Origin: Tubulanus polymorphus
Taxonomy: Eukaryota; Nemertea; Palaeonemertea; Tubulaniformes; Tubulanidae
DNA length: 64,000 nucleotides
Direction: 5' to 3'
NCBI RefSeq assembly: GCF_964204645.1
Contig: NC_134030.1
Span: 2,271,855-2,335,854 of the forward strand
In this document: positions 1-64,000 of the stretch, piece by piece
Numbering within the stretch: the first letter of the stretch is position 1
How the letters are laid out: the number at the start of each line of letters is the position of its first letter
Made by a program: the position numbers and the translations under genes
Notes under the pieces: model-generated
Seen by the model: the letters and a program-made list of their open reading frames with translations, nothing else
Told to the model about the DNA's origin: nothing
The model's database searches: none

Positions 1-618
1 AGTTAGACTGCATTAGTTGAAATTGATAAATTTTCCAATATTTCAATTCTGGAGTGAAATAATGACCAACAGCTGTGTGGATCTGATCGAGTATATTCAG
101 TGAACTGCAGAGAATTCTATTCTGAATAAATGATGATCAGAATTTTAAAAGCTTTAGATTTGCAGCTCATTATTAATATTTACTTGCACTCTCTTATCAT
201 TTTCATTCTGTGAAGCAAGCATGTCTGCCCCTCATATCTGCCCCTCATATCTACCCCTCATTCTGTCATCGTTTGTTTTACGTTAAATTTACCTGTCATT
301 ATTGTGAACAAAATATTAAAGTAATTTTAAGTAAAATAAAGATAAAAAATCTGATGTAATCGATTACTTTTATTTCGTCGATTTTCTCGACTGTGCATGA
401 TGAATATATTAGGTAGAAGTGAATGCATTCTCTACTCTGGACTACTCTGGACCATAGCAGAGGATCACTGATGTTGCTGAGAACAGAACAAACAGAAGAT
501 ATGGAGCTACAGAGATGTCATCGACCAGAGGAATCTTGAGCAACAGACAGAATTCAAAATCAATCCCTCATATCTTATAAATTGCTAACAAGATTTTATT
601 TTTTCAATTTATTTCTAG
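1..618. other. upstream region of the serpin gene, no coding exon recognised
   Basis: No convincing coding exon is visible. A short direct repeat built on the word CCCCTCATAT lies near 221-262. A branch-point-like GCTAACA near 576 and a T-rich tract end in TTTCTAG at 613-618. That is a good acceptor for the first recognised serpin exon, so an upstream untranslated exon and promoter probably lie here or further left. Confidence 0.4.
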
Positions 619-635
619 TTGACGGTTTGAGTAAT

Positions 636-2781
636 ATGAAGTTGATCGCGATTATTATTGGAACGGCTGCCGGTGTTGCTATAGTGACTTCGATTATTGT
701 CGCCATCGTTTTACATTTGAGAAAACAAAAACTATCTTCTACAAGTAGGTATTTTATATTTGTGCGGGTCCTGTACAGTTGGAGTCCTTTATGATGCTAC
801 CGTTTGGATCGATAACAAACAGGGGCCGGTTGCTCAAAAGTTGGTTAGAGTTAACCAGTGGAGAGTTGATATGGTGACAATTGAAATTTCATTGTTACTA
901 TGGTATTTAAAGGCCGGTTATTTTTAACCGATTTTTTAGCAACTGGCCCCTGGATGTTATAACAAATTTGGCATTATGTAAGAATGGTAATTTCATTGAA
1001 TTTGTATTGAGTAAGATTGGGAAAAAGTGTTCTCTGAAAAGTGTTAGCGTTGAGTGAGAAGTGGCATTGAAAAGGATGTCTTTATGACGGACTTCGATGA
1101 CAGTTCATTGTAAAAGTGCCCTGGACTTAATCTTCCCAATAACAGAAGTAATAGTGATAAGATGCTAGTATTAGGATGCCTTTTGTTTCCCAGCCGAGAG
1201 GCTAAAGGTTCAGAAACCTACAGGGTAGGAGGTCCTGGCACAGAGATTGAGATGAAGATGATTGTATATTATATAGTTTATAGCTTCGTAACCATTTCCA
1301 AAATTGTCAGTTAAAACTAACTCTAAATCTATAGAAATAAACCTAGAACTGTGGAATTGGAGTGTTGAAGAGTATTAAATTCTTGAGAGCTGGGGCTATC
1401 TTTATTTTGATATGTTGCACTGTTTTAGAATTGATTTTGACTCTCCCTCTCTCTTTCCACAGATGACTTGTGCATGTCGCAGAAAGGCAAAAAGATGCGT
1501 AAAGCTTACGTTTCCGAAATGGAAACTCCGCAAGAGCAGACGGCATCGGTGGAAGAAGCGTATTTCCACGACATCGTCTCCGCGACAACTTTATTCGCTG
1601 AACGATTATATTCTCGAATAGCGATGATAAACACGGATTCGATGATTCTATTTTCGCCGTTTGCTGTCATGAACATGATGTCGGCGATATCGACCGGAGC
1701 TCGCAACGCGACCGCCGACGAGCTGGAGAAAACCATCCGAATAAACGCCGTCAAAAATCTCGATTTGAAATTCGAATCGTTGAATCGTCTGATCAACCGA
1801 AATCCGAACAATCGTAACTACACGTATAAACTAGCACAGGGAATGTTCGTCGCCGCGACGACCGAATTAACGCCGGCGTTTAAATCGTCCGCTCAACGGA
1901 ATTATCGTATATACGTGCGTTCGGTCGATTACCGAGACGGCAACCGACACGACGTACGACACGAGGTGAACGAATGGTGTCGTAACGCGGCCGGTATCGA
2001 TAACGTCGTCGATGTGGATGATATCCACGCGGATGTATCGATGTTATTGATCACGGCGATGTACGTGCACGCGACGTTTCGTAAAACGGACGTCGATCGC
2101 GTCAGTACGATGCCGTTCTCGTTCCCGGACTCGGACGTGCCGACAGACGTCCACGCCACTCATCTCCTCGGTTCGTTTCTCGTCGGATTCGATCACGGTT
2201 TAAACTGTCAGGTGCTCGATATACCGTTAGATAACAGTCCGTTAACTCTGTGTATATTATTACCGGATAAATCTGAGAGTTTAAATGACGTTGAGCGTAG
2301 AATAATAAACGGAGAGATCTCCGATAAACTGAGCTCGGTCACTAATAATCTATCTTATCGTCAGTCCAGTATTTATATCCCCGATATCCACTTATCGTAC
2401 GCGATTGATTTAGAAACGTACCTGTCTGGTTTAGGACTGGTCGGTGCGCTGACCGACGAGGCCGATTTATCCGCGATGACCACCGTCGTAGATATGGGCG
2501 ACGACGAAGAGACCGGTAACCAAAGCAACCGTAACGATAATAATAATCTACGATTGTCTCATTATATTCATTCGTTGCATTTCGACGTTTGCGACAAGAA
2601 TACGAAACCTCAAGAGGAGCGTTTCGACGAGGACGACGTGGAATACGTGCTCGTTTATCGCGTAGATCGCCCGTTTATGTTCGTAGTTCGACATCCGATT
2701 ACCAAGGAGATCGTAATAATGGGACGATCTGGTGAACTCATTTCTAAAGATCGTATCGCTTACCATCAAACCACATTATAG
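636..2781 (+). CDS. serpin with an N-terminal membrane segment, probably non-inhibitory
   Basis: Model join(636..744,1463..2781), 475 aa. The first exon (acceptor at 618) encodes MKL and then about 22 hydrophobic residues (roughly 4-27), followed by RKQK. Its phase-1 donor at 745 joins in frame to the acceptor CTTTCCACAG at 1462. The second exon carries the whole serpin fold. It has the N-terminal SPFAVMNMMSAISTGA block, a shutter-like block at LLITAMYVHATF, and the C-terminal signature VDRPFMFVVRHP followed by IVIMGR. In inhibitory serpins the hinge before the reactive loop reads EEGTEAAAAT or close to it. Here it is replaced by a charged stretch (DKNTKPQEERFDEDD), so loop insertion and protease trapping look unlikely. 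An acidic and Asn-rich insert (about DDEETGNQSNRNDNNN) lies just upstream. The basic residues after the membrane segment leave the topology open: signal peptide, type II anchor, or N-out/C-in anchor. Family assignment is firm; the N-terminal exon is well supported by splice phase but unconfirmed by transcript. Confidence 0.88.
820..952. repeat. foldback element, family 1, copy in the serpin intron
   Basis: Short inverted-repeat element. The left end reads AGGGGCCGGTTGCTCAAAAG and the right end GCAACTGGCCCCT, with AGTTAACC-like internal arms. No coding capacity. Related copies lie at 2820-3001 and 3110-3219. Confidence 0.65.
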
Positions 2782-2819
2782 GACGGTTCATTGGAATCGA
2801 TGGATTTATTTCCATAAAC

Positions 2820-3001
2820 TTGGGCCTATTACTCAAAAGTTGGTTGATTTTCTGGGGTGGGTTTCGTAGATTTTGAAGAAAAATGTGAACACATTTTCAA
2901 TAATTGAACTCGGAGTTAAATCTTAAGTCGGAAATGTGGAAGTGGACCCAGATTGAGGATTTACCCCTAGGGATAACTCGGTCTATGAAACCGGGCCCTG
3001 G
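2820..3001. repeat. foldback element, family 1, second copy
   Basis: Begins TGGGCCTATTACTCAAAAGT and ends with CGGGCCCTG. It matches the ends of the copy at 820-952 with divergence. Located in the serpin 3' flank. Confidence 0.5.
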
Positions 3002-3109
3002 ATAGATGAATCACCATAATAATCATTTGGGTAATGATCCGTCTGCAACATAGACTTAAACGGCCAATTTCACTGTATTCTGCTATGTTCACCGGTCTGT
3101 GGTCAGTCA

Positions 3110-3219
3110 CTCAAAGGTTGGTGAGAGTTAACAGATGGATAGTTGAATGATGTTTTAATTTTCACAATGTCAACTATCTGCTGATTAACTCTAATCAAAT
3201 TTTGAGCAACTGCCGCTCC
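3110..3219. repeat. foldback element, family 1, third copy
   Basis: Left end GGTCAGTCACTCAAAGGTTG with GAGAGTTAAC arm; right end TTTTGAGCAACTGCC. Diverged copy of the family at 820-952. Confidence 0.45.
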
Positions 3220-4069
3220 TAGTGTTTGAGCAAGTATTTAACAACTGTGTATCCTCAAATTCTGGGTTCACAGTTGTCCGCAAAGTTAGTTTAACTTTTG
3301 ATCTTGGATCATTTCATTTTCTCGGTTCATCAATTTGGTTTGTTCTAAATCGATTGAGGAGTTCTTGTTGATAACTGGGCCTTGTTGATGATTTTCACCA
3401 CATGGCCCACTCATTGATTAGATTGTATGTATTAGAAAACCATGCATCGGGCTATCAACGTTAGAATACAGCCAGTCGTGCATTAAGTAAAAATAAAATT
3501 CGGGTTTTGACTTATTTGTTAAATGATTGCTTGAAGAAACTTTAATTTGTCTCAAATGTCTTACATTTATTGTAAGGTAGTAATATATATGACATGTATA
3601 AACCATGTATAAGAGTATGTTATAGTATTTCTAAATGATTTAATTGACAATGACAATGTGTGCTGTACATAGAATCTTGGAAATTCACATTCCATTCATA
3701 ATTTACTAATTAATTTTTCGAAGATGTTTACTTATTCTAATTTAATTAAATTAATATATATATTTAATTGTACACGTTTTGGTCTAATAGAATATGATTA
3801 TTTATGATTTGTAATAAAATAACTATATTTCAAAAAATCGAAACGTATTTTAGTAATGTTTTTTTTCTTATCAGGGATCGGTATAAACAGAAATGTTTTC
3901 TTATTCGCGCCGAGTCCGTTTTATGCCAATAAATTGAGATTCAATTGAATTGAATAGCCGAATCCTTGTTTTACCCAAAAGCCGCGGCCTGATTTTAGAC
4001 TTGTAAAGGATTCCCCTGCTTAATGACGTAAATGGGAAATACCCGATATTGACAATTTTGACGTAAAAA

Positions 4070-6283
4070 ATGGCAGGGATTGAAATGGATTCGAACACGG
4101 ACGACGAGGCGGTTGCTGCTGCTGCTCATACGATGGATATGTTACTGACTACAGAAATGGGCGGTGGTAGTTTAAAAGTGTGGGATCCGTGTCACTCAAC
4201 AGACTGGGATAAAGAGAAACCAACTACTCAATGTATACTCCGAATAAAAAGGTTTGTCTCACTTTTCACTGACTCGAGCTCTCTCCGGGCTCTGCTCACT
4301 CGGCCGACAACGTCACTCGGTTTATATTCCTTACATTGTTGATAGATGATATGCAGAGCGGAAATAAATGTTTTTGGGAGGGGGTGTGAAAGTGCAATAA
4401 CAACGTCCATTGTCACTGATTTCATTTTCAATAAATAACTTAAAGTTTATGGACGCCCCCTTCGAAGAGATGTGACATCTCTTCCAAGGGGGGCGTCCAT
4501 ACCATGTGAAACTTCTTAATGTTTGTGTATGTTTACAAATAAAAACCCACAGTAGATTTGTAGAAAAATGTTATTTTCTAACAGTTTCGAAGTTAATTCT
4601 AAACCTCATCTTCAGAGGAACTAAAATAATACAATAAATGACAAATCTACTGTGGGTTTTTATTTGTTAACTATCCTGAGATTTATATCAGTTCACTGCA
4701 GTCATAGAGTATTTTTATTTGCAGAGATATAATGAGTATATACAATGAACCACCTCCAGGAATGTGTATCGTACCTCAGAAAGAAGATATCACTATGGTA
4801 AATATTGATCGAATTCAATTCGAATTCAATTATTTTCATTTTAATAAAAAACCGATGTATTTCTAATTAAAGGTTCATGCGTTGATCACGGGGCCGTTCG
4901 ATACGCCGTACGAAGGTGGCTTTTTCTATTTTATAATTCGCTGTCCGCCGGATTATCCAATCAGAGCTCCGCGTGTCAGACTCGTTACCACCGGCGACGG
5001 TCAGGTGCGATTCAACCCGAATTTATATAAAAATGGAAAAGTTTGTTTAAGCATTTTGGGGTAAGTTATTTGTCATTTTTAGTTCATTGAGTTTGAATGA
5101 GAATTACATTAAGAATCTAAAGTCAGGATCCAGTTTCAATGAGTCAAATCTCGAGTCAAATCCGACATTTAGATTTAGATGAATTGTAATAGAATGTTTG
5201 TAATAGAATGTTTTCTCGATAGAACATGGTCCGGTCCTGCGTGGAGTCCAGCACAATCACTATCCAGTGTATTAATATCGATACAGTCTTTACTTAATGA
5301 AAAACCTTACCATAACGAACCCGGATTTGAACAGGTCAGTCTCAGCCCTCACTACATACACCAGTAGTTATTGATTTCAAAATTTGAAAGTGATTTAAAT
5401 GTTTTTGCATTGTGTGTAAATTGTACATAACTTGATTGATAGGAAAGACGTTCTGGTGATGCTAAACGTTATAACGACATAATCTGTCACGAGACTCTTA
5501 GAGTTGGTGTATGTGACATGTTAGAAGGGAGAGTTTCTTGTCCTAAAGGATTACGGTAATCTATCTTATTGCTAGTATCAGATATTGGTGATGCTTTCGA
5601 GCCGATTTATTTCTAGTAGCCAATTTATTTTCATTTCATTGCAGCGAAGTGATGGAAAAATCATTCCCGGCTTACTACGAATATTACTCGTCATGTTGTC
5701 ACAAAAATTCCAAGCTCAACGGACAAACAATGCAGGTATAGTAGCCTCCTAGATAAATACAGATATCAAAATGTCCTAAATCCTGGTTATCTAAATATCA
5801 GAAAAACAACTGATATCCGAGTTTGATAATTGAGCGGAGTCTACTGTACCATCGAACTCAGATATTGCTCTCAAGTCAAAATATCAGACTTGAGCTGAAT
5901 CTACTGCATCATCAAAATCAGTCACAAGAGGCAAAAGATCCAACTTGTCCTCTCTGTAATCATATGATTGTAGCTGCTCTGCTACAATTTATATGAAAAT
6001 CTGTTTGAGATTATGATATTTCTATGGTTCGAATGTTAAAAATGAGGAATTTATGGGTTTTCCCCACTCTCACTTTCGCTTTCAGGATCCGTTCGGTGAA
6101 AAACGTGGAAAATTCATATTTGACAAACTTCTCGCGCGTCTGCAAAATATTAAAACGAAAATCGTTGTCGCGAGCGACGAAGACAATGAATCGGACGCGG
6201 ACAGCGATTTAGATTCGGATAACGGCAGCAATTCGGGAACGGACGCAAAAACTATAGAAACGACAACAATGGAAACGACGTGA
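4070..6283 (+). CDS. UBE2Z: ubiquitin-conjugating enzyme E2 Z
   Basis: Model join(4070..4251,4725..4797,4873..5060,5223..5334,5443..5555,5645..5735,6086..6283), 957 nt, 318 aa, all junctions in phase. The protein follows vertebrate UBE2Z closely. It has [17 protein letters not shown], then [16 protein letters not shown], then [20 protein letters not shown] with catalytic Cys143, then [20 protein letters not shown], then [13 protein letters not shown]. It ends in an acidic, Ser-rich tail ([20 protein letters not shown]), as the family does. UBE2Z (USE1) receives ubiquitin, and in vertebrates FAT10, from UBA6 rather than UBA1. The N-terminal extension before the UBC fold is shorter than in mammals. 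The start ATG at 4070 is the first in frame. A poly-A site may lie near ATTAAA at about 7170. No key residue is missing. Confidence 0.97.
4446..4667. repeat. two foldback elements in UBE2Z intron 1
   Basis: The first is a compact hairpin at about 4450-4500 with arms ATGGACGCCCCC and GGGGGGCGTCCAT. The second has 27-base inverted arms at about 4534-4561 and 4641-4667, built on ACAAATAAAAACCCACAG. Both look like non-autonomous elements with no coding capacity. Confidence 0.65.
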
Positions 6284-7577
6284 TTTCAATCTGTAACGAG
6301 GAACGCGTTCGTGTTAACCCCGGTAAAAAAGGTCTTCTATAATTAAAACAGTCTCGAGATTCGAGTCAATTTAACCTGGAACACGCGTTATCATTATTAC
6401 ATGTAAGGTACATGTTTAACTGTAATTTCAGTTTTCATTCAAATAATCACCAGTGTTTTATTAGTACAACTGTCAAACTGTGCTCTTCACGCGGATTAAC
6501 GTTAATTATCGGCGACAAAATCATGAACATTTTCTACGTAACTCCGTTTGTTGTGATGACGACCCATCATCGTTGCTCCAACTGCGCCTGAATTCACTTC
6601 TGGCTCCGACTGCCCTGCAGAACATTCACTCGTTAGTCTGATTGGACTCTAATTGGCGCGATGGACCTGGCCTGTAACTTGGTTTAGTACGGGTCAAATT
6701 ATAGCGCGTGAAATGCCAACTGATTCTGTAAGACGGAACTCACTTGCCACAGCACCCTGGAGAACATTCATCAGTGCTGTTAGATCTGAGTTGAGTCTAT
6801 TGGCTTGTGTCAAATTTGGTTTAGTACGGGTCAAATTATCGCGCGTGAAATGCCAACTGATTCTGCAAGTGAGACTCAACTCACTTGCCACAGCATCCTT
6901 TTCGATAGCATTTATAAGTAAGGAGTGAATGATGTATGCGAACACAGTCTCTTATTAAACACGGGCCAAACGTGACCCGTATAAAATAATCTGTATGTGT
7001 GTGTGTGTGTGTGATCGGGGCTTTTACTGTATAATCTATGCTTGGGTAAGTAATAAGTAATAGTCATTCTGTGTAATATAATATTATTATTATTATCGTG
7101 TATGAGGAATATATATCATATATAAATGTATTTTTAAACGGTGTATTATATAATTCTGATGAGAATTGATTAAAGTTTTGTTAAAGAGATCGATTTTTTT
7201 CAAGACTTTCTTCGACGACTTCGGAAACCATTCGTGAAATATGTAACTGTACTGATCGTTGGGGAGGAGAGGAACACTTCACTGTGAACAGCCCAGTCTG
7301 AATCAGTCTCAGATCTCTTACTGTTTAGGGATGCCCTGATATATGTTATTTTTATGAGATATCCTCAGTGGTGGCTGTTTCTTTTCGCACAGTTCCTTGT
7401 GCCACTTGTTAACAGCAACAAAAATTCCAGCAACATTTTTGCCAACCTCACCAGAGATAGTCGTCATCCAAATAATAACTCAAACTCAAAACTATCAAAC
7501 AAGCAAAATATCTATATTGATATCTAATTAATGAATTATTGAGGATTATTATTACAAAAAGTCTTGTTAATCATATT
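6284..7577. other. UBE2Z 3' flank, converging on the PECR 3' end
   Basis: No coding exon seen. Contains an imperfect direct duplication (6681-6900), a (TG)n microsatellite near 6990-7012 and AT-rich DNA. UBE2Z and PECR converge here, so both 3' ends should lie in this interval. Confidence 0.5.
6681..6900. repeat. diverged tandem duplication, period about 137 bp
   Basis: GGTTTAGTACGGGTCAAATT occurs at 6681 and again at 6818. In each copy it is followed by CGCGTGAAATGCCAACTGAT and by ACTCACTTGCCACAGCA. The copies differ by point changes and small indels. They produce short spurious open frames on both strands. Confidence 0.7.
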
Positions 7578-9985
<2,408 letters not shown>

Positions 9986-10348
9986 CGACTCGCAATAACT
10001 TTGGTTTAAAAGAAAAATAGAAAACGAAATAAAATGTCAATTGAAATTGCCGAGCTGTCAGATTTTTACCGTCAAGTGCTGCCCCTATATTAATCGATAG
10101 CGGCGAAAGCGTGAACTAAACAAATCGCCGTAAAATTGAAGATATATCTACTGTGGCATGCGAGTAACAGAATAGTTCACACTTTTATCGCTATTGATTA
10201 ACATAGGGGCAGCACTTGACGGCTTGCGACCTGACACAGATCTATAGTCATACTGTGGCATGCGAGTGATATTTGTTTACTTCCGTGTTTTTTTGACAGT
10301 TCTCGGAGGTGTTTTGACAGGTTTCTCTGTTTTGGACGCAGTTTAACG
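9986..10348. promoter_or_regulatory. shared divergent promoter interval of PECR and caspase A
   Basis: The two start codons lie 363 bases apart in opposite directions, so this interval should hold both promoters. Nearly half of it is a MITE (10069-10222). The word TACTGTGGCATGCGAGT occurs inside the element near 10149 and again outside it near 10253. The segment just before 10349 (TTGACAG-rich) has a counterpart just before caspase B at 18997, evidence that the duplicated block includes the proximal promoter. Confidence 0.55.
10069..10222. mobile_element. MITE in the PECR/caspase A promoter
   Basis: Long terminal inverted repeats: CCGTCAAGTGCTGCCCCTAT at the left and ATAGGGGCAGCACTTGACGG at the right, continuing inward through ATCGATAGCG-like sequence. 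No open frame. A half copy sits upstream of caspase B (18619-18700) and a larger relative at 37903-38297. Confidence 0.8.
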
Positions 10349-13300
10349 ATGGAGCAATCAGATGCTGGAGAGAATAGATACAAATATAATGACGTTTGGA
10401 TGCTTTTGAATGATCAAATCACGAATGATGATTTTGAAAAATTGAAAGATTCATTTCGGGCTGAATCCGGAGCTGAATCTGGGCTAACCGAGAAAGAAAT
10501 CGACAAATGTGGGAATGTTTTCAAGCTAAGAGGAAACCTCGTCAAAAAAGGCATCGTTTCAAAAGCTAATAACGAGGTACTGATCGAGCATTTAAACAAG
10601 TGCGGTTTGGCTGGGCACGCAGAGAGTGTGATAGACTACCAGAAACAAGTTGAACTTAATGAAAAACAAGTGCCTAATTCCAGCACCAGCAGCAGCAGCA
10701 GTATCATCAACAGTACTACGAAAACAGCAGGTAAGGACAATTGCCTAAATTATCAATTTGCAACCAATTTTTTTCATTTCTTTTTTACAACTGAGTACGT
10801 GTATGTTGAGGGAAATTGATGAAATTGTACAGTTTGAGGTGAGAGTTGAATTGGAAACAATGTTTGATTGCATTGCCACGGCATATTTACTTCAATTTCG
10901 CCAAAAATGATGGTATTCAAAGAAAAAACCGTCATTCATACGATGCTTTCACCGCTGCAGTCTCCACGCTCCTCTAATGACGTAACTCACTTTAATATGG
11001 TTTTAATAGAGAATGATTTGGAGAGGCATCACTATCTGCACTGTCAGCTACTGGAAGAGCTCAGTCAAGATTTACCTGATGAAGATTTTCAAGCTCTACG
11101 CAATGTGGTCGAGCCGATCAGACTGAGACATAGATACACTGAAGAACCCCAAACCATTCGCGGTCTGTTAGACATGCTTCAAAATTTGGGAGTTGTCAAA
11201 ATTGGCAATTACGATGTGTTGCACGATTTGTTTAAAAAAGCGAATATTCCCGGTAAATCAGATCTGATCAGATCACTACAGGATCAAATTGAAACCAGTA
11301 AATATCTAACAGGTTAGACATTACATATATAACCATTGGATGACACACTCCTGACTCTGTATTTCATTGATAGTATATAATCAAGTCTGAAATGTTTCTT
11401 AATCTTTGAGCTTATTGTTTATAACATCAAATAAACTAGACAATGAACTAATGTCTATTTCAACCTGACTTGAGAGCATTCCGGGTGGCCTAGCTCAGTC
11501 AGTTTTGGTAGTACATACCTGATAAAGGTCTGAATAGGACCAGAAAGGACTGGCAGTCGACCTTAAACATCATTTTCTAATCCATTTCAAACTGTATTGA
11601 AGGATATCCAAAAAGTCTTCACTGAAAGGGGTTAAATTAAAGAAATAGACTCCATGATTTGAAAGTTTAACAATATGTTTCCATGCCTACATACCAAACT
11701 TCAGTTGGCAGGCATGGAGACATATTGTTAATCTTTCAAGTCATGGAGTCACTTCTCTTCATTTAACCCCTTTCAGTGAAGACTTTTTGGATATCCTTCA
11801 ATACAGTTTCAAATGGATTAAAAAATGATGATTTAGGTCGACTGCCAGTCCTTTCTGGTCCTAATAAGACCTTTATCAGGTATGTACTATCAAAAATGAG
11901 CGAGCTAGGCCACTCGGAATGATCAGATCACTACAGGATCAAATTGAAACCAGTAAATATCTAACAGGTTAGACATTACATATATAACCATTGGATGACA
12001 CACTCCTGACTCTGTATTTCATTGATAGTATATAATCAAGTCTGAAATGTTTCTTAATCTTTGAGCTTATTGTTTATAACATCAAATAAACTAGACAATG
12101 AACTAATGTCTATTTCAACCTGACTTGAGAGCATTCCGGGTGGCCTAGCTCAGTCAGTTTTGGTAGTACATACCTGATAAAGGTCTGAATAGGACCAGAA
12201 AGGACTGGCAGTCGACCTTAAACATCATTTTCTAATCCATTTCAAACTGTATTGAAGGATATCCAAAAAGTCTTCACTGAAAGGGGTTAAATTAAAGAAA
12301 TAGACTCCATGATTTGAAAGTTTAACAATATGTTTCCATGCCTACATACCAAACTTCAGTTGGCAGGCATGGAGACATATTGTTAATCTTTCAAGTCATG
12401 GAGTCACTTCTCTTCATTTAACCCCTTTCAGTGAAGACTTTTTGGATATCCTTCAATACAGTTTCAAATGGATTAAAAAATGATGATTTAGGTCGACTGC
12501 CAGTCCTTTCTGGTCCTAATAAGACCTTTATCAGGTATGTACTATCAAAAATGAGCGAGCTAGGCCACTCGGAATGCTCTCAAGTCAGGTTGAAATAGAC
12601 ATTAGTAACAGTAGCTTTTCAATGCGGGGTCCATGGCAATTTGGTGGGACTCTAAAATGTTTCACGGCGCCCTTTGCTAAATGAACTCTTGTGAACTTGT
12701 TCTAACTGTTCTCTCATATGGAATCTGGTAGAATGATGAGGAAAAGTTCATACGTGGAAACGCTGTAATTTATGCATCTTTAAAACCAAATCCACACATT
12801 TTCGTTTTCATCTGTTGTGAAATTGTTGCATCTGATTAAAAAATCTCCTGGCGCGAGTATTCCCAGGATCAGACATTTGCGTGGGTATCTTACAAAGAAA
12901 AATGTTGAATGAACCACTTTTTTATTCGACTCATTGTTGGATGATCTATTGTCTGAAAACAACATAATCAGTTCAGGTTTTTCCACTCGTGATATGAGAG
13001 AATTAGGATGAATCATCGTTTCACTGCATAGAAACTTTTATTCTTTTTCAGGTCAAAAACGTAATAAATCATTCGAAGTACCAAGTTCTGAATCCTTTGA
13101 AGCAAAACGATCTAAATCTAGCAGTGAGTGCATTTTTCAGTTTAAACTCATGATATTTTCAAGAACGCTTTTTTTCTGCTTTAGAAATAATGAATATTTT
13201 TCGTAGATTCTGGTGAAACTATATCGGACTGTCGACGACATCGAACTCACGTCTGTTACAAGCGTACAAGATCTAAACCCGGTTTAGTTTTAATTATCAA

Positions 13301-14954
13301 CCAGTTTACACAAGATCGACTCGGTAAAATTAATATTCATAGTGATAGTGATAATGATTATGATAATGATATCTTTCTACATAATGATAATAAGATCATG
13401 ATAATTTATTCACTATATAAGCATAGAAGTATGGACTTCTATGCTTATATCGCGCAAAACAATACGAAGATAATCGCCGCGCTTTATAACATAAAAACCA
13501 AATAGATACCACATTAAAAAGGTCATTTCCTTTCGAATTAGAAATGTACACGTCTACATATCTTCATTTATTTACTTATTCTAACTTAAGAAAAGCTCAA
13601 GGCCAGACGGCGCAAACTTTTTAAAAAACCATTTTCAGTTTTCCCCTTAACTGATAACGAGAAAAATCCCACAATAAATTCAGCCAAAAATGAAAAGTTC
13701 TATAGTAAATATCATCAGTACGCCTGATGATGGCTAATAGTATTTACCCAAAACGTTGCTCGAAATATAATCATTTTACTATAGAACTTATCATTTTTGG
13801 CTGAATTTATTGTGGGATTTCGCTCGCTATTCACTGATATTGTGTATCTTCTCGTCTCCCCTTAATTGATATTTCTTTGAAAAATAAATTTTCTCCAGGT
13901 ACCGAAAAAGACGAGGACGACATAAAACAACTGTTTAAAAATGAGCTAAATTTCGATGTAATTGTGACTCGTGATTTATCGAAAGTAGATGCGGATAGAA
14001 TGATCGAGGAAGTGAAATCGAAACTAAAAACTGGATTGCATGATTCATTCGTTTTGTTCATTCTTAGTCACGGTGATAAGGTAATGTCGAAATACATGTA
14101 GGTCTTCAACATGTGCCTGTAATATGTCTGCCTTTCGTTTCTATAAACAAGTGACTTTCTAAAAGAAATGAAGAAAAACACGCAATAACGAACTGAAAAA
14201 CTGAAAACTAAGAGATCATTTAGACGTTTTGACTAAAACTCTCAAATCACTGCTGCAGAGATTTTTCATTTAAAAGGTTTGAGAATTTTTTGCAGGAAGG
14301 AATAAAGACTGTTGGCAGTGATGGCCATGAAGAACCCGATGTTAGGCTAAAAATCGATGAATTACATAAACAATTGAATTCTTCCAGTTTACCGGAGATG
14401 TCAGGTTTGAATAAAACTATATTTTCATTTTACTCCAGTCATGAATTTGTAATAATGACGATGATTGTAATTTTAGGCAAACCGAAGGTGATTCTAGTTC
14501 AAGCTTGTCGCGGTGAACAGGAGATGAGTGGAAATATTGAATCTGATGATAAATGTAAAACTAAAGAAAGTCGAACTAATGAAGAAACACAAAACCAGAA
14601 ACAATTCATTCCCAAAGAAGCCGATTTTCTGACAGCTTACTCCCAAACAAATGGTATGATACAACGATTTTTATATAATCTGTAAAATCATGTTTTCCGG
14701 TATTGAAACTTGCTCTGTTTATTTTTATACTTGTAGAATATCTGAGTTATCGTAACACGTGCGAGGGATCTTGGTTCATTCAGGAATTTCTGGATGTTTT
14801 GAATGATAATAAACATTGTCACGTATTGGACATACTGACGATGGTGAACAGCAACATCGCTGATCGTCAAACACGCATTAAACGATACAAACAGATGCCT
14901 GTGTTCGTGTCGTCTTTGAGAAAGTTTTTCTACTTCGTTGAATCGACTCTGTAA
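10349..14954 (+). CDS. caspase A: two death folds plus caspase domain, caspase-8-like
   Basis: Model join(10349..10730,11010..11312,13052..13123,13207..13323,13899..14080,14296..14404,14477..14653,14737..14954), 1560 nt, 519 aa, every junction in phase. Residues about 12-92 and 134-222 are two DED-like death folds: the first holds DDFEKLKDSFRAE, the second LPDEDFQALRNVVEPIRL. A Ser-rich linker joins them and a basic linker follows. The caspase domain starts near residue 268 with SKPGLVLIINQF. The catalytic pair is His349 (ILSHGD) and Cys399 (QACRG). The small-subunit region has IPKEADFLTAYSQTN, SYRN with the S1-pocket Arg, GSWFIQEF and KQMPVFVSSLRKFF. By family knowledge, tandem DEDs recruit initiator caspases to adaptor complexes such as FADD. 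The linker before EADFL is acidic and could be the processing site. Tandem paralogue of caspase B. The intron after exon 2 carries a 655-bp duplication. Confidence 0.95.
11265..12574. repeat. perfect-looking tandem duplication, 655-bp unit, in a caspase A intron
   Basis: Unit 1 is 11265-11919 and unit 2 is 11920-12574. By eye I found no differences. The unit begins inside exon 2 (TGATCAGATCACTACAGG), so the last 48 coding bases and the splice donor are repeated at about 11920-11967. The rest of the unit is intron plus most of a foldback element. Confidence 0.9.
12104..12605. repeat. long-armed foldback element in a caspase A intron
   Basis: Arms of about 200 bases start CTAATGTCTATTTCAACCTG and end CAGGTTGAAATAGACATTAG. 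Internal matching blocks include AGGACTGGCAGTCGACCT-like sequence. The copy in the first duplication unit lacks its right end. Non-coding. Confidence 0.8.
13417..13449. repeat. short perfect hairpin in caspase A intron 4
   Basis: Arms ATAAGCATAGAAGT and ACTTCTATGCTTAT flank a short spacer. Probably the remnant of a small foldback element. Confidence 0.6.
13658..13826. repeat. foldback element with a hammerhead-like centre, caspase A intron 4
   Basis: Arms of about 45 bases (left ATCCCACAATAAATTCAGCC, right GGCTGAATTTATTGTGGGAT). The centre reads CCTGATGATGGCTAATAG and then AAAACGTTG, a variant of the hairpin seen in other foldback elements of this window. Confidence 0.7.
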
Positions 14955-14969
14955 AAAATGTACATTCCT

Positions 14970-15265
14970 TTAACCCTTTCAGTGCGTCTACACCGCAGTG
15001 CGGTGTATAAATCAGTGATGGATTTTGCTAGTACACCGCACTGCGGTGTATTGATGTAATTAGTAATTTGTAATTATCTCTATTGAAAAATGGCAGCAAG
15101 TGTCAAACATAGTGAAATACTAGTAACTAACGATACACCGCACTGCGGTGTAGACGCACTATAGTGGTATTTCCATTGTTCAACACACTAGGGTGGAATT
15201 TTTTAGAATTTTCAAATTTTCTCCAGCACTATAGGGTATTAATTAGTCAGCACTGAAAGGGTTAA
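14970..15265. mobile_element. piggyBac-type MITE with internal palindromes
   Basis: The element is bounded by TTAA on both sides. It begins CCCTTTCAGTG and ends CACTGAAAGGG, which matches the piggyBac superfamily rule of a TTAA target and CCC/GGG termini. Inside are three copies of the 17-base palindrome ACACCGCACTGCGGTGT or a one-base variant, two of them in inverted subterminal position next to a GCGTCTA/TAGACGC match. 296 bp including both TTAA copies, no coding capacity. Located 16 bases after the caspase A stop codon, so probably within its 3' UTR. Confidence 0.85.
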
Positions 15266-17998
15266 TTGCATAATCCGTGTTTAAATGGTAAATAAAACCC
15301 AACACCATTAAAGAATAGAAAGATTGTGAAATGTTTCCTTGAGCTAGTGGGTTATCTAACTTGAACTATGTGTCTATTAATTTTCATCTGACATCAATCT
15401 TTTTTCTGATATTTTTCTTGATCTTTGAACACTTTTGGTATGGGTTCAAAAGAAAAATATCCGAAAAAGATCGATAACAGATGAACTAAACAGACAGATT
15501 AGTAGTTTATTCAACGTTTCCACGATAGCCTCGTATTCCTGAAGAGTTCTATTAGGATATAGTCTGGGCTCAAGGAAACTTTTCATACCTTATTTTTTCA
15601 TTCTCGGTGTCAGATTTTTATATCGTCTATAAATAGAATAAAACACTGCCATATATTACTTAGAATAGAATTTCATTCCTTCAGGTGAAATAATTAAACT
15701 TTTATATACATTTTATTAGAGATTTCAAATCTTATTCAGTTTTACAGATTCAGAAATTGTAAGAGGGATCGTGATGCTAATATGTTTAGTTTTCTAACTG
15801 TTCGTTCACTATTTCTATTGGTTTATGTATCGCCGGTTTGTGGAAACTAGGAACTAATTATTAAGAATAATTGATGATAATTGATTTCAATAATTGATGA
15901 TAAACATTTAGTTATTTTATTGTTATTTCATAGAATTAGAGTCAGAATGAACTGCTTAAAATTAATATGCTATTATGTATTGATTTTTGATACAATACGA
16001 CATGTAATATATCTATTTTCGTAAACCTTATGACTATAACATACAATATAATGAAAAATTTATAGTTTTGAAAGATGTTTTGAATACCTGCATGAAGAGT
16101 TGATGTTACACTTACAAATATGAATTCTATAATGATTATGATGTTTTAAAAATGAGATTGAATTATTGTGTTCTCTCTTGTAATGTTTGAATTCTATCGT
16201 TCAAAACGCTTTCTCCCCGTCTCTGTATGATGAACTAATCTTAGCTGGTAGATTTTTAGAATAAAAGTAATTGATACATTGTTTCTCTGACCCGCCCGGC
16301 CGCCTATCTACCCTGTACATGAATTTTTAAAATCATGATCAAGTTAACAATAACAGACCCGGCAGTTATAGAAATGAACTGATTACTTATTTTATTACAG
16401 TTTACAAAATGACCCGCTCGATCAGGAGAATGTATCATTTTTAGCATGTATCATTTATCGATGTATTATTTTTAGCCCTACTCATTTTGTTGGAGGAACT
16501 CCTCGATTCTACTGTCACGTTTTATAGCCTGTTCTTAAATCCACTGTTAAAACTATATTAATGTCTCAGAATCAGCTGCTTTCTATACATATATATATTA
16601 CGCAAAGGCGAAAGAAATCTTGGAATTGGATTCTAAATAAATTCCACGTATGTTTTCATGAATTATTCATATATGCTTATTTTGCTTACAATTTATTTAC
16701 AAAATGTGCTAATTTAGAATTTAGATTGTTTTGATAGAATTTTATAAAATGATTATTTTATTGATTTCGCGTATTGCTATTCTAGTTATGTATATCCCTT
16801 CAATAAACACACATTACAGGTCGCATTTAAACAAGAATTGTTGAGTTTGTTTTTTGATTTATTTTAGAGCCCGTTGATTTTATTGGATTTATGTTGATCA
16901 TAAAACTGGAAAAGACCAAATGAATATTGTGTCCGCGGTCGATTTCTCTTTTCGTCTCTTCTCTAGTCGATTTACGACCCCTGATGAGGAAGCTAACCAC
17001 GTTACAAAGGAAACCAAAAACCCCAGGAATAACGTGAACTGATAGATCGATGATAGAAATATATTGCATGTAAAAATTCATTTATTAAATTGGAAATCTT
17101 CCCTTCTATTTAGACCTAGTTCTAATCCCTTGTATAATTTCAAATGCAATACACAAAACATGAAACTACACGAGCAGAAAGTTTCTCCAAAATAATATCA
17201 TTTATTAGAACCTCTCATTGCATGATTAGTACGAAGCACATTTAAACAAACACTTTCATTTTTGTTGTTTATCAACAACATTCAAAATTACTGTTTATAA
17301 TTCATTCATTAATACATCAAGACTCAGCGAGTATTATTATCTCCCGTTTTTAGTTGCTCAATTCCTCCCGTTACTTTCAAGTAGTTTAGACTTCTCGCCT
17401 GATCCAGGTATAGATGTTTCATATTAACTGAGGCAAAAAATGATATTTCTTTCTCATTGATTTTTTTTTAAAACCTGAAATATGGATTGGATTGACCATG
17501 TTATTCATTCATTCGGACTTTAAAACGCCGTGGTTTCCACTGGGTGGGTCAGTTATCTAAATTACCACCAAATATGTCATATTTTCATATTATCTATTGA
17601 CATTTTATGTGTATTTCAAGCACGTGATGACGTAAGATATGCCATGAGGTCATTTGACCGTTTTTCAAGTTTTATTTTCGAACATTACGTTATTCAAACT
17701 TTATCTATGTTTTGTTTGTTTGTTGAAAAAAACACGGAAATGCCTTCGTTCAGACCGATAAGGGTTTCATATAAGTCAAATATTTACCCACAAACTTTAT
17801 TTGCCGACAATGAACGATAAGACTCGTGGTTTCCACCGGGTTTTTGCCAGTTATCTAAATTACCAAATATGTCCCATTTTCATATTATTTATTGGCATTT
17901 TATGTTACGTTGTTTATGTTTTTTGATGTTTGAAAACACGGAAATTCGTTTAGAGCGAGAATTAGTGACGCATAAGTCAAATATTTACAGACTTGATA

Positions 17999-18207
17999 GA
18001 ACGATAACCACACTCAAACGTGGTGAACGGATAATAAGATAAAATCCCACTATTTACAGATTAAAAGAACTTAAAAACCAGAAATTTATTTATTCAATCT
18101 AAAATATGTAAAAGACACGTCGTGTCTTTTATACATTTTAGATTGAATAAATAAATTCTGGTTTTTAAATTCTTTTAATCTGTAAATAGTGGGATTTTAT
18201 CTTATTT
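17999..18207. repeat. foldback element, family 2, centre deleted
   Basis: Left end carries CACACTCAAACGTGGTGAAC followed by ATAAGATAAAATCCCACTAT. The right arm mirrors it and ends ATAGTGGGATTTTATCTTAT. The centre is reduced to AAAAGACACGTCGTGTCTTTT, itself a palindrome. Relatives at 39338, 46068 and 47003. Confidence 0.8.
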
Positions 18208-18618
18208 ACAGACTTGATTTGCCGATAATGATTTCGAGATGTTCTTCAAAGAGAAAGGGTAAAAGAAACCCATGTATACATTTTCTTCAAAAATATTCAC
18301 CACAGGGGTTCTTATCTGAGTCTTTGGTACTGCAAAATAAAATAAGAATAAGATAAAAAGTACCAACATTGCACAAGTTCATGACACATGTACATGTACC
18401 ATTTTAGGAAAATAATGTGTATAAATTTGTTTTGGAGGACAAATTTTGGTCTCAACACCATTGTACATATGATACGATACGATAGATATGAATTTAGCTT
18501 CATCCGATTGATGATTATTGATGATAACTTCTGTTATATATTAACGTCCGTTCTATGTTATACAGTTCTTCTATGGATATTTGGATTACTTGAACTCCTA
18601 CGTAGGTACACTTATTGC

Positions 18619-18700
18619 TAAGCAGTGGCATGCGAGTAATAACTTAGTTCAGACTGTCACCGCTATCGATTAACCAAGGGGCAGCACATGGCGGTTTAAG
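18619..18700. repeat. half copy of the promoter MITE upstream of caspase B
   Basis: Matches the right half of the element at 10069-10222: GTGGCATGCGAGTAA, then CGCTATCGATTAACC, then GGGGCAGCACATGGCGG. It lies at the same relative place upstream of caspase B as the full copy upstream of caspase A. Confidence 0.7.
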
Positions 18701-18739
18701 AGATTTACTTCTTAGACTGGTTGCCAGTCTCTATGTTCA

Positions 18740-18855
18740 TGACTTGTGACACTTCACCCGTCAAGGGATTCGAACCCACTACGCTAAAGCTGTTCCCCGA
18801 ACAGCTGGTGGAAGCGAGTTCGGGAGTGATACCCCTGGCAAGCGAGGATGGACTT
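18740..18855 (-). repeat. tRNA-like or SINE fragment
   Basis: On the minus strand a perfect B box, GGTTCGAATCC, lies in GTAGTGGGTTCGAATCCC. Upstream is CCATCCTCGCTTGCCAGGGG. A related word, CCATCCTCGCTTGCCGGGG, occurs near 48140. It does not fold as a complete tRNA, so a SINE fragment is more likely than a tRNA gene. Confidence 0.4.
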
Positions 18856-18996
18856 GTGACTGCGAAAGCAATAATTTCAACAGGCAACCAGTCTAGCTTT
18901 CCGTTTAGCGTTTGAATATAAAAGCGCAGTTTACTTGGTTTCTTGACAGTTCGACTCCGAGAGGCGTTCCATGTCAGATTGTAGTTAATCTTAACG

Positions 18997-21900
18997 ATGC
19001 GAAAATACAACGAGCTTTGGAGAGATTTGCATAATGCAGCTACTGATGATGATTTTAAAAAATTGAGAGATTCATTTCGAGCTGGGCCCGGAGAAGTTCA
19101 ATTAGGGCTAACCGTGCACGATATCGACACATGTCCGAATATGTCTGAGCTGCGAAAAATACTTGCTGACAAAGGCATCATTTCAGAAGAACGCAACGAC
19201 TTCGAAACCCTGAAGACACACATGAAAGAATGCGGTTTGGTTAAGTTAGCACAGATTGTGGATAGTCACCTGCAAAAACATAGAAATAGTGAAGAGGGAG
19301 TGTCTACTGATGGCGACCGCAGCGGCATTACCAGAACAACAGGTGAGAACAATAGCCTTAATTTTTCAGACAAATTTTCTTACAACTAAATATGGTATTT
19401 ACATGAATACGTTCGTACAGTGAAAGACCGGTTTGTAAACGTATAACGAATCGGCAGAAAGTTTATTTCTGCAGTCATTAAAATGGAAAATAATTCAATC
19501 AAAACGCCCTGTTATTTCACGTCATCTCGGTTCCTCCCGGAAATCTCCAATGGTCCGTTTAGAAATATCTCCAACGGAAAAGAAAAAAATACTTTTTTGA
19601 TAGACGATCACAACTTTTTGTAAGCAGCCATGATATATTTGGTATCGTTAAAAAAGATCAACGGGAGCCTAAAATATGTCTTTTCGAATTTCTGATTTTA
19701 ATTTTTGATAGATAAATTTCGTTTTTGAATTATCATTATTAGGTTTAAGTACATTCTAATCTTATATGGTGAGGGGAGATCTGAATCCCAAACCATTCGC
19801 GATCTGTTAGACATGCTTCAAAATTGTCAGAATTAGCAAATATGACGCGTTGCACGTTTAAAAACAACTTGTAATAATTACAAGTTGTTTTTAAACGTGC
19901 AACGCGAAATAGCGTAGTTAATAAAACGTTTTGGCGATAGAATTCAATAATTCCACGAGATATTTCCCGGTTTGGATACGAAAGCACTGCAGAGATATGG
20001 ATGTCCTGCGTTGGGGAGCTACCCATTATTGCCTAGATTCGTGCCTGATAGTTGAAAAGTTAGCGCCATAGTTCATCCTTGCTTTTTTAATCCATGTTAT
20101 AAACAATCAGTTCGAAGAAAAATCTCAGAGTTGATTCGATTTATAATAATAATCATTAAAACACAGTGGTTATATATGTAATGTCTAACCTGTTAAATGT
20201 TTACTGGTTTGACGACGCGGTCATCGTCGCATTATAGGTATGTAATTATACATATAAAAAACTAGATCTATCATACTGGTGTTCATTCACCAAAAAATCA
20301 AATATTTCAGATATTCTGTCAAAAACTGTTAATTTCCCTTATCCTAAATCATGTTCGCAAAAATATAAAGCTCTTAAATATTACTAACTTCCCTATCATA
20401 AATCATCTCACAAAAATTTAGTTCTCTCAAAAATTGTAAATTTACTCTCAGGTTTTTCCTGGAAGGTAGAGTTGTCTATCAAACATAATTGTTCTGGTTT
20501 TCCGCATCGAAGTTTTCTATGAAAAGTAATTGTTTTCTGGGAACTACTTAATCATAATTTTGACACCAGAAAGATAGATTTGTTTAAATGGGCCCAAACT
20601 TTGAACATTAGATAGAGTTGTAAACAAGCTTTCTAATGGAGAAAAGAGAGTTCTGAACAAGCTCTCTAATGGAGAAAAGATAGTTCTAAAAGATAGTTCT
20701 AAACAAGCTCTCTAATGGGAGAGTTCTAAACAAGCTTTCTAATGGAGAAAAGAGAGTTCTAAACAAGCTCTCTAATGGAGAAAAGATAGTTCTAAACAAG
20801 CTCTCTAATGGAGAAAAGATAGTTCTAAACAAGCTTTCTAATGGAGAAAAGAGAGTTCTGAACAAGCTCTCTAATGGAGAAAAGATAGTTCTAAAAGATA
20901 GTTCTAAACAAGCTCTCTAATGGGAGAGTTCTAAACAAGCTTTCTAATGGAGAAAAGAGAGTTCTAAACAAGCTCTCTAATGGAGAAAAGATAGTTCTAA
21001 ACAAGCTCTCTAATGGAGAAAAGATAGTTCTAAACAAGCTCTCTAATGGAGAAAAGAGAGTTCTAAACAAGCTCTCTAATGGAGAAAAGATAGTTCTAAA
21101 CAAGCTCTCTAATGGAGAAAAGATAGTTCTAAACAAGCTTTCTAATGGCGAAAAGAGAGTTCTGAACAAGCTCTCTAATGGAGAAAAGATAGTTCTAAAA
21201 GAGAGTTCTGAACAAGCTCTCTAATGGAGAAAAGATAGTTCTAAAAGAGAGTTCTAAACAAGCTCTCTAATGGAGAAAAGAGATTTCTAAAAGAGAGTTC
21301 TAAACAAGCTCTCTAATGGGAGAGTTCTAAACAAGCTTTCTAATGGAGAAAAGAGAGTTCTAAACAAGCTCTCTAATGGAGAAAAGATAGTTCTAAACAA
21401 GCTCTCTAATGGAGAAAAGAGAGTTCTAAACAAGCTCTCTAATGGGAGAGTTCTAAACAAGCTTTCTAATGGAGAAAAGATAGTTCTAAACAAGCTCTCT
21501 AATGGAGAAAAGATAGTTCTAAACAAGCTCTCTAATGGAGAAAAGAGAGTTCTAAACAAGCTCTCTAATGGAGAAAAGAAAATATTGTGTAAGCTGCAGT
21601 AGAGGAAAAAATGCTGTACATTAAAAACAATGTATTATGAATGCTTATAATTTTTATTTGATTTGATCTGATCCGGAAAGAACATCGAAACGAATGATGT
21701 TACAACTGGTTTCAATTTGATGCTGTAGCGATCTGATCATGTCTGATTTACCGGGAATATTTGCTTTTTTAACATCGAATAAATAAATAAAGAATAACAT
21801 AAAATAAACCTTGGAAAAATCATTCCACATTCGAAGTTGTCAAATGATTACTCCAAGAATAAACTAGTAAAATGCATCAAACCCGTCCACGAATTTTCAA

Positions 21901-22499
21901 AACCAATGATATTTGCTTCAAAATACGCCTTTATGATGACAAAAATGTCCTAATTCGTCACAACACTTCAGAAGAGTCCTTTGATCCACCCCTGACCTAA
22001 AGATGACTACTAAGATATGGTCGAAATGTTGAATAAACTACACTAGCTCAAGACGTTTTGTTTCATTCTTGGTGTGAGATTCTATTTTTAGAAACCACAA
22101 TAGGTTTCGGTTTTTTTCACTTGTGATAGGGTAAGCTGTGAATCATCATAGAAGTTATCTCTTCTTTTTTCAGGTCAAACAGGTAATGAACCATTGATGG
22201 GTTTGAATGATTCCAAATCTGTAGGACCAAAACGTGAGTTCAACATTTGAGCTTGAATATAATTTGGATGATCATTTGTTAACGTTTTTATGTTTGAAAA
22301 TAACTAATATTTGTCTTAGGATTTGATATCGAATGCCATCGCCACCGAGATCAAAATCAGGAGTGTTACAAGTTTAATGAAGGATCTAAACGCGGTTTAG
22401 TTTTGATTATCAACCAGTTTACCGTAAATCGTACAGGTAAATATTTATCATTATAACAGTGATTTTATCATAAAAATGATGATGATAATTATAATATAA

Positions 22500-22531
<32 letters not shown>

Positions 22532-25500
22532 AAAAATAATAATGGATTCTCTATTCTTGATTACATTTATATATTTTCAGTTAAATCTAGTCTCACACTC
22601 GAATGTTCTTAATCAAATCTTAAAACATATCTTTTTAAACGCACCTATTTCCCATGATCTCATTATAAATTGTGCCTTTCTTACTGTTCATTTTTTTCTA
22701 TATTGTCCTCATTCTATGGTAAACATTGTACAGTGCTTATTTTCATAGTACTGCCCTATAAAAGAAAAAATTATTATTATTATCATTATCATTATATATG
22801 ATAATGATGAGCACACAGAACACATGTGTATGTTTACTTTTTTATTTCCGCTTTATTTTGGAAAATACATATTTGAGCCTAAGGACTGTACCAGTAGGCG
22901 ATATGCTCTTGCGCAAAACGTCTCAAAACCGACAGCATTTTATAGAAAATCGATTTACAACAGGTACCGAAAAAGATGAAAGTGATATAGTAGACCTGTT
23001 TGAGAATGAATTGAAGTACGAAGTAATAAAAGCACAGGATCAATCAAGAGATGCAGCGCTTAAAAAGATCGATGAAATGAAAACAAAACTCGAAGAAGGA
23101 TCGTATGATTCATTTATTTTGTTCATTCTTAGTCATGGTGATGAGGTAAGTACATGTAATTCTAATAAGGTAAATACATGTAGTTTTTATACATGTGTCT
23201 GTAACATGTCTGTCTATTTTGGTTCCCATAAACAAGTGACTGTCTTGACTAATACAAATGTAAACAAGAAAATTAATCTTAATAAATTATTTGACGCCTG
23301 CGAAAAAATGTAGAATTTCTGGGAATAGCTAATGTGGAATTGCAAATTTGAAATTCGAAGTTTTAAGAAATTTGGGGAATTATGAGGTTTGGCGATTGGG
23401 TAGATGATACAGGTCTTCGACTCTAGTAGTGGTTTAATTTTTTGTCAATAATTGATAACTTGCGACCAACTTCATTTACTTATGCCTCTAAGCTGGTCTG
23501 CTACTTCATTGCATCCATGGTTGAGGAAAGAGCATTCTGATGTCTGCTTCATCATGACTTCGAGCATATCGTGTGGCCTAGCCAGCCGGCCCGGTCCCCG
23601 GGTTTGGCTGTCACTCGATCGACCCTAGTCTTGAGTCTGGGTTGAAGTATACATTGTCATTTAAAATAACTTGTTTATGTTATTCTGTATGAATTACCCG
23701 TGTGTCTTGTACGTTTTATTTTCTTGTTTAAAATTGTATTTATTGAATTTGGGAATTTTATCCCAGAATTTCAATGTAATAAGGATCAATAAAAAATTGA
23801 ATTGAATTTTCACCTACACAGGCCTTTTTATGAACACTCGATTAGTATATTCGAGTATGCAAAACGTTTTTATGAGCATGGATTATGTCATAATCCGTCA
23901 TTTTTATGAACATTGGTTATCATAATCGATTAGCATACTCAGCATACTCGCTCGGCGAGCAAGTATGCCGATTATCTAATCCGACCGATATGGTGTTCTC
24001 GGTAGAAGTCGCTGCTGAGTAGGCCATAATTGAATAATTTCTACCTGGCGTTTTTATCAACCAACATACCCGGTTATGCTAATTGACACTAATCGGCTAT
24101 ATAATCTATATAGCTAATCTATTTCGATTTTGCTGGTTCATAAAAAGGCCTGCCATCAGAGGATGCGGAGCCGTATATGACAGCTATGCTATCATAAATT
24201 GCTAATCTCTGAAACCTGCATACGCCTAATATCGAACATATTTTCTAAAACATTTGAATTTTGAAATTATATGTTTACACATTTTCATATTTACCACTTG
24301 TAGCCGCTGATGAAATTCACGCCGGCCCTACACACATCATATATAGCTTCGTCATTCCGCCAGTTTCCCCATGTCAGGGTCTGACTTTTATATCAGACTC
24401 CCGCATCGTGTATACATCCGCCATTTAACCGAATAATCTGATTTACTTATCATTTCATTTCTATTCATGTCTGCCGCTTCTGATATAATCATACATCCTT
24501 TACTATAACAATACGTCTTCTAATGATATTCAATGCAATATAACATTTCGACGTTCAAATATAGGTCATCATATAATCACAGGAAGCCATTCTACATCTC
24601 TGTCAATAATATTTTGCCAGATAGCTTGTTTGTGTACACATAAACCTGTGACGTTTTGCACATCGATTTACGGTTGTCGTTTGTAAAATGACGCTGAATG
24701 GTTAACATTGTTCAGGTTTCATAATGGTAACGTTTTATAAGGCGTCAAAAAAACCCGCAATAGTGAAGTTTCCAGTTTTAAAGCAAAAACCAATGATTTT
24801 GACGTTTTCACATAAATTCTAAAATCATTGCTGCAGATATTCTTATTATAAAAAGGTTTGATAATTTTTGCAGGAAGGAATAATGACGGTTGAAAAAACC
24901 CCCGTAGATGGTAAAAAAGAAGAAACGGTCTGTGCTAGACTTACCATTGCTGAATTAGAAGAAAAATTGACATGTTCCAAATTAAGAAGCATGACAGGTC
25001 AGAATAAAATCTTTGCTGCCAATTTCTGGTTGAAAATTTTATAATTTCCACATTAGACGCTGCTACACAACAGTAACCAAATGCTATTGAATCAAATAGA
25101 TCCTTCTCATATCTAATTGGGTTTCAAAAATGCGTGTATATCAAAAGTATATAGGTTCATACAATTATTAAGTATCTAATTACTTTTATGAATAGTAAAT
25201 ACACTATATTATTATTAACTAAGGTTTTTTTTTCATTTTACTCAGCTCATGGGAGTGATGATGATGATGATTGTAATTTTAGGCAAACCGAAGATGATTC
25301 TAGTTCAAGCTTGTCGCGGTAGAAAGGATATGCTTGAAGCCACTGAAAAAGATAGTGAATGCGCAACTGATGAAATTCATGATGAAATGCCGCTATCCAT
25401 TCCCGATGAAGCTGATTTTCTGACTGCTTACTCCCAGAGAATTAGTAAATACATAAGTCAATCCCCTATATACAGCCCTCCCATTTACCGCCAGTCCCGC

Positions 25501-26131
25501 CCACCGCTAGGTATTCTCAATGTACATCTCAATATAAATATAAATACATACCGCCAAAATCGTTCAGCACCAAAGTGGGCGGTATATTGGAGGTAGACAG
25601 TATACATTATGGAAGCGTCCTGGGGATATCAAGAAAAATTTTTGTTCAAAGAGTTTGTAACTCATAATAAACTAGTTTTCTTAGTTAAATGCGATTTTCG
25701 AGGTTAATTCCGAGTTTGTAACTAGGAATAAACCTCCAACCTCGAAAATCACATTTAACTGAGAAAACTAGTTTATTCCTAGTTACAAACTCGGAATTAA
25801 CCTCGAAAATCTTTTTGAAATAGATATCCCCGGGACGCTTCCGTACACAAGAATGATTATAATAATTTCAGGAAATTAATTTTTTCGGAATTGAGAGTTG
25901 CTTTGTTTATTTCTAGATTATTATAGTCTTCGAGACAGAAACCAGGGAACTTGGTTCATTCAGAAGTTTGTGGAAGTTTTGAAGGAAAATAAACATCGTC
26001 ATGTATCGGACATACTGACAACAGTGAACAGGAGGGTCGCCGAGCATAGAACAGCTAAAGGAGACAAACAGATGCCTGTGTTTATGTCATCTTTGAGAAA
26101 GCTTTTCTACTTTGTTAAACCGACTGAGTAG
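18997..26131 (+). CDS. caspase B: one death fold plus caspase domain
   Basis: Model join(18997..19342,22174..22233,22320..22436,22964..23145,24874..24997,25283..25444,25917..26131), 1206 nt, 401 aa, all in phase. One DED-like fold at residues about 4-88 (DDFKKLRDSFRAG) is followed by a short linker and a caspase domain from about residue 148 (SKRGLVLIINQF). Catalytic His232 (ILSHGD) and Cys287 (QACRG) are intact. IPDEADFLTAYSQ, LRDRNQGTWFIQKF with the S1 Arg, and KQMPVFMSSLRKLF are also present. The exon that would encode the second death fold is broken (19785-21777). Exon 1 ends and exon 3 starts in phase 1, so direct splicing keeps the frame. The intron is about 2.8 kb and holds a minisatellite. 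The enzyme looks catalytically competent. It is likely to differ from caspase A in how it is recruited. Confidence 0.93.
19846..19906. repeat. 61-bp palindrome at the inversion junction
   Basis: Two exact 29-base arms, starting CGCGTTGCACGTTTAAAAAC, are separated by the three bases TAA. The left arm includes exon-derived GTTGCACG, so the palindrome sits exactly where the caspase B exon stops being colinear with caspase A. Confidence 0.9.
20615..21579. repeat. 33-bp minisatellite in a caspase B intron
   Basis: About 28 units built on AGTTCTAAACAAGCTCTCTA followed by ATGGAGAAAAGAT. Common unit length is 33 bases, with shorter variants that lack part of the GGAGAAAAGA tail, and alternation of AGAT/AGAG and CTCTC/CTTTC. 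Because 33 is a multiple of three, the minus strand stays open as an 11-residue repeat (FRTLFSPLESL). This has no start context or conservation to suggest a gene. Confidence 0.95.
22500..22531. repeat. (ATG)n microsatellite in a caspase B intron
   Basis: About ten ATG triplets in a row, next to further GAT/ATA-rich sequence. The run of Met codons it creates is not a gene. Confidence 0.9.
23580..23815 (+). repeat. 3' end of a non-LTR retroelement-like repeat
   Basis: The piece ends AAGGATCAATAAAAAATTGA with a short (AATTG)n-type tail. A similar 3' end, AAGGATCAATAAAGTTATTT followed by a (GAATTT)n tail, lies on the minus strand near 47430-47480. Short-tandem tails of this kind are typical of some LINE/SINE families. 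No reverse transcriptase is visible. Confidence 0.4.
23819..24152. mobile_element. MITE in caspase B intron 5
   Basis: Inverted ends CAGGCCTTTTTATGAAC and GTTCATAAAAAGGCCTG, 334 bp, with several internal GAGTATGC/ATTCGAGT words. Non-coding. CAGG/CCTG ends would fit several DNA-transposon groups. Confidence 0.75.
25611..25842. mobile_element. foldback MITE in the last caspase B intron
   Basis: Terminal repeats GGAAGCGTCCTGGGGATATC and GATATCCCCGGGACGCTTCC. Inside is a second long inverted repeat built on GAGGTTAATTCCGAGTTTGT. Non-coding. Confidence 0.75.
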
Positions 26132-26969
26132 CAAATTTTATATTCCTTAAATTCAATTTCGTAGTCCGTGTTGAAATGACAACATAAATTCAAACTAAGA
26201 AAAACTAGGTTCGGAATTATTTCCTTGAGCTAGCAGGTTATTCAAGATTTTGACTATCTTGTATTCTTGAAGATGACTATTGGGATTAAGTGAACTACAT
26301 CTATTCATCTTATTTCAACAACTACTTCGCATTTTATTTACGTTCTTGGTGTGGGATTTTTAAATCGTCTTTAATAAAACGCCGCTGCATTTTACTAAGG
26401 GTAGAATTTCTCCTGTAAGTGAAATGATTAGACTTGTTTGTACATTTCATTCGAAATTTTAGATTTAAATTTATGTAAATGATGTTTTAAAAATGATATT
26501 GACTTATTGTGTTCGCTCTCGTAATGTTTGAATTCTATCGTTCAAAACGCTGTCTCTGTACGGAGAACCTGGCTGGTAGATATTTACCCGTCTTGTTCGA
26601 GAAGGGCCTCGAGTCTACTGTCGTATTTCAATACGCAAAGGCGAAAAGATATAGAAATTGGATTCTAATTAAGTTTCACATATGTATCCATGAATTATCG
26701 ATATTTGCTTATTTTGCTTGCAATGTATTTACTTGATTTACTAGTTCAGAAATTATAATGTTTTGCTGAAATCATATAAAATGATTATTGTTTTGATTAA
26801 CGTGTATACGTATTGCATCCCACAGAATAAACACACATAACATTTAAACAAATTGAGTTTGTTTTGATTTATTTTAGAATCTGTTCATTGTATTGGATAT
26901 ATGTTGATCGAAAAAGGAAACCAAATGAATAGGAAAAAATACAGGCCCAATAAAAGCTGCATCTTCACT

Positions 26970-27123
26970 TCAAGCAGTGATATACGTATAACCGGATAAA
27001 ATGATCCTGTTACCCTTCTTCCAGTTCTCGACAATATCTCGTCTCTGACCAGGCAAGCATGAAATGGACCATTCTGTCGGGATCACTACTAGTCTAGCAG
27101 GACATTCTCTTATAGCAAGAACT
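26970..27123 (-). CDS. possible terminal exon of an unknown gene
   Basis: On the minus strand a good acceptor (CGTTTTTTAG) is followed by 50 codons and a stop. The peptide has a compact, protein-like composition: ECPARLVVIPTEWS, then CLPGQRRDIVENWKKGN, then GYTYITA. A minus-strand AATAAA lies about 100 bases after the stop, near 26868. I do not recognise the family and found no partner exon upstream, so this may be a relic, a repeat-derived frame, or the end of a gene with a long intron. Confidence 0.3.
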
Positions 27124-27419
27124 CTAAAAAACGATTAGTTGAATTCATTTTACAGTTCATATTTAAACGAAGCGATCAGGATTCCTTACACTCTTATCCA
27201 CCCAATATTGAAAACTGGCTTTTTACCGACTGTATAAACTAGAGAGTCATAACTCACATCTCGGTTAAAACTATCAATGATTATCAGATTATGAGCACAC
27301 TGAGACTAAGACTGCAGAACAATTCAAGTCAAACATCTAACTTTCTTTATCTGAAAATATGAACTGTCCATGTACTTGTCCATGCAATTGTTCAATTAAT
27401 TTTGATTTGATTTGAATGC

Positions 27420-27610
27420 TGTGTCCCTTACAAACCTACCACACCTGCCGGGAGCGAAACAACGAGTTCGTATTCAACTTTTTCTAAATCTTAAAATAGG
27501 GATTGACCCTTCTATTTATTTAATTGGTAGATTTCGTTTGATGTTTTGATTTGGTGTCCCTTACAAACCTACCACACCTGCCGGGAGCGAAACAGGGAGT
27601 TGATATCCAA
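27420..27610. repeat. duplicated SINE-body fragments
   Basis: GTGTCCCTTACAAACCTACC followed by ACACCTGCCGGGAGCGAAAC occurs twice about 130 bases apart. The same block is in the SINE-like element at 47930-48125, and a diverged form lies at 58495-58625. Confidence 0.7.
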
Positions 27611-28332
27611 CTTTGTTAACCTATATACCTTCCCGAACAGATCCCATGTTTCATTAACTGAAACTAAGAACTTTACTTAAGTGTCCTGTTTTCCTATTAC
27701 ACGTTAATTAAACCAAAAAATATAATCTAATCTACAATACACATACAGAGAACAGTCTATAAATCCCCGGAGCGGTGACGGAGAGCTGAAACAGAACAGA
27801 CGTGGATTTCAACGTCAACGCAAATGGTAGATGCGTTAGTGCAGAATATGAGTTATTCAATTTAATTGGTTGCTGAATTGACGCTAATGTGTGTTTACAT
27901 GCAAAATATTATAGATATTTATTGATACCGGGACAGCATCTGATAATGGCTTTATTTTATTATACACATCCCTTATGAATATTGTGAATTAGTAAATGTT
28001 TTATGGAAAAAATCGTTCTTTCAGCCGATACAGTTTCATGGCTACCAGTTGTTGATATCGCGTGTTACAGCAGACTCACGGGGTTTGAACGTTTGTGCGC
28101 CTGCAGTTTGGATTGATTAAAATTGCATCATTGTGTCACAGTCCTTTTTAAACCATCGCGATCAGTCGTCATAAATCGGGAATAGTTTTTATTAAGGAGG
28201 ATTTAGTTGATATTATAACCGCTCCGTTCTGCGGACTTCGCATGAGTTTTCGGGGGTAAATCTTAAAAGGAAAAGTGAGTTTGAATCGTTAAAACAACTT
28301 TTATTCTCAACTATTTTCAATAACTTGAAATA

Positions 28333-31300
28333 ATGGCTGAAAAACAAGACGCGAAAGAGAAAGAGAGTTTAAAAACGGCGGCTCTTGATTTCGCTAATGA
28401 AACAAACTTCCACGGAGTGAAATACATCGCGCATTCGCCAACCTACTTCACTAGGTAAGTAGCTCATTCTCCAACCTACTTCAGCGCTAGGTAAGTGATC
28501 TTAAATTAGGTGTATATTTTTTATTAACTGGTTCGATGTTAATGAACGAAACTGCTGGGCCAATAAAAGAAGACGCTATACCCAAACTTAGATGCGAGCA
28601 ATGGAATCTTATGAATGGCATATTTATCGGACTTGGATTGTATATCGATGCCGTCATTTTTCTAGATTCATGTACTTTGTATTTCTAAATCACTTATAAA
28701 TATTTGTGATGCGATAAGAAAACGTGAAATCCAAGTCATTCGTCTGATAATTAGTAATTAGGTTATTAAAAGTAGAAATATTCGGACGCTCGCTACCATA
28801 TTTCTTCGATGTAAAATGAAATAAAAATTAACCCGAAATTCATAATTCTGTTCCGCTTCACATTTCATTTTAGACTGACGCGGATAGAAACCACTCGAAA
28901 TATTCATAATTTTGGGATTCGATGATTTGTATTTTAGTTATGAGGATAATATTCTACAACAATATTTTGTACAGCGTTGAATTCGGGTTTAGAAGGAACT
29001 GTCATAGAAATAGTAATCATTCCTGAAAAGTTCAATATTTAAACAAGTAAAACTTATAACACTATATAATTAAGATTTCGCGCCCTCTATTATCCTATTG
29101 TTGATACTGCAACCCCTGAGCTGCTGCTGGCAATCAACAGCTCAATAATAACCGACTCAAAAGGAAATTTATAAGGTGCTCCACGGACGATCGGTCTTAT
29201 ATCTTACATATAGACACATTCCCATTGAGGCTTTTATAATATGATTCCTTGTTTCTGCGCTCTGCTGAGTTTAAAACTTGACGCGGCAGGCCACCTATCT
29301 ACCCTGTACATACATTACCTTTTTTGAAATTGTGATCAATTCTACCAACAGACCCGGAAGCTAGAATTGAACTGGACCCAGTTCCACAGTTGTGAGTTAA
29401 AGTTAACTCTGAGTTAAGGTTAGTTCATTTTCAATGTTTTAACCCAGAGTCAAATCTTAACTCAGAACTGTGGAACTGGACCCTGATTACTAATTCTATC
29501 ATATTTACAAAAATGACCCGGCCGCTGCGGAGAAAAAAGGCATCATTTTTGATTTCTACTCGGGCACAGACGGCTTTTCTATTTCTGAGGGACTTGGTCC
29601 TTAGTGAGAATAAAGACGCATGAATTACATCAGAGTTCATTGTTTATGACCGTATCTAGAAAACCCTGTCCATATTTCGGGTTGGTTTAATATCAAATCA
29701 ATTAACTTTAACCTTTGAACCTTTGAACCACTGATTCCGGGTATTCAAATCTTCACGAACCATGAATTGTAGAACTGCGACATGTTGTTCGGATGATTGT
29801 AAAGTATCTATTCTAATTGTAATATATTTCAGGTTGATTTGGTTGATTTTATTTTTGGGTATGACTGGCGTGCTTTGTTATCAGATATATGACCGTACCA
29901 CGTATTATCTGTCGTGGCCTGTAACTTCTGATATAACAGTGGGAAAACCAGAAACAGGAGAACTCTCATTCCCTGCTGTTACTATCTGTAACACTAACAC
30001 TTTCAGGTAGCCACTTTATTTCTTTTACGAATGTTGAATTAGGTAAAATAATTAGTAAAATGTAGAACTGTAGACTCAGAACGTTAGCGAACAGGAAATA
30101 TCTATCAACGATATTAGTGTCAGAAATCTTTTTGAATTTTCATCGGCGAATAATTCATTGACTTTATCAAAACGATACAATTCAAAACATTGATTCGATT
30201 TGTTACAAGTAGATTTTATGATAAAATTGTAAATAAAATAGACTATGATTTTCCTCACGATTTTTTAAGAATTAAAACCTATAAAACTGTCTTCGTTTAA
30301 AGGTTATCTGATGTAGAGGCGGCCGGGTTTTATGAACAGATATCAGGATTTTACAGCGATGAAACCTACAACTCTTCATCATCGACTGTCGTACAAATGG
30401 ATTTACGTTATTTGATGTTAAACATGAGCCACAGAATGAAAGATTCAATCAAAGAAGCGTCGTTTCAATCTGAATATTTAGATACGAATAATTTCACAGC
30501 AATATTCACTGATTACGGCTTGTGTTACAGTTTTAACATCGACCAATCACGAAACGTTTCCTCATACGGAACGGGTAGGTTTTAGAAATTTGAATATCAA
30601 GAACAAAAATGTTTATTTCGAAAGGGAATCACAGGTGAAAAATCAATATTGATATAACCAAAAATACACAAAGAGGATCTTCTTTGTGTATTCTTATAGA
30701 ACGTATACCCGTAAAACTGTGTCAGAATTCGCCAAGTCAAAGCTAGAAAAAATATTTACTATACGTGGGATTCGAACCCGATGTGATGCGATGACAACAA
30801 TCCTAACCCTCAACAACGTCCGATGAGGGCTTCTAAAAAACGAGGAATATTATCTCATTTAGAATCAATTACGGATAAAATGAGAGTAAAGATAAAAAGG
30901 TGGCAAAATAGGAAGTACATGGAATTGATAGATTTTTATAAAATTCGCACATGCAAGGAAGGACGAGTCTAGCGCGCTGACCATTCGGCCACAGCCCATC
31001 AGCACTTTACTAACGATAGAGGGTAGCCATAATAGAAAGAACAAATGATAAAACACTAATCTATCTAATAGATATGCAAATAGAAAAATGCTAAATGAAG
31101 TTTAATGAATATTCATTAGGTATCGCATTCGGATTGAGATTATTGATAAATATGGAAACGTATCAGACAATGAGCGGTGAACACAAGTCATCAGGATTAC
31201 GAGTTCTTGTTCACGATAAAAACGAAGTTCCTCGAGTCAAAAACCTGGGACTTTTTGTGCCGGCAAAAATGATGGCCGTTATTGGTATCAATACACTACA

Positions 31301-34300
31301 GGTAAGGATGAACTTAACATTGTTATTGAAAGTGATTTGTTTTTAAAAACTTGAAGAATGAAATCGTCATTTGTTTTGAGAATTCCTTTAGAAGTGCTGT
31401 CTATCATCTGGGGCCAGTTGCACAATCGCGCAAAGTTGTGCAATCTCTTAAAGCGGATCTTAAGTTGTTAGATTGGCTATAGAACTTAGATAGTCTTAGA
31501 CTGGTCTTAAATCTAGTTTAGAATACTTAAACGTGTGATGGGAAGTCAAAACAAGAAAAACATAAATTGATTTTTCAGACGACTGAACTGCCATATCCTC
31601 ACGGTACTTGTAAACATGGCGTCGCTCCGTTGGAAACGTGTTTAAGACAATGTCACATTAGAAAAGCTGCCGATGTTTGTCAGTGTTTGCCTTATTACGC
31701 GGAACAAAATCTATTCGATGGATTGCCTTATTGTAGCATGATCAAAAACCGTGACTGTATGCAACTAGAACTGTGTACGCTTTATTCATTCAAACATTTA
31801 TTCATATTTCTATCTGTTCAACTATGTAAAGCTACACTTGAACCTCCGTAACGTATCTCCATGAATCGCTGAATAACCATCAGATCAGATTTATAAATCG
31901 CGTGCAAAGTGAAACTAAACGATTTGTGTTATGTACTTAGCAACGACACAGTAAAAATAGAACGATTTTAGTAGAATACACAAAATCAATATTCTGTCAG
32001 TCTGTTAAACTTCTTTTGAATCTCCATAACAATTTCACCATGAATCACTAATTGTAATCATCGCTATGTTTTACTATCAGAACAGATACATTTGTACACG
32101 GAACTTCGGACATAGTTACTATATGATTTGCATTAACATCACTGTGTTCAAAGTTACAGTAAAATAGAAAAAGTTTGGTAGATTAACAAGTTTTAGATTT
32201 AATTTCATTAAATGTTTTTTTTGTTATTCATTTCAGCCGAAGTAAAACGGAATTCATCAATTTGTAATTCACAATGTTCAATTCCTTGTCAGAAAATCTC
32301 ATACGAATCGCAAATCAGTTATTCGTCGCTATCGTCTTATATGGCTAAAACAATATCGGCTAAATACAGTCATGAAGAAACTCTGGTCTCCGACTATCAG
32401 ACTTCAATGGACGCCATTCATCGGGTCGACCCGAAAATAAAAACCCAAGACCTTGAGATAATCTCACAATTCAATAACGATTTGGTCTGCGTTAAATCAC
32501 AGATAAATGATTTGGTAACATTTTTGAAAGGTAAATATGATAGAGTCGTTGATGCGTCAATTGATGTTTATGACGCGTTATGGACCATAGTCGACGAATT
32601 GGAAACAACCAAGAAAAACTATATGAAAGTATCAGCGGTTGATCGAGTTGAACCGATGATTCTAACTCCGTTAGCCGAATTCAGACAAGCCTTAAAGTTA
32701 GAAGTTCCAGTGCTGTTAGATGTGATGCGAGATTATTTGCTATCACAAACAGGAACGAGAGATGAATATCTGGAGAGCTCCGAAAATGTATTCGATATTT
32801 TTGAACGAGTTTCCGACGTTCAACTCCGAGTTTATAATGAATTCAATGACGTCTATTTGAATTTGGTGGAAGAAAACGGAAAATCAGAAGACGCCGACCC
32901 CATGAGGCGTTTTCCTGCTCAGTTATTATCTGACGAACTTGGAAAGATTAAAGAAACTCTGGACCAACTATCGGATAGGACTGACGCTATGGCCGCGGGT
33001 TCAAAGACAACTACTGAGAAAATCCAGGCTTTCGACTCTCAACCACCGACCGCGTACGAATGGACAGAGTTTGAAAATTCGATTCAAAACTACACGAAAT
33101 ACGCGAGCGATATCGGCGAAACAGCTTTAAACCTTTACGATCAACTCGGGAATATTCTTACCAAAGTGCAAAACATGGTGGCTAAAACTAACACTCATCA
33201 GTTAGCTATAGACTTCGCCTACACTAAATTGCTGAATGCTCTAGAAGAGATTCAACCAAGTCAACCCGATCTACCCATTGATATTGATATCGATCTGAAA
33301 ATAACGATGGACAAAGCGGACAAAAACTTCATGCGACCTTTTCAAGATGTTACCAACAACGGTGACGTCATAGGTAGAATGACAGACGTTCTAGAAGCGT
33401 GTGAGAATATGTATTATATTGATGACTTGCTGTGGGATCTGAACGCATTCTTAACGAATGACTTTCCTAAAATCACCTCGGCCTATCAGGAACTTAAAAA
33501 GTAACGTATATTAAAATTTGTATTCACTTGAGTTTCATTTTTCCCATGTAACAATGCTGTTTTCTGGCTTTCGGCAATTTTGAATTAAAAAATCCTAAGG
33601 TTAGAAAATCAAGATCATTATTCTTTCATTTAACGTTTATCAGCTACTGAATCTTTGATACAGGGCTTTTCAATCCGCTGATGTATACTTGAATGATAAA
33701 GTACTTTCGACATTTCCATCAACAAGTGAAATAGTAACTCGAATCATGCCGACAATAGAAAGCCACGTTAGCAAAACCAAAGCCCAATCTAAACGCGTTA
33801 TCGAAATGGCTCGTGAGCTGAAGTCAAAGCACAGAAAAGTAACTGAATCAAGAATTAAACTGATTGAACACATGGCAGAATTCAACGAATCGATACAAAT
33901 CGATGACTCCTTCATCCAGTAAGCGAGAGTTGGGGATATTTCAAAAAGCAACAAAATTAAAATCTACTAGTTTTCTCTTGATTAAGACCTGTCTCATTTC
34001 TTCCTCAATTCAACTTTCAGGAACAATTTTGTTTATGTGAACGTATTCTTAAGAACGATGGAAATTCAGAAATTGTCGAAATCGAAAGCGTACTCTTGGT
34101 TCTCATTGGTTTGTAAGTAACAAGAACAAATAAACATTTCTTTCTTTTCTATTAGGTTTAGTAAATATACACCAATCAGTGATTGATATCATCTCTACGT
34201 TGTTATCTATATATGAAATGCATGACCAATCAGTGATTGAAGTTAACTTCCGATTGTTGAATACATATTTGATTCATGTTTCATGGTTTATTGAAATTAA

Positions 34301-34776
34301 TCTATTTTACGATTCAATTCAGTTTTCATTAGAACTATATTCGAGTAATAAACCATTGGATAAAGAGAATCCCAAACTCAAAAAAGGAAAACGAGACCAA
34401 AAAGGTTTTGTTAAGTTAATGATTCATTTTCCACCTTTTGATTATATCAGATATTTTCATGAATATTGAGATGAATATTGAAAAGTATCCGATATATAAC
34501 CATTAACTAAAATAAACCATTTCTTTCTTGTTTTACTTTGCTGAGTTTGTGATTTTCTATGTTATATTTGAGTAATATTTGATGTTGTATTGAACAGGTG
34601 ATATTGGTGGAACTGCCGGATTGTATCTCGGTGCGTCTTTACTGGCGCTCGTTGAGGTTTTATTTTTCGTCGGGAATCAAGTGATCAATTCATTCACGCG
34701 AGCCGGAAACAAACCGAACGAAGTTAACCAACATCCGGACTATGTTGTGAGAAAGACCCAGGTGATCGCCATGTAA
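28333..34776 (+). CDS. DEG/ENaC sodium channel subunit with a large extracellular helical insertion
   Basis: Model join(28333..28454,29833..30006,30303..30574,31120..31301,31579..31774,32237..33500,33664..33918,34021..34112,34598..34776), 2736 nt, 911 aa, all junctions in phase. In order: the HG gating motif (NETNFHGVKYI), TM1 (LIWLILFLGMTGVLCYQIY), FPAVTICNTNTFR, DYGLCYSFN, GLRLLIN and LRVLVHD, then Cys-rich CKHGVAPLETCLRQC and VCQCLPYY, then CQKISYESQISY. TM2 has the selectivity stretch CDIGGTAGLYLGAS near 853-866. Typical family members have roughly 450-700 residues. Here about 450 extra residues (near 371-822) lie between the thumb-like helix (SYMAKTISAKY) and the strand before TM2 (NNFVYVNVFL). 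The insertion is charged, helix-prone and almost Cys-free. The gate, pore and Cys scaffold look complete, so the channel should work. The stimulus (peptide, acid or force) cannot be read from sequence. Confidence 0.95.
29372..29483. repeat. foldback element, family 3, in DEG/ENaC intron 1
   Basis: Left end GGACCCAGTTCCACAGTTGT and right end CTGTGGAACTGGACCCT. Diverged pieces of the family lie near 51640-51680, 53755-53825 and 60180-60360. Confidence 0.7.
30763..31013 (-). repeat. tRNA-like halves separated by about 190 bp
   Basis: On the minus strand, GCTGTGGCCGAATGGTCAGC (a Ser/Leu-type D-arm with A box) lies near 31000. GGGTTCGAATCCCAC (T-arm with B box) lies near 30770. Between them is AT-rich sequence too long for a tRNA intron or variable arm. 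It could be a tRNA-derived SINE or a tRNA pseudogene split by an insertion. It lies in an intron of the DEG/ENaC gene. Confidence 0.4.
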
Positions 34777-36214
34777 AACTCAAACTGATAAATATATTTA
34801 CGATAATAAGTTATATGCGAACCATCAGTAGATTGCGCCTTTCCTGCCCTCTGCGCCACTAGGACCGCTGTAAATATTTCACCGAGATGACAATCAAGGA
34901 AGTAACGATGAGACCGCTGTAAATATTTCACCGAGTTGAGAATCAATGAACTCGCTGGGACTCGAGCTGTTGGGACTGATGAAAATGTTTCACCCCGGTT
35001 GACAATGGAATAGACTGAAAGTTGTTTCTACTAGATTCTAGTAAAATTCACTGACTTGTGAACGAAGAATAGGACCCGCTTTCAGAAATAAAAACGTCAC
35101 GATTAATTGACGGCCAATATGACGTGTATTAACAATTCGTGAAGCATCCTGTGGGTAATGTAACGTGGATTGTGACGATATACTTGAAATTATTATATCT
35201 TATCATGGTTTTTGTCGCTTTGTAGTCTAAACCGACCATGTATTTCATTTTCATATTTTTCTAGTTTTAATCGCTCGAATAAAGAATATGATAATAGAAA
35301 TATAAACATGTATTTTGTACATATGTCTTTCCTATAGTCTGGACAGTTACCGTATTATCTGTTGGGGTTTCGGTGTCTCGAAATTTCGAGACATTGGGAT
35401 TTGATAGAATACTAAATTTTGTTAATTATGTATTTGTCATAAAAGTATTCTTCTTTGGCAATAAAGTTTACGCGTGGCGGTGCCTGAGTTAAAGCTTAAG
35501 ATAATTTAGTGAAATTCAACTGAAGGTTTAATGAGATAGGAAACGAAGAAACTTAGGCGGGCCTATCCAGGATTTGGGACCAGAGATGTGGGGCTAATCG
35601 TAGAGCGGAATCCTTCCGTCTGACGTAATGAAAAACAAATCTAATTAGGAATTTATTTACACTCCAACCATTTCCATAGAAAAATAATATTTACACAATT
35701 ACAAAAAAAACCATTATGAGTTTTCCGGTTTGCTCGGCTACCCGTACTGGCGGGGTAGTCTAGAGAGGCTAATGAAAACCCCGGTTTGCTGAACCACCCC
35801 TCTTTGCGGGGATGCGGTATGATGTTTGATCTGGCAGTTTCAAGTGGTTAATGGCTGGTGCTTACAACGATGCTTATTACTTCGTGGTACTAATACGCTC
35901 ACCGCGTGGGCTTCGTAGAAAGACCACTACCTGTGGTGGCCTTCCCAAATTTTAATTGTCCTGTCCGATTTGGTTTCATCCAATTGAGAGACTGCCTTTT
36001 CCAGTTAGGGCATTTTTGGATCACGTCACTCCAGGAAATGACTTAACGCTTTTGGGCCCCTTCGTCGGTTCCACATGTTTCATTTGAGCTATAGACCACA
36101 ATGGTGACACCATGATGGTCAGTAACTGACCAATTGAGATATCCCCGAGTCTGAACACTTGACTTCGAATTTCGGAAATTTATCATGTAATGTTTGTTTT
36201 CAAACTACTAAGGA

Positions 36215-36480
36215 ATCATCATTGCAAATTCATCACTGACCACCAATGACCAATTCAAACTTCTCGAATATGAAAACGATATACCGCGTTATGGTGTCAA
36301 ACTAGAAAGGATTCGCCATTGAAAATTCATAAATTGACCATCACTGACCACCACTGACCAATTGAAACTTCTTGAAAGAACGATATACCGGTACCGCTTT
36401 TGGTGTGAAACTAGAAAGGATTCGCCATTAAAATTCATAAATTGACCATCACTGACCACCAGTGAAACTTCTCAAATATC
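36215..36480. repeat. degenerate tandem repeat, about three units
   Basis: Units of about 110 bases carry AAATTGACCATCACTGACCA, ATTGAAACTTCT, AACGATATACCG and GGTGTGAAACTAGAAAGGAT in the same order. An upstream partial unit starts near 36110. Confidence 0.7.
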
Positions 36481-37902
36481 GTGGTCGAATTCGAAAGTGC
36501 TTGTCGTCGTATTGCTATTTCTAGAAACCAGCAGAAAGTTTTGCTACTGGTTTTGAATGGCGTTGATATGATGGAAATTTATTACCCATAAATGGGTTAC
36601 ACGTCTGGATCACAGCACCTCACTTGCCGCAGTGCGTTATTTTCACTGCATAGTAATGCTAATACATAAACTTTTTTACTACTTGACTCGAATCATCTGA
36701 ACAGTACTGCGTTTGAAAACTCAACGAATAGAAAATGTTTGCGGGATGCGCCTACAAATAAGTTATAATAAGATTAATTAATCGATGCATGAAAAACAAT
36801 TAAATCACAAGGTGACTAACACCCGTCTTTCACACCGTACTGTATCTTTGTACTGTATCTTTTTATTTTCACTACTACCGTAATTGACTATGATGTTTTC
36901 AAGTGGTCGAGGAGTATGGATGCTAGTTAACCGGGTGGCAAACACTTGAGATCGGCCGTCCCACTTTTACAGTATCTTGTTTAAAATGTTTTGAGTGAGC
37001 GAGGTTGGCTCACAACAGAAAAGCAGGTCACACACAGTAAAATTTGACAAATTCATAAAAGTTTTCATATCAAGTTCTAAACTAATTTTAAATAATCTAG
37101 TCATAGTGGGAATGAAAAACTGATGCTAGCGATCTTTTTTTGTAGAGATAGGGCCAAGATTAAAAATTTTAGAGACATTTCAAATTTTTTGAAAATCGTC
37201 AATTTTTATCCGATTTCGATGAAATTAGGACACAACATTGATGGTAGATAGCTAAACAAGTGTACGAAATTTCAGACTGATCCATTGACCATAGAAAAAG
37301 TTTTGATGTTGCCTTGGTACAATGAATGAGGCTATGTTTTGTTTATGTATACTGATGACTATAGGTATCAAATTACTGTTAATGTGCTCTGTGAGCTACA
37401 CTAATTCACTGGATAACTCCTCCCTCTATGTCATTCAAAGATTCAAATTTTGAAGGAAATACCAACTAAAAAGCTTAATTTCTCGTAGAGGAGGGCCTAA
37501 AACATATTTTTGACTGCAGAAATGAATATATTACACATTAATACATATGTCTCACAAAAAGGAGGGTCCATATCGGATAACTGACAGAGAAAATAGGAGA
37601 ATTCCAGTTTCAGCCGTTGGAGCTCTCCACTGCACTATTGCTTCATGGGTACTGCCATCTTTGACATTGATTGGGCTTTTATACCGCTAATAGCCGAAAG
37701 TCGTTGATTTATGTGAAATTTACATACAGCGCCACCCGTTGATAGTAAAACTAACCCGAGCAATACGGGTGTTAAGTAGATACGCTAGCAAACCGGCATT
37801 CTCATAATGCAGGAAATTATAGTATTTTAAAACACAACAAACGTTATTTACACCATACTATTTATTATATACATACTATTGGAGGTATATGGGTAAATCA
37901 TT

Positions 37903-38297
37903 ACCGTAAGGTGCTGCCGCTATGCTCATCGTTTGCGGATTTTTCATACACTAACATAAGTCGACCCTGGCAAGTTCAACTCACTGCCCACTGCACCGTA
38001 CAGTGCTGCCACTACGTTCATCTTTAGCGGATTTTTCATACACTAATGTGAACAGATTCATCGCTTATCCTTGATTTTCATGATAGCAAGGTTGTTCACC
38101 AATTTAAGCTTTTCTTATCAGAAATACATAAATCATCCAGATCTTTCGTTATAAAGCGCGAAAGAATGTCACTACAGTCGGTTCTTGATATAGTTACATC
38201 AAAGGCAGTGAAGCAGCACACATTGACTGCCAGGGTATGTTCCTGTTAGTGTATGAAAACTCCGCTATCGATAAACATAGCGGCAGCACCTCACGGT
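37903..38297. mobile_element. MITE related to the caspase promoter element
   Basis: Ends ACCGTAAGGTGCTGCCGCTA and TAGCGGCAGCACCTCACGGT. An internal near-repeat, CACCGTACAGTGCTGCCACT, suggests a nested or duplicated left end. Shares GTGCTGCC and ATCGATAGCGG-like words with the element at 10069-10222. Confidence 0.75.
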
Positions 38298-39337
38298 GTA
38301 ATAAATATTCGTATTTGTATTCGTATTCGTATTCGCATGGTCTCGCGGCCGGTGCCTAGTCGGGATTCGGATCGGAGTTTTTTGGGGTTTTGTACATTTT
38401 GTTAATTTCTTAATTACAACCCTGGTCACTCAATATTCTCTTATTACTGCCCCACTCTCTAAATTTCTTTTATCCTTTATTTCCACGATAACCAAAAGGC
38501 CAGAAAACTAATATGAATGGAATTGGAGAAATATATTTTGCTTAGAAATGTTCTTTAAAAATCTGTAAAAGTGGGGATGAAGTCGACGGAAATATCAGAA
38601 CAAAAGACTGAAAATTGTCGTCGAATTTCTCTATACAGCAAACTAATTCTTAATGAATTTAAGTTTGCGATCAAATTCTTGTAATACATGTATAGCAAAG
38701 AATATGCGACCTCCCTCGAGGGGTTAGATAAATAAACGACTGTATTTTAACGAGTTGTAATTGCTCGTTGTTGATTTTTCGTGCGGTTGTCTTGAAGCCA
38801 AGTTAAATATGTATATACTCTAAAAGCAAGATGTCTAACGCGTTTTTCTCTATTTCGGAGAAAATACTGAGATATTTTATTCAAGGTCCGCTATGAAGAG
38901 TGTGAACCATGTTTTCGAAGTTATTAGAAATAGTTGTAAAGGAATTCTCAATGTCCGGCCACCAGTGAGAGTTGAGTTTTGATAGGATTGGTGTAATCAT
39001 GACTACATGGGATAACAGCGACAAGGAACGAAAAGTTCTGCTATTTGTAAGTGACGATCTCTTCTCCGCACAATAGAGTAATAAAGTAAGTAACCAAGTC
39101 ATGTGTAGAAAAATTTAAGGAAAAATATATCAAGATTGACAGTTTTCAATAGTTTATACTGTCATGGAAAGATGGCATCTTTATGCATTGAGAGACGACT
39201 CGTTTCTTTTCAGTTCTAAACTAAAAACAATTTTGTGTCGATCTAATGTTGATATTTAGGAACATTTCATGAAAAACCCCAGTTTTCGTAATGGAAAAAC
39301 AAACAAAAAAATTATAGAATTAGAACTTTTAGTAGAA

Positions 39338-39660
39338 CGATGACCACACTCAAACGTGGTGAACGGATAATAAGATAAAATCCCACTATTTACAGATTAA
39401 AAGAATTTAAAAACCAGAATTTATTTATTAAATCTAAAATATTTAAAAGTACTAAACACTAATTATTTACTCACTCACCAATTTACTCAATTAACCTGTC
39501 CTCCTCTGTATATATACCCCTGTTTTTAGTCTATTTCTCACACTGACGATGATCTCTAGGGTGAGATCGAAACGTCGTGTCTTTTAAATATTTTAGATTT
39601 AATAAATAAATTCTGGTTTTTAAATTCTTTTAATCTGTAAATAGTGGGATTTTATCTTAT
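39338..39660. repeat. foldback element, family 2, full copy
   Basis: The left end holds ACCACACTCAAACGTGGTGA. Arms run from AAGATAAAATCCCACTATTT inward and are mirrored at the right to TAGTGGGATTTTATCTTA. The centre carries ACTGACGATGATCTCTAGGG then TGAGATCGAAACGTCGTGTC, the hairpin discussed in the findings. Confidence 0.8.
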
Positions 39661-42600
39661 TAGAACTTTTAGTTTTGCAAGTTCAGTTGTTTATTGCAGT
39701 TTGAGTTGGAGTCTCGTAACTTTTTGATATCGTCAATCACATACAAGAAAATTGAAAGGAATTTTATGATCGTGAATTATCTGACATTTTCACCCAATAA
39801 TCAATAAATTCCAGCTCACAAATTCTCGGCGCCCGGTAAATTGAGGCTAAATAAGCGTTAAATATCAGACGCCATTCGATCAGATATTGTATTGTATTCG
39901 TAGACATTGAAGAATCCACAAATGACAAGAAACAATGAAATGATTTCTGCGAGTTCAGTCTATACTGATTAATTAACGAGGAATTAATATAATAAATCAA
40001 TTAACATATTATCAGATTTATAACTCGAGGTATCGAATCTTGTGTTCATCCGGTTACGTAATTTCAAACATTATTCATATTGTTCTTTAACTATTTGTGT
40101 ATAGGGTTCATTGTTCGGATTGTTTACATTATCATAAAACGGCTGAAGTTATCTTCATAAAACGTCTGTCGTTTGGATTACGAGGATTAAGATTGATATT
40201 AGTTTTGTAAGCCGGAGCCTGGTACATTATATATTTACTGGGAAAGCATTTCTCAATCCAGAGCTCGGATATAACCGCGTGAGATAGATAGACAGTTTGA
40301 ACTCACAGCTTTTACCAAGCAAATAAATACGAGGTAGGTTGAGTAATAATCTGATGTATTCTCGAATATTTTGATGATATTTCAGAGTTTATTTATCTGA
40401 ATGTTTTCTCAGAGAGAAACAGTAATGAATGTTAGAATTTATATCGATATCATCATTGACTCGAGTCAACTCGAGACCATCAATGGCACTTCCATCGTTT
40501 TATCAAGTCGATGATCTATGAGAAATTATCTTCAGGATCTGGCGTGAACTCTACCCTGATAAATAGTTAATATCCAATACACTCAGACGTGAAAAACGGA
40601 TAATGATACGATTTAAACCAATTATATACAAATTTGAAATTCAAATTTGAAAATGCTGATAAATGAATTGTTTTCTTTTGAATTCGTGTATATATATATT
40701 CTATAGGTTTTAATGACAATGATGAATTTTCACCATGAACACATTTTATCTATCGTTGGTATTCATTCACAAATCTTTCTTCCGTTCTATTCCATCATTG
40801 GCATTTATTGTTACCGGTATTTTTCACTCACGAGATGGTGTTTTTTGTCGATGCATTTGGCAAATGAAATTTCTTTTATTAATGTATAAGCTACGGCTGT
40901 TGTCAAGGTGCTATATCCGATAAACTCTAAACTGCGGTTTATTTCCTCCGAATTGCAATTGTTCTAGCATCATACAGTTTTTACGTATAAACAACCAACA
41001 TTGACTAATTGACTCAATTTACCCCTGAAGGCTCGAGATAAACCGATCTATGATAAAGCGACGAGTTGTATTCGAATGTAATCTCCCACAGAAATCGTAG
41101 TAAATTACTGAGCCAGAAAAACTAGACACGGATCCAAATATACAGTAATTTGATAAAATAAAATTCCACAATAGAAATGAGGAATGAACTTCCAAATGTT
41201 TCCCTGAGCGAATTTTAGTTTATTTCATTGCTCTGAATATGAGTTACCTTTAGGAGCACTGGTGATATAACAAAATGATGAGCTATCCAATCAAGGAAAC
41301 ATTTTTGACTCTGAGTCTAATTGTGTTTAGCCAAAACGTTGCTCAAATTATATACACTTCTATTCAAGAATTTTTCATCTTCGACTGAATCATTGTGGGA
41401 TTTCTCTCGTCATTTTGGACTCTATTTTTCATTCTGTTTGTGGGGTTTTGTATTATATTTTCAACTCGGACTCAGTGTTTCATCAATGGTTAATACGCCT
41501 GTAAATTGCCATTATAACCGGCTATGCCACCATCTCTTACAGAACTAATAAATAACCAGGTCAAATATTAAACTTTGGTAAATATTGCGAAGGATGTGAC
41601 GTGTTTGACTTTCTTTGTAAAGGTCGATTGGGTGGAGAGAGGTTGTTTTAGTTGAAAGGTTCGCCACGGAAAGGTTTGTTTAGTTTTAATGTCGGTTGTA
41701 TGGGTGCTCGTGTGCCCGCGTTAAGGTGACCTCGGAGTTCATTGTCCCCGTTACAAAATTGTTTAGATTGGGTGCAGTGTCGGGGACAATCCGAGGCTGA
41801 TTCTTGTTGATAGAGTTCCCGCGATAATTCGACTGATGTAGAACTCAATTTGAATTCTACACATGATTTACTAAAAGAATAGTCTGGATTATAATAATCA
41901 ATAACAAGTCATTAGTACAATGCTCCACTAATGACTTAAAATTTTTCTTAAAATCCATGAAAATAAGCAGTTTTCCAGGTTATCATGAATATCTGAAGGA
42001 AGAGAATGTGTTAGGTTGACCCAGGATGATGTCAGCACATAAATGATCATACGGATGAAATTCACACTATGATGATATTGTTTGACGTGTGCGGTGAACA
42101 CGGAAATGGGAATCTAACCACAGTTCGGGTCGCTGCGAAACTGTCACATCGCAATCAGTGACAATTTAATAAACATCAAACAGATCTCAGATAACGAGTG
42201 GACGTAGATTTAATGAGACTATTGTCTCGACGATTAGAAATGTTATAATAAGACTTCCTTAGCCGCTGGTGGTGAGCAGCTGAGGGATATGGATGACAAG
42301 TAAAAGTCAAAGATTCTGTTACAATAGCCGCACCAGGCCTGGGGTTAGATTTAATAATATTTGTTGTATTTAGAGGATTGTATAGATTGACTGTAAGCCC
42401 ACGGGCTGTGGCATTCTATGACGTGCGCAGATATTTAACAACTAATCTTTTCAATGCGGTTGTGAATTAACGTTTATATGAGAATTTTTGTGACATCTTG
42501 TTAGCAGTATTTGCCGATAGTCAACTTCTCTGTATCGCGAATTCACGCCACTTCGTCCCCTTACTGTTCGTCAATTAGGTCTATAGAGCCGTTAATTCAC

Positions 42601-43679
42601 TTCAATCCACAAATATAAAAAGACTTCGCAATACACCGAAAATTATAGATATTTTCAGCAGTCTGGCTCGATACTCCAGAGTCTTTCCCTTTAAACAAGT
42701 CACATGTTACATGTTAAACAAACAAAGATTGACAAAATTCATTTTCGTACCGAATATAATCTATATTTACACGATTTGTATATTTCTAGTACCATAGATA
42801 GACACTTCATGCCCTAGTAAAGTGTTAAGGTTAGGTATTTAAAGACCGGGCGTACCCTCACTCGTGATTACACCAGTTAATATTTGATGTACTGTAGTTG
42901 TTTAATGATTTTCTGGTGTTATACAAAAAGTACACTTAATAGTGTCAACTACTGGTGCTTAGCGTCATAAAGTCACTACACACGGCGAATTACTTCGTAA
43001 TCAACTTTAACGAATGCATAGAGTGCCCAATAGAGTGACATTCGGTAAAGTTTTGATGGATTTGGTTCATTTTCGGTTAAATCATTTAATAAGCGTCATT
43101 AAGATATGTTGGGAGTTGTAGAGAGGTTGCAATATTCAGTAAACGTGAAGACTGATTTTTGTGTGAAATGACAAGCTTTCGCTGCTAGTGCTAAGATAGT
43201 TTCATCAGGTAAATGAGTAAACAGGTACCGTGTAGATGTTATTAGGTATTACTCGTTTCACTACCAGTGTATAGAAGCTTCATCGGATAAATTAATGCCA
43301 ATTATGAATGATACAATAGTTTAGGCAAATTGAGATTCCGTAAACACTGAACAACCCTGTTTTAGATAGTTTTAAAATTCAGACCACCTGTTCAACTGTT
43401 CTACGCATAACAGAATTGACATAAATCCGAAATTGATGATTTATTAGCTTGTATATTGTTACGTAATCAGTTATCACACAGAACGATCTGTTATCTTGCG
43501 TTTTAAACGACGGGATTAGAATTAGGTGAATTTCTGTATAGAGTCGACGGATTATCTCTACAGGTATTTGTTAGGCGTCCCGTGGATTAAGATTCCCTAT
43601 AATCCGCAGCGCAATCTGCTCTAAGAGTTTGATGACACCGCGTCAGACAATCTTCGTTCCCGAAAAAATAATCTTCAAA

Positions 43680-43861
43680 ACGCCTGACGCATGCGCAGTG
43701 AATACGCGGTGTCGGTACGACGCATGCGCAGTTTGAGTGAAACTCGGTGCAGACGACAGACGATCGAAGGAACTATCGTCACTTGTTCATCAGAAACACG
43801 ACAGGATTTTATCATAAGTCTTTCATTGCATTCTGTTCTGAACATCGAAATATTGAAGCCG
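43680..43861 (+). promoter_or_regulatory. GC-rich promoter and first-exon candidate with two NRF1-like sites
   Basis: GCATGCGCA, the core of the NRF1 palindrome, occurs at 43689-43697 and 43722-43730, in a CpG-rich island within AT-rich DNA. About 130 bases further on, GAAGCCG is followed by a consensus donor GTAAGT at 43862. This looks like a TATA-less promoter with a short untranslated first exon, pointing right. The next plausible coding exon on that strand is at 54612. Confidence 0.5.
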
Positions 43862-46067
43862 GTAAGTTTTAAAATTATGAATGATTATGATTCATCATTT
43901 CTAAATTATTGTAAACAAGAAACCTTTTATGGTTTTGTGACTCTCGGTATTAGGGCTTTAGGGTAAACGTCATATCCATCACGGTGACAAGATTTTTAAC
44001 GGCACGAAACATGCATCGACTAAACATAACAGCAATTTGTGACTGAGTAATAATTATCATAGTTGTACCATTTTCAATTTTTTTTTCAAAGAATTGAATT
44101 TTAGCACTACTCTCTAAGTTTTTTTTCAAATGGCTCATTGAATTGAGTCTAAACATCACGACTCTCTTAGTTTAAAATGGCTTACAGATTGGTGTCTAAA
44201 CGTCAAATACCGTGCTCATTTTTTCTTTACAATCGTGGTTTTCTTTAATCGTATTATATGGACAGCTTTTATCCATGGAAACTAAAATGTTTGTTGAATT
44301 TCGATTCCACACTAGAAGCATTTTAGGAACGCGTCAAATGTGTCTTGTTATGTGGGTTATGTGACACATGTGCGAAGTATTTCCCGCTATTACCAGTTAT
44401 TGTGTGGGGCCTTATCGAGTCAAGGGCTATCAAAATGTTAAATCGCATTCTTCGGACGTCGTTGACTGTAGAGGGCAAATATTATACTTGTCAAAACGAT
44501 TAGGGCACCCTTGATAAGAGCTTAGAATAATAGAAATCGGAAAACAAATCGTGATTAACAGTTGTACTACATGGGAAATAGGCAATAAGTCGTCAACATC
44601 GGTGAATTCCAAATATCTATCATATCTACAAGTTTTGAATATTCCAATAGCTCCACGATGACCGTGACCTAATTACTCCGCTGTCACAGCTGTCGTTTGG
44701 ACAGCGGTTAGGGGTTCGGCTGTGAAACAATAGGTGCGTTTTTCCCACGGTCTCAAAACGCTGTAATAATCTCTCAGAGAATTAGTGGCTGAATAAATTG
44801 TAGTATATTTATAATCCTGTTATTATTAGGATCCTGTGATCACAACGAGCTTTAACATGATTTTAAAGCTGTGTTTTGAAAGGTACTTTACTCGAGTATT
44901 AGACATTTACGCATCATTTGTTTTTATATGTTTGACAGATGAACTGATGTCAGTTCTCATTGTAGAATACAATGAACATTTGATACGACAATTGATGATA
45001 TTTCGTTAATCAAAATTTATTTGTCTGTTAGTTTCGAGATCTTCAAAGAAACAGTAAAATGAATGTTGATTTGGAGATTATATTTTAGAAAAATCTTGAA
45101 ACTGTCAGAAAAATTGAAATTTCTTTATTAAAAACTTCAATTGTTCAAAATCTTATATCTTCGTTTCGGATGTGAAACATTTTTCTAAAACGAAAATCTA
45201 TATCGATAGCGAAAATATCCAAGTATTCATAGTCCATAGTAACACTGGTTCTACTTTCTAACGATCGATTTTAAAATCTCTAAATTTGAAATATCGACGA
45301 TAATTCGATAATTGAACGATTCGATAATTTGATAATTTGAATTGATCGTTGTTTTCGCGAAACCGGACGCGATGTTAACGGTCTCCTAGTGCGCATGACA
45401 ACGACTCGCTCACCGGGGAAGGCGTTCAACATCGACACAATTAACCGACAATAATTGGAAGACTTTTTATTGTATAATTAACGGATTAAACGAGTCAATC
45501 TCGACGCTATTAAACCGCCCTATAGTTCAATTACATCACCTATATGTGTAAACTTGTTCGTGCTAAATGAGTGCGGGTATATTATTAGGATTCTTTGTGC
45601 GGGGCTTCGCTCAATGGGTGTATTGCCCACTTATGACCCGCTCGGCAACTCCGGCACCATCCCGTTATCTCCGAGGGCCTATTTCATACATCACATCAAT
45701 CGAACAGATTATCATCGTTTCAAGTGTTTTTCGATGATTCAATTGAAAGTTCACGAATCAGAACTCTGCCTTGGACACGTATTTTAAGAAGTCAATTAAG
45801 TACGTTGCATTTATGGGCTCTCATTAATTTCGATAAAGCACGTTAGAATGTGTATTTTCGGGCGGTAACCGACACTTTAGCGATAGTTAATGTAATCTTG
45901 CATGTTTTTACGTGCAATTATCAAGATTTCAAACTTTCTGTAGATCGGCGTTCAAGAATACGTACTTGGCGTGACGTCAGTCAACGGACCTCGGTACTAC
46001 TGAGTAAGATCTCAGTTCCACAGTTCGGGATCTAAGATTAGTAAACTGTGGAACAATAACACGAAAT

Positions 46068-46298
46068 AGAACGATGACCACACTCAAACGTGGTGAACGG
46101 ATAATAAGATAAAATCCCACTATTTACAGATTAAAAGAATTTCAAAACAAGAATTTATTTATTAAATCTAAAATATTTAAAAGACACGACGTTTCGATCT
46201 CACCCTAGAGATCATCGTCAGGTGACACCTAAAATAAATAAATAAATTCTGGTTTTTAAATTCTTTTAATGTGTAAATAGTGGGATTTTATCTTAATA
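46068..46298. repeat. foldback element, family 2, third copy
   Basis: Begins with ACCACACTCAAACGTGGTGA, then AAGATAAAATCCCACTATTT, and ends TAGTGGGATTTTATCTTA. The central hairpin is on the minus strand: GTCACCTGACGATGATCTCT, then AGGGTGAGATCGAAACGTCG. Confidence 0.8.
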
Positions 46299-47002
46299 AC
46301 ACGAAAGTGTCATTAAGGAGACTAGAAATTGTATATTCTAAACAAATACTCCCAAACGAGTCGAAATGTAGGTATTAACCATCATCTTTGTTAGTGTAAC
46401 GTTAAAAATAGATTTGTCAAGGAGAATTTTGTGGTTCAATTATTCTTTTACCCCGAAGCCGATTCAAACCTCGAACTTTGTAACTCGACCCAAGACTATA
46501 TAACGATATGCGATGAAATGGCTTTAATGGCTTCCTTTGTATTACGTAAACCAGTAACAGCAGAACCCCGCCCTTTAAACATATTGTCACCTTTGAGATA
46601 ACTCATAAATGTTTAATACAGATCGTTGAGGCGCGCTATCCGCCGCTAATTACATCCATAATCCGCAACATGGCGCGGAATTAGTAGAAATATAACTATT
46701 TGGGGTTTACGTGTACGGAATACCCTCGGGGGGATGAAAGCACTAATTCACTAGGGATAATTATCACTAAAACTCCGTGTGTCGTATTCACGATGGAATC
46801 AGTGGGTGTGTATGTAATACGTGTTAATTAGGCACGTGTATCTACAGTAAACAGTATTCATATAGACAAGAGAGCGCGCGGATATTAGTTGTTACAAGAA
46901 CGTGACTTATTCGTTCCTGAAGAGGTAGGAAATTATACAGTTATAAATCCGTGAAACTCAGACAACGAGATGTAGGTCTATATATCTAATGAATATTAAT
47001 AC

Positions 47003-47246
47003 AACTACTTAAAAGATTAAAAAAAACCCCCACTACTTACACATTAAAAGAAATCTAAAATCGAGAATTTATTTATTGAAACAATCTAAAATGTAAAAAC
47101 ACGACGTTTCGATCTCACCCTAGAGATCATCGTCAGGTTTAGATTGTTTCAATAAATAAATTCTCGATTTTAGATTTCTTTTAATTTGTAAATAGTGGGT
47201 TTTTTATCTTATCATCTGTTCACCACGTTTGAGTGCGGTTATCGTA
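47003..47246. repeat. foldback element, family 2, fourth copy, opposite orientation
   Basis: Here the GTTCACCACGTTTGAGTGCG end is on the right. Arms are built on TTTATTGAAACAATCTAAAA. The centre on the minus strand has CCTGACGATGATCTCTAGGG and then GAGATCGAAACGTCGTG. Confidence 0.8.
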
Positions 47247-47419
47247 CTACAACTACTTCAATTTGGAGACTGTCAGAAATCTTGAATCTGATTAGACAGA
47301 CAGTTGTCTAATCGAAACCAATAGAAAGGACTCGTTCAGAACATGGACGCATAAACTAGGGCATGTTCAAGGCATGAGGCTGTAATGCTGAACAGAGTGG
47401 TCGATTAGTCCTGATCACT

Positions 47420-47530
47420 GTGAAATGAACAAATTCAAATTCAAATTCAAAATAACTTTATTGATCCTTAATGTTCAACATATACATCATTGGATTGAAA
47501 TTTTCAATAAAGTGGACAGGACAAACAAGA
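47420..47530 (-). repeat. 3' end of a non-LTR retroelement-like repeat
   Basis: On the minus strand the piece ends AAGGATCAATAAAGTTATTT followed by a (GAATTT)n tail. It resembles the piece at 23580-23815. Confidence 0.4.
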
Positions 47531-47929
47531 GACATGGAGAATAGAAAAAAAAACCAAAAATAATGATGGAGCAGTTTAGAAGGGAATTTTAACATAATTA
47601 ATGTAACAGAGAATAGGCGATGTATCATGATACAAGAAAAAAATCATCCTTTGTGTATTGAGAATTCATAATCATTCAAGCCGTGTTTTATAGGTTTATT
47701 TTTTTTAAGTTCGTATCTTGTTTCGATTTCACATCATAAGTCCACTTATGTGTGAGTAAATACGATGAAGTATATTAGTATGTTAACGGATATCAGATTC
47801 TATCGATCAATCGACTCTCATACTCGATCAACCCGATTCTTATATATTAATCATTATTTCATACAATATCGGCTTCAAACGCATACAGAAAATCGTTATA
47901 CAGAGGTTTTTGATCTTAAAATAGGGATT

Positions 47930-48125
47930 GACCCTGTTATTTATTTGATTGGTAGATTTCGTTTGATTTTCTGTTTTGGTGTCCCTTACAAACCCACGAC
48001 ACCTGCCGGGAGCGAAACAGGGGGTTTGATTTGGAAATCGGAAATCGAAGTACGTAAATTTAACGTTAATCGTCCGCGACAGGACTCGAACCTGCAATCT
48101 TCTGATTCTATACAGAGGTTTTAGC
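47930..48125 (-). mobile_element. SINE-like element with a tRNA-Arg-derived head
   Basis: On the minus strand the head contains AATCAGAAGATTGCAGGTTC and then GAGTCCTGTCGCGGACG. This is very close to the 3' half of animal tRNA-Arg (CCG/TCG type), with a perfect B box. The D-arm side is shortened and the anticodon loop is degenerate, so it is not a working tRNA. The body continues with CCCTGTTTCGCTCCCGGCAG and GGTTTGTAAGGGACACC, found again near 27420-27610 and 58495-58625. It is probably a SINE family; a tRNA pseudogene next to another repeat is the alternative. Confidence 0.55.
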
Positions 48126-48999
48126 CAACGCGTATAAGCCATCCTCGCTTGCCGGGGTTTGCACGCCTCTCATAAGCTTGGAAACCGCCACTTTGGAACT
48201 GCGTTTATTTCTATCGATTGAAATGATAAGAAAAAAATGATAATCCGCTCTGAACATCAGAGTGTCATTAAGTGATAAGTAATATTGTGAATAACGTCGT
48301 TATTCGGTTACACCGACTATATTATCATCTCCGAGACGGGGATAATTATCTCATATAAAAGAAGATGGAGAATACGAGATTAGACTGACGTATCTTTGAT
48401 AGATTTTATTCACCAGCGACGGGGAATGAGTGACGTCATTAGACATTCATTCAGGGTTAACCATTACTGAAACATCCTGAGTCCTGTAAAGATACTATGC
48501 AATCGCTCCACACTAAGAATAAAAAGTTACTGAAATGTTTCCTTGAGCGGGTGTAGTTTGATCAACATTTCGACTTTATCCTAATAGCCATATTCAGGAA
48601 TATACTGATGTTGTCCTCATTATAACCATTGACGAATTATTCTGCGTCAGTGTTGTAAAGATGAAATGAAATCCTTGCACACTAAGAATAAAGAGTTTAA
48701 AACCATAACTCGACATTTCTACCATTTCCATATAATAGTCTTCAGGAATATGCTGCATAAAGATAACATTTCCTTTATTTCTTTGTGTGCGAGTTCACAT
48801 CGGTTTCTAAGTAAAATCTAACATTAAATAGATCGGAATACTCGAGTTAAAGTGTACGTACATGAATACATACACGATGAGTAGTGTTTGTTAACCTGGA
48901 ACTAATAACCAGATTTTATTGGCTATACACCTCTGTTGTAATAGAACAGAGTTTAATTACCGCATTGAAGAGTAATAAAATCTTCTCTACTACGCGCGC

Positions 49000-49222
49000 T
49001 GTTCCAAATGACGTCATATCCGGTGAGACCGGTATAGTGCGGACTGTACTCTTCAGAGACGTTGTTCGCGTCTCGAACGTCACTCGGGAGATTGCCACAG
49101 GTTGTGTTGACGTTCGGATTCAGTGCTGTCGCTGGCGGCTGCGATCGTGGAAATCTATCCGCTTCAAGTCACTGACAATTCAGGATATCATATTTCATGC
49201 GGTAATATATGTTAAGATATCA
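49000..49222 (+). promoter_or_regulatory. second GC-rich first-exon candidate
   Basis: A CpG-richer block in AT-rich DNA. It ends with two possible donors, CATGCG|GTAATA near 49200 and ATCAG|GTAGGA near 49222. An open frame through it has no protein-like composition. It could be an alternative untranslated exon of the gene at 54623. Confidence 0.25.
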
Positions 49223-52200
49223 GGTAGGAATAATTCTCTGCGAAAAGTGATGAAATTGAACATGATATAAGTGACGCAGCGTAGATATCCCATGATGATA
49301 TTGATTATGTTTGTTTATCAGCTCATTCTTTCTGATGATGAACAAACAGTGATGTTTTATTCCCAGTGGAAATTTAATATATATGTTATATTCATTATTC
49401 TATCAGTTTCGTGAACGATCTTTGATGATATCTTAAATTCATCAAGGAAATAGGAATGAAAGAAAAAATAATCAACATTATTTATTATCAAGTTATTAAT
49501 TATCAAATTATCAAAAAGTTATCAGTATATATATATATATTCTGTTCTTTTAATGCCGTGTTATTTCTAAATACACAATTTCACATTCTAATAACGTAGC
49601 TATGAATGCATATATGTACATGTATTTCGCTGTGTTTTTTTTGGTAGGAAACTTAAGGTTTTTAAATGTCGCAAAATCATCATGTTTTGGGTTGAGACCA
49701 TTTTGTGTAAGGTTTTTTGAATGTCGCAATATTGTGCTTAGGTTTATGCATTTTTTTTCGCAGACTAAAGCGGGTTAAGTATCTAAGTTACTAGTTTATA
49801 GATAGAAACTCCAATTGAGTTATGTTATAAACGTAACTACCAGTAATAGTCGTTATATGAAGATAAACAGATGTTACTTCATATATTTCAGACATTTACA
49901 GACATATGAAAGTAAATATAGATTTATCAGGTGACACTTCGTATATGGAATATAACTGAGCTGGTTATGTGTGTACTTTCAATATGTCAGTCTTCACTAA
50001 GGCATAAGAGATCAACGTGGAATTTGAATTTCTATTTCGTTTGGCGTTTTCATAGGAATCGAATTTGTTTATAAATTACCGGGAAAGATGGATTATTAAT
50101 CCGAATTATTCAACCCTTTGAATATTTCCATTCGATATTTGTCCTAGGCGGATGTAATGAATTTCATTTTTCATCGTTCAACTCAAAGACTGTGAGAAAT
50201 GTTCGCCCAGGTTTTAACGTATTTCATGATAGTTCAACTCGTCAACTGTTCACCCCAAAGACTGTGAGATACATGTGTGTTTCGTCATCTCCTAATATAG
50301 TGGGCTTGCAAGGAATATAAAAAATCTAAGACGATCAATCAAAGAGGAAGATTTCCTATTTCAAAGATGCTTATTATGGTTTTTATGTTGATGTATTTTC
50401 CTTGTGATCGCTTGCTGCGTCTTGCTGCGGCAGGCGAGTGAGACGGACTCAATGACCTTTATGAAATAGTCGCACGCATGCAACTCCGTCGAGAAATAAC
50501 AATTCAATTATGATTATTATTATTATTCCGACATGTGGCACTCTATACGGGGTCGCTATATGTGATATTTCTGGACGAGTATCGACATTCTATCATTGTT
50601 TACAGTGTAAATCAGTGCATAATATGATCCTATACCATCGAACTTGAGACACGAACAAAGCAATTTGAACTCTAAGGACACTTTCAGGCAACGAGTCGAG
50701 ATTTCAGTTTTATTGAAAGTCTGGATTCGGGTTCACATCATCGCCTCTGAATCGTGAAACGGACCTCAATGGGTGAAACCGTATCCAAATTCTAGGCGAC
50801 TCGCTAGATTTTCGTCTGTAGATTGTTTTTACTTGTGTAAACCGTTATTTTGAACCGATGAAATCAGGAACCATCTATGACTGGGGCTGGCCCTGCCTTT
50901 CTTGTCGCTCGTGTTCAAACTGCCGAATGTTTACTTCTCCAGATTGTTTGAATTTCATATATACAGCGAATGAACTCCGAAATAAGGGTTTAAAAAGCAA
51001 TCGTCAAAATGAAATGTTAAGATTATAAGCACAGCCATAAAAACCATTGAAATAAAGGAATTTTATCGCATTAGAATATTTCCGCAGTATTTACATGTGG
51101 ACAAATACAAAGATTAGGTTTCATTCTGTTCTGAAGAAATGGAATACGTGATTGCGGTTGTGCGCCGTATATATTCAGGTCAGTCGAGTGGATATTTCTA
51201 TTCGAATTAAGTGGAAATTTTAGCAAACAGTTTTGTCCGGTTCGAACGACATAAATTCGCTGAAATATGTCTCCCCGAAAACGGGTATTAATGATATTCG
51301 ATGGAATGGATGTTCTCAGTTGCTATGTGAACTTCATGAAACTGTATACGTCTGACGTTATGAGACTTCACATGAACTATTCAGTTTGTACCAGTTTTAT
51401 CGTCTCTACCAGTCATATCTACCTAAATACATATATCTGATATATCTGATTATCATCAGGCATTAATAAGTTTAAAACCTACTATATAAAGTTGATTTTT
51501 AGTGGTATACAATGGGTTTTAAACTTAGTATCGATTCTCCACTTCCGAGTGGACGGGCCATTCTACAAACATCATCAAACTTTCTTTGATTCAGGGTCCT
51601 CCAGTTCCGCGTTTTAAAGTCAGGGTAAACTCTGAACTCAGGATCTAGTTCCACACTTGTGAGTTGGAGTTAATTGATTGATTGATTTGGATGATCGCTT
51701 GGCCTGCTGACAACATATTCAACATTTCCTGACTCCAATTTATGTGACGATAAACGATCTTCGCTCCAACTGACTCGGGTGCACTAGATTCTTTGACTAG
51801 GATCAATTTTTTGGGAAATATTGCGCTCCATCTTTTGACCACATTATACACATCTAATCGGTCTTAATACGACCAGTGAAACTGTGACAGACATGCTGCC
51901 TCGCAGAGTGAAATCATTGCTCCCACGAGATTATTCACATGTCCACTGCATTCCCTCCCCCCTCATTTTTAATTTACGCTGAATGAAAATAGTTTCGGAC
52001 CTTGGAAATCAGCCATAACCTTAAAATGCTCGATCGATAGAACGGTATCCATTGTTCTCGAATTAGAAATATATAATCGTTGAAGGCAAAGAATCGTTGA
52101 ACATATGTTTAAATGTGTCAAATACATTTTGTGTCGTTAATTCTTACTAAGAAATGTACAGATACAATCAGAACATACGTCTATGTATATGTATTCACGC

Positions 52201-52394
52201 GCATTTTAATGACTTTGTTTTTAGGATCAGTAAACATTAAGTGTCAAAACGCTTTTTCCGTTATTAAACCCGTTTAAAGTATCGTGGGAATTAAATGTCG
52301 TTGACAATTTGTGCGCTGTTATGTAATAATAGATATGACAGGCTGCGCGCATATCATCCCGTTATACAAATAATAAATATATAAGGCGGATTGT

Positions 52395-52731
52395 TTTCGT
52401 GTCAGGGACCGACCGGACTGTTCCGTCCACAATCCACATTTACGATCCTAATTCAAAGGTGCCGACAGTAATTAATGGCGGCGGTTCTCGGTAGGCGTTC
52501 AGCTGTGTGTGAACAGCACATGGACGTCCACCGCGAGATAAAAGTGACCGCCACACAGCGCGCGCGGCGTGGGCTCCCGCGTAACGGTAGCCCTACTCGT
52601 CGTCACACTCGGTACTGCTGTCATTGCAATGCTCGACGCGCTCGACGCAGTCGAATACGGAGACAAGAGACGGAGACATGTTTGCGAGGAGCCAGTAGTC
52701 GAATAAAGCACTCTATCCCGTGTAAGCTGTA
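52395..52731 (+). promoter_or_regulatory. third GC-rich first-exon candidate
   Basis: Strongly CpG-rich (GCGCGCGGCG, CGACGCGCTCGACGCAGTCG) against an AT-rich background. It ends ATCCCGT|GTAAGC, a good donor at about 52726. Open on both strands for short distances only because AT-rich stop codons are rare in it. Best read as a promoter with an untranslated first exon for the gene 1.9 kb downstream. Confidence 0.4.
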
Positions 52732-53387
52732 GATAAATTAAGAATTCCCACAATACGATATCATACGATAGAATTTGCTAAAATGAAACCTCAATATTTC
52801 GGCTGTTGACACTAACACAGCCATCATTATTGCAAACGTTGACGTTTTTTTAAATAAATCTTCTCATGATTGTATCATTTATCATATTTTCTCTGTTGTC
52901 GTGTTTTCAATTTAGTTTTTAACCTTTCAAAGCAGTATTTAATCATATTATCAATTCTCCACGTTTGAGGGATGGGCTATTCTACTGTCACAGTCACTCT
53001 CTCGTGTCCGCATAGAACCTCCACTTCAGTGGACACACGGTGCGACGGTACCTTTGGTATAAAACATTAATTATTCGGATTTCTTTACGACCGTCGGTTT
53101 TTCTAAATACACGACAGTCATTTCCCGAGAGTGATCGGCGGTGTTATTGATGACGGAATGTTGTGGTTTAGTTAATGACACTTGTAGAACCAGTCGAACG
53201 CTCGGGTGCCGCCGATTTGAACGCGCTCTCTTTCGGCGGCGACTGTTAGAAATCAGTTTATTAGAAGTCATTAAGTCTCGATTCAATATAAAATTCCATC
53301 GGGTAATTGAGAGAAATAACTCGTCGTGGAATTGTATCACGACTGGTATTTTTACGTGGGTTGAATAGATGAATTAACGTGTGATAG

Positions 53388-53500
53388 GATTTCGGATTTC
53401 GGATATAGGGTATGCGCGGGATTAACATGGGATATCGGAATTAGGATTTAGGACATAGGATATGTGTGGGATTAACGTGGGATATAGGTTATAAGTTATA
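53388..53500. repeat. degenerate short tandem repeat
   Basis: GGATTTCGGATTTCGGATAT, GGGATTAACATGGGATATCG and GGGATTAACGTGGGATATAG follow one another with drift, about 9-20 bases per unit. Confidence 0.5.
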
Positions 53501-54611
53501 GGGTTCAAGTGAACTTTGTGTCTAAGTTTGAAAATGTGGAATATACATTGGGGATACAGAAACCCTAGCCTAATTCGGACACAAAAGATTAGTCCGAGGT
53601 GATCGACGTTTGAGTTGAGGATAGTAAAAATATGTATAAGTGGTACGAAAATAATTACATTTCAAATTTGTCGGAGTTGGTTTTATTGTATAAAGCTTTC
53701 AAATTTGGCAAATAGGTCGTCAATAAAGTTGAATTTCCTAAATAAGGACCCTGGATCCAGTTCCACTGTTGTAGGTTAACTCTTAGTCAAATCCTAACTC
53801 ACAACTGTGGAACCTGGCTCCAGTTCCCCAGTTGTGGATTCATATTATTTGATTCCAGAATGAACTAGTTTTACCTATGAGAGTTAACTCAGAACCCGGT
53901 TGCACGGTTCCCGCCCAATTTCACGAGTTCAATTAAGTCAATTCGATATTGTTATTGTGTGTAAAACAGCTATCAAATTGATCTCGAGTCGTATAACGAT
54001 GACGTAGATTGATCGATTAATTGAATAAAAAAAAAAACTACTCCGCGCAAACAATATTCACTATTTCCACATGTTGAAGCACTCTGTACGTTGTACCTCA
54101 CTTCTAAGAATTATTGAGAGTACTTATAAACATTATACATTCTAGAAGAGAGCCTACAACTCATTACGTATTCTTCGCGTTTATGAATTAATCGAATATT
54201 TTCAGGTTCTCTGTAAATCTACTGAGTGTTGAAATATGTCGATATATACAACATAGATCCTTCCGATATATACATAAACACGCCCTTACCTCTGACATCA
54301 CTCGACTGTTTAAAAACAATAAGTGCGTCAGTTGATATCAGATCAGATAATCTCATAATTTTATTTATCCCCGGCTTATTGCAATATATAACCCTCTTGT
54401 GGGTCATTGATATTACCCCTCAAACACGCAGCGCCCTGTGGGTCGTTTATATTCATAACCTTTACCTCCGTAAGATTTGTAACTCCGTACACAGCAGTTT
54501 TCCACTTTACTTCCAATTTACCAGATGCTCTTTCATATATACACATAAAGCATTGCTTGTACCAACGTTGACCGAAGTAATAACTGAACATATATGTTTG
54601 TATCATTCTAG

Positions 54612-56182
54612 TTTTGACGAAAATGACGACGATGAACAACGTTATAAAATGGTTCAAAGAAAAAACGAAAAAACCGCCGAAAATCGTACGGCAGTTACCG
54701 GCACTGCCACCAGGCGGAGCTAGCGACGAATACGGATTTCGTATGAAAGAACACCACATTTACGAAGAGATACTGCCCGAGGACGTCGAAGACCCCGCGG
54801 AGGTTTTTCTCGAGAATGCGGACGTTTCTCAAGCGGCCGCGGTCGGGCCTTACCTCGTAGTACCAATCGCCGGAAGCGGACGTAGAAATTCACTTCCGGA
54901 AGAGGAAGATGACGATTCTGTATTTTTAGCGGACGCGTCCGATAGCGGGATCAGTAGTAATACCGCTGGCGCCACCTATGATCAGTGCAATAGTTTATAT
55001 AACGCGATTCCGTCGTGGATGCGACAGAATATGAAACAATCGAACAGAAAGCGTCACGGGATCGCCGTCACTGCTTCTAAACAACGGGACAATCAGAGTC
55101 CAATCGAAAACCGGAAACCAGCTCGCCGGAAGTCAACCGACGCCATTCTCAATCCCGCGTCCGGTCGTCTACGATGCGGCGTTCGGTCGCATTCGGCGAG
55201 TTCCGTCAAGGCGGCGACTACAGCGCCTACTTGCGGACACGCGGGTAACTGCACCGACGCGGTCTGCAACGAAGAACTTCAAATCGACGATATTTATCAA
55301 CGATCCAACGAGTTACTACGCGGGGTTAATGAGTGCAATACGAATAAAACTTCGATGCGTCGCGGGAGGGGCTCGGAAAGCGATTTCTCGTTCAGCGAAT
55401 ACGATCTCAGCGATGCCGAAATGCACAATATTCTCAGCGAGAAGGAATACGAGTATTATCTGATAAAAGCCGAGAAAAACTTCCAACTCGAGCGCGAACT
55501 GAAGCGTTCGATCGACGGAGGCGGTTCGAGCTGTAGCGAGTACCCGGATGAATACGGGTCAGTCGACAGCGACGCGCAGGAATACTGTCAAAACTGCAAC
55601 GATAAACGAAGCCGACAAAATGATAATTACAAATGTTGCAAAGGTTGTAACGTAACTTTAAAAGGGGATCAGCGCCGTCGGTCTCAGAGAGGAATGAACA
55701 TTTCACAGGCGATGATCCTCGTGCCAAAAAATGCGAGTCGCCGTCCTCCTGTTCATCACGTGAACGGCGCGTGTCATCGACATAAAAAGACGGTCAGTTG
55801 GTGCTCATTGGAGAGTTTAAATTCTAGTAACTATAGCAGCGCGTCGTCGTCCAGTAACCGCAGTGATTGTTATAACGCTGTAAATATGGACGCTTATTAC
55901 AGCAGAGACGTGACCAACCGGATTTCCTCCCGAAATCAATCTGCCACGGAAAAACCCGAAATCAGCCGAAATCAGCGCCAACGCTCGGGTGGTGACCGGG
56001 CACCTGCGGGGTTCTCACGTTCTGTTTCAGATCGGCTGTCGTGTCGGGCTTCGGCGTCACCTAGTGGCCTAGATTCGGACAATATGTACGGTAGTATATA
56101 CGAATCGTCTAATTTTCGGCAGAATCGAATGTTGGCTGACGTCATGAAACGTAACCACGACCGACAACTGATGATGCTCTGA
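54612..56182 (+). CDS. uncharacterised disordered protein with YEEI motif and Cys cluster
   Basis: An acceptor (CATTCTAG, 54611) precedes a single long coding exon. The ATG at 54623 gives 519 aa; the next in-frame ATG at 54632 would remove three. I do not recognise the family. The N-terminus is basic (NNVIKWFKEKTKKPPK) and continues QLPALPPGG. HIYEEILPED near residue 50 matches the pYEEI class of SH2 ligands. An acidic block EEEDDDS, many Ser/Asn/Arg-rich low-complexity stretches and a helical EKEYEYYLIKAEKNFQLERE segment follow. Next come a Cys cluster (CQNCN ... KCCKGCNV) spaced like a small zinc-binding knuckle, HKKTVSWCSLESL, and a C-terminal DNMYGSIYESSNF with further Tyr motifs. No signal peptide or membrane segment. 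It looks like a cytoplasmic adaptor or scaffold, which is inference. Codon use is GC-richer than the surroundings, supporting a real coding exon. Confidence 0.85.
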
Positions 56183-58780
56183 GGAAATAGAGACAATAAT
56201 CAGTTCGTTCTGTGAAACAGAATTATTTCATTTCAACTATAAATCGTTTAATGTTAAAACGTGAATTTTGTTCTTTACAAAATTTGTAAAGTTTGTGCCA
56301 TCTCAAAGTATTGTAAAGTTAGAGTTATAAATGCTAGATCCCTGAAGATGTTCTATGGTGCTTATGTCCATCGAAAATCTGCTATCAATCTAGATCTGTT
56401 TTTAAAAAAATGTTCCTGAGTCTATTTTTGTCATCTAAAATTTAAAAAAAAACTGCTGCCTCCATCGTGACCGAGGCATCGTCATGTAAATTAGTTCAAC
56501 TATCTTTCGACATGTTGTGAATATTGTCCACATTCACATGAAACAATCTCGTTTACATCGAGCCCAGATGAATCAATCTGGAATATAGAATCTCAGTAGT
56601 CTAACTGAACTCTGCTACACCTCATAAATAGCAGGTTATCCTACTATATCAACGACGGAACCTTAGGACGTTCTCTCTCAAAACGTGGGTGCAATTCACC
56701 CTAAGATAGTCTCCTATCAATTTCTGGTCTTTTTAGTTCATGATAATCGAGTTCATGTTGAATTCGAATTAATTTTAGACGCAGGTCGAGGTCAATGTAT
56801 TGACAATCATTAAAAGCTACACGTCTCGTTTCTTTTTAGGCCTCTTGTTTTTTAAACGAATAATTATATCTAATTTTCATGTTAATCAACTTAAGACACA
56901 TGTCGAACTGACATATGACAATCTGTTTTTGTTGACAATCATTAGCTGAAGCAACTGACAATCGTTTCTTTTAGGTCTCTACATTAACTTTCATACTATA
57001 GTAAACTTAAGAAATGATTAAATCTCATTTAAAAATCTATCAAACTTTAGACACACGCCAAAGTGACGTATGATAAATCTTTCGACAAACATTCATAGCA
57101 ACAGTTGTTTCTTTGTTGGTCTTTATAAAATGGTTCAGTTTTATTAACTTTCAAATTTCTGGTATTCAAACATGATAGCGTAATCTCTCACTAAATCGAC
57201 TTCAGACACAAGTCAAATTGACAATCTTATCCATCATTGACAATCATTTTGGAGCAATAGTCATTTATTTTTAGGTTTCAATTGTGTTTAATTAAAAAAT
57301 ATTCCCGTGTCACCACCCCATCTTCTAAACTAATCTACATATCATATGTTTAGATGATTTTGAAAAAAGAGTAATTTGTAAGAGACTATTATTAGAGTAA
57401 TTTATTGAGACTATTTGCAAACGCATAATTTTGTATTTATGGGAAATACGAACGGTGTAAGTGGTTGTTTTTATGGATGAATGGATAAATGAATGAATGT
57501 TGGCTTATAGAAATAAATCCTTATACGAAAACAATTAAAGTGTTTTTTGTTATTGCGCGGTCAATGAGAATTTTGCAGTGGATGCTATAAGATTCCACAC
57601 AACGCACCCGACAGGAATACTGTATTCCCGAAGAGGACTTAAAGGATACAGTCTAAATGTCGAAGAATGATCAACTCAAGGAAACATTTCGAACTTTTTT
57701 CAATTCTTCTTCATGTGCAGGGATTTTATATCATCTTTACAGCACAGGCTCAGCGTGTTTCATCAATGGTTATAATGAGGACAACAATAGTATTCCTGAA
57801 GATGACTATTAAGATATAGTTGAAAAGCTTAATAAACTATTAGCTCAACGAAACATTTCGGAATGTGCAGAGACTTTGTATAAACTTTGCAACAATACAG
57901 AATCTTAGAGTGTGTCATCAATGGCTTGATCAGTGGATGACGTTGATGTCATTATTCGCAAACGCGTAATAATTCGAACAACAAAAAAGTCTGAAACAAC
58001 CGTTTATTAAAGAACATATGAAATATAAATACATGAATATGTTTTAATGTTTCGAGACTCGACAGAAAATTCATAAACTTTTCAGAGTTACAAAAATATA
58101 GAAAAATAAGATGTACTCAGATGGTCAACATTTAAGGTTTTATGTTATCGCTTTACGTCATAGTCGAAATAAAGTATTATCTAAAAAACATCTATTGAAT
58201 TATATTTGGTTTTCATGTATATGAATATGAAAAAGTGTGAGTTAACAAATTATAGTGATATTGTAAAAGGAAGCCAAAACAAAGAGAATCATCTGAAAGA
58301 TCACGATATCCATGATAACACAATGAATATAAAATTTCACAATTTTTGAGACTTAAACAAGTTTATTTAAAATACTAGAAACACATATGATTAAGAATAA
58401 AGAAGGGCGGTAGGAACCACCCGAAATGTTTCTAGCATTCTAATTAAAAGGACCGATCACACAACTATATCTGCATTTTGCTTTACGATTTCAAAATCAA
58501 ACCCTCTGTTTTGTTTCCGGCCGGTGTACCAAGCAAATCAGCAAATAGATAAGAAGGACAATGGTCCCTATTTCGAAATCAAACCCGCTGTTCCGCTCCC
58601 GACAGGAGAGACCGATTACGGGTTAATAAGGGATACAACATTTCAAATCGAATCTGAAACGATCAATCAATAAAAATAATAAGAATGAACAATTCCCTAT
58701 TTCAAGATTTATAAAAGCCGGACTCAGGCGTACGGAGTGTGAAACAGTGGAAGGCAGCGACGTGTGTCAGACAGTCGTTC
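56183..58780. other. 3' flank of the 54.6-kb gene
   Basis: No coding exon seen. A diverged set of blocks containing GACAATC and CTTTTTAGG/TTTTTAGG words repeats roughly every 130-150 bases between 56740 and 57280. AATAAA near 57509 is a possible poly-A signal. Diverged foldback tails with CCTGAAGATGACTATTAAGA lie at 57590-57830. SINE-body fragments lie at 58495-58625. Confidence 0.45.
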
Positions 58781-59617
58781 AGAGTACGGGCTACTACTGT
58801 TCCCACTATCAGCGGTTAGAGTACGGGCTACTACTGTTCCTATCAGCAGTTAGAGTACGGGCTACTACTGTTCCTATCAGCGGTTAGAGTACGGGCTACT
58901 ACTGTTCCTATCAGCGGTTAGAGTACGGGCTACTACTGTTCCTATCAGCGGTTAGAGTACGGGCTACTACTGTTCCTATCAGCGGTCAGAGTACGGGCTA
59001 CTACTGTTCCTATCAGCGGTTAGAGTACGGGCTACTACTGTTCCTATCAGCGGTTAGAGTACGGGCTACTACTGTTCCTATCAGCGGTTAGAGTACGGGC
59101 TACTACTGTTCCTATCAGCGGTCAGAGTACGGGCTACTACTGTTCCCACTATCAGCGGTTAGAGTACGGGCTACTACTGTTCCTATCAGCGGTTAGAGTA
59201 CGGGCTACTGCTGTTCCTATCAGCGGTTAGAGTACGGGCTACTGCTGTTCCTATCAGCAGTTAGAGTACGGGCTACTACTGTTACTATCGGCGGTCAGAG
59301 TACGGGCTACTACTGTTACTATCAGCGGTCAGAGTACGGGCTACTACTGTTACTATCAGCGGTCAGAGTACGGGCTACTACTGTTCCTATCAGCGGTCAG
59401 AGTACGGGCTACTGCTGTTACTATCGGCGGTCAGAGTACGGGCTACTACTGTTCCTATCGGCGGTCAGAGTACGGGCTACAACTGTTACTATCGGCGGTC
59501 AGAGTACGGGCTACTACTGTTCCTACTATCAGCGGTCAGAGTACGGGCTACTACTGTTCCTACTATCGGCGGTCAGAGTACGGGCTACTACTGTTCCTAT
59601 CAGCGGTCAGAGTACGA
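58781..59617. repeat. 34-bp minisatellite
   Basis: About 24 units of AGAGTACGGGCTACTACTGT followed by TCCTATCAGCGGTT. Variants include GGTC for GGTT, ACTATC and CCACTATC insertions giving 37-base units, CTGCTG for CTACTG, and ATCGGCGG for ATCAGCGG near the right end. The variants are ordered, with GGTT on the left and GGTC on the right, as expected for arrays that grow by local duplication. Confidence 0.95.
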
Positions 59618-60415
59618 CCTGTTACTATTTATACTTTCAGCGGATTGTGACATTTTAATCATTGATAATGTTCCTGATATGATGGATTTCAATCGAGTCG
59701 AAGTTCAATTGAACCCGAATGATAATGGACTAGGGGTTGTTATAAATCATTTATTGTCATCACGGTAAAATCATTATCAAATCGCTTAGTATCTGAATAA
59801 GATCCATCCCTTGATTAGGGAGTGGTCATAATTTCGAGTCTATAGATGAACGGGAGACTAATCATTCGGAATACTGAATAATTGATCCATGATGTTAATG
59901 ATATTACAATATTTGAATTCTTTGAAATGAACGTATATAACATCCGTACAGACCTCGATTAGACAGACACATTGAGTTACATTCATATCCTAAAATTGAA
60001 ATCATTATGAATAGCCAGGGACAGATTTAATCTCAAATAAACGTAAGATTAACATTTAAATACATCAGCACTGATGCCAGGACGGAATTTAAGGGTTGAA
60101 CAGGAACCAGTCAGTTCCGCAAATCTGAGAAATTTTAATTCATTTTTAGATAGTTAGAATAGTCATGATTTTGACCCACAGGACTCAGTTCCACGAAGCT
60201 AGGTTTGGTTTGATTCTCATTGACTGTTAAAATGTGTATCCAACGTGATTCCAGTTCCATAGTTCTGATCCCATAGTTTGACCAGATACCGTTAGCTCAT
60301 TGCCAGTGCTTTAAATGAAATACCAAACCTTAACTGCATTCAGAACTGTGGAGCTGATGCCTGGCCTCTTGAACGGAGTCCTGAACCGGGAGGAAGTTCA
60401 CCATTTCCGCTATTG
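59618..60415. other. interval between the minisatellite and the second DEG/ENaC gene
   Basis: No coding exon seen. Pieces of foldback family 3 (CAGTTCCACGAAGC, CCAGTTCCATAGTTCTGA, AGAACTGTGGAGCTG) lie at 60180-60360. The poly-A site of the channel gene should be here; no clear minus-strand AATAAA stands out close to the stop. Confidence 0.4.
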
Positions 60416-63400
60416 TTAAGTTTTGAATGCGACTACCGGTGTTTTACTGATGACGTCATCCTCCGGATGTTGGTTAACTTCGTTCTGTTTGTTTCCGGTT
60501 CGCGTGAATGAATTGATCACTTGATTCCCGACGAAAAATAAAACTTCTACGAGCGCCAGTAAAGACGCACCGAGATACAATCCGGCAGTTCCACCAATAT
60601 CACCTGTACAATACAACATCAAACATTACACAAATATAACATTTTGACGTTTTTACTTTATCATAGTTATCTTCAGGAATATCGGATACTTTCCTATCTC
60701 AATATTCATGAAAATATCTAATATAATCAAAAGATGGAAAATGAATCATTAACTAAACAAAACCTTTTAGGTCTCGTTTTCCTTTTCTGAGTTTGGGATT
60801 CTCTTTATCCAATGGTTTATTACTCGAATATAGTTCTAATGAAAACTGAATTGAATCGTAAAATAAATTCATTTCAATAATCCATGAAACATGAACCAAA
60901 TATAGATTTAACAATCTCGAGTTGGTATAAATCACTGATTGGTCATGTATTTCATATATGGATAACAACCTTGAGATGATATCAATCACTGATTGGTGAT
61001 GTATTAACTAAACCTAATTTAGATTAAGAAAGAAATGTTTATTTGTTCTTGTTACTTACAAACCAATGAGAACCAAGAGTACGCTTCCGATTTCGACAAT
61101 TTCTGAATTTCCATCGTTCTAAAGAATACGTTCACATAAACAAAGTTGTTCCTGAAAGTTGAATTTAGGAAAAAATCAGACAGGTCTTAATCTGCTATAA
61201 AGAGTTCATGATAGAACTAGAAAATGAATCTGTGGGGGATGAAAGAGGCGCAACCGGCTGCACCCCTCAGACAGGCTGTAGCCCACCTCCTTATGAAATG
61301 TGTAGCCTGTACGCGTGCCCACCCTCAGATGAACCACTCTCAGTAACCCGTCTCCTCCCCCTGAGAAAATCTACAGGCCCGTTGCTACCGCGAAGAAGAA
61401 GAATGACAAAAATATACAAAACATGACGATGACGACGACGATGATGATATCGAAGATGATGATGATGAAGATGACGAAGACGTTATGAAACTAAAAATGA
61501 GCATGAAGTGTATAAGATGAAAATAAAGATACAAACTATTGCTTACTGAATGAAAGTGTCATCAATTTGTATCGAGTTTTCAAACTTTAGCATGTGTTCC
61601 ATCAGTTTGTTTTTCGATTCGACACTTTTTCTGTGGTATTCTTTCAGTTCCAGGTCGATCTTCAAAGCATCTTCGGTTTGTTGCCGCAACGTGATCATGT
61701 TAGTCGTTATCGTCGGTATAATCTTCGTCACTGGGTCACTCGTCGACGGAAATGTTGATTGAACATTCTGAGCCACATACTCGAACGCCGATTGAAAAGT
61801 TCTGTAGAGAAAAATAATAAATTAATTTGAAAAAATTTCTTTATTAGAAATTATAAATTCATTTGTTCACGCAAACGGGAGACACACCACGTGCGATTCT
61901 ATGATAAACATTTTTACAATTAAAAAACGCTCATATTATCATATTATATATATATATTGATAACTAATAATTTATATTTTATGAAATTGTATACGTTATG
62001 AGGAGAGAATCCCACAATGATAATAAAAAGTCCGAAAATGAAACTTCGAGATAGTAGTTTATTTCAACGTTTCGACTATATCCTAATAGTCATCTTCAGG
62101 AATAATAGTCATCTTCATTATTCCTGAAGATGACTATTAGGATATAGTCGAAACGTTGAAATAAACTACTATCTCGAAGTTTCATTTTCGGACTTTTTAT
62201 TATCATTGTGGGATTCTCTCCTCATCGCGTCAACACGGATATAGTGTTCTACCAATCGTGTATACGTTACTTTTCTAGTTCCACGAATGCCGACGAGATT
62301 TTCGGGAAATCGTTAGATGAAAATTCACCCAAAATCCACAGCAGGTCATCGACGTAAAACATACTATGATTGCAAACTTTTAGAACGTCTGTCATTCTCC
62401 CTATGACGTGACCGTTATTGGTTACATTTTGAAAAGGTCGTAAGAAGTTTTTGTCCGCGTCGTCCATCATCTTTTTCAGATCGATATCACTCGATTGATC
62501 GGGTTGAATTTCTTCTAGAGCATTTGTCAATTTAGTGTAGGCGAAGTCTATAGACAATTGATGAGTGTTAGTTTTAGCCACCATGTTTTGCACTTTGGTA
62601 AGAATATTCCCGAGTTGATCGTAAAGGTTTAAAGCGGTTTCGCCGATATCGCTCGCGTATTTCGTGTAGTTTTGAATCGAATTTTCAAACTCTGTCCATT
62701 CGTACGCGGTCGGTGGTTTAGAGTCGAAATTCTGGATTTGTTGAATTGTATTGTCTGCCGCCCAAGCGATATCGTCGCTCCTTAACAAAAGTTGGTCTAA
62801 AGTGTCTTTTATCTTTCCGAGTTCGTCGGATAGAATCGTCGCTGGAAAACGTCTCAGAGGATCTTCGGTATCGTCGTCTGGTTTCTCGTTCTCTTCTTTC
62901 AAACTCAAATAGACGTCGAAGAATTCGTAATAAACTCGATATTGAACGTCGGAAACTCGATCGAAAATTTCGTAAACTTCACCGGCGCTCGCAATGTAGT
63001 CATCTTTCGGTTTTGACCTCGACAACAGGTAATCTCGCATTATATCTAAATGCGGACGAACTTCTAACTTTAAGGCTTGTCTGAATTCGGCTAACGGAGT
63101 TAGAATCATCGGTTCAATTCGATCAACCGCTGATACTTTCAAATAGTTTTTCTTGGTTTTTTCCAATTCTTCCACAATGGTGTAAAATGCATTGTATACA
63201 TCTATTGACGCATTGTCGACCACATCAATATTAGCTTTCAGAAACGTCGACAAAGCATTTATATGTGATTTGGTATCAACCAAATCGTTGTTGAATTTTG
63301 CGATTATCTTTAGGTCTTGGGTTTTTATTTTCGGGTCGACCCGATGAATGGCGTCCATTGAAGTCTGATAGTCGGAGACCAGAGTTTCTTCATGACTGTA

Positions 63401-64000
63401 TCTAGCCGATATGGTTTTAGCCATATAAGACGATAGCGACGAATAACTAATTTGCGATTCGTATGAGATTTTCTGACAAGGAATTGAACATTGTGAATTA
63501 CAAATTGATGAATTCCTTTTTACTTTGGCTGAAATGAATAACAAAAAAACATTTAATGAAATTAAATCTAAAACTTGTTAATCTACCAAACTTTTTCTAT
63601 TTTACTGTAACTTTGAACACAGTAATGTTAATGCAAATCATATAGTAACTATGTCCGAAGTTCCGTGTACAAATGTAACTGATAGTAAAACATAGCAATG
63701 ATAAAAATAGTGATTCAGAGCGATAGTGTTATGAAGATTCAAAAGCTGTTTTACACACGTAGTTTAACAGACAGACAGAATTTTGATTTTTTGTATTCTA
63801 CTTAAATCGTTCCATTTTACTGTGTCATTGTTTAGTTCAGTACGCAACTTGTTTAGTTTTACTTTGCACGCGATTTGTAAATCTGATCTGCAAGTTATTC
63901 AGCGATTCATGGAGATACGTTATGGAGGTTCAAGTGTAGCTTTACATAGTTGAACAGATAGAAATATGAATAAATGTTTGACTGAATAAAACGTACACAG
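60416..64000 (-). CDS. second DEG/ENaC channel paralogue, 3' part, runs off the window
   Basis: Model complement(join(60416..60603,61060..61151,61547..61801,62271..63528,63997..64000)), 1797 nt, 598 aa visible, in phase. The last four bases of the window are the end of the exon equal to exon 5 of the copy at 28333, so four and a fraction upstream exons lie outside. The visible part has CQKISYESQISY, the large helical insertion, NNFVYVNVFLRTMEIQ, and TM2 with CDIGGTAGLYLGAS. Exon borders and phases equal those of the first copy. Introns are also alike, apart from a foldback element at 61999-62222 and a GAT/GAC-rich stretch near 61430-61490. The two channel genes point towards each other, 25.6 kb apart. 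The C-terminal tail differs (EDDVISKTPVVAFKT). Confidence 0.95.
61430..61482. repeat. GAT/GAC-rich microsatellite in a DEG/ENaC intron
   Basis: Imperfect run of ATGACGACGACGATGATGAT-type triplets. Absent from the first channel copy. Confidence 0.8.
61999..62222. repeat. long foldback element in a DEG/ENaC intron
   Basis: Nearly perfect arms of about 105 bases, outer ends GAGAGAATCCCACAATGATA and TATCATTGTGGGATTCTCTC. Each arm contains CCTGAAGATGACTATTAGGA then TATAGTCGAAACGTTG, in opposite orientation. Absent from the first channel copy, so inserted after the duplication. Confidence 0.9.

Follow-up and report, generated by a model that had tools for sequence, protein, structure and literature searches.

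The channel gene in the middle of this stretch of the Tubulanus polymorphus genome raises the question of what several hundred extra residues may be doing in the extracellular part of a DEG/ENaC channel. The window, by which we mean the whole 64,000-nucleotide stretch of DNA that was analysed, holds a gene, here called gene A, for which our splice model joined nine exons through GT..AG junctions into a frame of 911 residues with a single terminal stop (Table 1). The original prediction of a DEG/ENaC channel at this place was borne out by the ASC family of Pfam (PF00858), which matched with 251 bits (cut-off 23.6) in two stretches, the better one covering residues 20-359, and by alignments of the protein without its insert (449 residues) with ASIC5 over residues 17-415 (E 6e-42) and with an ASIC1 over residues 6-427 (E 2e-37). 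TM1 and TM2 surround one large ectodomain, and TM2 carries a GxS filter in the form GAS, which is also present in a second copy of the gene, copy B. Judged from its sequence, gene A is an intact DEG/ENaC channel gene. Exon 5 encodes a Cys-rich part that we take, by ASIC homology, to be the thumb region; three of the four donors tried for this exon were in frame (31750, 31756 and 31774), the insert was identical with all three, and we adopted 31774, which copy B shares.

Table 1. Coordinates of gene A, its insert and the part of copy B that lies in the window.
Feature	Position	Strand	Basis
Gene A, DEG/ENaC channel	28333..34776	+	splice model; Pfam ASC E 3.6e-74
Gene A exon 1	28333-28454	+	splice model
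Gene A exon 2, TM1 and ectodomain start	29833..30006	+	splice model, alignment with ASICs
Gene A exon 3	30303-30574	+	splice model
Gene A exon 4	31120-31301	+	splice model
Gene A exon 5, Cys-rich part	31579..31774	+	splice model, ASIC alignment
Gene A exon 6	32237-33500	+	splice model
Conserved channel segment of exon 6, immediately preceding the insert: CxxxC, palm strand and alpha6 (knuckle helix)	32275..32367	+	ASIC alignment
Insert, exon 6 portion (SHEETL...QELK)	32368..33500	+	splice model
Gene A exon 7 = insert, exon 7 portion, 85 codons, phase-symmetric	33664..33918	+	splice model
Gene A exon 8, NNFVYVNVFL..., palm strand(s) before TM2	34021..34112	+	splice model, ASIC alignment
Gene A exon 9, DIGG..., TM2 with GAS selectivity-filter motif, C terminus	34598..34776	+	splice model, ASIC alignment
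Copy B exon 6, knuckle segment and insert	62271..63528	-	sequence comparison with A, joined model
Copy B exon 7, insert	61547..61801	-	sequence comparison with A, joined model
Copy B exon 8	61060..61151	-	coordinates converted from L005
Copy B exon 9 to stop	60416..60603	-	joined model

The extra residues form one block of 463 aa (residues 360-822), encoded by exon 7 and by most of exon 6, which first encodes a CxxxC..ISY..LS..MAK channel stretch. The block contains 2 Cys, 28% D/E/K/R and 30% L/I/V/M/F, in keeping with the earlier description of about 450 charged, helix-rich and nearly Cys-free extracellular residues, and a scan of Kyte-Doolittle 19-mers found no transmembrane-grade segment in it, its most hydrophobic 19-mer scoring 0.87 vs 2.1 for the best of the whole protein. 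Its position had to be revised. The insert had been placed at the ASIC thumb helix, through the SYMAKTISAKY region, but in the ASIC1 alignment YMAKTI of gene A pairs with YLAKKF, and NNFVYVNVFLRTM lies opposite GENILVLDIFFEVL. We take YMAKTI/YLAKKF to be the first knuckle helix (alpha6 in ASIC nomenclature) and the second pair to be the strand that comes after alpha7 and precedes the beta11-beta12 linker and TM2; the thumb presumably lies earlier, in the Cys-rich part. In the part of PMC6827283 used here, the knuckle is described as a pair of helices in close linkage and the thumb as a pair joined by disulfides, and with YMAKTI read as knuckle alpha6 these descriptions put the insert at the knuckle turn and not in the thumb. 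Hence, the arm would leave from the finger-knuckle corner, rather than from the thumb base at a point coupled to the gate, as had been proposed. The short knuckle turn that usually leads from alpha6 to the last palm strands in DEG/ENaC channels is absent from gene A, the 463 residues standing in its place. As the same portion of PMC6827283 describes this turn as variable within the family, the long insert reads as the mark of a variant and does not exclude membership. Very probably, then, gene A encodes a helix-rich domain between the knuckle segment and the last palm strands before TM2.

The second copy was expected to keep the insert, and it does: copy B, whose exons 1-5 lie past the window end in an adjoining stretch (L005), was completed outside the window into 910 stop-free codons, with a stop two codons further on and splice junctions that match those of gene A. 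Intron 6 of copy B is 469 bp long vs 163 bp in copy A and contains, at 61988-62235, a near-perfect inverted repeat of two 119-nt arms, 97% complementary and 10 nt apart, which looks like a foldback element.

Two copies proved too narrow a count. Genome searches with the exon 6 part of A (20 matches at E up to 1) and with three other members, together with a reading of further ASC loci, yielded 25 loci, among those fetched, with a long insert after the knuckle segment: A, B, L010-L016, L017-L024, L025-L027, L033, L038, L040, L041 and L042 (L045 being counted with L016, of which it forms the other part). Nine of them form an array at C6:7.106-7.177 Mb and the others are dispersed. The strand that follows the insert was located in 23 of the 25, the exceptions being the fetched stretches of L025 and L040, and insert and conserved channel segment share one exon in 24; in L041 the shared exon holds the first ~113 codons of the insert. 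Each of the 18 loci examined for frames had one open frame of 392-602 aa. After subtraction of the 31-residue knuckle segment, the insert measures ~440-470 aa in 15 full-length single-exon members and ~500 aa in L033 and L038, while the identity of the A insert to members outside its own group is 17-29%; pairwise identity among 20 members has a median of 20% and a minimum of 12.5%, some untrimmed flanks being included. These loci show that the predicted insert-bearing channels form an expanded DEG/ENaC subfamily in the Tubulanus polymorphus genome. Two members, L010 (C4:8.83 Mb) and L011 (C6:9.87 Mb), are near-identical insert-bearing copies on different contigs (insert dS 0.038); by this similarity they are a recent dispersed duplication.

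Eight DEG/ENaC loci lack the insert. In L031, L032, L034 and L037 the knuckle and last-strand matches are 137-321 bp apart, in L029 and one L030 gene the gap is ~90-110 bp as judged from matches and open reading frames, and L001 and L028 read straight through. In L036 and L044 the match coordinates are too close together for an insert of this size, an open Ser/Thr-rich stretch occupies that part of L039 instead, and L035 and L043 were assigned to neither class. Open Ser/Thr/Pro-rich, mucin-like stretches, which are candidate coding sequence only, lie near ectodomain exons at L039:4264-4932 and L044:3004-3468 (- strand).

A tree of six concatenated channel-core segments placed all 25 insert loci on one side of a branch, opposite 10 loci labelled as without insert, with support of 85/80 (not starred) and in 88% of 200 bootstrap trees, the insert-less rows sitting on long branches that drew a program warning. 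Three of the ten (L036, L039 and L044) carried the label although the knuckle segment was not located in them, and the three L030 genes, L035 and L043 had been left out beforehand or by the length filter. A subset of 22 insert loci was supported at 100/99. Insert profiles agreed between the A group and the nine-gene array (E 3e-9 over 306 columns) and between L033/L038 and L040 (E 3e-6 over 341 columns). Similarity was weak or absent between the main family and L033/L038 (P 0.007), L041 (P 0.001 and 0.004) and L040 (0.53), between the A group and C11 (P 0.005) and between the array and C11 (0.05), six controls giving 0.09-0.39. Common ancestry of all inserts was thus not recovered from the insert sequence itself across the deepest groups, and the case for homology there comes mainly from position and from the channel tree. 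A single origin of the insert is favoured by these data, though not proven.

The search for a donor or relative of the insert bore out the earlier remark that no known family was recognised, none being named with confidence in Pfam or among PDB sequences. A Pfam search of gene A with its insert gave nothing above cut-off inside the insert, coiled-coil families included. Over 20 members, for which 25 of 38 families were shown, no family was recognised with confidence and no four-helix-bundle sensor domain was named; among the matches listed were ASC in 11 members, owing to the knuckle segment attached to the insert, DUF1722 in 7 members (E 1.5e-4 at best), Baculo_PEP_C in a single member (E 2.6e-5) and, in one or two members each, families that are mostly helical or coiled-coil by name. 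PDB sequence and profile searches with the insert returned no clear relative (best profile E 0.0013), and a scan of viral contigs for the insert gave 46 pattern matches, of which none was confirmed. In four protein searches of its own genome, made exon by exon and not exhaustive, no free-standing copy of the insert was seen; all matches fell at channel loci except one at C2:3956549, which contains stop codons (E 0.013). Among markers of taxonomic placement, COX1 yielded no match, and neither the annelid linker nor the molluscan haemocyanin families were detected, a result that the control genomes shared.

Is there nevertheless a common fold? The inserts of the subfamily have strong alpha-helical periodicity: across 20 members, the family-mean hydropathy power peaked at 100 degrees (15.9), with 12.0 at 110 degrees and 7.9 at 90 degrees, and stayed within 2.4-5.5 at the 14 remaining angles. 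AlphaFold2 predictions, both weak and covering the exon 6 part only, were all-helical for A with B as the sole other row (mean pLDDT 51, pTM 0.40; in ten-residue blocks, 73-85 over ~131-190 and 221-290 and below 50 over 1-123 and 301-408) and gave much the same helix borders in the middle, at lower confidence (mean pLDDT 44), with B as the first row. An antiparallel up-and-down four-helix bundle is predicted, with modest confidence, for part of the insert (residues 116-304, pLDDT mostly 70-85 in one model and 57-69 in the other). Against PDB structures, residues 116-304 scored Z 10.4-14.4 in the 50 matches listed, which include many unrelated bundles: designed proteins, the vinculin tail, FAT and bacterial (chemoreceptor) ligand-binding domains. 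As helical bundles match widely, a high Z may mean shared arrangement only and is weak evidence. No single fold family was favoured by the matches listed, the effective comparison being confined to residues 116-304, and Foldseek with the predicted model gave no match at E 0.001 or better. Compared on its own with databases in view of a possible helical-bundle or spectrin-like fold, as had been suggested, the insert matched no sequence family with confidence, and its predicted residues 116-304 may share with known bundles an arrangement only. Internal repeats were likewise rejected: profile windows matched well only where they overlapped, and non-overlapping ones stayed at a probability of 3% or less.

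We quantified the divergence of insert and channel exons separately by pairwise NG86 dN/dS over 45 pairs. Insert ratios ranged from 0.27 to 0.68, below 1 in all 45 pairs, and channel ratios from 0.10 to 0.32, with the exception of L010-L011 (0.70 on very few changes); both dN and dN/dS of the insert exceeded those of the channel exons in 44 pairs. In the nine-gene array, pN/pS was 0.24 in columns 1-30 (nearly all knuckle segment), 0.38 in columns 31-60 and 0.34 in the last 7 columns, vs 0.49-0.80 in the 14 intervening windows, which shows stronger constraint at the two ends of the insert than in its middle. Positive selection on the insert was supported by no group average (1 of 51 window-by-group cells exceeded 1, at 1.18 with 3 sequences), and the higher dN of the arm may therefore be mere relaxed constraint.

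Synonymous changes set arm and core apart as well. Between A and B, dS was 0.066 in the channel and 0.467 in the insert, and between L026 and L042 it was 0.047 and 0.207; the contrast was small for A or B vs L010 or L011 (0.39-0.44 and 0.54-0.59) and absent for L010-L011 (0.028 and 0.038). At the nucleotide level, A and B show 90-93% identity in introns 2, 4, 5 and 8, 92% in intron 1 over the 202 alignable bases of 1378, and 91-99.5% in channel exons 1-5, 8 and 9, compared to 83-87% for the whole of exon 6 (67 to 98% in 100-bp windows within the insert) and 61% ungapped for exon 7, or 80% over 217 of 255 bases in a gap-tolerant alignment. Introns 3, 6 and 7 (84-86% of bases aligned, large length differences) are no more alike than the insert exon; with introns 6 and 7 also low, the steep fall in A/B identity includes the introns that flank exon 7. 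Such a pattern would be expected if gene conversion had acted on most of the channel core and older variation had been retained in the insert. Positions 33037-33236 inside the insert, 94-98% identical between A and B, are likely a conversion tract, so that the insert would not be wholly shielded.

A diversified arm on a pore that stays much the same suggests that an old channel has acquired a new device for sensing or recognition, and we assign a probability of roughly 45% to the reading that the arm is a diversified extracellular sensing or recognition module at the finger-knuckle corner. This reading draws on the variability of the arm relative to the more constant pore and on the fact that the same corner binds ligand in a relative: in FaNaC1, according to the portion of PMC11026163 used here, the FMRFamide site lies between finger helices and the alpha6 knuckle helix of the neighbouring subunit. 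The bacterial chemoreceptor ligand-binding domains among the structural matches of the predicted bundle point the same way, though weakly. That the arm is diversified between copies argues more for recognition than for a force tether or an oligomer clamp. From the topology, we infer that each trimer would bear three extracellular arms, each carried by the two knuckle helices and rising at the finger-knuckle corner. A ligand or partner would bind to the variable middle of the arm, binding would shift the better-conserved arm base at the knuckle, and the movement of the base would pass via the finger of the neighbouring subunit to gate the channel up or down. Paralogues could in this way sense different stimuli through one common pore type.

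Some of the same observations would suit an assembly or heteromer-specificity clamp, in which the arms of matched subunits pair above the channel and set which paralogues co-assemble. DEG/ENaC channels assemble as trimers, paralogues are many, arms have diverged while pores are more alike, and amphipathic helices, as the hydropathy periodicity indicates, are suited to pairing. We nonetheless consider a clamp unlikely, as no coiled-coil family rose above cut-off in the Pfam search of gene A with its insert, and a constrained arm base alone is no sign of pairing. Less likely again is a mechanical tether, by which the arm would anchor the channel in matrix, mucus or cuticle, pulling on the knuckle under force. 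For a tether, constancy across paralogues would be expected, yet arm dN exceeds that of the channel exons in all but one pair, and neither a known anchor domain (Pfam) nor an internal repeat was found. The idea has its attractions in the long predicted helices and in a likeness to the palm and knuckle glycans to which such a role is ascribed in alpha-ENaC. Two glycosylated asparagines matter in ENaC force sensing, as stated in the part of the review PMC10148893 used here, and a paper cited there puts them, by its title, in palm and knuckle. The inserts of 20 members contain 104 N-glycosylation sequons vs 78 expected from shuffles.

We rate lower still the possibility that the arm is a passive spacer, inserted long ago at a surface turn that tolerates it and kept open only loosely. 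Knuckle-turn insertions are tolerated in placozoan channels, according to the excerpt of PMC6827283 drawn on here, and a dN/dS raised relative to the channel in 44 of 45 pairs is what loose constraint would give; but the ratio stays below 1 in every pair, a length of ~440-500 aa is kept in full-length single-exon members despite 17-29% identity to A outside its group, every locus examined keeps its one open frame, and constraint in the array is strongest over the first 60 and last 7 columns. That the long exon is a gene-model artefact, part of another transcript and spliced out of the channel, is very improbable, because, although the phase symmetry of exon 7 (255 nt) would allow its loss without a frameshift, skipping of exon 6 (1264 nt) would shift the frame and break the channel, insert and channel segment share an exon in 24 of 25 loci (with ~113 codons in L041), and the junctions recur in copy B.

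How far does a sensing arm at the knuckle depart from known channels? The ASICs (ASIC1, ASIC2 and ASIC5; PDB 6ave, 6l6p and 9mky) resemble gene A in their two TM segments, Cys-rich part, DIGG motif and GAS filter, but have a short knuckle turn where gene A has its 463 residues. The wrist histidine H73 of mASIC1, named as critical for proton activation in the consulted portion of PMC10507113, is not conserved in gene A, where YYLSWPV aligns with ASIC1 YYFHYHH. FaNaC FMRFamide-gated sodium channels (PDB 8on7, 7yvb) share the ectodomain plan of gene A, and their peptide pocket, formed by finger and knuckle alpha6, is the corner at which the arm of gene A would be rooted; the sections of PMC11026163 at hand stress variability in the finger and mention no domain inserted between knuckle and palm strand. 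Much variation of DEG/ENaC ectodomains in the finger is also noted in the available part of PMC6827283, which further describes extra residues between the two knuckle helices of Trichoplax TadNaC, the same place as the gene A insert. In that part, the TadNaC insertions are predicted loops in most TadNaCs, whereas here a ~440-500 aa helical stretch recurs at 25 loci. Bacterial four-helix-bundle sensors (PcaY_PP, Vc1313) and the vinculin, FAT and talin bundles resemble the predicted insert part (VIA Z 10.6-13) with no sequence relation listed, which speaks of shared arrangement and not of kinship. Drosophila pickpocket channels have chemosensory roles. They also represent a large lineage-specific DEG/ENaC expansion, as here, and the passages of PMC3583452 and PMC12304301 considered mention no comparable inserted helical domain.

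A published channel with the same insertion, which would have countered the claim of a new layout, was not found among the titles and abstract openings of open-licence PMC papers, where placozoan knuckle loops (PMC6827283) come closest. Hence, variation at the knuckle is already known, and a large subfamily with a domain-sized helical insert would be a new variant of DEG/ENaC. More tentatively than the sensing module itself, we propose a new DEG/ENaC receptor class, in which a conversion-homogenised pore is combined with a paralogue-specific helical knuckle arm into a chemosensory or self/non-self repertoire. If a homogenised pore with a diversified arm were general, the subfamily would be a candidate receptor repertoire, and we know of no sodium channel with such a constant pore and diversified arm. 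A whole domain rooted in the knuckle would offer a new handle on how extracellular events reach the DEG/ENaC gate, and with 25 loci the subfamily is large enough for a direct test of whether the arm decides the stimulus.

The remainder of the window holds further features. Next to the channel gene, at 10235-25593, lie pieces of caspase genes, probably arranged in tandem, with Peptidase_C14 matches at 14233, 22762 and 25219; a death-effector domain matched weakly at 10868 (E 2.4e-4, below the Pfam cut-off). Long tandem arrays occupy 58779-59616 (34-bp unit x 24) and 20614-21579 (33-bp unit x 29), their frames being open by repetition. At 1441-2778, one open frame of 446 aa encodes a serpin (Pfam E 2.3e-54).
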